From contig NC_083518.1 of assembly GCF_032362555.1 (NCBI RefSeq), positions 1,872,501-1,936,500 on the forward strand: a DNA stretch of 64,000 nt, in the 5' to 3' direction. This DNA comes from Amyelois transitella. Taxonomy: Eukaryota > Arthropoda > Insecta > Lepidoptera > Pyralidae. A program made the position numbers and the translations under genes. The notes beneath the pieces are model-generated. The model made no database searches and was not told the origin of the DNA. It saw nothing but the letters and a program-made list of their open reading frames with translations. Positions 1-64,000 of this stretch are shown piece by piece (the first letter of the stretch is position 1; every line of letters starts with the position of its first letter).

Positions 1-178
1 ATATATATATATCTCTGTATCGGGTTTCGCAATTCGGCCGCTCATTACCGTCCGCTAATCACTGCCCTGATTACGTAGTAATGGGATTCGGCGGAATAAT
101 GCAAATACAAACGGACGGAACGTGCACACGCAAATTATATATATCGATTGTCATTCCAATCAATGAATTGATCATGGG

Positions 179-478
179 AAGCTGAATTAGTAATGATTGT
201 TGATCTAGTTTGGCATATTAAACTGAAGCTAGTGAATCTTACGTAAAATGCAAAATTATGACTAGATGCCGTGCCGTGGTTCCATGCACGACATGTCTGT
301 CTGTCTGTGGCATCATAGCTCAAAAACAGATGAAGCTATTTTAATTGAAGTTTTTACAAATTTGAAGCTGAATTAGTAATGATTGTTGATCCAGTTTGGC
401 ATATTAAACTGAAGCGAGCGAATCTTATGTAAAAGGTAAAATTATGCTTACATGCCGTGCCGTGGTTCCCGGCACGAA
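179..478. repeat. ~110-bp direct duplication
   Basis: The stretch starting gaagctgaattagtaatgat occurs at 179 and again at 364. The copies stay alignable for about 110 bp with scattered substitutions, up to the GCCGTGCCGTGGTTCC retroposon head. In the first copy the retroposon breaks off after about 20 bp, so the duplication or a template switch included the retroposon edge. Confidence 0.75.
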
Positions 479-706
479 TAGAAAAAAGAATAGGACCACT
501 CCATCTCTTTCCTACGGACGTTTCAAAAGGCGATTAAGGGAAAGGCTTTTAAACTTGGGATTCTTCTTTTGGACAATGGGCTAGCAACGTGTCACTATTT
601 AAATCTCAATTCTATCGTTAAGTTAAACGTGGCATATCAGTATTTTCAAGACTATTGGCTCTGTCTACCCCGCAAGGAATATAGACACGATTATATGTAT
701 GTAATA
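452..706 (+). repeat. TATG-tailed SINE, copy 1
   Basis: General description of this family. A full copy is about 250-310 bp. It begins with a small hairpin, GTGCCG-tgtggttcc-CGGCAC. The middle contains the landmarks CCACTCCATCTCTTTCCC and GATGGGCTAGCAACCTG. It ends TCTACCCCGCAAGGGATATA followed by GACGTGATTATATG and a TATG-repeat tail. Target-site duplications of 7-13 bp around some copies show target-primed retroposition. The family may be what has been called Metulj in butterflies; that name is from memory and not verified. This copy is near full length. Confidence 0.8.
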
Positions 707-1606
707 AACCTAATCACTAAAAAAAGGAAAATGAAATAATAATAAATCTGGAAGATTTCTCTAGAAATAAGTAGACGCCTTGCACTAAATTTTTCTTTAG
801 TTTAAGTTCTTTTCTTACTTTTTTCTTGATGCAGATAAATATATTAATAAATAATTAATACTTACTCAGGAAAAAATGTGACACCAACCGTATTACTTTA
901 ATGAACGCAAAATATGCGCAGTGTAAAATAATAAATCGGCATATATCTACTGCATCACTGACCGCATAAAATTCGAATTTAAAATGGCGGCAATCGGCCG
1001 GCTCGGTTGCCTAACGTAATTCAGATAAACCAGCGCATTAACTAAAGTGTTAATCTGTATAAAACGCGGTGGATAATTCCCGATTAACATAAATAGGCAA
1101 AAATGGGAAAATGAACCGTCGCCGCCATTACTGAGGTCGGCGGGGTTTTAACTCCTGCCACGTTCGGCTGTTTTCAGCACTTTTTAGGGTGTGGAGTTTC
1201 GGGAGGAAAATCTTTTGATACTGGCGCAGTGGTAATGCATTATTGGAAACTTCCTGGGTTCGAATACTTCCCATGCTGAAGTAGATACAGAGTAGCGTAG
1301 TGCAAATGAAATAAGAAGTGACACATACATATCTCACATTTCGGCATTTTCTTTCTAATAAATGTATTATTTGTAAGTCAAATTACTCACACGAAATAAC
1401 GTACTAATTTCTAAGGTCCGAAATCAACCTAAAACATGGCCTACAAGGGAGAATGCCAAGTTTACTAGCCTTTTAGCCTTTCTCTTCGTCGCTTTCTACG
1501 ACATCGATGCGAAAGATATTGTGTGCAGTGGACCTATTCTAAAGTGCCGTGACCACACGGCAATTAAATTTACATTGTATAACATATTTTTTTTTCTACC
1601 TCACAG

Positions 1607-1748
1607 CACCACGGCAGCTATGAAGAACTTCAGAAAGACATCTTCTCACTGTCACAAATGGGAGGTGGTTCATACCCCATGCCGCAGGGCTTCTCCATGG
1701 GTCACAGTGCCAACATGAGCGCCGTCGGCATGAGGCAGGACACCATGG
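1607..1748 (+). CDS. penultimate exon of the OAR-motif gene
   Basis: A 142-nt exon between a pyrimidine-rich acceptor (tttttttctacctcacag) and donor gtcagt. It is read CAC CAC GGC AGC TAT..., leaving one G that completes a Gly codon in the next exon. The incoming phase (0) is assumed from the absence of stops. Confidence 0.6.
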
Positions 1749-4700
1749 GTCAGTATTCAATCCCATTTATACCTTAAAAGGTCATAAATTACCAAATGGC
1801 TACAAAATTTTAATAGGTATGCATTGAAAACTGTTCAACATATTTTTAATTATCATGGTTTTTTTTTCATATTTATTCTGTAAAACGTTATATAAAATGA
1901 TTATTATGCCTAAAAACGTTATGAACTCATCAAATTATAATATAATTGTTGTGGTCCAAGTTACAATTTGTGGTAGTCCTGTCATTAAGCCAAACAGCTG
2001 AACGTGACCCATCAGTATTTTCAAGACTTTTGGCACTGTCTGTACCTGGCAAGGGATAGACGTGATTATATGTGTGTATATATTCAAAGTTCAAACATTT
2101 CATTGTGAATTTTCCCTTTAAAAATGTCTATAGGATGTTCTAAACAATAGATGTAAATGACCCCTGCACCTTGTGAAGAAAAGGTAGTCAACTTTCAATG
2201 TGATTAATTCGTTAGCCTTATTGCAATACGGATCAATTTCCTTCTTCCAGCAGTAGTGGTTTTATACATTTTATTAAAAATGAAAAGATTATAACATATT
2301 AAAAGTCCACCGACGTTCTATCACAAGTTTGGAACAAAAAGGCTGTCAGGACCACGCCGAGTTTCTTGAAGAAAATTAATCACAAAATAACGAGGGTCTA
2401 GAGGTGAAGCAAGCATCATTTTTGATTTGTTCTGTTTATTTTATTGTTAGTAATGAAACTAACAATGACCGCTTATATTAAATATAGAGTACTAGTTTCT
2501 ACCCGCAGATTTGCCTGCGCGATTTAGTGCCACCTCCAAAAAATACAGGTGTTTCGCAAATCTCAGGAACTATAGTCTTTACCGGGATGAAAATTACCCT
2601 ATTTCTTTTTCGTTAATAACATATACGCAATATTTCAGAGGATTGGTTCAGTAAATAACAAACCAACTCACTTTTGCATCTATACTAATATTATAATGCT
2701 GAAGAGTTTTTTTTTTTTTTTGTTTGTTTGAACGCGCTAATGTCAGGAACTACTTGTTTCAATTGAAACATTATTTTTGTGTTGAAAAGACCATTTATTG
2801 AGGAACGCTTTCGGCTATATAACATCACGCTGCAACTATTAGTAGCGAAGAAATAGTGGAAAATGTGAAAAAACAGGGAAAATTATTAATACTTGAGGGC
2901 TTCAATGATGCCCAAAATAACTATTCCACGCGGACAAAGTCGCGGGCACAGCTAGTTTATAATATTAGAAACAAAACCTCTGTTTGATGCAAATCTGATA
3001 CTAGGACACTGTTTTGCGAGACAGAAATTGTATATCCCTTGTAGAGTGTAGGAAAAAAAAATTACCACGTATCAGAAAACACTAAAACAATTTGTACAAG
3101 GTTAAGTAACACAAACTTCGTATTCCAAAATACGAAATAATTTCAAATACTTTAATCCTCAAGATAACAGGTAATTACAATGACACACGTGAACTAACAA
3201 AATTCATCTGTCTGTTGTTTTATGATCTAGTTAATTTGTACAAATGCAGAGTGGCGCAGCTTCGCGCGTTTTATACAAATACCCGGATAAATGGTAGTAG
3301 CCCCGGGTGAACCGAATAAGAGTTCAATTTGATGCGAACGGTTAACTCATTTTCTTTTTTAGTTACAATTAAGCAATTAACCATACCATAAAGATGGATT
3401 TTATAAACTAAGAGAACATAATATAATTCGATCATATTTACTATATTTATAGAACATTAATTGATTGCATACATACATACATACATATAATCACGTCTAT
3501 ATCCCTTGCGGGGTAGACAGAGCCAACAGTCCTGAGCGGACTGATAGGCCACGTTCAGCTATTTGGCTTTAAGATAGAATTGAGATTCGAATAGTGACAA
3601 GTTGCTAGCCTATCGCCTAAAAAAAGAATCTCAAGTTTGTAAGCCTATCCCTTAGTCGCCTTTTACGACATCCATGGGAAAGAGATGGAGTGGTCCTATT
3701 CTTTTAAATAAATAATTAAAACCTTTATTAATCAGTCAAATATTCCACACGGCTCAAAGGTTCCCATCTCCCTAGCTGCCGTTACAGTTAATTTTTTTGT
3801 TGAATATCAAAAGGTTTTATCGATTTTCAGTGAATCAAATACAATATTCAATAAATGGCAATAATAGTCACTTTAATTAGTGACTTTTTATAGTGAATTT
3901 TGAGTTTAAGTTAGGTTTCGTGACAATTTTTTACACCACATGCTACCTACAACAAAAATACAATTGACACATGATTCGCATTACTAACTCGATTAATTGA
4001 TTGAGAGATCAAAGCTATATTCACATTAAGTTCTCATTATGTGCAGGTAGTTATAATTTTATAACGTTACCGAAAGTTATACTATAACTGTATAATTAAC
4101 GTTAATCAGAAACGGAGCAAGTTTCCCTGCAAACCTAATGTAGCAGTACGGAGATTGGTAATTAGTGATGCTCAACTTAAGACGAATGTTAATTGGTAGG
4201 TATGTATACTTAGTAATATATAAAGTATATATCTATATCGATACTATCTATCCCGGCAAACGTTGTTTTCCCATATAAATAAATTTAAAGTAATTTCTAG
4301 TTAAAGAAAGTGTTAAGGGTGGACAACCCTTATCACTAAGGGGAATGAAAAATAGATTTTGGCCGATTCTCAGATGCTCTACTCAATATGCTCACAAAAT
4401 TTCATGAGAAAGCTGTTTCGGAGGAGTACGGGAACGAACATTGTGACACGAGAATTTTATATATAAGATGTATTTTACAGCACTCACATATATAAACCGC
4501 TCGGTTGATTGGTAGAAATAGTCCCAGAGTTTAAGTCTACCATTTACACGTTTCGTAACGAAGTTGAATAAAAAAATGAAGCGTTAAATTAAAATTGTAT
4601 AATTTCCGTTCTAACGGGCATTTTGGAAATCGTCTCTTAGTACATCTCTTGACAGCATAAGAAACCTAATGCCAAATTTCAAATCCCTAGACCAAGCGGT

Positions 4701-6534
4701 TTGGGCTATGGCACGTATCGGTCAATCAGTCAGTCATATATTTTTATTTATCTGATGTATTTAAAATAAAAAAAAAATCCTCATTAATCCTACCTAAATC
4801 GAATATGTCTCGACGCAAGTGCGCGATAGAGCGAAAACGCCGCGGGCGCACATTCCGGCGTAAAAAAAGTGGCGGGCATCGCACCGTAGATATTCTAATA
4901 AGAAAATTTCCAGTACATTTACTTTGGCGGCGTCCTCGCGGCGTCTTGGCAAATACCTTATTTCCTGAGGCGAGATTGCATCTTGAGATAAAATGTTGAA
5001 GGCACAGGAATGACAGTCTCGGCATTTCCCGCTCTAGTTACAGACGGTACGAACGGAAAATTAAATAACAAGAAAATGAAATGAAATCTTTTACATACAT
5101 ATCATCACGTCTATATCCCTTGCGGGGTAGACAGAGCCAACAGTATTGAAATGATTGAAAGGCCACGTTTAGCTGTTTGGTTTAATGATAGAATTGAGAT
5201 ATCAAATAGTGACAGGTTGCTAGCTCATCGCTTAAAAGAAGAATCTCAAGTTTATAAGCCAATAGCCTTAGTCACCTTTTACGACATCCATTTCCATCCG
5301 TGAGAAAGAGATGGAGTAATCCTATTCTTTTTTCTATTGGTGCCGGAAACCACACGGAAATCTTTTAAATCTGTATAATAAACTGATTCAGTGATTATTT
5401 TTTGGATATTTTAATCCAATTCCATCCAGTGGGATTATAACCACAAGTGAGAGTCTATAACGCATGAATAACGAAAAAAATTCCTTCAGAAAAAAACTTA
5501 GTCTTTATTACAGCACTGACTAACTAGTACCTGGTCTCGAAGTTATAAAAATTATAATTTACAAGTTAACGCAAAAGCAATAATTTTACGTTCATGTTTT
5601 GTGCAGCCGCGGAATGAGCATAATATGACTTTAACTGAAAATATTAAGAAGGCTTATTTTCGATTTACTGTTACGAAGAATAAATGATACGATTGAACTG
5701 ACTATGACCTGAATACAAATTGATGAGCCTATTGTGAGTTTTTGCCAGCAATACAAATCACAAGCTAATTTTCTACAAGGTACACATCTATGTTCTCGTT
5801 ATTTTGTAATCTTGAGAAAACGCGGGCGCGTTTCGAGAACCCTCTATCTTGCCTACCCTCTTACGATACAGTAAATATATATTTATACTTTATACATATA
5901 TAATGTAGCGAGGGGTGTTTTGTGTCATGGAGTTCGTAGACCGATTTGTTAGTGGCTTTTTAACTTAATTACGACTCGTGAATTAAAGATGGCGTTTCTG
6001 TTTTATGTATTTTAAGTGATTATGAATGATTTTGAAATTAATTTGGACATTTTACATGTTAAAATATAATTAAAACTAGTAAAATTAAAATTGTATGTAG
6101 CTTTCTACATCCGCGACCGTTAGTATTTAGCAACAAAATTGTTGACTTATGTGTATAGTTAAGACCTATGACAGCAATTCATCTTCTGAAAAAGTTGTAA
6201 TAGGCGAGCGTTATGCACAGAGGCGTTTACCTGAAGAATTATATATTAGCTAGGTTAGGTAACCCAATAAAACAAGAGGCACCCAGGGTAAACCGGATTT
6301 GTCCGTGCTATTACCTGACTTGCATACCCCTGAATCGTGTTCATGAGAGAATACCCAACCAATGACGCCAGATGAGGAAACCAAAGATAAAAAAATATTG
6401 ACATTTCCTTTCTTAATATTCCAGGCATGAGCGCTGAAGACGAATGGTACAACAAGTCCCTCTCAGCCCTGAGGATGAACAGCGGCCACCATGCAAACCT
6501 AGCGGCAGCGCCTATGTTGCAATACCAAACCTAA
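1607..6534 (+). CDS. 3' end of a gene; C-terminal OAR-like motif (possible paired-class homeobox factor)
   Basis: Two exons, 1607-1748 and 6425-6534, join in phase across an intron of about 4.7 kb. The acceptors are pyrimidine-tract...cacag and attccag, and the donor is gtcagt. Together they encode 84 residues ending at TAA 6532-6534. The first exon is rich in Met, Gly, Ser and His (SLSQMGGGSYPMPQGFSMGH), a low-complexity style common in transcription factor tails. The last exon contains YNKSLSALRMNSGHHANL, which resembles the OAR motif (S-I-A-A-L-R-M/L-K-A-...-H) found at the extreme C-terminus of many paired-class homeodomain proteins. The homeodomain would lie upstream of the window. That the two exons are coding is fairly secure; the family assignment is inference from one short motif. 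Confidence 0.55.
1993..2080 (+). repeat. TATG-tailed SINE, copy 2 (3' fragment)
   Basis: Only the 3' third, from aacagctgaacgtg to the gtgattatatgtgtgtata tail, with several substitutions. Confidence 0.7.
2490..2958 (-). repeat. LINE-type 3' ends, two pieces
   Basis: 2490-2640 resembles the pieces near 13790, 27320 and 51960 (landmarks: regular scale of a cgcaaatctc/aggaactat block). 2685-2958 is the reverse-orientation relative of 28099-28370: it ends gacaaagtcgcgggcacagc, the complement of gctgtgcccgcgacttcgtc, and has a poly-T run at the other end. The intron otherwise holds no exon that I can see. Confidence 0.6.
3466..3703 (-). repeat. TATG-tailed SINE, copy 3
   Basis: Reverse orientation, entered through five CATA units. 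It stops at gtggtcctattctttta and lacks the GTGCCG hairpin end. Confidence 0.8.
4744..5040. other. GC-rich island inside the last intron, no assigned function
   Basis: In an otherwise AT-rich intron, 4800-5035 is clearly richer in G+C and in CG dinucleotides and is open on both strands (64 codons plus, 93 codons minus). The plus frame is strongly Arg/Lys-rich (MSRRKCAIERKRRGRTFRRK). There are no flanking splice sites that would place it in the surrounding gene and no domain that I recognise. It could be a regulatory element, a processed fragment or chance. Confidence 0.3.
5092..5361 (-). repeat. TATG-tailed SINE, copy 4
   Basis: Reverse, nearly full length, ending tggtgccggaaaccacacgg. Confidence 0.8.
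6425..6534 (+). CDS. terminal exon of the OAR-motif gene
   Basis: Acceptor attccag. The exon encodes MSAEDEWYNKSLSALRMNSG and 15 more residues, then TAA. The OAR-like core is SLSALRMNSGHH. Its compactness, the stop and the AATAAA some 345 nt downstream fit a last coding exon. Confidence 0.6.
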
Positions 6535-6900
6535 TCGCTGCTGCACGGCGCCGATTACTCGCCGGCGCCTGCGCATGACTACGCACCTCCATAGTCAACG
6601 AGCAATGGATTCGTAAAACAATCGAGACGCGATAACATCGGGTTTTCATTGCGCGGACTTGTTTTAGGTGAAGTGTGTGGTCAGGACGATAAAAGGTGTC
6701 TTTAAAGAGATGTCTAAATAGATTTAAAGATGGTGTTTGAACATATCGTGCTGTAAATAGCACTTTTGGTGATCAATTGAGAGGCTAATACAATATAGGT
6801 ACTGAAGTTACTATAAACTAAGTCTTTTTCTCGAAATATAACTGATGAACTTGTGTTTTTACTTAACGAGTGTCATAATAAAGAGCCAACTTAATTTGAC
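6535..6900 (+). other. probable 3' UTR with polyadenylation signal
   Basis: Follows the TAA. An AATAAA hexamer at 6877-6882 is the first good poly(A) signal downstream. The exact cleavage site cannot be seen. Confidence 0.45.
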
Positions 6901-9098
6901 AAAAAAAATTACTTAAATAATTTTTTTATATTTTGCAGTTTACGATTTACTTCGCATGTGTTTACTTATACACGAAGAGTAAAAGTCGTATGTTCTGGAC
7001 TAAAAATATAATTTGAGACCATTTCCACGGTAATAAAAACTAAAATGACATATTTACTTGTATGTAACTTTGAAAAGGGTCAAGTTATCTTACAGTTCTT
7101 CCTCCAAATCATGTTGTAAGTATATCACACGTGGAAACTTGTAAGCCAGTTCCTATTATATCGATTAATAATATTAATTGGAAAATTGTAATTAATTTAA
7201 ATCTAAAAAAATTGGGAACTCTATATGGTCTTAGGGTTTCAAGTGCATGACATTCTTAAATTTGCAATTTAACTATAAAAATAAAATGAAAACCCAATTT
7301 GTACATAAAAAATATGTTACATTTCGAAATTTGTAAGTAACAATTAAATTTTCTTATTAAACGTCGAACAACGTTTAATAAATTAGATATATAGGTTCAA
7401 ATAGCGTTTTATTTCTAAAGTAATATTTGTTTCATGACATAAAACTATATTGAGGAAACTAGTAATTATTGTACAGTCATTAAAAATTATATTGATAAGT
7501 ACAGTTAACTGTGGATTTGATTGTTGTACGGATTGATTGATATTTAGATACTGCTAATTGTGTTAACACCCTCAAAAAGAAATCATTAAATTCTACTTAC
7601 TCTTTAAGTGACACAGGCGTCAAAAGCCTTTGTTGCGTTAAGATTGCGTGTTGTATATTAAAGAATGTCATATAAAGTCTATTTAAGGCACTGAAATAAT
7701 GGAAAACTATCTTATTATGTATACCCCGGGCTCCTCTCCAGAATTATGAGGGTGCAACCAGGGCTAAAAGCCAAGAGGAAGAATCTTTATACGTCTGTGT
7801 TGAAAAATACATTTTCAAATTAATTTACAGCCATGAGGAGAAAATCTAAAAACAGTTGACCAATATTAACCATACTTTATTTTATAAATGTTTTTTTATA
7901 ACAAACAGTGATATCAAAATGAATACCTTTATTTCAGTGCCTAAAGAAGTAGACAATAGGTGTCAAGTTAAAAATAATTTGGAATACAAACTCTGTAAAT
8001 AATCGTTTTGCATGATAAATGATAATTTTCTAAGGTGTTAACAGCTCAACGATATGTAATGTTAACTATCGATTAGTAAATTAATGTTAAGAGGCCATTT
8101 GAACGTAATTCGCCAAATATACCAAAGAATTCTAGTCAATCGATTTTCCTACAATTATGCCATAATAAAATTCTCAGTGTAGTTTAATAGAGTAAAATAA
8201 AGATTGATCCATTACATACTTTTTCTAAATCATGATCAATGGTATAATAAAATTTATCCAATACTATCTAATAATTTGACATCACAGATAGAATTTTGAC
8301 ATCAATTATCATTATTATAGTTGAAATATTGATTGATTTAGACAAAGTGAGTGATGGACAAAATTATAATTTGGATTTTGTAAGATATATACAAAGTCAT
8401 ATCAATTAAGACTGTTTCTGAAAATCTCGCCATATGGCCATACTGTGCATTTTATGTAAATATAAGTTAAGGAATTTGTCTAAATAATGAACATGTGTAA
8501 AATGAAATAAATTGTCTAAAATGTATTAATGAATATTTATTTAATAATGACAGTTCTTCTTAACTCTCAACAGTTTTTGATGCTCTATCTATTATTAAGT
8601 AGTGCGTCAGAAACTCAGAAATTGTTGAGGTGGATAAATCTCGAAACCATTGATATATGTATGTATATACATATTTGTAAAAACTTACAAGCTGTTAAGT
8701 TCTCATTCCAACATAATATTATAAAGTCCCATTAGGTATTACTCTATAAAGAACAAAACTCAATTTAAATGGGCCACCTACCTCTCACCTATGATCTGCT
8801 CGAGTATAAAGTCAATGCATTTCTACATCTTATGAAAGAAATGATACCTTCATGGTCTGACAATGTCTTGAGATAACCTCACCTACTGCCTCGCTAGAAA
8901 TTATACTTGTCAATGTTGACGCCATAACCAAAGAGTGAGTTTAGATCTTGGAATATAAACGGTGTGACTGAAAAATAAAACGGATTAATTCTTGAGATGA
9001 AATAACAACATTGATATTACAAATACGTTACTAGACTCGGTACAAATAAGAGAGAAAGGATCACTGGTTTTAAGATCTATCTGTTTGTGTTAAACAAA
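6901..9098. other. AT-rich intergenic spacer before CFAP61
   Basis: No exon or RNA gene is supported. At 7722-7792 there is a short copy of the repeat marked by taccccgggctcctctccag, whose fuller copies lie at 20440-20640 and 53637-53980. No TATA or initiator can be assigned confidently upstream of 9099. Confidence 0.4.
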
Positions 9099-9244
9099 AT
9101 GGCGGGTCGTTTCTATCACCCCCCGGCCATGGCGCGGCTCCGGTTTGCCAACGCGGATGACGCCCAGGCCATCATGGCGCTCGTCAATGACAGCATGTCC
9201 AAGACCTTCCGCGTCACAACCGCTTCTGACATCATCTATCTTTT
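9099..9244 (+). CDS. CFAP61: CFAP61 exon 1 (aa 1-48)
   Basis: Start ATG in AAACAAAATGGCG, encoding [20 protein letters not shown]. Donor gtaagg; ends with two bases of a Leu codon. The frame is open upstream of the ATG, but no earlier in-frame ATG is near, so this start is preferred. Confidence 0.85.
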
Positions 9245-12200
9245 GTAAGGATTTTGGTACCTTTTTGTGCAGCAAAGCATTTTTTGAAACTTAGACTTAA
9301 ACAACGTACAACTTAATACAACAACGTATATGTCAACTGCCTTGAAAAGACTGAAATTCCACGTTCAGGTGTATGGCTTAATCATGGACTTCAGATTGAA
9401 ATAGTGACAGGTTGCCATCGTCTACCACAAGAACCCAAGTTTACATGCCTTTTTTAGCTTTAAACAGAGTAGCTTGCGTATATTTCGTCGTTATTATAAA
9501 TCATACGGAAGGAGTTTTATTACAAGATGAAATTAATAACCCCTACACAATGAAAATTTTATTAAATTAGTTAAGTTGATAAAGCGTGAAATGTAGACAA
9601 ACAATAACAACACACCACCCTATTTATTATTATCTATTGATGAATAACACCCATGAATATCTTTATTCACGAAGTGGGTAGGTCACCCACTTCGTGAATA
9701 AAGATATTTTTATTTAATTATTTTTTTTTACTTCAGAAAAACAGTCATCTTTCGCGGACCCGGGGCTCCTATTCGAAACCAAAACTAACACGAAGATGAT
9801 GATTAAAAAAAATTTTTGTAGATCATGCCCCTGGTACTAACACTATTTTCAGAGACAACTGTGTGTTATCAATATGTCAGTTGGACATCCACGATTCTAT
9901 TGTCGGCTTCATGGCAGTCAAGGACTACCCACTGATACCCTCGGTCCATCCCAGCGCTTGGGAAGGATACATCTGGAGTAAATACAAGTAATTATTACTC
10001 ATCTATTTAAAAAAAATTGAAAATGCCGTGTGGTTGCCGGAACCAATAGAAAAAAGAGTAGGACCACTCCATCTCTTTCACATGGATATCGTAAAAGACG
10101 ACTAAGGGATAGACTTAAAAACTTGGGATTCTTCATTTAGGCGACGGGCTAGCAACCTGTAACTTTATGTAAATCTCAATTCTATCTGTAAGCCAAACTG
10201 TACGTGGCCTATCAGTATTTTCAAGACTGTTGGCTCTGTCTACCCTGCAAGGGATATAGACGTGATAATATGTATGTTTGCTCTCTATTTTTAAGAGATT
10301 TGGGACGAAGATGCGTTTTAAATTGAGTAATTTCACTTCGTCAGGAGTGATAGGCCAAGTTCAGCTGTTTGGCATAACGATAGAATTGAGATCTTTTACA
10401 ACATCCATGGGGGAGAGATGTAGTGGTCCTATTCATTTTTCTATTGGTGCCGGGAACCACACGGCACAAAATAGAGAGCAGATATACATATTGCTATTTA
10501 CCTATATTGACCTATGTGGCGCAACGGGAGTGTCGTTGCTTGAATCATGCTAAATACCGAGTTTAGGTACGGGTAAGAGAATAATTAAAATCGATCATGT
10601 CTTTATTCCTTACGGGGTAGACAGAGCCAAGAATCCCAATACGACTGACTGGAAGGCTACGTTCAATATGCCTCAATGATGGAATTGAGATTCGAATAGC
10701 GATTGCTAGTCCATCGCCTGAAAGGGGTATACCAAGTACCTAAGCCTTATAATGTTACTTTGAGAGAGAAATGTGCCGTGTGGTTCCCGGCAGTGCCGTG
10801 TGGTTCCCGGCACCAATAAAAAAAAAGAATAGGACCACTCCATCTCGTTCCCATAGAGGTCGTAAAAGGCGACTAAGGGATAGGCTTATAAACTTTGGAT
10901 TCTTCTTTTAGGCGATGGGCTAGCAACCCGTTCACTATTTGAATCTCAATTCTATCATTAAGCCAAAACAGCTGAACGTGGCCTATCAGTCTTTTGAAGA
11001 CTGTTGGCTCTGTCTACCCCGTAAGGGATAAAGACGTGATCATATGTATGTATGTATGTATGAGAGAGAAATCTGTATTGGATTTTTGACAGATCCATCG
11101 AGCTTAACTCAAGGAACACACTATGGATCCACCTGTATGTATGTATGTATGTATGTATGAGAGAGAAATCTGCATTGTATTTTGACAGATCCATCGAGCT
11201 TAACTCAAGGAACACACTATGGATCCACCTGTATGTATGTATGTATGTATGTATGAGAGAGAAATCTGCATTGTATTTTGACAGATCCATCGAGCTTAAC
11301 TCAAGGAACACACTATGGATCCACCTGTATGTATGTATGTATGTATGTATGTATGAGAGAGAAATCTGTATTGTATTTTGACAGATCCATCGAGCTTAAC
11401 TCAAGGAACACACTATGGATCCACCTGTATGTATGTATGTATGTATGTATGAGAGAGAAATCTGCATTGTATTTTGACAGATCCATCGAGCTTAACTCAA
11501 GGAACACACTATGGATCCACCTGTATGTATGTATGTATGTATGTATGAGAGAGAAATCTGCATTGTATTTTGACAGATCCATCGAGCTTAACTCAAGGAA
11601 CACACTATGGATCCACCTGTATGTATGTATGTATGTATGTATGAGAGAGAAATCTGCATTGTATTTTGACAGATCCATCGAGCTTAACTCAAGGAACACA
11701 CTATGGATCCACCTGTATGTATGTATGTATGTATGTATGAGAGAGAAATCTGCATTGTATTTTGACAGATCCATCGAGCTTAACTCAAGGAACACACTAT
11801 GGATCCACCTGTATGTATGTATGTATGTATGTATGAGAGAGAAATCTGCATTGTATTTTGACAGATCCATCGAGCTTAACTCAAGGAACACACTATGGAT
11901 CCACCTGTATGTATGTATGTATGTATGTATGAGAGAGAAATCTGCATTGTATTTTGACAGATCCATCGAGCTTAACTCAAGGAACACACTATGGATCCAC
12001 CTGTATGTATGTATGTATGTATGTATGAGAGAGAAATCTGCATTGTATTTTGACAGATCCATCGAGCTTAACTCAAGGAACACACTATGGATCCACCTGT
12101 ATGTATGTATGTATGTATGTATGAGAGAGAAATCTGCATTGTATTTTGACAGATCCATCGAGCTTAACTCAAGGAACACACTATGGATCCACCTGTATGT

Positions 12201-15200
12201 ATGTATGTATGTATGTATGAGAGAGAAATCTGCATTGTATTTTGACAGATCCATCGAGCTTAACTCAAGGAACACACTATGGATCCACCTGTATGTATGT
12301 ATGTATGTATGTATGTATGAGAGAGAAATCTGTATTGTATTTTGACAGATCCATCGAGCTTAACTCAAGGAACACACTATGGATCCACCTGTATGTATGT
12401 ATGTATGTATGTATGAGAGAGAAATCTGCATTGTATTCACAGATCCATCGAGCTTAACTCAAGGAACACACTATGGATCCACCTGTATGTATGTATGTAT
12501 GTATGTATGAGAGAGAAATCTGCATTGTATTTTGACAGATCCATCGAGCTTAACTCAAGGAACACACTATGGATCCACCTGTATGTATGTATGTATGTAT
12601 GTATGAGAGAGAAATCTGCATTGTATTTTGACAGATCCATCGAGCTTAACTCAAGGAACACTCTATGGATCCACCTGTTGTGCTACAACCCAGCATACGG
12701 CCGCGACGTGGTCGACAACATTCTGAAGTCTGTCTTCATGCACGACCCTTACGTTCAGTACATAGCTATGATCAAAACTTTGATTACTTGTCCGTGTACG
12801 TATGCGTTTGTTTGTTGTTTTAGAGTAGCTGTTTTTTAGGGATGAGTAGTTACATCAGATTATACTATCTGTCTATACATATAATAAATATAATATACCG
12901 ACGCCTTCAAAGGTAGAATATGTGTTAACAGAAACTGTACCTGAATAATTTAGACCTATTGTAACCATATTCAAGGAATAAATGATTATGATTAAGATTA
13001 AAATTATAACCAATGACAATTCTTGATGGATTATGCTAAAAAAATTATATGAGGATATCTATATCTAAATAGATCTAACCTGTAAAAGGTCAGCTATTTT
13101 CCATTTTATCGATGCGATGAAGTCGCGGACACCAGCTAGACATTCAATCATACATAAAATCATGCCTCTATCCCGGAGAGGTTGGCAGAGACTTGATTTT
13201 ATGTATGATTGAATGTCTAGCTGGTGTCCGCGTCCGTGTCTTTGGCATCATCCACATTCATTACTGTCTTCATTCAATCTTGTCGGTTTTGGGTACTCTT
13301 GACATACATACATACATATGATCACGTCTTTATCCCTTACGGGGTAGACAGAGCCAACAGTCTTGAAAAGACTGATAGGCCACGTTCAGCTGTTTGGCTT
13401 AATGATAGAATTGAGATTCAAATAGTGACGGGTTGCTAGCCCATCGCCCAAAAGAAGAATCCCAAGTTTATAAGCCTATCCCTTAGTCGCCTTTTACGAC
13501 ATCCATGGAAACGAGATGGAGTGGTCCTATTCTTTTTTTAATTGGTGCCGGGAACCACACGGCACACTCTCTTTGACTACCCTTGACTCCTTTCTATATA
13601 TTTTTAGTGTTAATCCCTGGACAATCAAGGTCTGAAGGTGCGTTCAGACGGGTGCAGGCGATGGAGCGCGGCGTTCCCGGGGACCAGCTCCCAGGTCTCT
13701 GCATAGCCGACAGGGTCGAAGTCAGCCCTAGGTTGAGGGTTAGACGAGCTGTGTTAGTATCCCTTAAAGAACTATTACTAAACTAGAGGCCGCCCGCGAC
13801 GTCGTCCGCATGGAAACCCTATCAAGCCCGCGGGAACTCCGGGATGAAAAGTAGCCTATATGTTGTTCTGGGTCTTCAGCTACCTACATACCAAATTTCA
13901 TCGTAATCGGTTCAGTAGTTTTTGCGTGAAAGAGTAACAAACATCCAAACTTTCGCATTTATATGATTAGTAGGATTTAAATGATATAAAAGTATTTTTG
14001 TTTTTGTCTCCTTCACTGCTAAAGTCTCAACTGATAGCGCATAGATTCTGCAAAGATGCTTATAGTAAATCCTCTGAAAAAGCTGTCAATATCGTCATGC
14101 CTTTTCCTTCAAGGTGTTCTTTTTCAATGACAGTTTTTAAGAGGCAAATTTGTACCTTTAACAGAAAATTTAAAGTGAAAATCTTAAAAAAGACTATTTG
14201 CGCCAATTACTTATCTGTGCGCAAGTGCGCAAAAAATCTTCCCGCCTTTTTTGAACGTTTTTCCGAATACACATCTTTTTATCGAGTCCAGAGTTTTATT
14301 TCGTCAAAAATTATAAATCAGGACTAGTTGTCCTCATCAAAGACTTGTCGGCAAATGACCAAAAGACCGCGGTCCTTCGAGGTGGACCGGAGTCGGCCCA
14401 GGTCCAATCTTCCTTGGACACCAACTTTCACAAAAGCCCCGATGGGAAAGACCACAACAAATACAGGGAAATCATTGGAGAGAAAGTGATTCTGCGGGTG
14501 TGTGACGACCCTCAGTAATACGGAATAGACGCGAAGAGAGAGAGAACTTCTAATGACAAAGGAATACGAACAGCGGTATCCGCGAAATTAAAGCTATCTT
14601 TGGTCTTCACTCGGCAACAAAAGCGTGCCTCTTACATACATACATACATATGGTCACGTCGATATCCCTTGCGGGGTAGACAGAGCCAACAGTCTTGAAA
14701 AGACTGAATGGCCACGTTCAGCTATTTGGCTTAATGTTAGAATTGAGATTCAAATAGTGACAGGTTGCTAGTCCATCGCCTAAAAAAAGAATCCCAAGTT
14801 TGTAAGCCTATCCCTTAGTCGCCTTTTACGACATCCATGGGGAAGAGATGGAGTGGTCCTATTTTTTTTGTATTGGTGCCGGGAACCACACGGCACGGCC
14901 TCTTTATTCATTAAAACTTTTTCTTCATGATAACAGCGAAGAAGACAATGACGACATAGTGCCTATAATCGAGCACCAGTCGCCTCGCCTGAGAGAGATC
15001 TATGGAGAGTTCTATATCAGCGAACTCATATCTAGGCATCCAGAGTCTGAAAGAGTATTGCTGGTTTGCGAGGTATAGTCACTTGCAATGAAACTTGTAC
15101 CCCTTTTGTTTGTATAAAGAAAGGGGAATATTTCTCTACAGATGACTTTAAGAAAACCAATAAAAGTACACAGAAGAACTTCAATATTTTAACCCTTTAT

Positions 15201-18200
15201 TAACAGTCACATTGCTTAAAAGCTCTTCCTACCCCTCAGGGAAAAAGGCGTGATTTTATGTATGTATATTGCTTTAAAGAAGAGAGATCTTTTCAGCATG
15301 AACATTAAACCTTAATTTTGTGACTGATTTCCTAATAATCTCATAAGTTATTTTTTTTTTTCAAACATGTTGTAACCAAATCTGATATCACCTCCGACAC
15401 ATCTTCAATTCGATAGTTGTATACATTCCTAAGGGGCCCACTGTAAATAAACTTATCTCACTAGTCAATATTTTAATAGATACAGGAGCACAAACAACTT
15501 TGTTACAAACATACATATAATTACGTCTATATCGCTTGCGGGGTAGACAGAGCCTACAATCTAAAAAAGACTGATAGGCCAATTTCAGCTGTTTGACTTA
15601 ATGATAGAATTGAGATTCAAATAGTTACAGGTTGCTAGCCTGTGGCCTAAAAGAAGAATCTAAGTAAGTCTATCCCTTAGTCGCCTTTTACGACATAACG
15701 GGGAAAGAGATGGAGTGATCCTATTCTTTTTTCTATTGGTGCCGGGAACCACACGGCAAATTCAAATTCAAAAATATTTATTGTGGTACACAGGTATAAA
15801 AGATATAAAAATGATAAACATGTAAGGTGTCACTGTGGCCTGTCTATAATAGACGTACAATAATTAAGGTTAGGCAAACAACTTTGTGTTACGAAACAAT
15901 ATATTTCTCATCAGCACAAAGAGGTGGCCGTGGGCGTGATGTGCATCAACACTCAGATAAATTACGAGGCTCTGGAGGAGAACTTCGAGCTGTCTCCGTT
16001 TGGTGGTCTTCGTTACATGGAAACGCATACCTACGTCAAGTCCAATCCAGAAACGGATGAGTGCGTCAGGTGATTTAACATTTGAAATTCATCAGGACTT
16101 TCGCGTTTTTTCATTATTTTATTTACTCTTTTATTCAATACTAGCGACCCGCCCCGGCTTCGCACGGGTGCAAAATTATAAATGTTATTATACATAAAAA
16201 CCTTCCTCTTGAATCACTCTACCTGTTACAAAAAACCGCATCAAAATCCGTTGCGTAATTTTAAAGATTTAAGCATACAGATAAACAGACTAAAATAGCG
16301 ACTTTGTTTTATACTATGTAGTGATGATATTCTTTATCATAATTTACGTCATTTTCTTCTGTATTTATCGTCTTCGTCTCTTTTTCTTACTTTACTTTCT
16401 TTATTTCCTCTATTTTTGTGCCGTTTGGTTTCCGATACTTTAGAATAGGACCACTCCATATATATTTCCCAGAGATGTCGTATAAGCCGACTAAGAGAAG
16501 AGCTTATAAACTTTGAATTCTTCTTGTAGGCGACGGGCTAGCCACTTGTCACAACTTGAATCTCGATTCAATCATTGGGTCATACAGCGGGACGTGGCCT
16601 TACAGTCTTTTCAAGACTGTTGGCTCTGACTACCCCGCAAAGGATATATGTCATAATACGTATTTTTTTTTTTATTCATTATGCTAACAACACATAACTT
16701 TCCATAAATATGCATTAGAGTGTACCCGTCGCCAACCTTTTGACATTAAAGAATTTTTAATTTTGAAAATTTAACTTTGAAACTTTAATTACTCGATCTT
16801 ATCTTGTTTTGATATTTTCAGTATGTCCCCAAGCATGACGATGACCCCGGATATATCTTCAGTCCACAAATTTGATTCAAGTCTAAAAATGAAGGATTTT
16901 TTAAAAGCCAGAGTGAGTTGAGTTTATTGCAAATATTGATGTTTGACAAATTTGATAAAACTCACCAACAATACAGCTGAACGATCAGTCTTTCCAAGAC
17001 TATTGGCTCTGTCTATCCCGCAGGACGTGATCATATATATATGTATATGTAACTTGGGATACTTCTTTTTAGGTGATGGGTTAGTAACCTATCACTTTTT
17101 GAATCTCAGTTCCATCATTTAGTCATACAGCTGCAAGAAAATATAGCCTTTTCAGATACTGTTGAACTTTGAATGAAAGGCTTTGTCTAACCTATAAGGG
17201 ATAAAGGCTTGATTATATTTTTGTACATCCTTTAATATTTGGACTACGACGAAAGGTAACATGGATACCGGAAGACGACAACATGCCTGACAGTGCAGAC
17301 TTGAACCTGATTGCCGGCCACCGAACCACGCCCACGTACGCCGGCAGCCAGCTGGAGATCCTCCACCTTCTGGAAGACGAGGATGAGGAGTTGGAGTTCG
17401 ATATTGTCAATATTGACCACGCTCTGCTGAGGGTGCCCGAAGTTCTTGGCTATAAGAACATTGAAGGGTTGGTACTAATGTTTATGAGGACAACTAGTTC
17501 TGATTAATAATTTTTAACGAAATAAAACTCTGGACTCGATAAAAAGATATTCGGTAAATGTCAAAAAAAGGCGGGAAGATTTTTCTTTTTTTTTTACTAT
17601 GGAAATTGCGCACAGATATCTAATTGGCGCAAACAAATGTCGAAATATAATCATGTTCCTCGTGGCTTGGAAGCTCTTTGATTCTCCTTTTAGGCAATGT
17701 GCTAGTTGTCTGTTTATTTTTTACCTGTTCATGCGTTATCTACTGAACCAGTCTTCTTAAAATTATGTGCATAAATTCTGGAGAAGAGAGTCTGGAGAAG
17801 GACATAAGGTACTTCTCATCCCGTTAAATCTTTAAGTTTCCGAGATTTGCGAACTCCCTGTTACTTTCGTAGGTGGCGCTAAATTCGCGCATGTAAAAGT
17901 CGAAAGCGGGTAAAAGCTAGTTTGTATTTTTTCAAGGCAAGAGTGAATAAGCACTATTTGAGCTTGCGCGCACCAAAGGCTATCTTGTTTTCCACCAGGC
18001 AGAGTGAGGTCAAGCGCATTCATATCCATTGTGAAGAAAGTATATACATATAATTTTCTTGGCTTTGTGCTCTGCTTGGGCAGGACACCTTAGTCTACGA
18101 GGTGGAAGCAGGAATCATTGGTTTACAGTCACATATTCAGTGGAAAGACTATATAAGTTTTCCTCGGTATTTTTCCATTTCCCCAATATATGTGTATATA

Positions 18201-21200
18201 TATATAAAGGTATATATGTATATATTAGTATATATATAAATATATGTGAATTATATTTATATATATATACTTATATATATAATTCACATACATATTTAGT
18301 ATTCCATCAATACTACAGCCATTTACAAATCAGGTTGGTGCCAAATCGTTTTAGAAATTTAATGGTACCACTAATGGCACAAAGAAGTTGTCTGCAACAT
18401 CAATTCCCTACGCTAGTAATAAGAGTTTGGCTGTTGAAAATAATCGAAATAGAATTAACGAAAGTGCTATTTTTAGACTGGCTGATAGTATTACAAAGCA
18501 AATAGAGGAGACGAGCAAGATAAAGAAAGAGGACGAAGAAAAAGCTGCTAAAAATAATAAAAAGAGGAATCGTAAGTATTTACCGAGTAAATAGTAAATT
18601 ATTTGTTTGTCTATATACATACATACATACATAAAATCACGCCTCTTTCCCGGAGGGGTAGGCAGAGACTACCTCTTTCCACTTGCCACGATCTCTGCAT
18701 ACTTCTTTCGCTTCGTCCACATTCATAACTCTCTTCATACAAGCTCGGCGGTTTCGGGTACTTTTGACCTGACCCTTTACCAGGACGTCCTTAATTTGAT
18801 CAAGATACGTTCGTCTAGGTCTTCCCACTCCGACCTTTCCCTCCACACTCTCCTTGTATATCTGCTTAGTCAACCTGCTTTCATTCATCCTCTCCACATG
18901 ACCGAACCATCTTAACATACCCTTTTCTATTCCTGTAACTACATCTTCTTTCACATCACAACATTCCCTTATCACGCTGTTCCTTATCCTGTCACTCAAT
19001 TTCACACCCATCATACTCCTTAACGTTTGTTTATATAGACGTTATAATATAGATATAGGAGTTAGAACGTTGCAAAATACAAACGCCCTGAGATAGAAAT
19101 TACCAAAAATAAAAAAAAGGGAACCTTGGATCTCGATAATTGAATCTTGGAGCCTGAATGTGCGGATTTCCTCACGGTGTTTTTCTTAAGATCATCGGAA
19201 ATAATACATACATAAAATCACGCCTCTTTCCCGGAGGGGTAGGCAGAGACTACCTATTTCCACTTGCCACGATCTCTTCATATTTCCTTTGCTTCATCCA
19301 CATTCATAACTCTCTTAATGCAAGCTCGGCGGTTTCGGGTACTTTTGACCTGACCCGATATCGGAAAAAATGAATAATATAATATCTATACATATATATA
19401 CACATATAGAAATATGTAAAAAGAACCTATGTTTCCAGCCTCAGCGCCAAGTTTCTCCAGCAATTCTACCAGCAAACCTCACGAGCCTAACCGCTACGCC
19501 GGGGCTCCCAACGCATTTCTTCTGGAGCTTTTTGCTATCCATCCCGATTATGATGAGAGGTTTGTCTTTACATCTAGTCTATTTCAATTAGTTAGTCTAC
19601 TTTTAAGGGTAAATTGAGTGTTTGAAGATCTCAAAGTTTATTGCTGGTTAGGCCAATGTGAAAAATGCATTTTTCAGATAAATATATATATACTATATAT
19701 ATATTTGTTTTACTTATCCCGTTGATTTATCTTCCCGAGAATAAACCTCTGTTAGTGCACATGGGCCATATAAGAAATCTAAACGTCAAATTGAAAAGAT
19801 GATTTAGAAAACAAATCATTTTTTTTTACCTATACAATATAGATTGGGAATTAGTTTAGAAGCAGTCTGTCTTCCTTGGGTTCCAATATCCTTTTATTTT
19901 CAGATACGGGTTCGACATATTAGAAGCTGCGTACGAGCTGTTTCCCAACAGGGACTACTGCATACTCTGCCTGCCGTCCAATCATCCATCTTTTCCCCTA
20001 CTCGATCACTTTACGGTAAATATACCTCTAGTATAGCCACAATCTCCTCTCTGTCAGGAATGCGGATGAAGATAATCATTTGTCTTTCCTCTTTTGCTTC
20101 CCCTAAACCATTTCATTCACTTGGAAATGATCTTCCTTGCCATTCCTCTCAACACCGGACAATCTTAAGCTATTCTAGCGTCTAATTAGGCTTTGAATAT
20201 CTTTGTGCTTGTAAATTTTGAAAATTTATTTAGTCATATTAATTTAGAGGTTTTTACTAAAACAAAATTTCTTGTGTAACAGAAGAACAATTATAACGGC
20301 ATTAATACCGGATTTATCTTTTAAATGAAATACACATACAGCACATTATGTTACAAGTTATGTACATTTGTTTGAATACTAAAAGATGCTCTTACGGTGA
20401 GGGAAAACATCGTGAGGAAACCTGCACATTTAGGCAACTAGATGTGTAACCATGGATCCAATTTGTATTAGGTTTACCTGCAAAGGTTGCGGAGGTCAGA
20501 TGGGAATCGCTTCTTGTAAAAACCTGACTCATCCAATCCAGATTCCATAGTCAAAGGCATACCCCAGGCTCCTCTCCAAAGAGGTGAAAATACAACCGGG
20601 ACTAAAATCAGGAGGAAGGAAGATACACATACAGCACATATGAAAAATATATATTTTCCAACTAAATTATACATAAATAAAAACGTGTCCTCAGTTGGTG
20701 ACACCTTACGGGAACAGGCTCAGATTTATCAACGAGACCTTGTACGTGGCGCACGTCAACTCTGTCAGAGGGTAAGACACTTAACGGCGAACGAATATTT
20801 AAAACAAATAAAATGAATCTCTTCGTCAACCAGTTCATTTTTTTTTTTTTTCTTTTTTTTAATCTTTGTCGGTCGTTAACAGTTCAGTGACATTTATTAG
20901 GAGGCATTTGCTTATAAGACATTTGACACCTCCACAAGCAAACGGAAACAGAGTCTTGGAGGACTCCCAGAGCACGCGCCAAGACTTCTAAGTATGGTGT
21001 ACCTATTCGAGTACACCCATTTCTTTACGCCATAAATGTTTAAATAATCTTTCAGCACCATAGCGGTTCGTCCAGGTGAAGCCCATGACCTGGAGAGATT
21101 GAGCGATATCCTGGAACACGCGCCGAGGCCCCAGGCCCTGCTGGACCTGTTTGAGTCCACCCTCGACTCTAAGATCCTGTCATCATTTATGCTGCTGAGT

Positions 21201-22931
21201 GAGAAGCAACCAATCGGAGTCATTGTTATTGGGTACGATAGAATAAGTTGCTTTATATACTCGTAAATACTTCTATAACTGACATCTACAACATTATCGC
21301 GTGAACCTAACCCATATTGGATCTTGGTATAAATACGTCCTTAGTGTGGTCGCAGCCAAGAAAAACGCACTTCTGATTCCTTCCTCTTCTTCTACTTCTT
21401 TTTTCCCTCTCACCTTCCAAGTTAGAAGCCCATGGTCCGCCTCTGACCACGATACTAAATAGCGTAATCCAAGGCTTTACCGTACCTTACTATCAAATTC
21501 CTCTTACTCAACCCCATCTTCAAAATGTCATGCCAGTGAATTTTGTGATTTTAAAGTAATACAATTTACATACATACATACATATGGTCACGTCTATATC
21601 TCTTGCGGGGTAGACAGAGCCAACAGTCTTGAAAAGAATGAATGGCCACGTTCAGCTACCTATTTGGCTTAATGATAGAATGGAGATTCGAATAGTGACA
21701 GGTTGCTAGCCCATCGCCTAAAATAGAATCCCAAGTTTGTAAGCCTATCCCTTAGTCGCCTTTTACGACATCCATAGGAAAGAGCCATATCCATAGGAAA
21801 GGACCACTCCATAGTGGTCCTTTCCTATGGATTTTAGTTCTTTTTTGTATTGGTGCCGGGAACCACACGGCACACAATAATACAATTTGACTGTATTTTA
21901 GACCTATAACAGACGGGGCCGCTGTTCGTATGCAGTACGATTTAGAAGCGGAACCACGTCGAGCAGGAACTGATGCCACTGTATGTACTATCAATATAAT
22001 GAAATCCTTTAAATTTCAACTAACGTAATTAAAAATGAAATATGAAGCCTCTGCCTAACTAAGTCCGGAGGAGGAGGCGTGGTTTTTATTTATGTACTTA
22101 TTTTAATTGGAAATTTATTTTAAAAAGAAAACCGCCTCCAATTGATATCTTCATTTTATGAAGTTGATTAAGTTTTCAAAACTTTCTCCATAATGTAACA
22201 AACAGTTTCCTGCAAACCGCATCAAAATCGGTTCAGCGAAACGAGAGAAAATCGCGGAGAAACATACATACATCATTTTTCGCTCATCATAACACAGGTT
22301 ATGAGGTACGAAGGTGGACTTATCGTTAAGGCAATCTCTTCCAGTCAACCTTAGGGTGGGAGCAAACTGAAGAATAGAAAGGCGATATGATACATACGTA
22401 TGTAAAATCAAGTCTTTATTCGTTACTAAGTAAACAGAGTATATCTGTATTGCTTTTCGATGGAATTGAGTTTTAAATGGTGCTAGCTCATCGACATGAA
22501 AAAGAACCCTATATTGTATGACGGTGGATTAATTTATGCCGTGTGGTTCCTGGCACCAATACAAAAAAGAATAGGACCACTCCATCTCATTCCCATGGAT
22601 GGCGTAAAAGGCAACTAAGGGATAGGCTTACAAACTTGGTATTCTTTTTTAGGCGATGGGCTAGCAACCTGTCACTATTTGAATCTCAATTCTATCATTG
22701 AGCCAAATAGCTGAGCGTGGCCTTTCGGTCTTTTCAAGCCTGTTGGCCCTGTCTACCCCGCAAGGGATATAGACGTGACCATGTATGGTTTAATTTGCAG
22801 GTGGTGGCTGGTGTGCTGTCCCCAGCGTTCGAGCCCCACGGCCGCTGGTTTATGCGCGACATCTTGCGGCAATCGCCGTACACTACACTCTTCTGGTTGT
22901 GCCGACTCTTCGCCAGGGGTGATGTGGTAAG

Positions 22932-22962
<31 letters not shown>

Positions 22963-25900
22963 AAATCACGCCTCTTTCCCGGAGGGGTAGGCAGAGACTA
23001 CCTCTTTCCACTTGCCACGATCTCTGCATATTTCCTTCGCTTCATCCACATTCATAACTCTCTTCATGCAAGCTCGGCGGTTTCGGGTACTTATGACCTG
23101 ACCCTTTACCAGGACGCCCTTAATTTGATCAAGATACGTTCGTCTAGGTGGTAAGTTAAACTAGCAGAAATCATCTCGGCGGCGGGATAACGACTGCATA
23201 TCATTTGGCAGCGTGCGACACCACGTGATTCCCAGCACTTTAGGAATGGGACTACTTTATATCTTTCCTATTGATGTCAGAATATAGTGTCAGCTTATTA
23301 ATATCACTTGCAGGCTAACTTGAGAATAAGTGTCAGCTTATTAATACCACTTGCAGGCTAACTTGAGAATAAGTGTCAGCTTATTAATACCACTTGCAGG
23401 CTAACTTGGGAATAAGTGTCAGCTTATTAATACCACTTGCAGGCTAACTTGGGAATAAGTGTCAGCTTATTAATACCACTTACAGGGCCCGAGCCGCAAT
23501 CTGACTTCCATGGCGACACACATGACCCCAGTGCACCCTCGACGCACGGTGCCCAATATCACAGGGAATAAGGACTTGGATAAGTTGACACAGGATTTGT
23601 TAGTATTTCATTATTAATTCTTCCAGAATTTTCTAATCAGTCTGACAGTCAATTCTATTCTACGACTATCGTCGTTTGGCAAAGATCCAGTTCGACGACT
23701 TACTTTTTGCCTTCGGGGATATAAAGCCAAAGGTCTTTTTAATTGAAAGATTCCACGAAAGAAAATTAGGGCTATTATTATTTTGCATCTTGTTAACCAT
23801 CATGTGAATTGACTCCAAAACCACTCAAATATTGAGTTAAAAACAAAGTTTTGAAGAAGTAATGTCCTGACTGCGAATACAAAGGTCTGCTCCTGCGTTA
23901 TTCACAATTTCCCTTTCAACCAATTAATGTAAACTAGAAAGAATAAATAATAAAAGTATTTATTCTTTCTAGTTTACATTAATTCCCAGGGCTGTCCCCT
24001 TCGCGTTATGGGTCCTGGAACGGCCGCTGACCTCGGTACCAAAAGTGTTTGTCAACAACAGCATCGTAGTGGTGGGAGCCAGTCGGACGGGACTGGCTTT
24101 CCTGGAAACACTTATCATGGGGTGATGAATCCTATTTAATATCTCATCATCGCACATTGATTATCACAATCCCATCATCTCATGACTAACACATCACCAT
24201 TCATCCTTACATTATAATTTACTGATTTTGGTTCGATTTTCGTCAATCCGCTCGAACCAATTATTTTTAAACCTGGTTTTAGCTATTAAAGAAAAAGCAT
24301 GTGTTCCCATGGATATCGTAAGAGGCGACTAAAGGATAGGCTTATTTACTTAGAATTCTTCTTTTAAGCGATGGGCTAACAACCTGTCACCATTTGAATC
24401 ACAAGTCTATCATTAAGCCAAACAGCTGAACGTGGCTTAACAGTCTTTTCAAGGGATTTGGACCTGATTATATGTACGTATGTATGTTAACACATTTGTT
24501 ACCCGCCAGTTCCACAGCACCATACCTGACCTTCACCAACGTGACCCTGGTGACGGAGCACGGTCTACCCACGGTCGCCGAGTGCCTCAAGGCGGCGGAC
24601 ACCTGCGTGCCCAAGTTGGGACGGTACACCGACCGGTACCTCAAGACCGTGCCGTTCTACTTCTACGTGGACGTCATGACCGCTGTCATGGTTAATATTG
24701 ACAGGTACATACTGTAGAAACCTCTCCTCCTTCACTCCTCACTGGCTCGACAATGCACCTGTGCAACTGTCCCACTACGTCCACTCTCGCCGGCGGCTCT
24801 CGTGATAATGACGTAGTGACATTACACAAGTCACACGAGACAGTGTATTTGTATAATTCATATACATACATACACTACACATAATTACATACCTACATGA
24901 AATCACGCCTTTATCCCGGAGGGGTACGTAGAGACTACATCTTCCCACTTGCCAAGATCTCTGCATACTTTCTTCTGTTCATCCACATTCATAATTCTCT
25001 TCATGCAAGCTCGGCGGTTTCGGGTACTTTTAACCTGACCCTTTGCCAGGTGCATTGCATCAATCTGTGTCTTTTTCAGCTTATTCTCATCCGAAATGTT
25101 TTTAGCAACACACGGCATTCTTTGCGGACTTCCGTTGCCTCTCTTCCAATTATTGTCTTTTTTTATTGGTGCCAGGAACCACACGGCACGTTCCCGGCGA
25201 TGGGCTAGCAACCTGTCACTATTTGAATCTCAATTCTATTATAAAGCCAAACAGCTGAACGTGGCCTTTCACTCTTTTCAAGACTGTTGGCTTTATCTAC
25301 CCCGCAAGGGACGTAGATGATATGTATGTATGTGCCGGGAACCACACGGCACGGCAATGATCTGTCATCATAGCTTTTCGATCTACCAATTGCTTTTCAA
25401 ACTGTTGACTTCCAAAGACGGTGGTCATTAAAGTCATTCAGTACTTAAACGATTCTGGCGTTAGTTCATACTATGTTATGAAAATTTGAAAGCATTTTCA
25501 CTAACTGCTGTTGTTTCTTAATAAATATTTCTTTTTGTTACATTCAGACAAAAGAAATGCATTCATCTGAAAGGCGGCGGGGTCAAGTACTACGACGACT
25601 TAGTGCTTACATGCGGCCAGCAGTTCCAGCATCCAGACTATTTGAGCGAATCTCTTGAACTGGTGAAAGAAATCGAGTTAGTATATTATTGTTCCTGTAG
25701 GAAGTACTTATAGTTACAAAGTCAGTAATTCCTACAGACTTAAGAGGAAATATTAATATGGAAAATATTCTTAATTTTATGTTAAAACTGATTATTTCTC
25801 TCCTCTTTTCTCCTTCTATCATCTGTAGGAATAACTAACTTTGTAAAGAACTATCTTCCTACAACTGGTAACCCCTGAGAACACGGAATTTGCAAATGTA

Positions 25901-28900
25901 AAGCAGAATTGGCGGACTTAATGCTAGAAGCATTATCTACCAGTCAACCATCGTGTCTGACAGAGAACTTTATAATACATATAATCACGTCTATATCCCT
26001 TGCGGGCTAGACAGAGCCAACAATCTCTCTTCAAATAGTGACAGGTTGCTAGCCCATCGCTCACAAGTAGAATCCCATGTTTATTAGTCACTCCCTTAGT
26101 TGCCTTTTACTACATCCACAGATAAAAGATAGAGTGGTCCTATTTTATCGAAACGCCGGCAACCGTGTGGTTGCCGTTGCAAGCTATTACATGACGAAAA
26201 TCTCTATTAATCAGTGAAATCGTACTCTTCCCCAGAAAAGGGAGACCGTGCGAGCGTATGCTGATGGATAATCCAAAGTACCAACCAGAGCGAGTGCCAC
26301 CTCCCCCCGACATGCCGGACAATCTGTTCCTGGTCAATTCACTGTTCGAAGCCAATTTCAACCTGAGGAAGCTCGTTAAGATGATATCTGAAGCGAGTGA
26401 GTTTAATATATTAGATATAGTATTTAAATAGCATTATATAGCATAGCATAGCTATAGCGCATAGCTCTGTACGGTATACGCATGGGTATTGAAGTAGCCT
26501 GTACTAAGATAGATTCATCAAAATTTTTCATCGTAATCTGAAGTGATCTTGGAACTCTGTATTCAGAAACAAGAACTTTACTACTGTCAAGATGATTATA
26601 ATAACTGATAATAACTTAGCAACAAAATTTTATATCAACTGAATAAATCTGAATTCTGTGCTGTTTGGTTTCCGGCGCTTCAGAATAGAACCACTATATA
26701 TCTTCCATATATATATCGTAAAAGGCGACTATGGGATATGCTTACAAATTTGTGATTCCTTTTGTAGGCGATGGGCTAGCAAACTGTCACGGTTTTAATC
26801 TCAATTCCAACCTTAAGCCAAACAGGTGAATGTTCAGTATTTTCAAGACTGTTGACTCTGCCTATCCCGCAAGAGATATAAACATGAGATTGATATTCCA
26901 GTTGATTTAATTTTGTAGCTACCTGCATAATTATGAATTCATCATTGACCACTAGAATTCCTTGAAAGGATATCATTCAATTAAATTTTCTCTACATTCC
27001 CAGAAGACACACCGCGCTGCCTCAGCGAAGACAACCATGTGATAGTGTACGGAGACTGTATAGAAGTGTACTCGTGCATGGCCGCTCTCCTGGAGCTCGG
27101 TATTCAGGCCAGCATGATCACGTTCGTGGAGCCGTTCCCGCCCGAGGACAGCAACGCTATGCGGGTCAACTGCTTCAATGATGAAATCGTGTGTACATAT
27201 TATATTGGGATAATAAATAAGTCTTTTTATTTGAGAATAGTTCTGCACTGGACGTGGGAAGGAATCCAATTTTCAATCGACATTATTTAAACAACTTAGA
27301 TTTTATCCGCAGGTGTATAAGTTTTTCGCTAATCCCGCGGGATTTTTAGTTTTAGCCGGGATTAATAGTTTGTCCTTCTCCAGACTCTTAATAATATATA
27401 CGCAAAAATTCAAGAAGATGGGTCCCCTAAATAACGCTTGAAGCAAAGAAAGAAGAGAAAAAGCTTCAAGAAGAAGGAAACAAACTAATAAACTTACTTT
27501 CGTATTTAGTTGGGATGGTCTTATGAGCCGAATTGCTGGAGATGAGCTACTCTCGCTTTATGGTTTCAAAACCGTATCCTTTCTTGACTTCCTACAAATT
27601 ATCTATGTATTGTGCCTTTTATACTTAGTAAGAGAAGCCATTTAATTATCTTTCTGAACTAGAAAAGTATAACTTGCGCCATTTTTAAGAGATTCACGTA
27701 GATGAAACCAAGTATCAATGGTCTTCAAAATGAAGACACTGTAGGCCAGTAAAGTGGTAAGAGAAATGTCGAAAATCGGACCCCGGTTCCCGAAGCATAG
27801 CAATGGAAGTTACAATTTGGAACACGCAAATACTATAGAGATATTATTAGTATACCTCTAGGTTTGGATTAGAGATATACTAATTTAGCAGAGTAGTGGT
27901 TTAATTTAAATAACGGAGCAATCGGTAAAAAAAAAGATATTTTATTTTAAGTTACATATAAGATGAGTAGCAAAGACATGACATGAAAAATAAAACAAAA
28001 TCTATCAAATAAATAGAATCAATTCAAAGATGAATTAGAAGAAAAAAAAACTCTTAAACTCTAAAGAGGTTTGTCCCTCCAACAGATATATAATTAAACT
28101 AGCTGTGCCCGCGACTTCGTCCGCGTGAAATAGTTATTTTGGGCATCATTAAAGCCCTCGAGGATGAATAATTTTCCCCGTTTTTTTTTCACATTTTCCA
28201 TTATTTCATCGCTCCTAAAAGTTGCAGCGTGATGTTATATAGCCTAAAGCCTTCCTCGATAAAAGGACTATTCAACACAAAAAGAATTTTCCAATTCGAA
28301 TCAGTAGTTCCAGAGATTAGAGCGATCAAACAAAAAAAAAACCCTTCAACTTTATAATATTAGTATAGATTAAGAGCCAAGAATAAAGCGTATCCTGTAG
28401 GTGGACGGAAGAGTTCAGGCGAGCATCAAAAAGTTGGGAATCCGCGAGCTTCGTCGCTGCACCCTCCACGGCTGGAATGTGCACCACAACAATATCATCT
28501 CCGTCGACCTGATGGCCCCGCTGCATGCAATCTTCCTGCCTTGCTTCGCTTTATTCTACTACGGATTGAAAGCAATTGATCTGTACGCTTTCAAAGGTAA
28601 GTTTACTGATTTCTTAACTATAGTTTACTTGTGTGTTTCTTTGATTGGCTTCAGACTGCATAGCCGGCCATTTGTGTCATATTCCTAAGCGTGTCACTCT
28701 CTATAAAATCTGTATCTCCTAGTATATCCATGTAGACTCAGTCAAGCTTTGCTTAGCTGGATGTGGCCCCAATCTTCATAGGTATTTATTTTATTATTCG
28801 ATCAAGATTTAAGACGCAGTTCACCTGTAATTAACTTTGAAAACAATTATGATATCATCTTTAAAACAAGAGAGAAAGAATGAACTGAGCGCCGGTTTCA

Positions 28901-31900
28901 AATTCGTGGACACTAATTCAAAGACAAAACTTTACCGAAAATATATCAACAACTAAACCTTGTTTTCAGCTATAAACGAGAGTGGGTTAGTTTACGACGG
29001 CGGCGTCGTGGTGAGTCCCCAATTCGAAACCAACGACCCTCACATCTACGCGGCGGGGACTTGCGTCCGCTATTCTAGAAAATTGTACGCTAAGAGGATG
29101 AATCACCGCTATTATTCTTCAGAGGACGTCGGGGAAGCGGTTTGTTTCTTCTGATTCTTCTTGATACCTCTTTTTCGTAATTAAGCCACTAATTGGTGTC
29201 TTTTTGCGTGGATTTAACCAGTTGATTGAAATCACAACCACACTTTTTTCTCATCAAATAAAATAAATATATACGGGACAATTTACACAGATTGAATTAG
29301 CCTCAAAGTAAGTTCGAGACTTGTGTTAGGAGATACTAACTCAACGATACTATATTTTATAATAAATACTTTTATAGATTATCATCCAAGACCCAGGCCA
29401 ATCAGAATAAGTTCTATTGTCATCATGCCCTGGCTGGGATTTTAACCCGGGACCTAAGTTGTCGAAGACAAGCGTATTACCGTTGCGTCTTAGAGGCCGT
29501 CAAATCAAAGTCAAACATACGCTAATTTTTATGAAAATTCCAACGGGAAACAAAAAACAAAAATTTAAAATCAATTCACAACCAATTTCTAATTAAAGTT
29601 CGTACTGTTTCATAGCGCAAATGCGCGCAATAAGCAGCGGAACAAACTACACTGCAGAACAATCATTTTAGATATAAAGAGTTGTTTTTTTTTCCTTCTC
29701 TTTTTTCAGCTCGCAAGACAATTTCTAAGAAAAGTGGATCCGTTCGTAATGGCCGACCCCCGCCCGGATCCGACTGACACATTGCACCCATGCAGCTCAA
29801 GTGTTCTCGGGTACATTTAATAATTCTTTGCATACTTACATATGTAAATCACTGCTTTATCACTAAGGGGGTAAACAGAACCAATTGTGTCGGAAAGACT
29901 TAGGTCAAGCTCAGTGGAATGACATAGGTTATATGGCTTTGAGTTCACTTCCATAATATATAATATGTTATTCCCAAGTTTATGAGGTATACCTACCTAT
30001 TTCTTACTCGACATGAGTAGTCCTTGTGCCACTACTTGTATTAATTTTTAAATATCAGTTCGTCAAAAATAACTCACTTGATTACAGGTTTAGAACGTCT
30101 CAAACTAGTGCCTCCGCTGTCAAACTCGTAATCGGAGTACAGAGAAAGTATGTAATTTTTATTAATTAAAAATAAATTAACGCAGCTGTAATACGATTGT
30201 CTAAGAGACAGTAGGTCTCTGGTTCGAATCCCGGTCAGGGCATGACGAGAAAAATAACTTTTTCTGCTTGTCTTGGATGTTAATCTAATAAGAATTTATT
30301 AGATACATAACATACGGTATCGTCGAATAAGTATCTCGTAACACAAGTCTTACTTCGACGTTGACTCAATCTCTGTTATTTGTGTCGTAAAATTATATTT
30401 ATTTTATCATGCAACACTTGAGGCTTTTCTTAACTCCCTTTAAAAATCCTTTTTGTCCAGTTCAGTATTACTCGCCCCCTATTCTAAGAGTGACAGATGA
30501 ATGAATGTAGGTACCTACAAAAAAATTAATTGACATGTTTGACAGATGGCAACCAGTGTTGAAATTCGAATCGCCGTTGATGGTGGCGGCCACCGTGCCC
30601 GGGCCGATGTACTACGTGAAGCTGAGGAAACCAGGGCCAGAAATACCCATGGAAGTGCAGCTGTCACTTCCTCATCAGGTAACATTACCTACTAGTCGTG
30701 AGTATTTTCAGACTGAGAATATTGAGGTGTTCATTTTACAAACGTAGTAAGTCAAAATCGGTTTTGGTGGTTAAGGCGTGAAAGGGTAACAGACAGAGTT
30801 ACTTTCGCATTTTTAATTTTAGTAGGGATAACTATCCAATCTGTCGCCTTAGGCCTTTTGTCAGCGAATAGAGCACTAACGCAGACCGCCGCCATTTTGT
30901 ATTTTATATTGTACTTACGTTATATACGTTATATATGTATTTTGTATTGTACTAACTACATATTATTTTATTCCCAGGGCCACACCCTGTTGACAGACAA
31001 ACGAAATAACTACTTCCGCGTGCAAGTGAACGTTTTGCATTGCGTGGATGCTGTCACCTGCCTGGCGAGGAAGTATTTCTCCACGGAGATCCTGTCGCAA
31101 CTCTATGGGAAACACGAGGCTCTGTTCAACAAGCTTTTGGCTCGATTCAATGTAACATCCAGATTTTTTTACATCTTCGTTGCGTTCTATATAACTTAAG
31201 AACAACATAGTCCAGTTATCTCATTTACAACTAATTAATCTGTTTAACATAAATTCTAATCTCATCTTTATTATGTATGAGGTAGCTAGTCTTGAAGACT
31301 GAAAGGCCACGTTCAGCTGAATGATAGGTATATATCATAATAAGGAATGGAGATTCAGTTAGTGACAAGGAAGAATCAATCAGCCTTTTTTTCAATTGAC
31401 TTAAGTACCTACAATCGTAGCAAGTTTTTTTCTTTACTCCAGACCAGCATGGAAACTTGCACTTGATGAATGTGCTCCTATTCCCTTAGTCGCCTTTTAT
31501 GACATCCATTAGAAACAGGTGGCGTGGTACTATTTAAAGGCTTTTATCAAATTTTCAAGATGTGGCCGGCTGGGTTCTTTTCAGTGATAAAATGAAAACT
31601 TGACACAGTTAAACTTAGTTTGCATTCGTGTTTTAGCTATAGATTTACGTACACTACAATAAACAAATTATAACAATAAAACCTTAAACATAATAACAAA
31701 ATATAACTTACAAATCGTCGCGGTAGCGCACGGGAGGGTTCCTCATTGTGCTTGTACATAGTGTTGCCTGTTATAATTTTACTTTTATTTTTGTCTCTGT
31801 TTCTTAGTTTTGACTTTTCCAAATCCTACTGATGTAACATTTTCTTTTTGCTATGGTAGTTGGGACTGATTGAGGATTTTTACGAGTTCTTCACTCAGCC

Positions 31901-33660
31901 CTGGATGTCCCTTCTCTATCAAGAAACCTTCGATAAATTGATGACTGATATAGCCGAACAAGATATTGGAAAGGTTAGCCTTAGTACCTAGTAGGTACAT
32001 ACTCGTACATAGGTAAGGTCATACTGCTTTCCCGCAGAAGTACCTAGGCAGAGACTACAACTCTCTTCGGAATCTTTTCATAGTAATGCTCTTGACCTGA
32101 CCGTTCACCAGAACGTCCTCGATTTGATGAAGGTAAATTTACATTCGCCTTCCACCATACCATTCATACTGACAACCTGCAAAACCTATCATATAAGTAG
32201 GTACCTAGTAAGCTACAGTCTTGCCACATACATACATATATATACATACATATGCCTTGCGGGGTAGGCAGAGCCAACAGTCTTGAAAAGACTGAATGGC
32301 TTTATGATGGTATTTAAATTGAAATAGTGAGAGGGTGCTTGCCCATCAACGCCTACATGAGGAATTACAAGTTTATAAGCATATGCCTTAGTCGCCTTAT
32401 ACGACATCCATGGGAAAGATATGGAGTAGTGGTTATATTTGAAAGTGCCACATGGCACTCCTATTTTATAGCCAACGAAACTATGTATTATATTATATAT
32501 GGTTTGTCAACTACATCAACTTGTGTAGGTACTTTTTATACTTACTTCTATAATAAAATGCCCATTTTGTATTAATTTCCTTTTTCTTTTTTTCACCTGG
32601 GTTCAAACGTTTTAATACCTACTGCTCGTTTCAGACTTGCGAATTTATATCTAAGGAACCACAGAGCGATGACAATGCGGACGACTCCGACATGCCTTCG
32701 GGGACTTTGATAGAAGTGTTGCGTGGACTCAATGTAGGTACTACTGGAAGTTGTTTCGTGCAAACATACATACATACATACCAATCGCGTCTTTATCCCT
32801 TAGAAAATCCTAATTTTATAAGCCCTTCCCTTGACTTTGAACCTGCGCTTAAGCAACTGGCACACGTTTTTATAAAATAAAGAATGAGGAAAAAATATGC
32901 TTGTCTTGTCAACGATCGTGAATAACTGCAGACCATGGTGCCTTTAAAAATACAAATCAAGAAATAACAATTAAAAATTGATTGTTGCAGGAGAGGAAAG
33001 AAATCGGCACTTTCCGTTCTGTTCTTGATAATTTCATTGGAAAAACCAGTATATCGCAATTAGTAAGTATTAATTTTGCTTTTTTTTTAATTAAAACTGA
33101 TTTTTCTATGCATATACCTACGTTATGATTGTTTCTCTATAGATACTTATAACCTTTAAGAATATAGTCGCATCCTCACGATAAATTTTCAATGTATATT
33201 ACAGGTAGCAGTTGAAGGGGATATACCTTCAGTATGTACCGTTTTGATTTACTACCAAACCTTTAGTTTTTGTGTCTTACTTCTAAATACTCGTAGTTCA
33301 AAGTAGTAAACCAAAACCAAGTCCCATATTGAAATCTAACAACCTTGACTTCTAACATTGAAATCAGTATGTATTCAGTATATCATAGATACTATAAGTC
33401 AAAGATGGCGTTCACAACAAGATGGCGTGCGCTACAAAATGAAATCCGCTACAAGATGGCGTCGGTTACAAAATGGCGGACTGCATATACATTATTTTTT
33501 GCAGGAATGCGGGCAAAGCGCACAAATCCGCGGAGAGGCGAACGCGTTCTGGCGTGCTGTGGGCGGCGATCGCATCGTGGTGGCGCACGTCGCCCGGTTC
33601 CTCAACAAGAACTCCGTCACCAACCCGCATTTCGCCGCCCCCAAGCCGGGGTTCTATTGA
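9099..33660 (+). CDS. CFAP61: cilia- and flagella-associated protein 61 (CFAP61), complete, 32 exons
   Basis: The joined exons give 4311 nt (1436 codons plus stop) with every phase consistent. The CFAP61 family is about 1200-1400 residues. It is an axonemal protein linked to radial spokes and needed for motile cilia and sperm tails. The N-terminal ~320 residues follow the family pattern of an acetyltransferase-like fold ([41 protein letters not shown]). Residues ~468-700 hold a second such unit ([20 protein letters not shown]). From ~745 a Rossmann-like dinucleotide-binding region follows ([57 protein letters not shown]). The end [18 protein letters not shown] is also typical. The highly split structure contains many repeats at splice sites. 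In a moth the likely role is the sperm flagellum; that is inference. Confidence 0.92.
9329..9455 (-). repeat. TATG-tailed SINE, copy 5 (degenerate)
   Basis: An internal portion only, recognised by gaaaagactg...ccacgttcag and gaaatagtgacaggttgcc. Confidence 0.6.
9656..9708. repeat. perfect 24-bp inverted repeat, 5-nt loop
   Basis: Arms 9656-9679 and 9685-9708 are exact reverse complements (left arm begins aatatctttattcacgaagt), with loop aggtc. It lies in CFAP61 intron 1, away from splice sites. Confidence 0.9.
9853..9987 (+). CDS. CFAP61: CFAP61 exon 2 (aa 49-93)
   Basis: Acceptor attttcag, donor gtaatt, phase 2 in and out. Encodes [20 protein letters not shown] and on through [20 protein letters not shown], the family's N-terminal core. 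Confidence 0.88.
10023..10277 (+). repeat. TATG-tailed SINE, copy 6
   Basis: Near full length in CFAP61 intron 2; short tail gtgataatatgtatg. Confidence 0.8.
10336..10467 (-). repeat. TATG-tailed SINE, copy 7 (internally deleted)
   Basis: The middle is missing: gatagaattgagat is joined straight to cttttacaacatccatgg. The hairpin end is intact. Confidence 0.75.
10588..10752 (-). repeat. TATG-tailed SINE, copy 8 (partial)
   Basis: The 3' two thirds only; it breaks off near caagtacctaagcctt. Confidence 0.7.
10771..11062 (+). repeat. TATG-tailed SINE, copy 9; its tail adjoins the exon-3 minisatellite
   Basis: Begins with a doubled head (gtgccgtgtggttcccggca twice) and ends gtgatcatatgtatgtatgt at the first minisatellite unit. 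The same TATG run links every later unit, so this tail is the likely seed of the array. Confidence 0.85.
11041..12691. repeat. 96-bp minisatellite, 17 units, built from the CFAP61 exon 3 splice acceptor
   Basis: Each unit holds a gagagagaaatctg block, the acceptor tgcattgtattttgacag, the first 42 nt of exon 3, then TATG repeats. The acceptor AG falls at 11091, 11187, 11283, 11383, 11479, 11575, 11671, 11767, 11863, 11959, 12055, 12151, 12247, 12347, 12441, 12537 and 12633; the last is the genuine one. Spacing is 96 bp, except two 100-bp steps (one extra TATG, also marked by tgtattg) and one 94-bp step. The 100-bp variants lie exactly ten units apart, so a block was duplicated. The first unit has the variant tattggatttttgacag. 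The unit is a multiple of three, so both strands stay open over long runs. Confidence 0.97.
12635..12795 (+). CDS. CFAP61: CFAP61 exon 3 (aa 94-147)
   Basis: Acceptor ttttgacag and donor gtacgt; phase 2 in, 1 out. Encodes [20 protein letters not shown] and on to [13 protein letters not shown], matching the family's L-N-T-L-F-L-H-L segment. Its first 42 nt (with one synonymous change, ACT against ACA for Thr) are the part repeated 16 times upstream. Confidence 0.9.
13124..13232. repeat. perfect 39-bp inverted repeat, 31-nt spacer, overlapping an RTE fragment
   Basis: Arms 13124-13162 and 13194-13232 are exact reverse complements (left arm begins cgcggacaccagctagacat). The spacer and inner arms are RTE 3'-end sequence (cccggagaggttggcagaga). 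RTE sequence continues to about 13302 (tcatccacattcattactgt). Confidence 0.9.
13303..13563 (-). repeat. TATG-tailed SINE, copy 10
   Basis: Reverse, full length. It ends 44 bp upstream of the exon 4 acceptor. Confidence 0.85.
13608..13752 (+). CDS. CFAP61: CFAP61 exon 4 (aa 148-195)
   Basis: Acceptor tttttag, donor gttagt (chosen over gtgtta and gtatcc because only it fits the phase of exon 5). Encodes [20 protein letters not shown] through [10 protein letters not shown]. Confidence 0.75.
13785..13975 (+). repeat. LINE-type 3' end
   Basis: Starts gcccgcgacgtcgtccgcat and ends with ttggcgt-like text: cggttcagtagtttttgcgt, gaaagagtaacaaacatcc. A short relative occurs at 62585-62690. Confidence 0.65.
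14233..14336. repeat. left arm of a ~100-bp inverted pair (partner 17485-17585)
   Basis: The reverse complement of 17485-17585 aligns along its length with few mismatches; the exact core is tttttatcgagtccagagtt. Both arms end in a tgtcctca/tgaggaca block. They lie 3.1 kb apart in different CFAP61 introns. Confidence 0.8.
14325..14518 (+). pseudogene. unidentified coding-like fragment in CFAP61 intron 4
   Basis: A GC-richer stretch reads without stops as [20 protein letters not shown] and continues to [10 protein letters not shown], then TAA at 14516-14518. It does not belong to CFAP61: its phase, stop and content do not fit. The D-L-S-x-N-x-x-x-T-A-x-x-x-x-G-G-P pattern faintly recalls small secreted insect proteins of the MBF2 type; I cannot confirm this. 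It is probably a gene fragment carried in with the adjacent repeat arm. Confidence 0.35.
14633..14897 (-). repeat. TATG-tailed SINE, copy 11
   Basis: Reverse, full length, flanked by gcctctt on both sides (about 14627 and 14898), a probable 7-bp target-site duplication. It ends about 40 bp upstream of the exon 5 acceptor. Confidence 0.85.
14937..15072 (+). CDS. CFAP61: CFAP61 exon 5 (aa 196-241)
   Basis: Acceptor gataacag, donor gtatag, ends phase 0. Encodes [20 protein letters not shown], then [11 protein letters not shown] and VLLVCE, a hallmark block of the family. Confidence 0.92.
15505..15758 (-). repeat. TATG-tailed SINE, copy 12
   Basis: Reverse, near full length. Directly after it, 15760-15850 (tcaaattcaaaaatatttat) looks like the 3' end of another LINE. 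Confidence 0.75.
15915..16069 (+). CDS. CFAP61: CFAP61 exon 6 (aa 242-292)
   Basis: Acceptor tcatcag, donor gtgatt, phase 0 in, 2 out. Encodes [20 protein letters not shown] and [14 protein letters not shown]. Confidence 0.9.
16420..16662 (+). repeat. TATG-tailed SINE, copy 13 (old, diverged)
   Basis: Head gtgccgtttggtttccgata; many substitutions; belongs to a diverged subgroup with copies near 26657 and 52378 that share the tttccg head. Upstream, 16141-16310 holds another short LINE-like piece (cgacccgccccggcttcgca). Confidence 0.65.
16822..16912 (+). CDS. CFAP61: CFAP61 exon 7 (aa 293-323)
   Basis: Acceptor attttcag, donor gtgagt, phase 2 in, 0 out. Encodes [20 protein letters not shown] and KMKDFLKAR, a poorly conserved linker. 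Confidence 0.75.
16976..17220 (+). repeat. TATG-tailed SINE, copy 14 (two partial pieces)
   Basis: A 3' piece (16976-17050) is followed by a second middle-to-3' piece (17051-17220). Both are diverged. Confidence 0.6.
17256..17471 (+). CDS. CFAP61: CFAP61 exon 8 (aa 324-395)
   Basis: Encodes [20 protein letters not shown] through an acidic stretch ([20 protein letters not shown]) to GYKNIEGL. The acceptor (acgacgaaag) is weak. Donor gtacta at 17472 keeps phase 0 into exon 9; an alternative donor gttggt at 17468 would instead join in frame to a later acceptor at 19459-19460, skipping exon 9. Confidence 0.75.
17485..17585. repeat. right arm of the inverted pair (partner 14233-14336)
   Basis: It begins 13 bp after the exon 8 donor. 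Shared core read on this strand: aactctggactcgataaaaa. Confidence 0.8.
18184..18296. repeat. TA-rich microsatellite with imperfect fold-back
   Basis: Almost pure TA/TATATG sequence. The blocks atatgtgaattatatt and ataattcacatacatat can pair. Confidence 0.7.
18355..18571 (+). CDS. CFAP61: CFAP61 exon 9 (aa 396-467), probable
   Basis: Acceptor cgttttag, donor gtaagt; phase 0 in, 1 out. Encodes a Ser/Asn-rich then Lys/Glu-rich stretch ([20 protein letters not shown]) without a conserved domain. Support is structural: clean splice sites, open frame and correct phases on both sides. The family has a variable, disordered linker at this point. Confidence 0.6.
18618..19024 (-). mobile_element. RTE-like LINE, 5'-truncated copy with target-site duplication
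   Basis: The minus strand encodes the C-terminal end of an RTE-type polyprotein: [13 protein letters not shown], then [15 protein letters not shown], then [19 protein letters not shown] and stop, followed by a TATG tail (read as CATA units on plus). It is open for 125 codons, so it is young. Flanks GTTTGTCTATATA (18605-18617) and GTTTGTTTATATA (19025-19037) are a 13-bp target-site duplication with one mismatch. Confidence 0.85.
19205..19359 (-). mobile_element. RTE-like LINE, short 3' fragment
   Basis: The last ~150 bp of the element, reverse, with near-identical flanks ATCGGAAATAA (19194-19204) and ATCGGAAAAAA (19360-19370). Just upstream, 19137-19195 (cctgaatgtgcggatttcct) is a fragment of the tRNA-type SINE body seen at 53637. 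Confidence 0.8.
19439..19559 (+). CDS. CFAP61: CFAP61 exon 10 (aa 468-507)
   Basis: Acceptor gtttccag (a second, cctcag, is 6 nt further), donor gtttgt; phase 1 in, 2 out. Encodes [20 protein letters not shown] and [10 protein letters not shown], matching the family's N-A-F-x-x-x-L-F block. Confidence 0.85.
19904..20015 (+). CDS. CFAP61: CFAP61 exon 11 (aa 508-545)
   Basis: Acceptor ttttcag, donor gtaaat. Encodes [20 protein letters not shown] and [15 protein letters not shown], a strongly family-typical L-F-P-x-R-D-Y-C segment. Confidence 0.92.
20016..20694. repeat. intron 11 with a tRNA-SINE body copy
   Basis: 20385-20640 matches the SINE body at 53770-53975 (landmarks tttacctgcaaaggttgcgg, aggctcctctccaaagaggt). 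The rest of the intron shows nothing recognisable. Confidence 0.65.
20695..20771 (+). CDS. CFAP61: CFAP61 exon 12 (aa 546-570)
   Basis: Acceptor tcctcag, donor gtaaga; phase 0 in, 2 out. Encodes [20 protein letters not shown]. Confidence 0.85.
21056..21232 (+). CDS. CFAP61: CFAP61 exon 13 (aa 571-629)
   Basis: Acceptor tctttcag, donor gtacga; phase 2 in and out. Encodes [20 protein letters not shown], an acetyltransferase-like V-R-P...D-x-x-x-L start, and ends [11 protein letters not shown]. Confidence 0.9.
21568..21877 (-). repeat. TATG-tailed SINE, copy 15, with 11-bp target-site duplication
   Basis: Flanked by TAATACAATTT at 21557-21567 and 21878-21888, the clearest evidence here that the family is retroposed. 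It contains its own 20-bp fold-back (atccataggaaaggaccact with its complement, loop ccat) at about 21789-21832. Its insertion site is only 13 bp from the exon 14 acceptor. Confidence 0.9.
21902..21980 (+). CDS. CFAP61: CFAP61 exon 14 (aa 630-656)
   Basis: Acceptor gtattttag, donor gtatgt; phase 2 in, 0 out. Encodes [20 protein letters not shown]. Confidence 0.85.
21981..22536. other. CFAP61 intron 14, first part
   Basis: 22045-22100 carries an RTE-tail remnant (agtccggaggaggaggcgtg). 22180-22400 resembles 54490-54600 (aggttatgaggtacgaaggt), an unnamed LINE 3' end. No exon is visible. Confidence 0.5.
22537..22785 (+). repeat. TATG-tailed SINE, copy 16, abutting exon 15
   Basis: Full length with a very short tail (gaccatgtatgg). 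It ends 15 bp before exon 15, so it supplies or displaces most of the normal branch-point region. Confidence 0.85.
22801..22926 (+). CDS. CFAP61: CFAP61 exon 15 (aa 657-698)
   Basis: Acceptor taatttgcag, donor gtaagt; phase 0 in and out. Encodes [20 protein letters not shown] and [16 protein letters not shown]. Confidence 0.9.
22935..23147 (-). mobile_element. RTE-like LINE fragment whose target duplication copies the exon 15 donor
   Basis: The reverse 3' end of the element with six CATA units. It is flanked by GTGGTAAGTTA at 22924-22934 and 23148-23158. The duplicated target comprises the last three exon bases plus the 5' splice site, so two identical donors now lie 224 bp apart. Confidence 0.9.
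23287..23490. repeat. 43-bp minisatellite carrying the exon 16 acceptor, 5 units
   Basis: The unit contains gtgtcagcttattaatacca, then cttgcag, then gctaacttgagaataa. Acceptor AGs fall at 23312, 23355, 23398, 23441 and 23484, exactly 43 bp apart; the last (cacttacag) precedes exon 16. Units differ by single substitutions only. Confidence 0.95.
23486..23598 (+). CDS. CFAP61: CFAP61 exon 16 (aa 699-735)
   Basis: Acceptor cacttacag (last of five repeats), donor gttagt (chosen over gtattt because only it fits exon 17); phase 0 in, 2 out. Encodes [20 protein letters not shown]. Confidence 0.85.
23922..23984. repeat. perfect 28-bp hairpin ending 5 nt before exon 17
   Basis: Arms 23922-23949 and 23957-23984, loop ataaaag. 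The right arm (tatttattctttctagttta...) contains the pyrimidine tract of the exon 17 acceptor, and the stem ends directly before cccag. Confidence 0.95.
23990..24121 (+). CDS. CFAP61: CFAP61 exon 17 (aa 736-779), nucleotide-binding motif
   Basis: Acceptor attcccag, donor gtgatg; phase 2 in and out. Encodes [20 protein letters not shown], then the Rossmann-type loop [18 protein letters not shown], the family's pyridine-nucleotide oxidoreductase-like signature. Whether it binds a cofactor cannot be told from sequence. Confidence 0.93.
24302..24487 (+). repeat. TATG-tailed SINE, copy 17 (5'-truncated)
   Basis: Lacks the hairpin head. Its tail (atgtacgtatgtatg) ends 22 bp before exon 18. Confidence 0.75.
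24510..24704 (+). CDS. CFAP61: CFAP61 exon 18 (aa 780-844)
   Basis: Acceptor acccgccag, donor gtacat; phase 2 in and out. Encodes [20 protein letters not shown] and [11 protein letters not shown]; the S-T-H-G-L-P-like block and I-D-R end are family landmarks. Confidence 0.92.
24893..25050 (-). mobile_element. RTE-like LINE, 3' fragment
   Basis: Reverse; atcccggaggggtacgtaga through gggtacttttaacctgaccc. Followed by unrelated sequence. Confidence 0.75.
25155..25352. repeat. TATG-tailed SINE, copy 18, rearranged composite
   Basis: A reverse head (tattggtgccaggaaccaca) is fused to a forward 3' half (gatgggctagcaacctgtca to tgatatgtatgtatg), which is fused to a second reverse head (gtgccgggaaccacacggca). 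It looks like a template-switch product. Confidence 0.7.
25548..25676 (+). CDS. CFAP61: CFAP61 exon 19 (aa 845-887)
   Basis: Acceptor acattcag, donor gttagt; phase 2 in and out. Encodes [20 protein letters not shown] and QQFQHPDY, the Y-D-x-L-x-L-x-x-G-Q-Q-Y/F-like block of the oxidoreductase region. Confidence 0.92.
25975..26145 (-). repeat. TATG-tailed SINE, copy 19 (internally deleted)
   Basis: Reverse. It lacks the section between the caacaatctctc and ttcaaatag blocks and lacks the head. Confidence 0.7.
26236..26396 (+). CDS. CFAP61: CFAP61 exon 20 (aa 888-941)
   Basis: Acceptor ttccccag, donor gtgagt; phase 2 in, 1 out. Encodes [20 protein letters not shown] and [20 protein letters not shown]. 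Confidence 0.88.
26657..26890 (+). repeat. TATG-tailed SINE, copy 20 (diverged)
   Basis: Same diverged head type as copy 13 (gtgctgtttggtttccggcg); no TATG tail remains. Confidence 0.65.
27004..27188 (+). CDS. CFAP61: CFAP61 exon 21 (aa 942-1003)
   Basis: Acceptor attcccag; phase 1 in, 0 out. Encodes [38 protein letters not shown] and FNDEI. The donor is taken as gtgtgt at 27189; gtgtac and gtacat follow directly but would break the frame into exon 22. Confidence 0.88.
27189..28400. repeat. CFAP61 intron 21 with two LINE 3' ends
   Basis: 27320-27515 is a LINE-type tail (catcccgcggg-like text, ending taaacttactttcgtattta). 28099-28370 is another, beginning ctagctgtgcccgcgacttc and ending at an A run and ataatattagtatagat. 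The 600 bp between them shows nothing recognisable. Confidence 0.6.
28401..28596 (+). CDS. CFAP61: CFAP61 exon 22 (aa 1004-1068)
   Basis: Acceptor tcctgtag, donor gtaagt; phase 0 in, 1 out. Encodes [33 protein letters not shown] and [12 protein letters not shown]. Confidence 0.9.
28970..29139 (+). CDS. CFAP61: CFAP61 exon 23 (aa 1069-1125)
   Basis: Acceptor gttttcag, donor gtttgt; phase 1 in, 0 out. Encodes [40 protein letters not shown] and [10 protein letters not shown]; the L-V-Y-D-G...T-N-D...A-A-G pattern is diagnostic for the family. Confidence 0.95.
29420..29502 (-). repeat. tRNA-derived SINE head (reverse)
   Basis: The reverse strand reads ggcctctaagacgcaacggt and then a B-box-like gggttaaaatcccagccagg. 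It is the same tRNA-like head as at 30183. Degenerate pol III promoter; not a functional tRNA. Confidence 0.6.
29710..29810 (+). CDS. CFAP61: CFAP61 exon 24 (aa 1126-1158)
   Basis: Acceptor cttttttcag, donor gtacat; phase 0 in, 2 out. Encodes [20 protein letters not shown] and [10 protein letters not shown]. Confidence 0.85.
30088..30147 (+). CDS. CFAP61: CFAP61 exon 25 (aa 1159-1178)
   Basis: A 60-nt exon with acceptor gattacag and donor gtatgt; phase 2 in and out. Encodes [20 protein letters not shown]. Support is mainly splice sites and phase. Confidence 0.7.
30183..30260 (+). repeat. tRNA-derived SINE head
   Basis: Contains a perfect B box within ctctggttcgaatcccggtc and a degenerate A-box side. 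It cannot fold into a full cloverleaf that I can draw, so it is called a SINE rather than a tRNA gene. Confidence 0.65.
30546..30678 (+). CDS. CFAP61: CFAP61 exon 26 (aa 1179-1223)
   Basis: Acceptor gtttgacag, donor gtaaca; phase 2 in, 0 out. Encodes [20 protein letters not shown] and [15 protein letters not shown]. Confidence 0.9.
30978..31151 (+). CDS. CFAP61: CFAP61 exon 27 (aa 1224-1281)
   Basis: Acceptor attcccag, donor gtaaca; phase 0 in and out. Encodes [20 protein letters not shown] and [20 protein letters not shown], matching the family's Y-F-R-I...T-C-L-S/A...L-x-G-x-H-E pattern. Confidence 0.94.
31285..31540 (-). repeat. TATG-tailed SINE, copy 21 (degenerate)
   Basis: Recognised by cttgaagactgaaaggccac and ttagtcgccttttatgacat; much diverged. 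Confidence 0.55.
31860..31973 (+). CDS. CFAP61: CFAP61 exon 28 (aa 1282-1319)
   Basis: Acceptor tatggtag, donor gttagc; phase 0 in and out. Encodes [20 protein letters not shown] and QETFDKLM; the F-x-x-F-T-x-P-W motif is family-typical. Confidence 0.92.
32030..32160 (-). mobile_element. RTE-like LINE, old 3' fragment
   Basis: Diverged copy (cttgacctgaccgttcacca and gaacgtcctcgatttgat). Confidence 0.55.
32226..32445 (-). repeat. TATG-tailed SINE, copy 22
   Basis: Reverse, lacks the head; tccatgggaaagatatggag is near its end. Confidence 0.75.
32635..32733 (+). CDS. CFAP61: CFAP61 exon 29 (aa 1320-1352)
   Basis: Acceptor gtttcag, donor gtaggt; phase 0 in and out. Encodes [20 protein letters not shown] and [10 protein letters not shown]; acidic linker. 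Confidence 0.82.
32763..32835 (-). repeat. TATG-tailed SINE, copy 23 (two end pieces)
   Basis: CATA tail and aatcgcgtctttatccctta, then a jump to the taagcccttcccttgac segment. Confidence 0.6.
32991..33062 (+). CDS. CFAP61: CFAP61 exon 30 (aa 1353-1376)
   Basis: Acceptor attgttgcag, donor gtaagt; phase 0. Encodes [20 protein letters not shown]. Confidence 0.82.
33205..33231 (+). CDS. CFAP61: CFAP61 exon 31, 27-nt microexon (aa 1377-1385)
   Basis: VAVEGDIPS between acceptor tattacag and donor gtatgt. Phase 0 on both sides, so it could be included or skipped without frame change. Supported by splice sites only. Confidence 0.5.
33401..33484. repeat. four AAGATGGCG/AAAATGGCG motifs just upstream of the last CFAP61 exon
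   Basis: ATGGCG occurs four times in 80 bp in similar contexts (caaag-, caaga-, caaga-, caaaa-), spaced about 18-38 bp. It looks like a degenerate short tandem repeat; the motif also resembles YY1/Pleiohomeotic sites. Confidence 0.55.
33505..33660 (+). CDS. CFAP61: CFAP61 exon 32 (aa 1386-1436, stop)
   Basis: Acceptor ttttttgcag; ends TGA 33658-33660. Encodes [20 protein letters not shown] and [16 protein letters not shown]; the F-W-x-x-V-G-G-x-R-V...H-x-A-R-F-L pattern is the family's C-terminal signature. Confidence 0.94.
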   Translation, partial: ECGQSAQIRGEANAFWRAVGGDRIVVAHVARFLNKNSVTNPHFAAPKPGFY

Positions 33661-36600
33661 TGTTCGTGAAATACAGTTGTATTCAACTTGTATATAACTT
33701 CGATTATTTTTTTGTTACACAGTACCTATAATACCTCTTTTCTTTCATGGCGCCGGATATATATGTAGAGATTACCTTTATTGAACATAAATTATATAAT
33801 AACGTATGCTATGGTAATGTACAAAAGGCGGCCCAATCGCATTTTGCAATCTCTTTCAGGCAACCACCATTAGACGAGCCATGATCCATTTACTTTTTCA
33901 CATCACAAGATGAAGATCCACATGGGGTTGATATTCATTTAATAAAAAATCTGTCAGATTCGCTCCTCTCCACAGAGTAGAGGATACCACTGCGGATACG
34001 AGTAGGACTAATGCCGGAAGAATGATAACTGTTGATGATGATTTATGATAACATTAACCCTATAAGAACCTTTCCGCGCAGCAAATAAAACGTGTGTTTG
34101 CAGTATGGAATTGAAATCAACATCATGCAAAATGTGTATTCTAGCGATGAATTATCAAACAATTTTAAATAAAAAGCCAAATAATTATTATACATATAAT
34201 TATTATTATCCTTAAAATAAAAACTCCCTAAAGTCGGACTATTTGTGTTAATGTCGGGATAAATAACCGCTTGAGCTCACTTAACCATAAAAAGAACTTC
34301 ATAAACTGATTTAATTACTTAATATACAGAACACAATAACTAATAAAAAATATTTTTATTCCGTAACAATAATCCTACTAGCTCTAAATTAGCATCAATA
34401 AAATGACTTCATTGAGTGGACGTCTTTGGGAGCGATTCATTTTATGCCACAAATAAATCGTAAGTTAGTTTTCTTATTCGGCAATAACACCCCGTTGTGT
34501 TTATGTCGGGTGTTAAAAATATTCAAAATTTAATCAAAATATCTTACAATCAAAATACAGTTTATTATAACCGCTCACTTTGTGAAATGTATCTTCTTAG
34601 CTTGATTTAGTGTTTAATATTTTGAAATAGGCGAGAAGTTACGAAAAATATATTCTACTCTTGAACACATTTGATAAGTCGAACTACAAGAAATACATTT
34701 TATTTCTTTAGTGATTTGCGACTACAAACTAAAACGCAAGGCTAAATTATATTTTGTCAAACTTCTATGAACACACAGATCAAAAGCGGTAAAACTCATT
34801 GGCCATCATTAAAATAAATCTCGAATATCAACCAGGCAGTTGGCCTTACAAATATACAAATACATGTCAACTATTAGTAGAAATGGGCGGTACAACTAAT
34901 TTATAAAGAACCCATGACCCAAACTAAAAGTATTTCGATACTCATAAAAAATATAAAGAAACAAATATTGCTACGTCAGTTGATAGGCGGACGTTATCTG
35001 AATGTACTCGTATCAGAAATGTGCAATGAAGATGTGGGAGAGTATAATTATTACTTATCTTAACAAAATATTAAACTATGGTGGGTACTTATATACACAA
35101 TAAGTTATGCCAATTATGACGCAGTGAAAACATAAAAAACTGAAACTAATTTCGTAGTTATCATGTCCCGCGTATTTTGCATTTTTTTTTTATCTTTTAA
35201 AACGTTACTAAGAACGTAACGTAACTCAGAGACTTAATCTTTCCACTTGCCAGGATCCCTGCATACATGTCTAGCAGTAATAATATGATACTACATAATC
35301 ATAAGTGTTATCATAATATTTTTATTTTTATACTTTGCACTATTTTTTCAATTTTCACTACGTCACAAGGGTAGGTAGTCAATTATAAATAACTAAGGTC
35401 GGTAACACATCTTCGATCATCAACACTGCTCACTCGTGATGTATTTATTACAACTAGTAGAACATTATGCTATAAACAAGCGATCATTCAAATTACACTA
35501 AATGAAATTGAACCTAAAGTCATATATGATAGAGCCGAATTGTCGATTTAAAAAGAAAAAAAAAACGATACAACAATATTACCAACTAGAGGCAAATTAT
35601 AAACGTAATTGAATAAATTTGTCATACATTTGATTATCATGCAATAATTTTAATTGTAATCCCATATAAAGATGACCATTTTTATCTAAAAATTCAACAA
35701 CTCGGCTCTTAAGGGGACTACATAAATTTAATATAATGATGCCTCGACAAATCACACTAACCTCTTCTAATCCAAGATGTCTTTTAAGTGTACAAAAATA
35801 TAGTCAATATTAATAACATTTATCATTTCTATACATCATTCTGTTCACGATAAATACAAAAATTAGGCTTAACATAAATCGACACAATTTACATAAGACG
35901 GGTACATCGTAAGGTACCACCAATCATATCAATATTATTCAGTTCAGAATCTGATAAAATCTGAAACTATCATAAAATAGTACTTAAGCGAGTATCTTCG
36001 AATAAAAATATGCCCTAACATCTAATTCATTGTTAGTTCGCTATAATACTACAAGCAAATAATGGACATAATTCAAGAATTGATTATGCTTATAGATTTT
36101 TTAAGACTACCAAACAGGCTATTAATTAAAGTATTATATAAAGTTATACCAATTTACGTAGAACAAGATATCTGAACTAGTATTTAATGCGAATATATAT
36201 GGGATGTGAACAAAGTTTGTTGCAAGCAACATATCCGAGATCCGAGAGCACAGCTCTGCAGCTTACATACAACCAGAAACTACCTATAAGTACTTTGTAT
36301 ATTTAAAGAGATAATTTCACTTTTAGTAACTATAGTTAAGAGGTTGACTCTATTATCAGGTTTTTTGACTCCCCAAAATCGTGTACTGTGTGAGACATCC
36401 TTCTCAATGCAGACTACGCTCAAGATTACAAAATTAGCATAGTGATAATTACCAAAAGTGAAACTAACCCTTCAAAAATAAATAGCGCGATATTAAACCA
36501 AATATCAAGTCACTTAAAACGTTCAAAAGAAGATAAACGTTACACCCACGAGACTTAAATCTGTGACTTAATTACTTGTGTTATGTCACGTTTTCCTGTT

Positions 36601-38276
36601 AACCTTTTTAATATCTACCATACAAATTAAAGGTCTGTTAACACTTTGACACAGGAAAAATTACTATTTCAAATTTCCTGTTTTAATGCATTAAGTGTTC
36701 ACAAATTCTTGGAAAAATATATATTTATTTTTATGGAAAGTCATTTACATTATCAAGTTAATCTTTCAATAAAACATATCACAAATTTTTTGGAGTGTTA
36801 GGCGAATTTAGTTCAAAATCGGGTGAAATGTGTGAAGACCTTTAATTCAACCAAAATGTCCATCGGCATAACTGTTGTTATTTTCCACGATTACGTTAAT
36901 TTTTTTATTCTAATACTATATTTACATCCATACTATGCGTATACTGTCATTCCTTACACGAAAATCACAATTCACCCCCCCACCGTCGCTCGAATCCAAC
37001 TGTTGTTTATAACACAATTATTAATGCCCATATACCTACATGGACGAAGGAAAAAGATAAATGCCAGCGATTTTGCCATACAATTGAATACTAATGCTGT
37101 CCAAAACACTTAGACATAGACAAAACACCACCTAATCGCAAACAGTAATCCTTTTTTAAGAAAAAAAAAAACGAACGGAATGAAATAAAATTTAAACAAA
37201 CCGTTATTCATGTTCATTCCATCTGGTCTTTTTTATATAACAAAAGTGTTCTAATTTGAAATTCTATCTACCATCTATTTCAGATTTGATACATAATATA
37301 GTAAACTATTTATTAGGAACGCCTCTGGTGTATACTATTTATAAGTATGTGTTTTAAAATTTTATATTTTTTACACTTCCTTCATAAAATACTCTTTAAA
37401 CTTGCACTCATTAATTTATGTCTACAATCTAGCGATATGGTAAAGCATTTAAAATAGTACATACGCTTATAAATATTACATAGTTTCAGTTTGTGCCTAT
37501 ATCATAGCAATTGTGACATTTACATGGTTAAACTATGAAATCCAGCGATCATTTCTATAACTCCGGTTAACCTTGAAGATTGAGGGAGTACCACTTCAAT
37601 GGCCACCTTCCTCGATTTTGTAAGAAAAGCTTTCATAGAGACACTATGAAAGCTTTCATAGGGACACTATGAAAGCTTTTCTTACATCTCAAATTAAATT
37701 GCTCTTGATTTTAAATATAATCCCTATAAGGCTTTTTTACTACAATCACTCTTTCTATTACTTGTTTGAAGTCAAGTTCAAAATTTAATTTAAACTAACA
37801 AGCTTACCTAGTTGAAACTGCACTTAATGTCTGCACATAAAAAAATATGTATCCACACTTAATTGTGTATTGTGTTATTTTTAAGAAATAATATGTTATT
37901 AAGATCCTACATACATATTTTGATGAAGTCTAATTTAACCTAGCCTAGGCTGAAACCACAACAGGACATATTATATCACGCATTTATACAGAATAGTTTA
38001 TATAGAATCCTAGAGTAGTAGGTTATATTAAGAAATTAAATGTACACTTATTTTCAAAACCAAACTTAAGATTAAAACTCGCAGAAAAGCACGGTACTTA
38101 GATAAAAAGGCAATTACAAACTATCAAGCGAACTTATAAATGTGGCTCAAACTGTGCTCTTAATGTTTATATTCACATTTGCACAACTGACTCAGAAAAT
38201 TTGCACTAAACACAATTGGATGCGATGACGGGTGTGGGATAAGTTAGATGCGAGGGCAAGCCTAATGCGGCGTGGA
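33661..38276. other. convergent 3' region between CFAP61 and CoREST
   Basis: AT-rich, no exons. CFAP61 probably ends near the AATAAA at 33941-33946. CoREST comes from the other side and probably has a long 3' UTR, with several candidate TTTATT (minus-strand AATAAA) sites and no way to choose. An RTE remnant lies at 35225-35270. The region is notably poor in SINEs compared with the introns, which would fit a retained UTR. Confidence 0.5.
37620..37685. repeat. 19-bp hairpin with nested palindrome in the presumed CoREST 3' UTR
   Basis: Arms gtaagaaaagctttcatag (37620-37638) and its complement (37667-37685). The loop contains a further palindrome, ctatgaaagctttcatag. Confidence 0.9.
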
Positions 38277-38369
38277 TCACTTGCCGGGTTTGTGTTTGGG
38301 CGGCGTGGTGGGCGGCCCCCCCTGCTCCGCGGACGCGCCGATAGCTACGCCCTCGCTGTCTACCTCCAT
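38277..38369 (-). CDS. CoREST: CoREST exon 11 (aa 497-526, stop)
   Basis: Acceptor tgtattcag. Encodes [20 protein letters not shown] and ends PKHKPGK, stop (TCA on plus at 38277-38279). Confidence 0.88.
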   Translation of the reverse strand: MEVDSEGVAIGASAEQGGPPTTPPKHKPGK

Positions 38370-41300
38370 CTGAATACATACATATTATATCGCATATGTA
38401 TTTATCAACAATGTCTCGAAAAGACTCAAAGCTCATGTTCAGTTAGATAACATAAAAAATGAATTGATCGCCTTATTGCCGTGCCGTATATCTGCCGTGT
38501 GGTTCCCGGCACCAATAGGAAAAAGAATAATACCACTCAATCTCTTTCCCATGAATGTCGTAAAAGGCGACTAAGGGATAGGCTTATAAACTTTGGATTC
38601 TTCTTTTAGGCGACAGGCTTAAACCTGTCACTATTTGAATCTCAACTCTATCATAAGCCAAACAGCTGAACGTGGCCTATCAGTCTTTTCAAAACTGTTG
38701 GCTCTGTCTACCTCGCAAGGTATATAGACGTGATTATATATATGTATGTATCGCCTTATTGAAGAATCTCAAGATTAGCAAACGTTTCCTTTGACTAACT
38801 ATTACAATCTACAAGGAAAGGGAAGTAAGTGGCTGACACACAACAAGTTTATCATTTCTTACTACCTTCTAAACTTGTGGTAGCAATATTCAAAACAATT
38901 TCATCGCACAATCTTACCTTTTCATCCTTACTAGCGGCCTGAGGCGAGCTCGTGCCATTGTTGGCGTTCGCGCTCTCGTTTGCCGTGTCCGTGGCTTCTG
39001 TGCTTGTGGCGCCTGCGTAGAAAAAATATTAATTTAACATTATTCCAATTTAATTTAATTTGTGCCGTGTGGTTCCCGGCACTAATACAAAAAAGAATAG
39101 GAATACTCCATCACTGTCCCGGATGGATGTCGTAAAAGGCGACTAAGGGATAGGCTTATAAACTTGGGGTTCTTTTTTAGGCGATGGGCTAGCAACCTGT
39201 CACTAGTTGAATCTCAATTCTATCGTTAAGCTAAATAGTTGAACGTGGCCATTCAGTCTTTTCAAGACTGCTACCCCTACAGGCTCTGTCTACCCCGCAA
39301 GGGATATAGACGTGACCGTATGTATGTATGTATGTATGTAAATATGCAAAATACGAGGGTCAAACTGAAAGTTTTTAGAAAATCAAAAACTGAGCATTCT
39401 ACTATAATATTAGTCTTATTATATCTTTTCAAAATAGTGTCCCTTTACGTCAATACATCGCTGCATCCGATGGAACCATTGGGAGAAGCACCTTGCCCAC
39501 TGTTCCGGTGTCTCTTCGACGGCCCTTTCAAACGCAGCGACTGCTTCCTCAGCGTTCACAAAACGTTTACCGCTAAGTTTTTCTTTTATTTTGGGGAATA
39601 AATAGAAATCACAAGGTGCAAGGTCGGGGCTGTATGGCGTCGAAGTCGATGGTTCGCCGGGCGGTGTGCGCCGAGGCGTTGTCGTGATGAAGGAGGATTC
39701 TGCTGCGAGGTCGTTTCTCCCGAACTTTTTCAAAGACAAGTGGCAAACAAACATTGGGTTACCACTCTGCATTAACTGTTTTTTGATCTTCTAAAACAAT
39801 TGTTGCGTAATGGCCTGTCCTTCCGAAGAACGAAGCCACCATCTTTTTTCCCACACTTCGACCTCTCTTTACATTTGTGGGCAATCCCTCGAACGGAAAC
39901 ACCCACTGGGCCGACTGCCTTTTAGTTTCAGGATCATAACAATAAATCCAGCTTTTGTCACCCGTAAGTATGTCGAATACGGCATTTGAGTCACCTCCGT
40001 TAAATTTTTCAATCATATCACGGCTCCAATTAACACGACGGAGTTTTTGGGCCTCAGTCAAATTATGGGGTATCCACCGGGCACAAAGCTTCCTGGCCTC
40101 TAAATGTTCATGGAGGATTTTATGGACTTGGCTCATACCAATGCCTAGACTTGTCCGAATCTGCTGATAGGTAACTCTTTTGTCAGCCTCTATCATACGC
40201 CGCACAACACTGATGTTTTCTTCAGTCGTCGCCGTAGAAGGCCGTCCCTCACGCAGATCATCGGTGAGAATAGACCGACCACGCTTAAATTCATTGAACC
40301 AGTTGTAAACAGTGGCACGAGATGGGGCTTCATTATGGAAGGCCAATCGAAGTCTATTGTAACTTTCTTGTTGATTTAACGTACACCGAAAGTCATAAAA
40401 AATCATTGCAAGAAAATTTTCTCGCGTTAAATTCATATTTTTGTAACGAATTATTTTCACTTTGCCGCCAAATTGCAAAAATAATGACAATTGAATGAAA
40501 TTTTTACTCATAATTATTGCTAAAGAGTTCCAATTTTGAAATCCGATTAAATTCTTTTTATTATATAAATAACAAATGGCCAGTTCTAAAAACTTTCAGT
40601 TTGACCCTCGTAATCTCCAATTAAGTTCTCACCGGTGCGTTGTATCTGTAAGTTGACCCTGGCCGCCTCGTCCGCCTCGTGTTCCCTCAGCACGGCGTCC
40701 AAGTTGTAGCGGCGGCGGTATGACACGAAGAAAGTGCGCACGTGCGCTTCAGTTTTCGTGCCGAGCGTCTCTGCAATAGCTTGGAAGTCGCGGCCTGTTC
40801 ACAAGACGAAATTGAATATATTGATTGATGAATGATTGGCTACCATGTTAGATGGAATATTAAATAAGTATATAGATAGTATTAGATATGTACAAGCGGC
40901 ATTTTAAATCAAAATGAGTCAAACTCTCGCCGACAACTGCTGAAATGAAAGTGGACTATACTGGAAAAAAATACCTAATTGAAGATCAGTTCTCAGGAGA
41001 TATGTGTGATTAAAACTTGCTGAAAACTCACCATATTTCCTGACGGCTGTAACTGCCATTAGAAGCTCATCGTTCGTCCAACGCGAATTGATCTTTGCCG
41101 GGGGTTCCCCTGGCCTTAATTCTTCAACGCCCGCATCGCCAACTTTACGCTTCATCGCGCTCAATTGTTGTTTGTTCTGCTGCACCTAAAAGTAAGTCCA
41201 ATATTAGAATTATTTGTTCATAAAAACAGTAACAAACAAGCAGAATTTTCCTTAACATAGAAAATTAAAACAATTCAGTGTATGTCTCATGGTAGTCACA

Positions 41301-44300
41301 ATTCTACAGGAAAATAGATGTGCTATCTGGATTTTCCAATTTGTACGTGGTATTTTACTAGGGGGCCGACGCAGAGCAGTAGAAGCTTTGATGGATAAAA
41401 GCGGATTCGAATCTAACGATCTAGTGACTAAAATGTGTGCAGAATAATGCTTCAGCAATACCGCGTAAAGTATTGCATTTTCAGCGAAAACTACAAGTCG
41501 TTTTATTGAAGTACAATAATATTATACAACCACATTCTCACATTACATCACACATTCATGCTTAATCGAAAAAAGGGACAATATTTGTGTTGCATGATGG
41601 CCGATACACCGCTCCCACGCAGCAAAAACAAATAAATCATATCAAAATACATATCCTCTGAAGCCACAAATATAGAAAAAAGAAGCACGGAGAAAAATAT
41701 GAACAAGACCAAAGTTTAAAAGATTCCTTTAACACATTTTTTGCTAACAGGGAGCGATGTGACCCGAACGGCGCCGACGTAACAGTGAGAATGTGTTGCC
41801 ATCAACGTGGGGAGCGCTTACTTGTCTTTTAAGCGATATAATTTCCCTGTCCATCGCTTTAAGCATCGCCTCGCCCTGATTGACGAGGCCTGGCGTGGGG
41901 GCGTCCCCGGGCTGCGGGCCGGTCGCCATGGCCACGAGATCGTCGTGATTGATGTAAATGCCACGAGGCAAGTGATGTTTGTACCGCTGCTGTTTGGAGC
42001 CCGGCCCTCGCCGCCCGGAAGGCCCGCACAGGGGTCGCATCGTGCCCGTGCGTCTGCCACAACCGCCAACATTCAAACAACGGTCCCAATAGGTTGACTG
42101 ATCGGAAGAATCACTTTCAAACTACCAGACGGAGTTACTTTAAATCTAAAGGTTTTTCATTGTTTTGCTTTTTCGTCATTTTGTTTGAGCTACAGTGTAC
42201 TTTTATGGGTCTTGCGGTTTAATTTCCCATCATAGGATAAATTGCAAAACTATTAAAAAAAAAAGTCATCAACATAACTATACCTAGCCTACCAACATCC
42301 CTATGGCATGACATGCAAATTCAATGTAATAAAGAGTACCGACCTGGCATGCACGAGGCACGCTTGGCACAACTTCTGCGAGTTGTGGGGCGTGGTGTGA
42401 GAGCAGAAAATGCCGCATACGGTGCACGTTTTGCCAGCGCCCTCTGCCGCCGTCTCGCCCTAAACCCCAATCAACATTTTACATTCCTGCCTCCAAATCT
42501 ATCCACAACACACTATGCGGGGGGCGGACAACACAATGACACTCCTCACACACTTCTTTTAAAAACCCATTAGAATATTAACATAATTTAATTCTGCACA
42601 CATTAGTTCACTAGATAATTCCATTTCCATTTGGGGCTGTTAAAGGAAGCATGCGGGGGATTCTTAGGATTAAGGAAAAGGATAGGCTTTTGTTACTTAA
42701 TATTTGATTTTAAACGGTTGTTAGTGTACGAAATGGGTAGAATGTGATTCAGTTATAAAAGGAATTGATAGATAGATTAACATACGATTAGTCATGTCTC
42801 TAGTCACGTTAGGTAAAATATATCTTAAATTCATCAATATTGTAGACGAACAGTTAAAACCGGAACATATTTCTCTGATTCAAAACGTGGTTATATGACC
42901 ATGTCACGAAAGTCATGTTCAATATACAATATTTACACTGTTCCAAAAGGGATATTGTGAATTAGCAATGAGTTATTGGTAATAATTTTTTCTGCAAAGG
43001 GAATGCATCTCAAGAACAAGTCATCACTATTAAGATATATGCCATTTACTATTTTTCTCGATTTGACAAGTACTGACCAGAATCTACTTAATTTCAAATG
43101 ATCATCAAAAAATAAAATTAGTAAATGAATGAAATCTTAGTTTGTAGATAAAAATGCAGAGCGTTCAACTTATAAAAAAAAAGGATAAAAGCAATGTAAA
43201 AGCCAAATAAAATTTGAAATTTACCATTCTCTGAATATAACAACGAATTACGGTGACATGAATGGATCAATAATTACTAATGATAAGTATATTTACTTTA
43301 TATACATCATAATGTGCGTATATCTCTCACAAGGTTTATCTTACGAAAATTAGTATCGCAACCCCCACCCCATAGATATACCCCATGAAGATAACGCAGT
43401 TCCTATTGCATGTTTTTTATACTCAATAATTCTTCAACAAAGTAAATATACTATGCTTAATAGTATCACCGCTAATGATATAAAAATAAAAGTAAAAATA
43501 AAAGTTAATAAGCGTGTATCGTATAACATAAAAACTAGCATGATACAGATATGACATGAAGTGCTAAATGATAATGACGACCATAATTCCAGATTTCCAG
43601 AGCGGACCAATGGAAAGTATGGAATCTGCCAAACATCAAATGGATGACATAACACCAATTAAAGTGACAGTATGATTGAAGACATTGCACATCCATGGTG
43701 ACATCTTGTGGGGAAGCGTTACACCCACCTGGCCTCCGGAAGTGCGAAGCGAGGCGCCCGCGGTCTGGCCATTCCCGCCACGCACAATACCTCGGTGGAT
43801 AGTCCACTTCTGTCATATCCAAGATACACGCATAACTCAACATAGTTTAGCAGTAAATGTCATTAGTCATGTCACTCTTCCACTTTAAGGAAACAAGATG
43901 ATTTCATTTGAGGGAACTCTACATGCAGAGCTAATAAGGTGTTCAAATCACTCTGCTCGCTTTTATGGCATACATTTGAGTATCGTAATATTAAAAAACA
44001 AAGCTACTACTCTGCATTTCTATTTACTAACTGCCATGTGTGATTTGAGGGAAATCAAACCATTGAACAATCCAGACGCACCATCTGAGATCGCTAATCA
44101 TCTGAATTCCTGTTTTGACATAACAATGAGACTATACAATGAAACAAAATGTGACAGTTTAATTTTAATCTTGTCAAAATACATACCTTTTCATCATTGT
44201 CGGATTCTTTATCTGAGCCTCCGGGCTCCGAGCCAGCTCCTGATTCTCGTTTGCCAGTGCCTGAACTGGTGGCATTCCGACCCTCACCTACTACATCCAT

Positions 44301-45346
44301 GAGGGATGTGCGCGCTCTTGTTTTCTTCCATGAGTAGTAATATTTAACTAGAGATGCTATTGATTTATCAGGCAGCTGTAAAAAAATTATTTACACTTTT
44401 AAATATAAATGTAATGTAAAGCATATCATCAAAAGTTTTTAAAAAATGATATGATGATATTTTTTCATGTCAGCAAAGAAATATGTATGTAATTACCATT
44501 TGCCGTATTCTGTGAAAGCTCTTGCCGTGGAACTGGAAAGCCTGTTCAAACAACACCTTATCCTCGACTGTCCACTCATCAGGGAATGGGGTGAAATTAG
44601 CAAGATCCATTGATGCTCTGTTGAGGTCATGTTTATGCCAAAACAACATGCCAAGTGCTTGTTCTCCGTTATATCCATATTTTTCCTTTGCGGTGGTTAT
44701 ATATTCGTCCACTAAAACAATTGTGAGATTTATCAATTCACAATAATAAATCGTAAATAATTTTAAAACAAAATACTGGATTTTCACTTACATTTAATAT
44801 CAGAAATATCTGCAGTAGGTGACCACACCAACAAGGCACGATCTGATATTTGCTCTGGTTTCCGCTGCTCTACAGGTTCAAGTTCAGGACACACTGCCTG
44901 GTAATCCCTACCCACTCTAATTTTCTCAGCTGCAAATGGGATTACTGCTTGGTTTCATGGTAAATGTGGGATGATAGATGGTTCGTCGCATGATGGCAGA
45001 TGGTGGAAAGCATAAAAAAAATAAAGCACATCAGATGAGTATGAATGATTAATATCATGTAATAAAATGTAATATTAGTAAAAGCAATCAATATGAGACG
45101 CCTACCAGGTGCGCGTCTCGTCTTAGTTCAATCTTCGACATCATGAAATGACGTTTCGACATGCAAAAGCCCAATGTTAGTAAAATGTATGTTCCTCAAA
45201 TATTCGTACAAGCGGTGTATTATCTTGGAATATTGCTTACCATTTTCATCTTCAGAGCTAGAATCTGGACTTCCATGACCATTGGGGCTTGGGCCCCTCG
45301 ACCGCTTCCCGTTTCGAACATCGGTACTTCGTTCAGCCAAAACCAT
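38277..45346 (-). CDS. CoREST: CoREST / REST corepressor (RCOR), complete, 11 exons
   Basis: Exons join to 526 codons plus stop with all phases consistent. CoREST is the nuclear scaffold that couples LSD1 demethylase and HDAC1/2 and lets LSD1 act on nucleosomes. Domains in order: acidic/Ser N-terminus; ELM2 at about 40-110 (ELM2 block [20 protein letters not shown]); SANT1 about 120-170 ([20 protein letters not shown], then [20 protein letters not shown]); a low-complexity linker; a Cys4 finger at 253-274; an LSD1-binding linker ending [19 protein letters not shown]2 about 395-450 ([35 protein letters not shown]); and a Pro/Lys tail. The vertebrate orthologues are about 480 residues. The finger region is not present in the human RCOR1 that I know. 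Confidence 0.95.
38492..38750 (+). repeat. TATG-tailed SINE, copy 24
   Basis: Full length, antisense to CoREST, in its last intron. Confidence 0.85.
38918..39012 (-). CDS. CoREST: CoREST exon 10 (aa 465-496)
   Basis: Acceptor ctacgcag, donor gtaaga; phase 1 in, 0 out. Encodes [20 protein letters not shown], a low-complexity tail. Confidence 0.85.
39061..39340 (+). repeat. TATG-tailed SINE, copy 25
   Basis: Full length with four TATG units; 13 bp from the left end of the mariner element. Confidence 0.85.
39354..40610 (-). mobile_element. mariner-type DNA transposon, full length, TA target duplication
   Basis: Perfect 27-bp terminal inverted repeats (outer end cgagggtcaaactgaaagtt) at 39354-39380 and 40584-40610. 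TA flanks at 39352-39353 and 40611-40612. The 1257-bp length fits an intact mariner. It lies in CoREST intron 9, its right end 22 bp from the exon 9 donor. Its transposase gene runs on the minus strand, the same direction as CoREST. Confidence 0.97.
39419..40436 (-). pseudogene. mariner transposase, frameshifted
   Basis: The N-terminal part, starting [16 protein letters not shown], has the HTH region ([20 protein letters not shown]), the WVPHNLT-type linker ([20 protein letters not shown]) and the first catalytic Asp ([17 protein letters not shown]). It stops early near 39759. The frame resumes downstream with the third Asp block ([20 protein letters not shown]). Between them the HHDN block with the second Asp is readable only in a shifted frame, so at least two indels or a stop inactivate it. 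Confidence 0.9.
40633..40794 (-). CDS. CoREST: CoREST exon 9 (aa 411-464), SANT2 second half
   Basis: Acceptor gtgaacag, donor gtgaga; phase 1 in and out. Encodes [20 protein letters not shown] and [20 protein letters not shown]. Confidence 0.95.
41032..41185 (-). CDS. CoREST: CoREST exon 8 (aa 360-410), SANT2 first half
   Basis: Acceptor cttttag, donor gtgagt; phase 0 in, 1 out. Encodes [20 protein letters not shown] and [19 protein letters not shown]. Confidence 0.95.
41186..41821. other. CoREST intron 7
   Basis: AT-rich; nothing recognisable. Confidence 0.5.
41822..42053 (-). CDS. CoREST: CoREST exon 7 (aa 282-359)
   Basis: Acceptor tgtggcag, donor gtaagc; phase 2 in, 0 out. Begins [20 protein letters not shown] and continues [20 protein letters not shown]; its coiled-coil-like end ([17 protein letters not shown]) matches the human segment before SANT2. 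Confidence 0.92.
42344..42459 (-). CDS. CoREST: CoREST exon 6 (aa 244-281), Cys4 finger
   Basis: Acceptor gggtttag, donor gtcggt; phase 0 in, 2 out. Encodes [20 protein letters not shown] then [11 protein letters not shown]-x2-C-x15-C-x2-C, close to the GATA-type spacing (C-x2-C-x17-C-x2-C). Confidence 0.85.
42460..43728. other. CoREST intron 5
   Basis: AT-rich, no recognisable repeat or exon. Confidence 0.5.
43729..43809 (-). CDS. CoREST: CoREST exon 5 (aa 217-243)
   Basis: 81 nt, acceptor atgacag, donor gtgggt, phase 0 both sides. Encodes [20 protein letters not shown]. Because it is symmetric it could be an alternative cassette. Supported by splice sites and GC content rather than homology. 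Confidence 0.65.
44187..44375 (-). CDS. CoREST: CoREST exon 4 (aa 154-216), SANT1 end
   Basis: Acceptor ttttacag, donor gtatgt; phase 0. Encodes [20 protein letters not shown], then a Ser/Gly/Glu linker ending KESDNDEK. Confidence 0.95.
44497..44711 (-). CDS. CoREST: CoREST exon 3 (aa 82-153), ELM2 end and SANT1 start
   Basis: Acceptor tgttttag, donor gtaatt; phase 1 in, 0 out. Encodes [29 protein letters not shown] and [20 protein letters not shown]. Confidence 0.97.
44792..44929 (-). CDS. CoREST: CoREST exon 2 (aa 36-81), ELM2 start
   Basis: Acceptor catttgcag, donor gtaagt; phase 1 in and out. Encodes [20 protein letters not shown] and [16 protein letters not shown]. Confidence 0.95.
45241..45346 (-). 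CDS. CoREST: CoREST exon 1 (aa 1-35)
   Basis: Start ATG at 45346-45344; donor gtaagc. Encodes [20 protein letters not shown] and [10 protein letters not shown]. The N-G-H...S-S-S-x-E-D/E-E style fits the family N-terminus. Confidence 0.9.
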
Positions 45347-46897
45347 GATTTTTCACTTATTATCACTAAAATCACTACACAATCACACCGCGAAGAATCT
45401 CATTTATACATTAAAGCACAATATGGGAGGAAAATCAAGTCAAATGCCGAGCCTCGCACTTTAATTCAAACGTGATTCAAACCACCGCATCAATATTCTG
45501 ACAAATCGTCAAAAGAGAGCATTGGTTCATTTAACGGCGTCGGTACCTGGGTTCAAGCATTCACTTTGTGCTTTTGAAAGTTTCATATCAAATTTCTCTA
45601 AACTTTAAAATTTTTGAGTTGTAGAAAAATTTTTAAGTATAAAATACTGAAAAGTTTACATAAAATACCCCAATATCATTTGTTTAGACCTAATTAGAAC
45701 AACTTAAAATAAATGGTATAATTTTTTATTATAGTAACACTTAATGTACGGACTCTTCGGAATGAACTGATACATAAGTATTTAACTAATTACAATTTAA
45801 TTAGTATTTACAGATTATTTAATGGAAATTAAATTTAAACATATAATTTAATATTATATTATAATAATTGTGAATAATATAACATCTCCAGTAACTCACT
45901 AGTGACGTAGTATGTAAACAATGTACTCAGTATTAGCATTTTCTTATTTTTATTGAGAGATGGCGTTAGCATCTCAATCCCACTGAAATGAAACGTATAC
46001 ACTAGCTAGAGCTTCGGCTTCGTTTTTTTTTCATGAATTGAAAGCAATGTGCTACTAGATTCACCGCAAAACTTCCTACTCATTTGACTTGACACTAACT
46101 ATAACTAGGATCTACTTAAGGAATCTTGATGATGTAGTCAAAAAAGGAAAATAAGGTTTATTAGAAGAAGTCGATGTATCTAACAAGGTCAATAGAAGCT
46201 CTTTTACCCGACTGCATATTATGGAATTATCTGTCGCAAAGCAACGTCCTAACCTAACGAAGTATCACGGACGCATTAAAATTTTAGTTCGCATTTCATA
46301 AATCAAACAATCAAATCTTGTGGTTTTGCTACGATCACGAAGGTTTCATAGGCATTCTCATTATGTAGGAAACAAAACCGCCGTGCCACACGATTTGACT
46401 AAAATGTAGAGTTTGTGAAGTTAGGGCGCATAGATCGAAAATCTTTGGCTCTACATGAAATCGGACCAGCTTTTAGGTTTAAAGCGTATGGATTTCAAAG
46501 CTTGGTTTTACAAGAAATGACGTCAAATTGGACTCTACCAAACCTCCCATGCACGCGGTAATGGAATGTCCACGTCACTGTTTTTTACTACGCTTTTATT
46601 AGCTTGGGTTGTATGTATGTATGTAACGGAATCTTTGAGCTTAATTTTTTTAGTGAATGGTTTGAAAGGAGTTTACAAACTGACACCATGAAATTTGATC
46701 TATACAGAGTAAGCGCCATATGGAAGATGATGTTGTACTTAATTGACCCCTCTCGGCTTGAATCGTGGTATTAGGTATTTTCAGACCCGGGTTCCCCTTA
46801 TTGGTAAAAAAATTGCCAGGAAGATAACTGACATCAGTATTGCGGGCTTGATCATAAAATAAATAAATATAAATCGTATATTTTACTAAGACGTAAA
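45347..46897. other. intergenic, CoREST 5' flank
   Basis: It should hold the CoREST promoter and 5' UTR within the first few hundred bases; no TATA box or other element is recognisable. The rest is AT-rich, with no exon. Confidence 0.4.
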
Positions 46898-47086
46898 TAG
46901 TAAAAAGCGACTAAGGAATAGGTAGGCTGATAAACTTGGGATTCCTCTTTTAGGCGATGGGCTAGCAACCTATTTGAGTCTAAATTCCATCTTTGAACCG
47001 ACAGCTGGACGTGGTTTTTTAGTCTTTGGGCGAATGTTGGCTCTGTCTACCCTTTAAGGAATAAAGACGTGATTATATGTATGTAC
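46898..47086 (+). repeat. TATG-tailed SINE, copy 26 (5'-truncated)
   Basis: Lacks the head; tail gtgattatatgtatgtacc. Confidence 0.7.
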
Positions 47087-47129
47087 CTTAGATAGGTACC
47101 TACATACGTAGACATAACATGACATATGC

Positions 47130-47310
47130 TTAATCAGATTTTATCCCTTGCGGGGTAGAAGGTGACAACCTTTGGATTTCGTATAAGATGTAATTGAGAT
47201 TTGCGTCTCAATTACATCTTAAACCGAACCGAACTAGTGACAGGTTGCTAGCTCATTCCCTCGCAAGAAGTATCCCAAATTTATAAGCCTTTCCCTTAGT
47301 CGCGTAGGTA
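47130..47310 (-). repeat. TATG-tailed SINE, copy 27, with internal hairpin
   Basis: Reverse. A perfect 16-bp fold-back (47184-47199 and 47206-47221, arm taagatgtaattgaga, loop tttgcg) replaces part of the element. Confidence 0.75.
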
Positions 47311-47879
47311 CCTTATTTTAAAGTGCCTACCATACCGACGTTGTGTTTGTCAGTCAAATCACAAAAGACAAATACTTTTTTGTGGAATTTTAGGTGGAAT
47401 GTTATGCACTATCATTGCCTGAAAAGGGTCTATAACAGAGAAGAGAGGAATGAAATGTGGTAAGCACTGTGCTTGGAGTGAGCAGTGCCTTGATACGAGC
47501 ACTGAAACCTTTATATAAGGAGTCGAGGACTTGTGTAAGGATAAACGGAGCACTCACTAAGTGGTTTATACTCAAACTCAAAATATTTATTGCATAACTG
47601 TGTATTTGATGGAAATACATTTAACAGTATCAACAGTTTACCAGGCAGGCATGCAATATTATTTAGCATTGATGATAATACTAACTGAACGGGCCGAGGG
47701 TCTGTTGTCTGTCTGTCTGTGTCTAAATAAAAACAGAATTTAGCCCGTTCAAGATACGTCTTGTCGTCTTCTCGTCTTATGGTCGATGTTGATCGTCCTT
47801 TTTTTCCTCAGTCTGTCAGTCGGTTTTGGTCATCTAAATTGTCAAGTCAAAGAGTCTCGTTTGTCCATGGAGGCTGAAC

Positions 47880-48830
47880 GGCCGCTACACTAACATTGAG
47901 TAAGTTTAACTTTGAGAAAGGCGTTAGGCAGGGATGTGGTGCGTGACCGTGGCTTTTAGTTTGTGGACAATTGTGTGACAGATTTGATGAAAGTGGATTA
48001 AGGATGAAAAGAAAGAAAGAAAGAAAAATCTTTATTTTGATGAATGAATTACTCGTTAAATATCTTCTCTATGCCGACGATCAGGTTATAAGAACTTTGA
48101 ATAAAAAAGGAATGAAGGTGAAGTAAGTAAAACTAAAACATGGATTTTTGAAATGGAGAAGAATTTTTGAAATGCCATCATGTATTGCTTTGATTGGAGG
48201 AGAAAAAGTGGAGCAAGTGAAAGATTTTGTATATCTAGTATCAAAGTTTACATCCGATGGCAAGTGTGATAGTTATATTGAAAGGAGAGTAAACGCGGGG
48301 AATAATATGGTGAATGGAGCTTTGCTTGCCTTTATGAGCAGTCAGAAACTGTAAACAAGTCCAAAAAGGTTCGCCTGGCTGTGCATTGGGACTTGTTGCT
48401 TGCAAAAGAAGCACGAAAGCAGAATAAATGCGGTGGAAATGAGAACTTAAGGAATATGATCAGTGTGAAATTGAGTGACCGGATAAGGAACAGTGTAAAA
48501 TAAGGGAATGTTGTGATGTGAAAGAAGATGTAGTAACAGGAATAAAAAAGGGTGTGTTAAAATAGTTTGGTTATGTGGAGAGGATAGTTGAAAGCAAGTT
48601 GGCTAAGCAAATATACGAGGAGAGTGTGGAGTCGGAGTGGGAAGACCGACGTACTTAGATCCAAGACGTACTTAGATTCCTGGCAAAATTTCAGGTCTCG
48701 AGTACCCGAAAGTTATGAATGTGGATAAAGCGAAACAAGTATGCAGAGATCGTGGCAAGTGGAAAGATGTAGTCTCTGCCTACCCTCCAGAAGTAAAGCG
48801 TGATTTTATGTATGTATGTATTTTTCACTT
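47880..48830 (+). mobile_element. RTE-like LINE, longer decayed copy with reverse transcriptase remnants
   Basis: Forward. Readable pieces are KGVRQGCGA (the reverse transcriptase G-V-R-Q-G motif, then a stop) near 47920, LLYADDQVI near 48065 (the Y-A-D-D catalytic motif), the 48148-48354 segment (GGEKVEQVKDFVYLVSKFTS) and the 3' end pieces seen in the young copies, finishing gcgtgattttatgtatgtat. It has multiple stops and frameshifts; it is dead. Confidence 0.85.
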
Positions 48831-49320
48831 CCAATGGAACGCAGCTAATAATCTATTAAAGAAACATGAAACGCAGCTGGAATAGTCATTGCTTACTACT
48901 GCAGCCAACCAATAACAAAAAAAATTAAATAAATTTTAACCAATTAGCTGGACTATAAAAATAAAAGACTTGCGCGGATTGGTTGATAATTTTTACCTAT
49001 GACAATATTTGGGTATACGTCAAAATTGACAATACATACAACTTGATTTTCCTGTGTTGAGTTTTCGGGACGTATTTTTCTCGTTTGAGAATGTTATCAA
49101 AATAGATAACGATTATGTTGCTTTATAATTCTCTCACCAACAGGTGGTGAAATCGCACCAGAGCGTGCTTATAATTTAATTTAAAGTTTTCGTTTGACAT
49201 GGCATTGCCGTGACCGGGACCGCGTTGTGATATTTTTATTATTTCACTTTATAAAAGGCGTGCAATTATTTTGTTATGTAACGTTTATAGTAGTGTTTTC
49301 GGTGTTGTATTATCATAAGA
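48831..49320. promoter_or_regulatory. DPH6 5' flank (promoter region inferred)
   Basis: The promoter should lie here by position. No TATA element is seen. GC content rises near 49200-49240 (tgccgtgaccgggaccgcgt). The two ATGs at 49321 and 49324 are candidate starts. Confidence 0.35.
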
Positions 49321-49438
49321 ATGATGAGGACAGTGGCTCTGATCAGCGGCGGCAAGGATAGCTGCTACAACATGATGCAGTGCGTAGCCGCCGGGCACTC
49401 CATCGTGGCTCTGGCCAATCTCCAACCGATACAAAAAG
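49321..49438 (+). CDS. DPH6: DPH6 exon 1 (aa 1-39), PP-loop
   Basis: Two in-frame ATGs; the second matches the family's usual M-R start. Encodes RTVALISGGKDSCYNMMQCV and AAGHSIVALANLQP. Donor gttact, phase 1 out. Confidence 0.95.
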
Positions 49439-52400
49439 GTTACTTTACATCTTTCCAGATTTAGACATGCATCTTTCAACACCATTCCAATATGTAATTT
49501 TTAATAAATAAGCATAATATTTTTTTTGCAAGTAAAATGTCTTATAGTATAATAAATCTCAATTTTGAATTGATTCAGGCCATGTTTACTATTGGATGGA
49601 CTATGAACTGAAATTAAACAGGTGTTGTCAAGGATTATGTTATTATAGCAATATGTAATATTAATAACTGATATCTTGATGATTTTATTACTATTTTTAT
49701 CACATTATCCTTTAATAAATTACTGCATTATTTGAAAAAACAATTCATGCTTATTGCACTTTTTTCTGAATTAGAGACATTTATATGTTTTATTGGCAAT
49801 AGTATGAGTTCCTCCCTACATCCCAAACCCACATATTAACATGCTGTAAAAAGCAATAATGCTAATTTGTATGAACACCAAAAATGTTATTCATTGTGTT
49901 TACTTAAGATAGAATTTATCTACAACACAATGATTTGACTATAACTATTTTCACACTATTTTAAATCCCAACTAGTATCATAAATATATTGCTTTCACAT
50001 TTACAAACTTATGTTTGTTTAGTTTGCCTCTCCATAGTTTAATTGCTAAATCAACTATATAATATAATTAAGACCATGAAAAGAACAATAAAGAACTGGA
50101 ATTACTTTTTGATATTGAATCATAACAATCAGAAGGATAAACATGAAACACAAATAATAGAATTTATTTTTAAGAACTGTTATAATCAACTGAGTAAAGT
50201 CTTATTTATTTTTTGTTATTATCCAATAGGAATCTGAATTATAACTATATGTAAGTTAGTATGAAATATTTTAATTTATATTGTAGATGAACTGGACAGC
50301 TACATGTACCAAACTGTGGGCCACCAGGGTATAGATTTGTATGCTGAAGCCATGGGCCTTCCCCTCTACCGGGAGGCTATAACTGGTGTGGCTGTTGACC
50401 AGGGTAGGAACTACCAACCGACGGACAATGATGAGGTGGAGGATCTGTTCAGGCTACTATCCAGGATTAAGGTAAATGTGATTTTATACTTGGTTACCTG
50501 AAGCAAATTGCTATTTTTAATTAATGGTTTTCACGATGGAAATATTAAGAAAATTTGTAGGAGTAAATTGAGTTTTAAGTAAACAGAGTGCGAGATAAAA
50601 ACTAAGAACAAACTTTCGTTTTGTATATTTGTAAGTTGGGTGAAGCCATAGGGTGCAGGGCTAGGACTACGCTTCTACAAACAATACCTATATATCGATT
50701 GTTAGTCTTCCAAATTAATAAATAAATAAAACTATTTTAAATAACCATATTGATACAATAACCATACAGAAAAATTTCTATTCTCTCTACCAAAATATCT
50801 TTATGTTCCATAGGTTAAACAATATCACTGCATTGACGTCAATCATTATAACAGCGAGATAACAAAATAATCTTTTCATTCACAAAATGACTGAGAAACA
50901 TCATGGCGCCAAACTTCCTTTATTATGCATACACTTGCATAAACATGTGCCGTGTGGTTCCCGGCATCAATAGGACCGCTCCTTCTCTTTCCCATGGATT
51001 TCGTAATAGGCGACTAAGGGATAGGCTTATAAAATTGTGATTCTTCTTTTAGGTGATGGGCTAGCAACCTGTCACTATTTGAATCTCAACTCTATCATCA
51101 AGCTGACTGTTGCCTATCAGTCTTTTCTAGACTGTTGGCTCTGTCTACCCTGTAAGGGATAAAGAGGTGACTATATGTATGTTGTATAAACATCAAATGA
51201 GTGCATAATTTGAAATGTCCTTAAATGAGAACATTATTTTTAATTTTGTAAACAACTTAATAATGAGTTGAGCACATACATTAATACTAATTAAGCACTA
51301 AGATGGTCATAAAACTTTAAATAGATACGTAATTTTTAAACTGTTTTTTGTAAGACTTTAAATATGTGACAGTACCTATTAATAATATGCATATAACCTA
51401 CATGCTTGAAATCACGTCTCTTTCCTGGGGGGGGTAGACAGACTCTACGTCTTTTCACTGGCCATAATCCCCGCATAACAAAAGCTTTTCAATTTGTATG
51501 TAAAGGAGATAAAGATACTATTATAGTATTTATGTATGTTGGGGCTAAGTTATATTCTATTTTCAGGATGAATTAGATATAGAAGCTGTGGCTGTGGGTG
51601 CAATCTTGTCAGACTACCAAAGAATTAGAGTTGAAAATGTGTAAGTATAGAATATAGAATATTTATTTGCATATGACTAGGGTTTTTTTTTTACTAAAAA
51701 TTTATCATAAAAATCACTTTGCATGCTATAATTATAAATAACAATAAATTATTCCTTAGTGAATAATAGAATTTGACTCTAAAAATCTCTGGAAAAGTGG
51801 TTGACACACACATAAAACCACTGAATGGATTTGCAAAAATTTAACAAGCAATTAATTCAATAATGTTAACGAAAATTTTACAGAAATTCTCATAGGAACA
51901 GAGTCCTTGATAAAAGTTAAATTTTAAACTTTTATTAATACATTTTTAATTTAACAAGCTGCGCGCGCGCGAATTAAACACCACCTGCAAAAGGTGATAA
52001 ATTTAGCGCCACTACAAAAGACAGATACAGATTTTTCGCAAATCCCACGGGAACTTTATTTTTACAGGCATGAAAAGTATCCTGTGTGTCTCCAGACTGT
52101 TACGCAAAATTTCAAGAAGATTGAATTACTAGATAATGCGTAAAGAGGCAACAAACAAATAAACTTACTTTCGTATTTATAACTTTAGTTGGGATTAGCC
52201 TCCATGTCTCATTATTTATTACGTAATTGTTTTTTTTTTATACCAGGTGCCGAAGGTTAGGTCTAGTCACATTGGCATATCTCTGGAGGAGGAATCAGAA
52301 GGAATTGCTCCAGGAAATGATAGCATCCGGGATTGAAGCTATAATCATCAAGGTGTGTATATTTGTATCAAAGTGTTAGCCGTGTGGTTTCCTGCACTTT

Positions 52401-55400
52401 AGAACAGAACCACTCCATGTATTTCCCATGGATGTCGTAAAAGGCGACTAAGGAATACGCTCATTAACTTGGGCGATTTTTCGTAGGCGATGGTCTAGGA
52501 AACCTGTCACTTTTTAAATCTTAATTCCATCACTAAGCCATACAGCCGAACGTGGCCTTTCAGTCTTTTCAAGACTGTTGGCTCTGTCTACCCCGCAAGG
52601 GATATAGACGTGACTATATGTAAATATTTAAATACATATCCAAATGCGCGAAGCGTTAATTGAATTTATTCGTTAAAAAAAAATATGATTTTTTTTTATT
52701 GCAATACCAGTATAGGTAATGATGTGGTCCGTATTCGATTATTCAAAAAAGGAAACTAACTAACACTCCGACGACTCATGTACGGAAAGCAATTACATTA
52801 CTAACCGGAATAAAAAAACTTAATTGAGTCACCTAGTTATCATTTTCGTAGTCATAAAAAGGTTATCGCGTCAGGTATTACTAGGTTTTTTTTAAACTAA
52901 AGGTGAATTTCCGTGCATCTTAACGATTATTGTGCGCATCGTTTCCGAAATGTATGCGGCAAAAGCCTGCGTGCACGGATGTCGTAGGAGGAGACTAGAT
53001 GTCCAAAACAAACATAAGTGTATCAGAAATTACAAGGCCAGTAACCGTTTTAACAAAAAAAAAATTTCACAATTTTGATGTTGAATGTATGTAGGTTTAG
53101 TGTGAATCCACGTGCAAAAGCTAGTATTATGTATGTTGTAAGTCGCAAGTACCTTGTTTTAGATAGCTTAATTTTTATGGCATTCAATGTAGCAATGTAA
53201 ATAAATGCAATTTATTTGCAGACTTTTAAAAAACAAACACGCCTGTTTTTATTAACACGATGGTTTATCCGTTATCTGTTCATTGGCATAGTTTTGTTGA
53301 ATAGAGATAAATTTTGTTTTGAGTATATAAATAAATATTATTTCCGTCATGACACATACATATTCCTGATTGCATTCTCAGTTGGGCTTTAAGTAAAGCG
53401 GAAGCGTGTGTTTCTCAATTAAATTATCTCATCAAAATATCTATCGTTGCTTAAAAATTTCAGTTACAATTTAGTAATGTATTGCTAGACGGGTAAAAAG
53501 TGTTACGAGTTTTAAAAATTAATCATATCACTACCTGTATTTCAAATCCATCGTTAAGCCATACAGCTGAACGTAGCCCTGTCTACCCCGCAAGGGATAA
53601 AGACGTGTGATGTGATAATATATGTAGTATGTTAAAGACTCGGTGGTCGAATCGATTAGGTGCCCGGTTAAAATCGTGATGTAATCAAAAAGGCACAGGT
53701 TCGAATCCCACTTCGGCCATGTACCAACGACTATTTCCGAAGCTATGTACATTAGTTTGAATACTAACTGACGCTCTTACCGTGAGGGCACATTCAGGCA
53801 ATTGAATGTGTAATCATGATAAATCCAATACGGGTTAGGTTTATAGGTATACCTGCAAAGGTTGCAGAGGTCATACAGGAGTCAAAGCCTGACTCACCCA
53901 ATCCAGGATCCATGGTCAAAGGCATACCCCGAACGCCTCTCCAGAGTGATACGAGGCTAAAGTCAGGAGGAAGAAGAATATGTATGTTGTATGAAGAAAC
54001 TACCCGCCTTTTCCTCATAATATTAGCCCTTATTACTTCAGTAGTGATAAACGCCTCGGTTTATTTTGTTATTGATAAACCACTGCACTTGTGTACTTTT
54101 GATAAAGGAGATTGATAGGCGCACGCATTCAATGTTATTTATTGCTCAGTAAATAAATAATTTGTTATGAACGAGGGAAATTTTCTTGGTTTATTGTAAC
54201 CGGGTTTCGTATTGGCATTGGCACAGAAGTAGTGAGGTTCCCGGCACAAATTGAAAAAAATTGGACCACTCCATCTCTTTACTATGTATGTAGTAAAAGG
54301 CGACTAGGGGATAGGCTTTTAAATTTGGGATTCTTAGGCGATGGGTTCTGTCTACCCCGCGAGGTATAAAGACGTGACAATATGTATTTTTAAATTGATC
54401 ATTTACTTTTCACCCTTTTACTGCAAAATATAGAAAAATATATAAATTCTTTATCGCACTAAAAGAAAAAAGAAAAACAAAAAAAAAACACAAGTTATGA
54501 GGTACTTACAAAGGCGGACTTATCTCTTAAGCAATCGCTTCCACTCGACCTTAAGGTGGGAGGAAATTAAAGAATATAAAGGCGATTGGCGCAATACATA
54601 TAAAATAAAATACAAAGCATAAATATAACCTAAACATAATATTAATACATACTACATTCAATACAATTCTGTTATTACGCCAAACATCTTGTCTTTTCAA
54701 GAATGTAGGCTCTGTCTACCGCGCAAGGGATACAGACGTGATTATATGTATGGTTGTATATGTACTACATTAAAATATAAAGTGCTCTTTCCACAATACT
54801 CTATCAAATGTTTTCTTCCAGGTCGCCGCCCTAGGCCTTGATCCTAGGATACATCTTGGCATGAGCATTCGGGACATACAACCTCATTTACTACTAATGC
54901 AAGAGAAGTACGGACTGAACGTGTGCGGCGAAGGCGGCGAGTACGAGACTTTCACTCTGGACTGTCCGCTGTTCAGGAAGCGGCTCGTTATGTGAGCTTT
55001 TGTTTTCATCTTGTTTACTTCATGTTTACATTTTGTTTACATCTTGTTTGCATCTTGTTTACATCTCGTTTACAACTTGTTTACATCTCGTTTACATTGT
55101 TTATGCTTCTCAGTACGGGCGTCATTGTATTGTATTAATTTCTCATTTCCCCCATTACAGAGACGAAAAAGAAACTGTCATCCACACTGACGACCCCGTT
55201 GCTCCAGTCGGCTACTTGAACCTCAAGCTCCACTTAGAGCCGAAAGACAATACGGAACTGAAACTACCTCCGAACGTGAAGAACTCCCTGGACTTTGTGG
55301 GCGACCTCAGCGACACCGTGTTCAGTGATCTCAGTGACATCGAACTCAGCGAGGCGGAGATCGACTCTATTGAGAAGATTGAGAAGGTAGGTACTTAATT

Positions 55401-58400
55401 CATTGGGGTAGGCTTATAAACTTGGGATTTTTCTTTCAGGCGATGGGCTAGCAACCTGTCAACTGTTTGAATCTCAATTCTATCATTGAGCCAAACAGCT
55501 GAACGTGGCCTATTCATTTCGAGACTATTCGCTCTGTTTACCCATCAAGGGATACGACGATGATATGTACTCGTATGTAATTCATTGAAATAAGCTCTAA
55601 CAAAAAAGGGAAGATATTGTTTTTTTAAACCCATGGAACTGTCATGTCTTAACCCCCCAAATAGGTTAACAGGAAGCAGATGGATGCACGACCCTTACAA
55701 AAAACATTCACAAATCAGATGGTTTAGTTGACAGCTCGTCTTTTACGTCAGTATTTCGGCATTACAATGGTACCAAGAAATTTGAATTTATTTTGAGTTT
55801 GTAGCGGGATATTTTAAGTTTGTTTCGAGCTCGATCGCCAAATGGAAGATATTCCGCCGCGATTTAGACTCTTCGCTGTTATTGGCTCACAGCGTCGCGT
55901 GATTGTCTGTAGAGATGTCGCCACAAGTTTAGTAACAAAAAATTCCTCACCATCCACACTGTTTCAGGAGGAGAAGAAGAAGCAAAAGGAACTGAACCCG
56001 TTGCTCACATACTCTGGAGACAGGACTGAGGCCGTGGACGAGGACAAGACGGATGAAACTGACTGCATAGACGGATACAGCTATGAAGAACCTTTGGAAG
56101 GGTAAGCGTATAGTTTTTGTACAACTAGTCTAGCCAAGACCGTGTCAAAAAAAGAATAAGACCGTTCCATATCTTATCCGTTGATGCCGTAAAAATTGAC
56201 TATGGGATAGGCATATAAACTTGGGATTCTTTTTTAAGGCGATGGGCTAGCAACCTGTCACTATTTAAATCTCAATTATATCATTAAGCCAAACCGCTGA
56301 ACGTGGTCTATCAATTTTTTCAAGACTGTTGGCTGTGTCTGCCCAGCAAGGGATATAGATGTGAATGTATGTATGTATGCATGGTCTAGTCAATATACTT
56401 AGTAGAACATTATGTACTTCTTAGGATAACTAACATAGTCCTATAAAACAAATCACGAACTTACTTTTAAGTATCATCTTCTACCTCCTGGCTTTAGTCC
56501 CGGTCTGGAAAGGAGTCCGGGGTATGCCTTCGACTATGGATCCTAGATTGGATAAGTCAGGTTTTTACATGAAGCGACTCCCATCTGACCGCAACTTTTG
56601 CAGGGAAACATAACCCATCCTAACACATCTTGTTACCTGAATGTGCAGATTTCATCTTCGTGTAGGTAAAAAAAACTGTTTATGAGTTAACTTGAGCATG
56701 AAAGAAAGAAAGAAAGAAAGAAAAAATATTTATTTGGTACATAATAATATATCAAGAACATAAAACCTTAATCTATAACAACATTTGTACCAAAATGGCC
56801 CCCCCTCAGCATTTGTCGTGGTATATACCGCAACGCTGGTCTTCCGTGGGCACCAACGTGGAAAATAAAATAAAAAAATAAAAATAAAATAATAAAATAA
56901 AAAATTAAAAATAAAAATTATATGGCTGCTCTCTCGGTACACTATTGCTCGTTCGTTTTACAATACGAAAAAAAAATCACATAAAAATAAAAAAGGAAGT
57001 AATTTAAGCTGCTTATGACTTTTGTGTATCCAAAATATGACATTTTAATTTAATTTTAAAAGATCTAGCTGTGACTGATTGTCTTATAGGAGGAGGTATG
57101 TTGTTCCAACAACTGGTTGCAGCATATCTAAAACTTCCTCGAAAGGCAGCTGTTCTATGTCGCGGACACATGAGACGATCCGGTACTCGGGCTCTTGCAG
57201 TAAACCTCAATTTGTCATACAAATAAGACGGGCTTTTATTCTTAATTATACCAAAGAGTAAAGATGCGAAATGTAGGTAACGTCTAGATTCCATGTTGAG
57301 CAAATCATTACTATTTAGATAAGGGGTCACGTGAGATCTGCGGGGAATAGAGAAGCAGTACCTAGCACAAGAGTTTTGCATTTTTTGAATATCTCTTTTT
57401 GTGCGAGCTAGTAAACAATTACCAGTTACCACATCAGCGTAGTTCAGTTTCGATAAAATAAGACTTTCGCATAGGTAGATGCGCGTTTCCACACTCACGT
57501 AATCACGTATTCGATACAGCACTTTTAGTCGGTAATAACAAGTTCTTATTGTTTCATTAACAGCTTTCTCAAATTGTAGATTACTATCCATTATCACACC
57601 AAGATTTCTAGCTTCACAAACCTCTTCAATTTCAGTGTCTTTAACCTTTATCATTGGTGTCTGAGACCTAATCCTAGAAACCTGAGCCTTAGTGCCTATT
57701 ATTAAATATTTGGTTTTCTTTGGATTCAAAACTAAACCATTTTTAACCGACCACTCCGCAACGAGCGTCAAATCCGCGTTAATTTCATTAACTGCATTTA
57801 CGGTATCACATGGCTTAAAGCTTTTATAAATTTGTAGGTCATCCGCGTAGAGATGGTGTTCAGTATTATTTATAATTCACATTCACTTTCTTCTTTATTC
57901 TCTTTGACATCAGAATAAATAAAAAACAAAAGATCGAGTGATTGAACATTTCTGATTAAAGAAGCTTTTAATCATTTGTTAACTAAAAGAAAGTCATCAT
58001 ATGAAAAGTAAGAGGAACAAAAGGTATGCGTTGTATCGACATATGACGCTACTATCGACACCACCGGTGCCTTGTGGTTCCCGGCACCAATACAAAAAAG
58101 AATGGGACCACTCCATCTCTTTCCCATGGATGTCGTAAAAGGCGACTAAGGGATAGGCTTACATACTTGGGATTCTTTTTTAGGCGATGGGCTAGCAACC
58201 TGTCACTGTTTGAATCTCAATTCTATCTTAAAGCCAAATAGCTCAACGCGGCCTATCAGTCTTTAAAAGTCTGTTGGCTCTGTCTACCCCGCAAGGGATA
58301 TAGACGTGATCATATGTATGTATGTAATAATTTTGTTAACTAAAAGAAAATCATCATATGAAAGTAAGAGGAACAAAAGGCGTTGTATCGACATATGACG

Positions 58401-61400
58401 CTACTATCGACATTTACCATATGTCTCTTTAAGGTATACGCACGTAGTAGAGGACCACAGGACCATATACGGGAACAAACATGGATGGTACTACATCGGC
58501 GGTGTAACCGGCGACGGGGCGGACACAGTCCTGGCGACTGAGGACGCGATGAAGAAACTCATTAGTAGGTAAACTTGATCGAGTTACTATTATTTAGTTG
58601 CATGTTTTTATGTTTTAGTCTATGGGAAATCTTTGATAAGTGAGTATTACTTATGTTATTTGATGCAAGGAATGAAATTTAAATGCTGCTATAACCGTTA
58701 AAAAATGAATTTGTAGGAATAAAAACATGATTGCAGAGATCGTGGCAAGTGGAAAGAGGTAGTCTCTGCCTACTCCTCCGGGAAAGAGGCGTGATTTTAT
58801 GTATGTATGTATGTAAAAACATGATTAATATGATTAACTTCAAAGTTTGTAGCTATTAAAAGTTCACTTATTTGATGAACTAGTTATGATGAAATGAATT
58901 GTTACGATAAAACTTACTCGTTTTTAAAGCTGAAACAACTAAACGCAATTTGCTCAAATTTGGCAAAGAGTAAGGAATCTGCTATGAAAGTTATTTTTAT
59001 TTTTAATTATCATAATTACAATCATTTTTTCCTTGAATATGGTTACAATAGATTTTATAAATAATCTAGATAAAAATCGAGTGGTTAATCAAGCAGGTTA
59101 CGTGACTGTCGCCTAAATTTCAGATCTCCTGGATTCGGAAGGCATGTACTTAACAGATATATGTTCGGTCAACATATATATGAGGGATATGAACGAATAT
59201 TCGGCGCTTAACGACATATACGTGAAACACTTCAGCTTCCAAAACCCGCCTACGCGAGTTTGCGTACAGTGCCCTCTACCGGCGGACGTGGGACTTATTT
59301 TAGACGCCGTAAGTACTCTATTTATTACATAGATGGCGTTAGTCCTGCTTGTGTCTACCTGTGTGGAGAGAAACCCGATGTGTGCCTTTTGACCATGATC
59401 CTGAATTGGGTAAGTCAGGTTTTTACACGAAGCGGCTACCGTCTGATCCCCGCAACCTTTGCAGTGTTATTGTATCCTTCATAGATGGCGCTATCTGGCC
59501 TTATATTTGAATTCTGAAGCGAAAACCTAACAAGCAATCCTTATGGTGCGGAAGAATGATAGCAGGATAAATATAAATTGATAAGTACATTTTATCAAAG
59601 TAAATCAGTGTAGAAATTGATCACTGTACCTAAATATGGGATCGATTTACCATAAAAATTCTCTGTGAGAATAAGATAAAAAAAATTGCAGTATTTCTGT
59701 AGTTCACATCAAAATCAATATTTTATTCAGAAAATAGGCCTTCACAGCCACTTTTTCACGTTATTTACATTTCAATAAATTAAGTTATATACTACATATT
59801 AGTATTTGTCAAAATGCTACAAACAACAAACTTCCTTAACACTTAACCCCCTTGAAGAACTTCAAAATTATGATAAGATGACTTGACAAAATCATTGAAG
59901 TTGTCATTCAAACCCATTATATTCTTGTTCTAGTTGGCAAATAGACAAACAGTAAGTTGTTCTTTTTTTTCCAAATTGAATGCATGTTGCATGTATACCT
60001 TTTTTTCATATTACTAACTGAAAAAACCAATACTTTGATTTTCGTACTAGTATTTAATTTATAAATCTTTTATGAAAACATAACTATAATAGGTAACTTA
60101 AATTATGGTTTGGATCGTCTATGCCCTCAAAATTTGCGTCTTAACAGTCGTTAAACGTTTAATCATACGCATGATTATCGCTGTTTCGCTTTTTATTATG
60201 GCGTGAAACGGGACAGCAATAGTTTTTCGCTGAATTAAAAAACGCCGTCGCGCGTTTCGTACCACGAGGGCAGGACTAATATTCCTTTTGATGGTCAAAT
60301 AGTCGCTTATATAATTATAATAAAGTTTGTTTGTCTGTAGGTAGCGCACAAAAACACGCCAAACAACGAGACTGAGCCGCCGAAGGAGCGAATGACGATG
60401 CACGTCCAGGGAATATCGCATTGGGCGCCGGCCAATATTGGACCTTACAGCCAAGCTATAAAGGTTAGTTTTATTTGTCAGTTAAATTAGGTGTCATGAA
60501 AGCCTTTTTCGAGGGTCTTAATTAAATTTCGTATATCTTCCAATTAGTGTGGTAGATCCTTAATTTAACCTTATATCAATTCTAATTGGTCCTTCGAGCC
60601 AGATCCCTATAGAACTTGTCAACTCAATTGATAAGCTTTGCAGTTTTTATTTTCACATTTAAAGTTGATCAGGATGGCTCAGGCTTCATAGGATTATATG
60701 GCGTTTGCAATTTGTCGGTTCAATGAAGAATATTTTTAGAGATTACTTTTAAAATACTTATTTAAAAGCATACCCAAATTAGGTCAGAAGCAATGCAATC
60801 TGAAAGCTTATTTTGTTATTGATAAACCACTGGGCTTGTGTACTTTTGATAAAAGAGATTGGTATATATGTATTTATGTATGTACATACATATAGTCACG
60901 TTTATATACCCTGCGGGGTAGACACGTCACGTTCACGTGTTTAGCTTTATAGGATAGAATTGAGATTCAAGTAGTGGCAAGTTGCTTGCCCATTTTACTA
61001 CATCCATGGGAAAGAGATGGAGTGGTCCTATTCTATTTTATTTTAAAGATTTAAGCACACAAAAAGCAGTTCGAAGCAACGCAGTTTGAAAGCTGCACCT
61101 ATGTACTTTTGATAAAGGAGAATTGATATATGTGTATGTAAAGGTCCGTACAGATTATATAACATAAAATGTTAAGTATTAAGGTCATTTACATACATAC
61201 ATATGGTCACGTCTATATCCCTTGTGGGGTAGACAGAGCCAACAGTCTTGAAAAGACTGAATGGCCACGTTCAGCTATTTGGCTTAATGATAGAATTAAG
61301 ATTCAAATAGTGACAGGTTGCTAGCCCATCGCCTAAAAAAGAATTCCAAGTTTGTAAGACTATCCCTTAGTCGCCTTTTACGACATCCATGGGAAAGAGA

Positions 61401-63605
61401 TGGAGTGGTCCTATTCTTTTTTGTATTGATTCCGGGAACCACACGGCAATAAAAAATTAAGGACATTTCAAAGTAACAATAAGTTTATTATTGTTATTGT
61501 AATGTGTTAAGGCGGAAACATATTTACGTGTCGTGGCGTGTTGTGATGCTTACTGTCGTGACGGTGAGTGTGCACACTAACGTGTCGTGACGTGGCGTAC
61601 TTTGGCGTTATTTCTTAATAGTACTTAACGAGCCTTTGTAGCGTTCAAACATACGCAATGTTTTCTTCCGACTCGGATTGTGATTTTGATGAAGATCTTC
61701 AATTTCTATTAGCACTGAAACAGGAAGATAAAATACTGGGTTCACCCTATAAACAGAGAGAGACAAAACAAAGGCTAATTTTATCATCTTGTTAACAAAT
61801 TAGAGAGTGACGACGTGATCTTTGTATTCTTTGCACTTTGGAGTCATAAAGAACTTTTCTCTGACGCACAAGTTCTATTAGATCGTCAGTAATTTTTTTA
61901 CTGCGAATTGCTGCTAATATAATAAATTTAAAAATGTGCTGTAGAAACACATTTGCCTTGAAACACAGTTGTTTCGTGTCGCGCCATAACCCCCCACCGC
62001 TCTGGCGCGAGAAGTCGGCGCCACGACAGAACGCGTTGCGATACGACGCGACATGCAAAAATATGTCCCTAACCATATTAAATGTACCAAACTGATATGC
62101 TTGCTTCTGGCGCGTCACGACACGTAAATATGTTTCCGCCTTTATACGTGTCGCGTACGCTAAGTGACGTAATGTGGTGGTCGGTGGAGGTGGGCGAGGT
62201 GATCGGCACGTGCGGGCAGATCGCGCTGGTGCCGGGCAGCATGGCGCTGCTGCGCGGCGGCGCGCGCCGCCAGTGCGCGCTGGCGCTGCGCCACCTCGCG
62301 CGCGTGCTGCGCGCCGTCTGCGCGCGCGCGCACATCCGCAGCGTGGTGCAGGTGAGCGCCGTTTGTATGCTGATTTTAACGTTTTGTTAGTTTCATCTCG
62401 ATTTTGATTTGTAACGTGTTTACTGGAGAACTATTTGTTGATCTTTGTTGAATTTTATTTTGGTGGAAATTAAAACTACACTTGCGTAGGTAGGTACTTT
62501 TAATAACGCATTTGGACTCCATCTTAACTATTTACATCTATTTTTTTTTTGAATTGGTATCATTAAACATTGATTTTACATACAAGCAAATTTCATCCTA
62601 ATCGGTTCAGTAGTTTTTGCGTGAAAGAGTAACAAACATCCTGCCATACTCACAAATTTCACCTTTATAATATTAGTAGAATAACATGTGATGTAATCTT
62701 ACAATTTTGAAATCTAACTTGATGTTAATATGTATGTGTTTCATTGTTAATATTAGTTTATTTGCTATAATCCAAAAATTTACTGATAGAGAAAGCTATC
62801 AGCATTAAATCCACCATTGTGGCTCGGTTAAATATTTAAACAAGTAAACACACGTTCTTGGCGCCACCAGAGCGTGTGCTACATGACGCACGGCGGCTGC
62901 GTGGGCGAGGCTCGCAGACAGCTGGAGCGGCGCACGGCCGGCGCCATCGTGCAGTACGCGGTGGTGCAGGCGCTGCCGCGCGGCGCCGCGCTCGAGTGGC
63001 ACGCCTGGGCGCACACCGACAACAACCGGTTCGAGTGTGAGTGTGTACATGTGCCGAAATCTACACGACACAAGATAAAAGATTAAATCTATCAGCCAAA
63101 AACAGCCTAAATCGCACAAGCAAATATTTCACGGATTGGAGCTATATATACAAACTCCGACACAACATCGTTGGAGCCGCGGTTCCCCAGGCATAACACC
63201 TAGCCTGGCGGAAGATCTTCCCTTTGGTGGCGGTCGAGCCGAATTATCGCTCCCGCTACATATATGTATATATATATATATATATATACTGAGAGAGTGT
63301 ACGCTGCATGCCACATTGCGCACCGGCGGGCAGTACGCGGTGCAGGCGCTGCCTCTATTACAGTTACGCTATACAGTTAATTTTATTTTCCAGACGTGGT
63401 CACACTTATAAAGGGTCTTAGCATTACCTAAAAACACGTCTAGATGGTGTAAAATAACCTATGAAAATTTTCTTTTGAAACTTCATTACATATTTATTTT
63501 CAGATGAAGAAACAGGTTGTAACGTGGGCGAGTACAAAGTGGCCATCACTCGGAGGTGGAACTACGAGAACACAGTCGCTGCGTTTGTGTGTTACGTCGC
63601 TACAG
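49321..63605 (+). CDS. DPH6: diphthine-ammonia ligase with C-terminal RidA-like domains (DPH6), 3' end outside the window
   Basis: Thirteen exons give 627 codons, all in phase. DPH6 carries out the last step of diphthamide synthesis on elongation factor 2, the ATP-dependent amidation of diphthine. The N-terminal adenine-nucleotide alpha-hydrolase/ATP-PPase domain (about 1-235) has the P-loop SGGKDS at residues 10-15, the block SYMYQTVGHQGIDLYAEAMG and the C-terminal CGEGGEYETFTLDCPLF. An acidic linker (235-335) leads to two RidA/YjgF-like modules (about 338-443 and 470-627 onward). Human DPH6 stops after the first domain; the yeast and fly proteins carry the RidA extension, so this is the long form. 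The gene is large because of repeats in its introns. Confidence 0.95.
49439..50286. other. DPH6 intron 1
   Basis: AT-rich, nothing recognisable. Confidence 0.5.
50287..50471 (+). CDS. DPH6: DPH6 exon 2 (aa 40-101)
   Basis: Acceptor tattgtag, donor gtaaat; phase 1 in, 0 out. Encodes ELDSYMYQTVGHQGIDLYAE, AMGLPLYREAI and DEVEDLFRLLSRIK. Confidence 0.97.
50946..51181 (+). repeat. TATG-tailed SINE, copy 28
   Basis: Full length except for a short deletion after the head (ccggcatcaataggaccgct). Confidence 0.8.
51403..51480 (-). mobile_element. RTE-like LINE, terminal fragment
   Basis: The last ~78 bp (gaaatcacgtctctttcctg and ccataatccccgcata). Confidence 0.6.
51567..51640 (+). CDS. DPH6: DPH6 exon 3 (aa 102-125)
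   Basis: Acceptor attttcag, donor gtaagt; phase 0 in, 2 out. Encodes ELDIEAVAVGAILSDYQRIR, the family's G-A-I-L-S-D-Y-Q-R-x-R motif. Confidence 0.97.
51641..52246. repeat. DPH6 intron 3 with a LINE-type 3' end
   Basis: 51955-52200 is a relative of 27320-27515 (cgcaaatcccacgggaactt ... acaaacaaataaacttact). It starts with a GC dinucleotide run. Confidence 0.6.
52247..52352 (+). CDS. DPH6: DPH6 exon 4 (aa 126-161)
   Basis: Acceptor tataccag, donor gtgtgt; phase 2 in, 0 out. Encodes CRRLGLVTLAYLWRRNQKEL and MIASGIEAIIIK. Confidence 0.97.
52378..52621 (+). repeat. TATG-tailed SINE, copy 29 (diverged head type)
   Basis: Head gccgtgtggtttcctgcact, as in copies 13 and 20; 25 bp after the exon 4 donor. 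Confidence 0.75.
52622..53549. other. DPH6 intron 4, middle
   Basis: No recognisable element; AT-rich. Confidence 0.4.
53550..53630 (+). repeat. TATG-tailed SINE, copy 30 (fragment)
   Basis: 3' pieces only (ttaagccatacagctgaacg; taccccgcaagggataaaga). Confidence 0.65.
53637..53980 (+). repeat. tRNA-derived SINE, near full length
   Basis: The tRNA-like head (gactcggtggtcgaatcgat ... B box ggttcgaatcccacttcggc) is followed by a body (cctgcaaaggttgcagaggt, catggtcaaaggcatacccc) and a GGAGGAAGAAGAA tail. Other body copies lie at 20385-20640, 56464-56665 (reverse), 59389-59462 and 63665-63750. The head identifies it as pol III-type. Confidence 0.8.
54233..54390 (+). repeat. TATG-tailed SINE, copy 31 (internally deleted)
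   Basis: Head gtgaggttcccggcacaaat. The middle is lost, joining aggcgatgggt to tctgtctaccccgcgagg. Confidence 0.7.
54490..54600. repeat. LINE-type 3' fragment
   Basis: Relative of 22290-22390 (agttatgaggtacttacaaa; tcgaccttaaggtgggagg). Confidence 0.5.
54667..54752 (+). repeat. TATG-tailed SINE, copy 32 (3' end)
   Basis: From ttattacgccaaacatctt to gtgattatatgtatgg. Confidence 0.7.
54822..54991 (+). CDS. DPH6: DPH6 exon 5 (aa 162-217)
   Basis: Acceptor cttccag, donor gtgagc; phase 0 in, 2 out. Encodes VAALGLDPRIHLGMSIRDIQ and LNVCGEGGEYETFTLDCPLF, the signature end of the catalytic domain. Confidence 0.97.
55003..55108 (+). repeat. 12-bp tandem repeat in DPH6 intron 5
   Basis: About eight imperfect units of TTGTTTACATCT fill most of the 169-nt intron between exons 5 and 6. 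Confidence 0.85.
55161..55386 (+). CDS. DPH6: DPH6 exon 6 (aa 218-293)
   Basis: Acceptor ccattacag, donor gtaggt; phase 2 in, 0 out. Encodes VIHTDDPVAPVGYLNLKLHL, then an acidic linker (SDLSDIELSEAEIDSIEKIE). Confidence 0.93.
55408..55577 (+). repeat. TATG-tailed SINE, copy 33 (5'-truncated)
   Basis: Begins taggcttataaacttgggat; 20 bp after the exon 6 donor. Confidence 0.75.
55968..56101 (+). CDS. DPH6: DPH6 exon 7 (aa 294-337)
   Basis: Acceptor tgtttcag, donor gtaagc; phase 0 in, 2 out. Encodes EEKKKQKELNPLLTYSGDRT, a charged linker. The frame is open upstream of the acceptor, but phase and the acceptor define this start. Confidence 0.85.
56140..56376 (+). repeat. TATG-tailed SINE, copy 34
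   Basis: Head truncated to gaccgtgtcaaaaaaagaat. Confidence 0.75.
56464..56665 (-). repeat. tRNA-derived SINE body (reverse)
   Basis: Reverse relative of 53770-53975 (tcctggctttagtcccggtc; gcaacttttgcagggaaac). Confidence 0.7.
56700..57885 (-). mobile_element. non-LTR retrotransposon (Jockey-like superfamily), 5'-truncated
   Basis: The minus strand keeps an open frame of about 290 codons from HHLYADDLQIYKSF (reverse transcriptase Y-A-D-D motif, near 57850) through LVLNPKKTKYLIIGTKAQV (57771-57013 frame) to its stop. The C-terminal block (IPPPIRQSVTARSFKIKLKC) is typical of Jockey/CR1-type elements. The 3' end is an A/T-rich tail with GAAA repeats at 56701-56720 on plus. Few disruptions, so it is fairly recent. 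It lies antisense in DPH6 intron 7. Confidence 0.85.
57967..58424. repeat. ~90-bp direct duplication flanking SINE copy 35
   Basis: 57972-58064 and 58332-58418 are near-identical (ttgttaactaaaagaaa, tcgacatatgacgctactat). The right copy runs up to 16 bp before the exon 8 acceptor. Far too long for a target-site duplication. Confidence 0.85.
58064..58326 (+). repeat. TATG-tailed SINE, copy 35
   Basis: Full length, young (few substitutions), inside the flanking duplication. Confidence 0.85.
58434..58564 (+). CDS. DPH6: DPH6 exon 8 (aa 338-381), RidA module 1
   Basis: Acceptor tctctttaag (non-pyrimidine at -3), donor gtaggt; phase 2 in, 1 out. Encodes YTHVVEDHRTIYGNKHGWYY and GADTVLATEDAMKKLI. 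Confidence 0.9.
58733..58815 (+). mobile_element. RTE-like LINE, last ~80 bp
   Basis: Very short but nearly identical to consensus: gcagagatcgtggcaagtgg to gcgtgattttatgtatgtat. Confidence 0.8.
59124..59308 (+). CDS. DPH6: DPH6 exon 9 (aa 382-443), RidA module 1
   Basis: Acceptor aatttcag, donor gtaagt; phase 1 in, 0 out. Encodes TDICSVNIYMRDMNEYSALN, FQNPPTRVCVQCPLPADVGL. The P-P-x-R-x-x-V/C-x-x-P-L-P pattern carries the Arg conserved in RidA proteins. Confidence 0.95.
59309..60340. other. DPH6 intron 9
   Basis: 59389-59462 is a tRNA-SINE body fragment (gggtaagtcaggtttttaca). The remainder is AT-rich, with nothing recognisable. Confidence 0.5.
60341..60463 (+). CDS. DPH6: DPH6 exon 10 (aa 444-484), start of RidA module 2
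   Basis: Acceptor gtctgtag, donor gttagt; phase 0. Encodes MHVQGISHWAPANIGPYSQA; A-x-x-I-G-P-Y-S-Q-A is the classic RidA opening. Confidence 0.95.
60885..61040 (-). repeat. TATG-tailed SINE, copy 36 (internally deleted)
   Basis: Reverse, head missing. Confidence 0.65.
61190..61449 (-). repeat. TATG-tailed SINE, copy 37
   Basis: Reverse, full length. Flanks attaaggtcattt and attaaggacattt form a 13-bp target duplication with one mismatch. Confidence 0.85.
61510..62141. mobile_element. Harbinger-like non-autonomous element, 26-bp inverted repeats, TTA target duplication
   Basis: Perfect inverted repeats 61510-61535 and 62116-62141 (aggcggaaacatatttacgt...), flanked by TTA at 61507-61509 and 62142-62144. 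TTA duplications are typical of PIF/Harbinger. Inside are remnants: plus-strand MFSSDSDCDFDEDLQFLLAL at 61657, and on minus LIELVRQRKVLYDSK, which resembles the start of a MADF/Myb-like protein. These look like the two divergent gene starts of a Harbinger element with the rest deleted. The right end is 48 bp before DPH6 exon 11. Confidence 0.85.
62190..62351 (+). CDS. DPH6: DPH6 exon 11 (aa 485-538), RidA module 2
   Basis: Encodes VGEVIGTCGQIALVPGSMAL, matching the RidA G-Q-I-x-L-x-P block, then an Ala/Arg-rich helix. Donor gtgagc. The acceptor (ggtcggtggag) has no pyrimidine tract; phase 0 and homology place it here. Strikingly GC-rich, with nearly all third positions G or C. Confidence 0.85.
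62871..63036 (+). CDS. DPH6: DPH6 exon 12 (aa 539-593), RidA module 2
   Basis: Acceptor gcgccaccag, donor gtgagt; phase 0 in, 1 out. Encodes SVCYMTHGGCVGEARRQLER and AIVQYAVVQALPRGAALEWH. GC-rich like exon 11. Confidence 0.9.
63315..63352 (+). pseudogene. partial copy of DPH6 exon 12 in intron 12
   Basis: gcgcaccggcgggcagtacg continuing to gtgcaggcgctgcc matches exon 12 at about 62932-62978 with two short deletions, including exact 13- and 14-nt runs. Flanked by a TA microsatellite (63259-63290). Confidence 0.75.
63504..63605 (+). CDS. DPH6: DPH6 exon 13 (aa 594-627)
   Basis: Acceptor attttcag, donor gtaaat; phase 1 in and out. Encodes EETGCNVGEYKVAITRRWNY. The gene continues beyond the window. 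Confidence 0.92.
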
Positions 63606-63664
63606 GTAAATTCAGGTTTTAAATTTAGGTATTCTAACAAATAACTTCAATCATTTTCTTTTTT

Positions 63665-63750
63665 TCTATCTAACTCACCCAATACAGGATCCATGGTCAA
63701 ATGGAGTGGTGAGGATGCAACCGGGACTAAAGCCCGGAGGAAGAAGAAGT
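63665..63750 (+). repeat. tRNA-derived SINE 3' fragment
   Basis: caatacaggatccatggtca through ccggaggaagaagaag. Confidence 0.7.
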
Positions 63751-63889
63751 TAATATTATTGTGTTCATTTTGGTACTATAAAGTTCACTTACTAATTATC
63801 TCATGCAAAGTTATCAAATTTGACTGGAAAAGATTGCATAATGCGGCGAATATGGCAAATCTATTTGTAATAACATATTTTAATTCTAA

Positions 63890-64000
63890 CAAGAGTACCC
63901 GAAACCGCCGAGCTTGCTTGAAGAGAGTTATGAATGTGGATGAAGCGAAGAAAGTATGCAGAGATCGTGGCAATTGGAAAGATGTAGTCTGTTTACCCCG
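63890..64000 (+). mobile_element. RTE-like LINE, 3' fragment cut by the window edge
   Basis: agagtacccgaaaccgccga through gcagagatcgtggcaattgg; forward. Confidence 0.8.

Follow-up and report, generated by a model that had tools for sequence, protein, structure and literature searches.

The window analysed here is a 64,000-nucleotide stretch of Amyelois transitella DNA that includes a complete gene for CFAP61. All 1365 residues of P0001, a protein with the NCBI name Amyelois transitella CFAP61-like, are encoded in the window with an exact match, which bears out the gene identity proposed in a preliminary description of the sequence. Matches to PDB chains also support this identity, and the Pfam family CFAP61_N (PF16092) matches stretches of exons 2, 3, 5 and 6, with the exon 2 match falling below the curated cut-off. 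Loss of CFAP61 has been linked to male infertility in both mice and men (PMC8841411). The exons of the gene model range from 72 to 212 nt and the introns from 257 to 2647 nt. The features surrounding exon 3, in window coordinates, are as follows.

9099..33657, forward strand: coding sequence of CFAP61 in 30 exons (4095 nt followed by TGA), exact match to P0001
9853..9987, forward strand: exon 2, ending in phase 2 with donor GTAATT
11043..12678, forward strand: minisatellite of 17 units of about 96 bp, from Tandem Repeats Finder
11093..12580, forward strand: run of 16 decoy exon starts of 42 nt, the first at 11093-11134 and the last at 12539-12580, all having CAG as acceptor and GTATGT as donor
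12635..12795, forward strand: genuine exon 3, 161 nt, donor GTACGT

The end of exon 2 at 9987, the limits of exon 3 and the phase 2 junction given in the preliminary description agree with the gene model. In the annotated protein, exon 2 is joined to 12635 and the 14-residue segment encoded by the first 42 nt of exon 3 is present as a single copy. As evidence that splicing ignores the array, this single copy is limited by its source: the P0001 record is annotated, and arrays of this kind are poorly mapped by short reads.

The array in front of exon 3 is real. Tandem Repeats Finder reported a period of 96, 17.0 copies and 98% matches with a score of 3135, far beyond chance. Each unit is composed of 24 nt of a SINE tail, 11 nt of a target-site duplication, 19 nt of intron end and 42 nt of exon start. 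The decoy exon starts are located at 11093, 11189, 11285, 11385, 11481, 11577, 11673, 11769, 11865, 11961, 12057, 12153, 12249, 12349, 12443 and 12539. While the 16 upstream copies described earlier are all present, their spacing is not uniformly 96 bp: this value holds for 13 of the 16 intervals between exon starts, with two of 100 bp (after 11285 and 12249) and one of 94 bp (after 12349). Similarly, the intron end ttgtattttgacag, previously assigned to every unit, stands exactly before 14 of the 16 copies but differs before the first copy and the copy at 12443. The 42-nt parts are identical in all 16 copies and differ from the genuine exon by the one synonymous base that had been noted, ACA versus ACT, both encoding Thr. 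The proposed layout of acceptor, 42-nt exon and donor was likewise recovered, with CAG and GTATGT at 16 of 16 copies. Two hallmarks of the arrays known as mirage minisatellites are therefore present, namely units that span the 3' end of an intron and the 5' part of an exon (16 copies plus the genuine exon 3), and AG/GT splice signals within them.

The sequences flanking the array point to its origin.

10762..10772, forward strand: left target-site duplication GAGAGAGAAAT, 11 bp
10773..11061, forward strand: SINE-like element with a (TATG)n tail
11062..11072, forward strand: right target-site duplication, 20 nt ahead of the first copy; its first G may be part of the tail instead
13317..13565, reverse strand: antisense SINE in intron 3

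The SINE assignment draws on a fixed 5' end, a repeat tail and the target-site duplication on both sides, the last of these examined at the array-adjacent copy. The core of the element gave 43 BLAST matches in the window, fragments included. Thirteen of the matches begin at query positions 21-24, just past a 20-bp 5' duplication carried by the array-adjacent copy, and a TATG-type tail is found in most of the copies in the window that reach the 3' end. ARAGORN identified no tRNA between 10000 and 14000, and Rfam gave no match at gathering score between 9600 and 13700; hits of the array against mir-297 and MIR9555 fell far below gathering scores and were set aside. A named TATG-tailed family was not found in the accessible portions of the literature on Helicoverpa SINEs (PMC3272025) and lepidopteran RTE elements (PMC2887409), and the element is left unnamed.

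The first step can be read directly from this arrangement: a SINE landed 20 nt before the acceptor of exon 3 and duplicated GAGAGAGAAAT. The junction suggests that a tandem duplication would next have fused the tail with position 42 of exon 3, using a TGT that both share, yielding a unit of tail, target-site duplication, intron end and exon start; the right target-site duplication does recur in every unit. Unequal exchange or slippage may then have added the 16 extra units, as the near-identity of the units and the repeated 100-bp variant imply. Read from the sequence, the (TATG)n tail is the source of the GTATGT donors.

The splice signals of the decoys were compared in strength with those of the gene. 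The splice-site matrices were built from the 29 introns of CFAP61 only. In the three units for which register scores were printed, the first GTATGT register scored 6.41 bits and the others 5.87 bits. The decoy donor outscores 21 of the 29 real CFAP61 donors, a comparison with a slight bias toward the decoy, which was scored with the full matrix while real donors were left out one at a time; for ambiguous junctions the choice nearest GTAAGT was taken, a rule that would tend to raise the scores of the real donors. GTATGT is also a donor in real use at CFAP61 exon 14. Three types of decoy acceptor beat the genuine exon 3 acceptor (4.81-7.05 versus 4.09). The 54 nt before the genuine acceptor are the same as those before most decoys, and the last acceptor therefore cannot be recognised from its intron sequence. 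Lack of a branch point was considered as a block on the decoys and rejected: exon 3 has no yTnAy between -50 and -15, yet the motif is also missing from 11 of 28 other introns. In the joined empty site, without the insertion, yTnAy occurs at -44.

Two coding interpretations of the array were also discarded. The 96-nt unit is open over 32 codons, yet this gives no indication of coding: a minus-strand frame, one out of three, is open as well, and shuffling the 54-nt part leaves it open in 14% of cases. A single protein-coding repeat is incompatible with the 100- and 94-bp units, which break the frame.

A second, smaller array precedes exon 16.

23279..23486, forward strand: acceptor-bearing minisatellite at CFAP61 exon 16, 43 bp in 4.8 copies, decoy acceptors at 23314, 23357, 23400 and 23443

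Any of these four decoy acceptors, if used, would lead to a premature stop, an indication that selection of the final acceptor in an array is feasible in CFAP61. The control is imperfect because the genuine exon 16 acceptor is one base off the decoys (TTACAG versus TTGCAG). Enrichment of arrays at acceptors was considered and dropped: random placement within the gene hits an acceptor in 95% of trials for the large array, 25% for the small array and 23% for both, which makes two hits unremarkable.

The preliminary description offered two readings of the exon 3 array, decoys that splicing must ignore or a source of length variation in the protein. Both are supported as readings, but the evidence leans against the second. 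In that case some transcripts would splice in at least one 42-nt copy, adding 14-residue segments and varying the length of CFAP61. Every unit has usable acceptor and donor scores, and in the 42-nt register the frame stays open with 1, 2, 8 and 16 copies (1379, 1393, 1477 and 1589 aa). A model of the relative P0008 (block pLDDT 83-92) places the insertion point in the loop that connects helix 85-93 with strand 103-111, which may bear extra residues. However, the claim that any number of units could be included without a frame shift stands only for donor registers giving a 42- or 54-nt exon; of the 82 GTATGT registers in the array, 32 keep the frame and 50 do not. Exons of 42 nt and introns of 54 nt are outside the CFAP61 ranges, although skipping units would lengthen the introns. 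A recognisable match to the 14-residue segment was found in 45 of 52 homologous proteins (score of 27 or more; self 74) and none in the other 7, while a second copy was found in none of the 52, the highest second-best score being 22. The P0001 cluster has one member sequence, and no second A. transitella CFAP61 isoform is among the 52 proteins. Nor is the exon part significantly more conserved than the intron part. About four to five variant events were counted by eye among the copies, with none in the exon part (chance p 0.10-0.06), a count that leaves out the ACA/ACT difference to the genuine exon as a further event. Since these counts lack significance, selection on the copies is not claimed. 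A mirage is also expected to have homogenised inner units and divergent edge units; here the first unit has a different intron end and the genuine exon has ACT, within only about five to six events altogether. Finally, arrays of the same kind have been published in amphioxus as splice-neutral "mirages" (PMC3087553, PMC3902484); for the globin and Adh3 cases, RT-PCR together with earlier data pointed to undisturbed splicing (PMC3087553). Inclusion of the copies as microexons is unlikely.

The array might instead modulate dosage, with longer arrays giving less correct mRNA either through upstream acceptors with read-through or through skipping of exon 3 aided by pairing of the SINEs, so that copy number would tune CFAP61 output. 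Unspliced read-through meets a premature stop from 14 of the 16 decoys and is open only from 12443 and 12539. Exon 3 is 161 nt and its skipping therefore shifts the frame. The antisense SINE is an inverted match to the sense core at 10793-11044 (96.0% over 252 positions); the two elements lie on either side of the array plus exon 3, and the pair is the best of four around the 30 exons (overlap of 100 or more) and has a computed duplex energy of -454.5 kcal/mol. In human ABCA7, skipping of exon 19 increases with array length (PMC5954066), and the authors of a study on the canine Merle SINE propose that tail length sets acceptor choice (PMC6091007). Against this, the neutrality reported for the amphioxus mirages applies here as well, retention of the ABCA7 unit is itself independent of array length (PMC5954066), and intron 2 holds other SINEs in both orientations that could pair instead. 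Such modulation is unlikely. A combined form, in which the array acts as an expandable splicing rheostat with 17 competing acceptors, and unit number together with the 96% inverted SINE pair sets the amounts of intact, repeat-bearing and exon-3-less CFAP61 in testis, is quite improbable; if true, individuals would differ heritably in the form or amount of a sperm-tail protein. Near-identical units are hard to count, yet an assembly artefact, either a wrong repeat number or a mis-joined array, is very improbable. The copies carry ordered variants (the 100-bp units, the 94-bp unit and the distinct first unit), the flanking exons are exact and in gene order, the protein record is on a 10,985,285-base contig, and 1.6 kb fits within one long read.

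Taken together, the exon 3 array is probably a young, SINE-seeded mirage minisatellite that is mostly ignored by splicing. Most transcripts would have exon 2 joined to the last acceptor, the only one that belongs to a full-sized exon, whereas the decoys begin 42-nt exons that are 54 nt apart. As intron DNA the array would then be largely neutral, apart from some noise in splicing. The retained frame would reflect chance together with youth, the latter already allowed for in the preliminary description: about one exon part in three would have a length divisible by three anyway, and the event counts lack significance.

The array offers a natural test of how the spliceosome picks one of 17 acceptors with nearly the same upstream sequence, for which local 3' splice-site strength is hardly the answer. 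Should array length differ from one moth to another, the influence of the number of decoys on splicing would be directly measurable in CFAP61.

Several known systems resemble this array in part, as described in the available portions of each report. In the human ABCA7 intron 18 VNTR, the unit also carries a real splice site beside an exon and repeats it as decoys, but on the donor side, in a 25-bp unit that starts with the exon 18 donor; its length polymorphism is proven and correlates with exon 19 skipping (PMC5954066). Since the splice-site-bearing ABCA7 unit can be retained in mRNA, this system counts against splicing ignoring the moth array (PMC5954066). The canine Merle insertion in PMEL likewise places a SINE with an unstable tail at an intron-exon boundary with a proposed effect on acceptor choice, but the SINE is antisense with an oligo(dT) tract and the available text describes no amplification of exon sequence (PMC6091007). 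Human segmental-duplication genes contain boundary minisatellites able to alter splicing or form introns; these were identified by paralog comparison and average four 30-bp units (PMC2812944). Tandem duplication also makes new pairs of splice sites in the system of PMC2891723, within coding exons, whereas the moth duplication spans an existing acceptor with no new intron shown.

The closest likeness is to the mirages of amphioxus globin (BflGb6 and BflGb9) and Adh3, with TnC and PGBD5 as further lancelet parallels (PMC3902484). These are also tandem, minisatellite-like duplications of an intron 3' end and an exon 5' part, as in BflGb6, and many of their units carry AG/GT (PMC3087553, PMC3902484). 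The host there is a lancelet rather than a moth, and haplotype length and RNA were examined, while the moth array is known from the sequence of one assembly. BflGb6 has 3 or 6 units of 150-160 bp that are 81-100% alike, (PMC3087553), compared to the 16 additional units in the moth, which are nearly identical and about 96 bp long. The origin of the amphioxus mirages was called unclear by the authors (PMC3087553). In contrast, that of the moth array is readable from its SINE tail and target-site duplication, with a tail beside an acceptor providing both the microhomology for duplication and ready-made GTATGT donors.

The CFAP61-like protein of A. transitella at NCBI (P0001, 1365 aa) is encoded in full within the window (1365 of 1365 residues) by 30 exons; the introns between them are GT-AG, and a TGA codon follows. 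The coding parts of the exons range from 72 to 212 nt and the introns from 257 to 2647 nt, intron 2 being the longest. When the exon pieces were joined and used as a query, three PDB chains matched: two carry the name CFAP61, and the third was deposited under the label CFAP20. Pfam CFAP61_N was matched by four of the ten stretches tested (exons 2, 3, 5 and 6), although exon 2, at 22 bits, falls short of the cut-off (27). P0001, the only member of its protein cluster, is annotated with exon 2 (end 9987) joined to exon 3 (start 12635), and the 14-residue segment encoded by the first 42 nt of that exon occurs in it once. Elsewhere, plus-strand reading frames resembling exons were spotted by eye at 49294–59329; by their motifs, these are candidate exons of a diphthine-ammonia ligase (DPH6) gene.

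The array upstream of CFAP61 exon 3 is real and well formed, and its SINE origin is readable. Tandem Repeats Finder places it at 11043–12678 (period 96, 17.0 copies, 98% matches). As the preliminary description held, 16 copies of the exon 3 start lie upstream of the genuine one at 12635, all alike in the 42-nt exon part, with a single synonymous base separating them from exon 3. The uniform spacing and intron end given there need small corrections: copies are 96 bp apart in 13 of 16 cases, 100 bp in two and 94 bp in one, and the exact intron end precedes 14. A standard unit is built from SINE tail (24 nt), target-site duplication (TSD; 11 nt), intron end (19 nt) and exon (42 nt). Across its 96 nt the exon frame is open, as is one minus-strand frame.

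These upstream copies are decoy exon starts. Against a matrix built from the 29 donors of CFAP61, with real donors scored leave-one-out, the decoy donor CCT|GTATGT scores 6.41 bits, higher than 21 of the 29; GTATGT is also the donor of exon 14 in the gene model. Decoy acceptors score 4.09–7.05 and the genuine exon 3 site 4.09. It had been proposed that any number of units could be spliced in without loss of frame. This holds for the 42-nt register, in which inclusion of 1, 2, 8 or 16 copies leaves the protein open (1379–1589 aa), but each unit has five or six GTATGT registers in its tail, and of the 82 in the whole array only 32 are in frame (exons of 42 or 54 nt) while 50 shift it. Without splicing inside the array, the frame is kept to the end only from acceptors 12443 (1429 aa) and 12539 (1397 aa); read-through from the other 14 reaches a stop.

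Most decoys share with the genuine acceptor the 54 nt that lie upstream, and therefore the choice must rest on downstream sequence, where one 161-nt exon, ending in a good donor, stands against 42-nt decoy exons 54 nt apart. We infer that the last acceptor (12635) serves most transcripts, a reading supported by the annotated protein, its homologs and a second CFAP61 minisatellite. Searching proteins with a joined query that was approximate yielded 52 sequences. In 45 of them a first copy of the 14-residue segment can be recognised (score 27 or more; self 74) and in seven it cannot; a second copy was found in none of the 52, the second-best score never exceeding 22. The second minisatellite (23279–23486, 43 bp x 4.8) lies directly upstream of exon 16 and repeats its acceptor region:

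23314, 23357, 23400 and 23443, plus strand: exon 16 decoy acceptors, four copies of the acceptor region

These decoys score 6.1–6.9 and the genuine site 6.4, and each would lead to a premature stop if used. The parallel is weaker than it looks because the genuine site (TTACAG) differs from the decoys (TTGCAG) by a base. Judged from sequence, the likeliest effect of the exon 3 array on splicing is neutral. In the AlphaFold model of the Euphydryas relative, P0008 (built from 34 aligned sequences; pLDDT averages 65.7 overall and 83–95 by block across residues 11–110), the insertion point falls in a loop between a helix (85–93) and a strand (103–111), and thus extra 14-residue segments would not be plainly impossible for CFAP61 to bear.

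The TATG run of the array is part of a SINE-like element (10773–11061), flanked on either side by the TSD GAGAGAGAAAT (10762–10772 and 11062–11072). The right copy, whose boundary is ambiguous in that its first G could be tail, sits 20 nt upstream of the first exon-start copy. Searching the window with the SINE core found 43 matches including fragments, of which 23 are inside CFAP61, and most copies reaching the SINE 3' end continue into TATG-type tails, with a few lacking them. At the junction CACCTGT|ATG, the TGT is common to exon 3 (CACCTGTTGTG) and the SINE tail; microhomology-mediated tandem duplication would therefore be a simple origin for the array. The two 100-bp units stand ten positions apart, which may suggest later block exchange. 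The first 20 bp of the SINE are repeated in tandem at its 5' end (10773–10812).

The sense SINE core (10793–11044) and an antisense SINE (13317–13565) lie on either side of the array plus exon 3. Over 252 positions they are 96.0% identical, the best of four such inverted pairs around the 30 exons; their duplex energy was computed as -454.5 kcal/mol. Inverted repeat pairs can promote exon skipping or circular RNA, and other intron 2 SINEs could provide rival pairing. Repeats also crowd exon 15 (22801–22926, within 22537–22996), where the acceptor lies 18 nt downstream of the end of a sense SINE core and an antisense TATG-tailed repeat starts just past the donor; a sense SINE fragment (17051–17256) ends 38 nt upstream of the exon 8 acceptor. 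A strong hairpin in intron 3 (13131–13226), with sub-threshold Rfam miRNA matches (e.g. mir-590, 41.4 bits against 65), is perhaps a small inverted-repeat element.

No comparable insect array was among the literature matches listed, which is weak evidence of absence, most subscription journals lying outside the search. Boundary repeats and intron gain are treated in PMC2812944 and PMC2891723, and the SINE tail has a parallel in Merle PMEL (PMC6091007). The human ABCA7 VNTR also bears a splice site, but on the donor side; effects on exon 19 skipping are proven there, though unit retention did not depend on VNTR length (PMC5954066). The nearest known kind is the amphioxus mirage. The globin BflGb6 has a minisatellite-like tandem duplication of an intron 3' end and the 5' part of an exon, with haplotypes differing in unit number and an origin its authors term unclear; Adh3 data and RT-PCR suggested that splicing was not interfered with (PMC3087553). 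PMC3902484 makes the same point about Adh and TnC, and brings in PGBD5.
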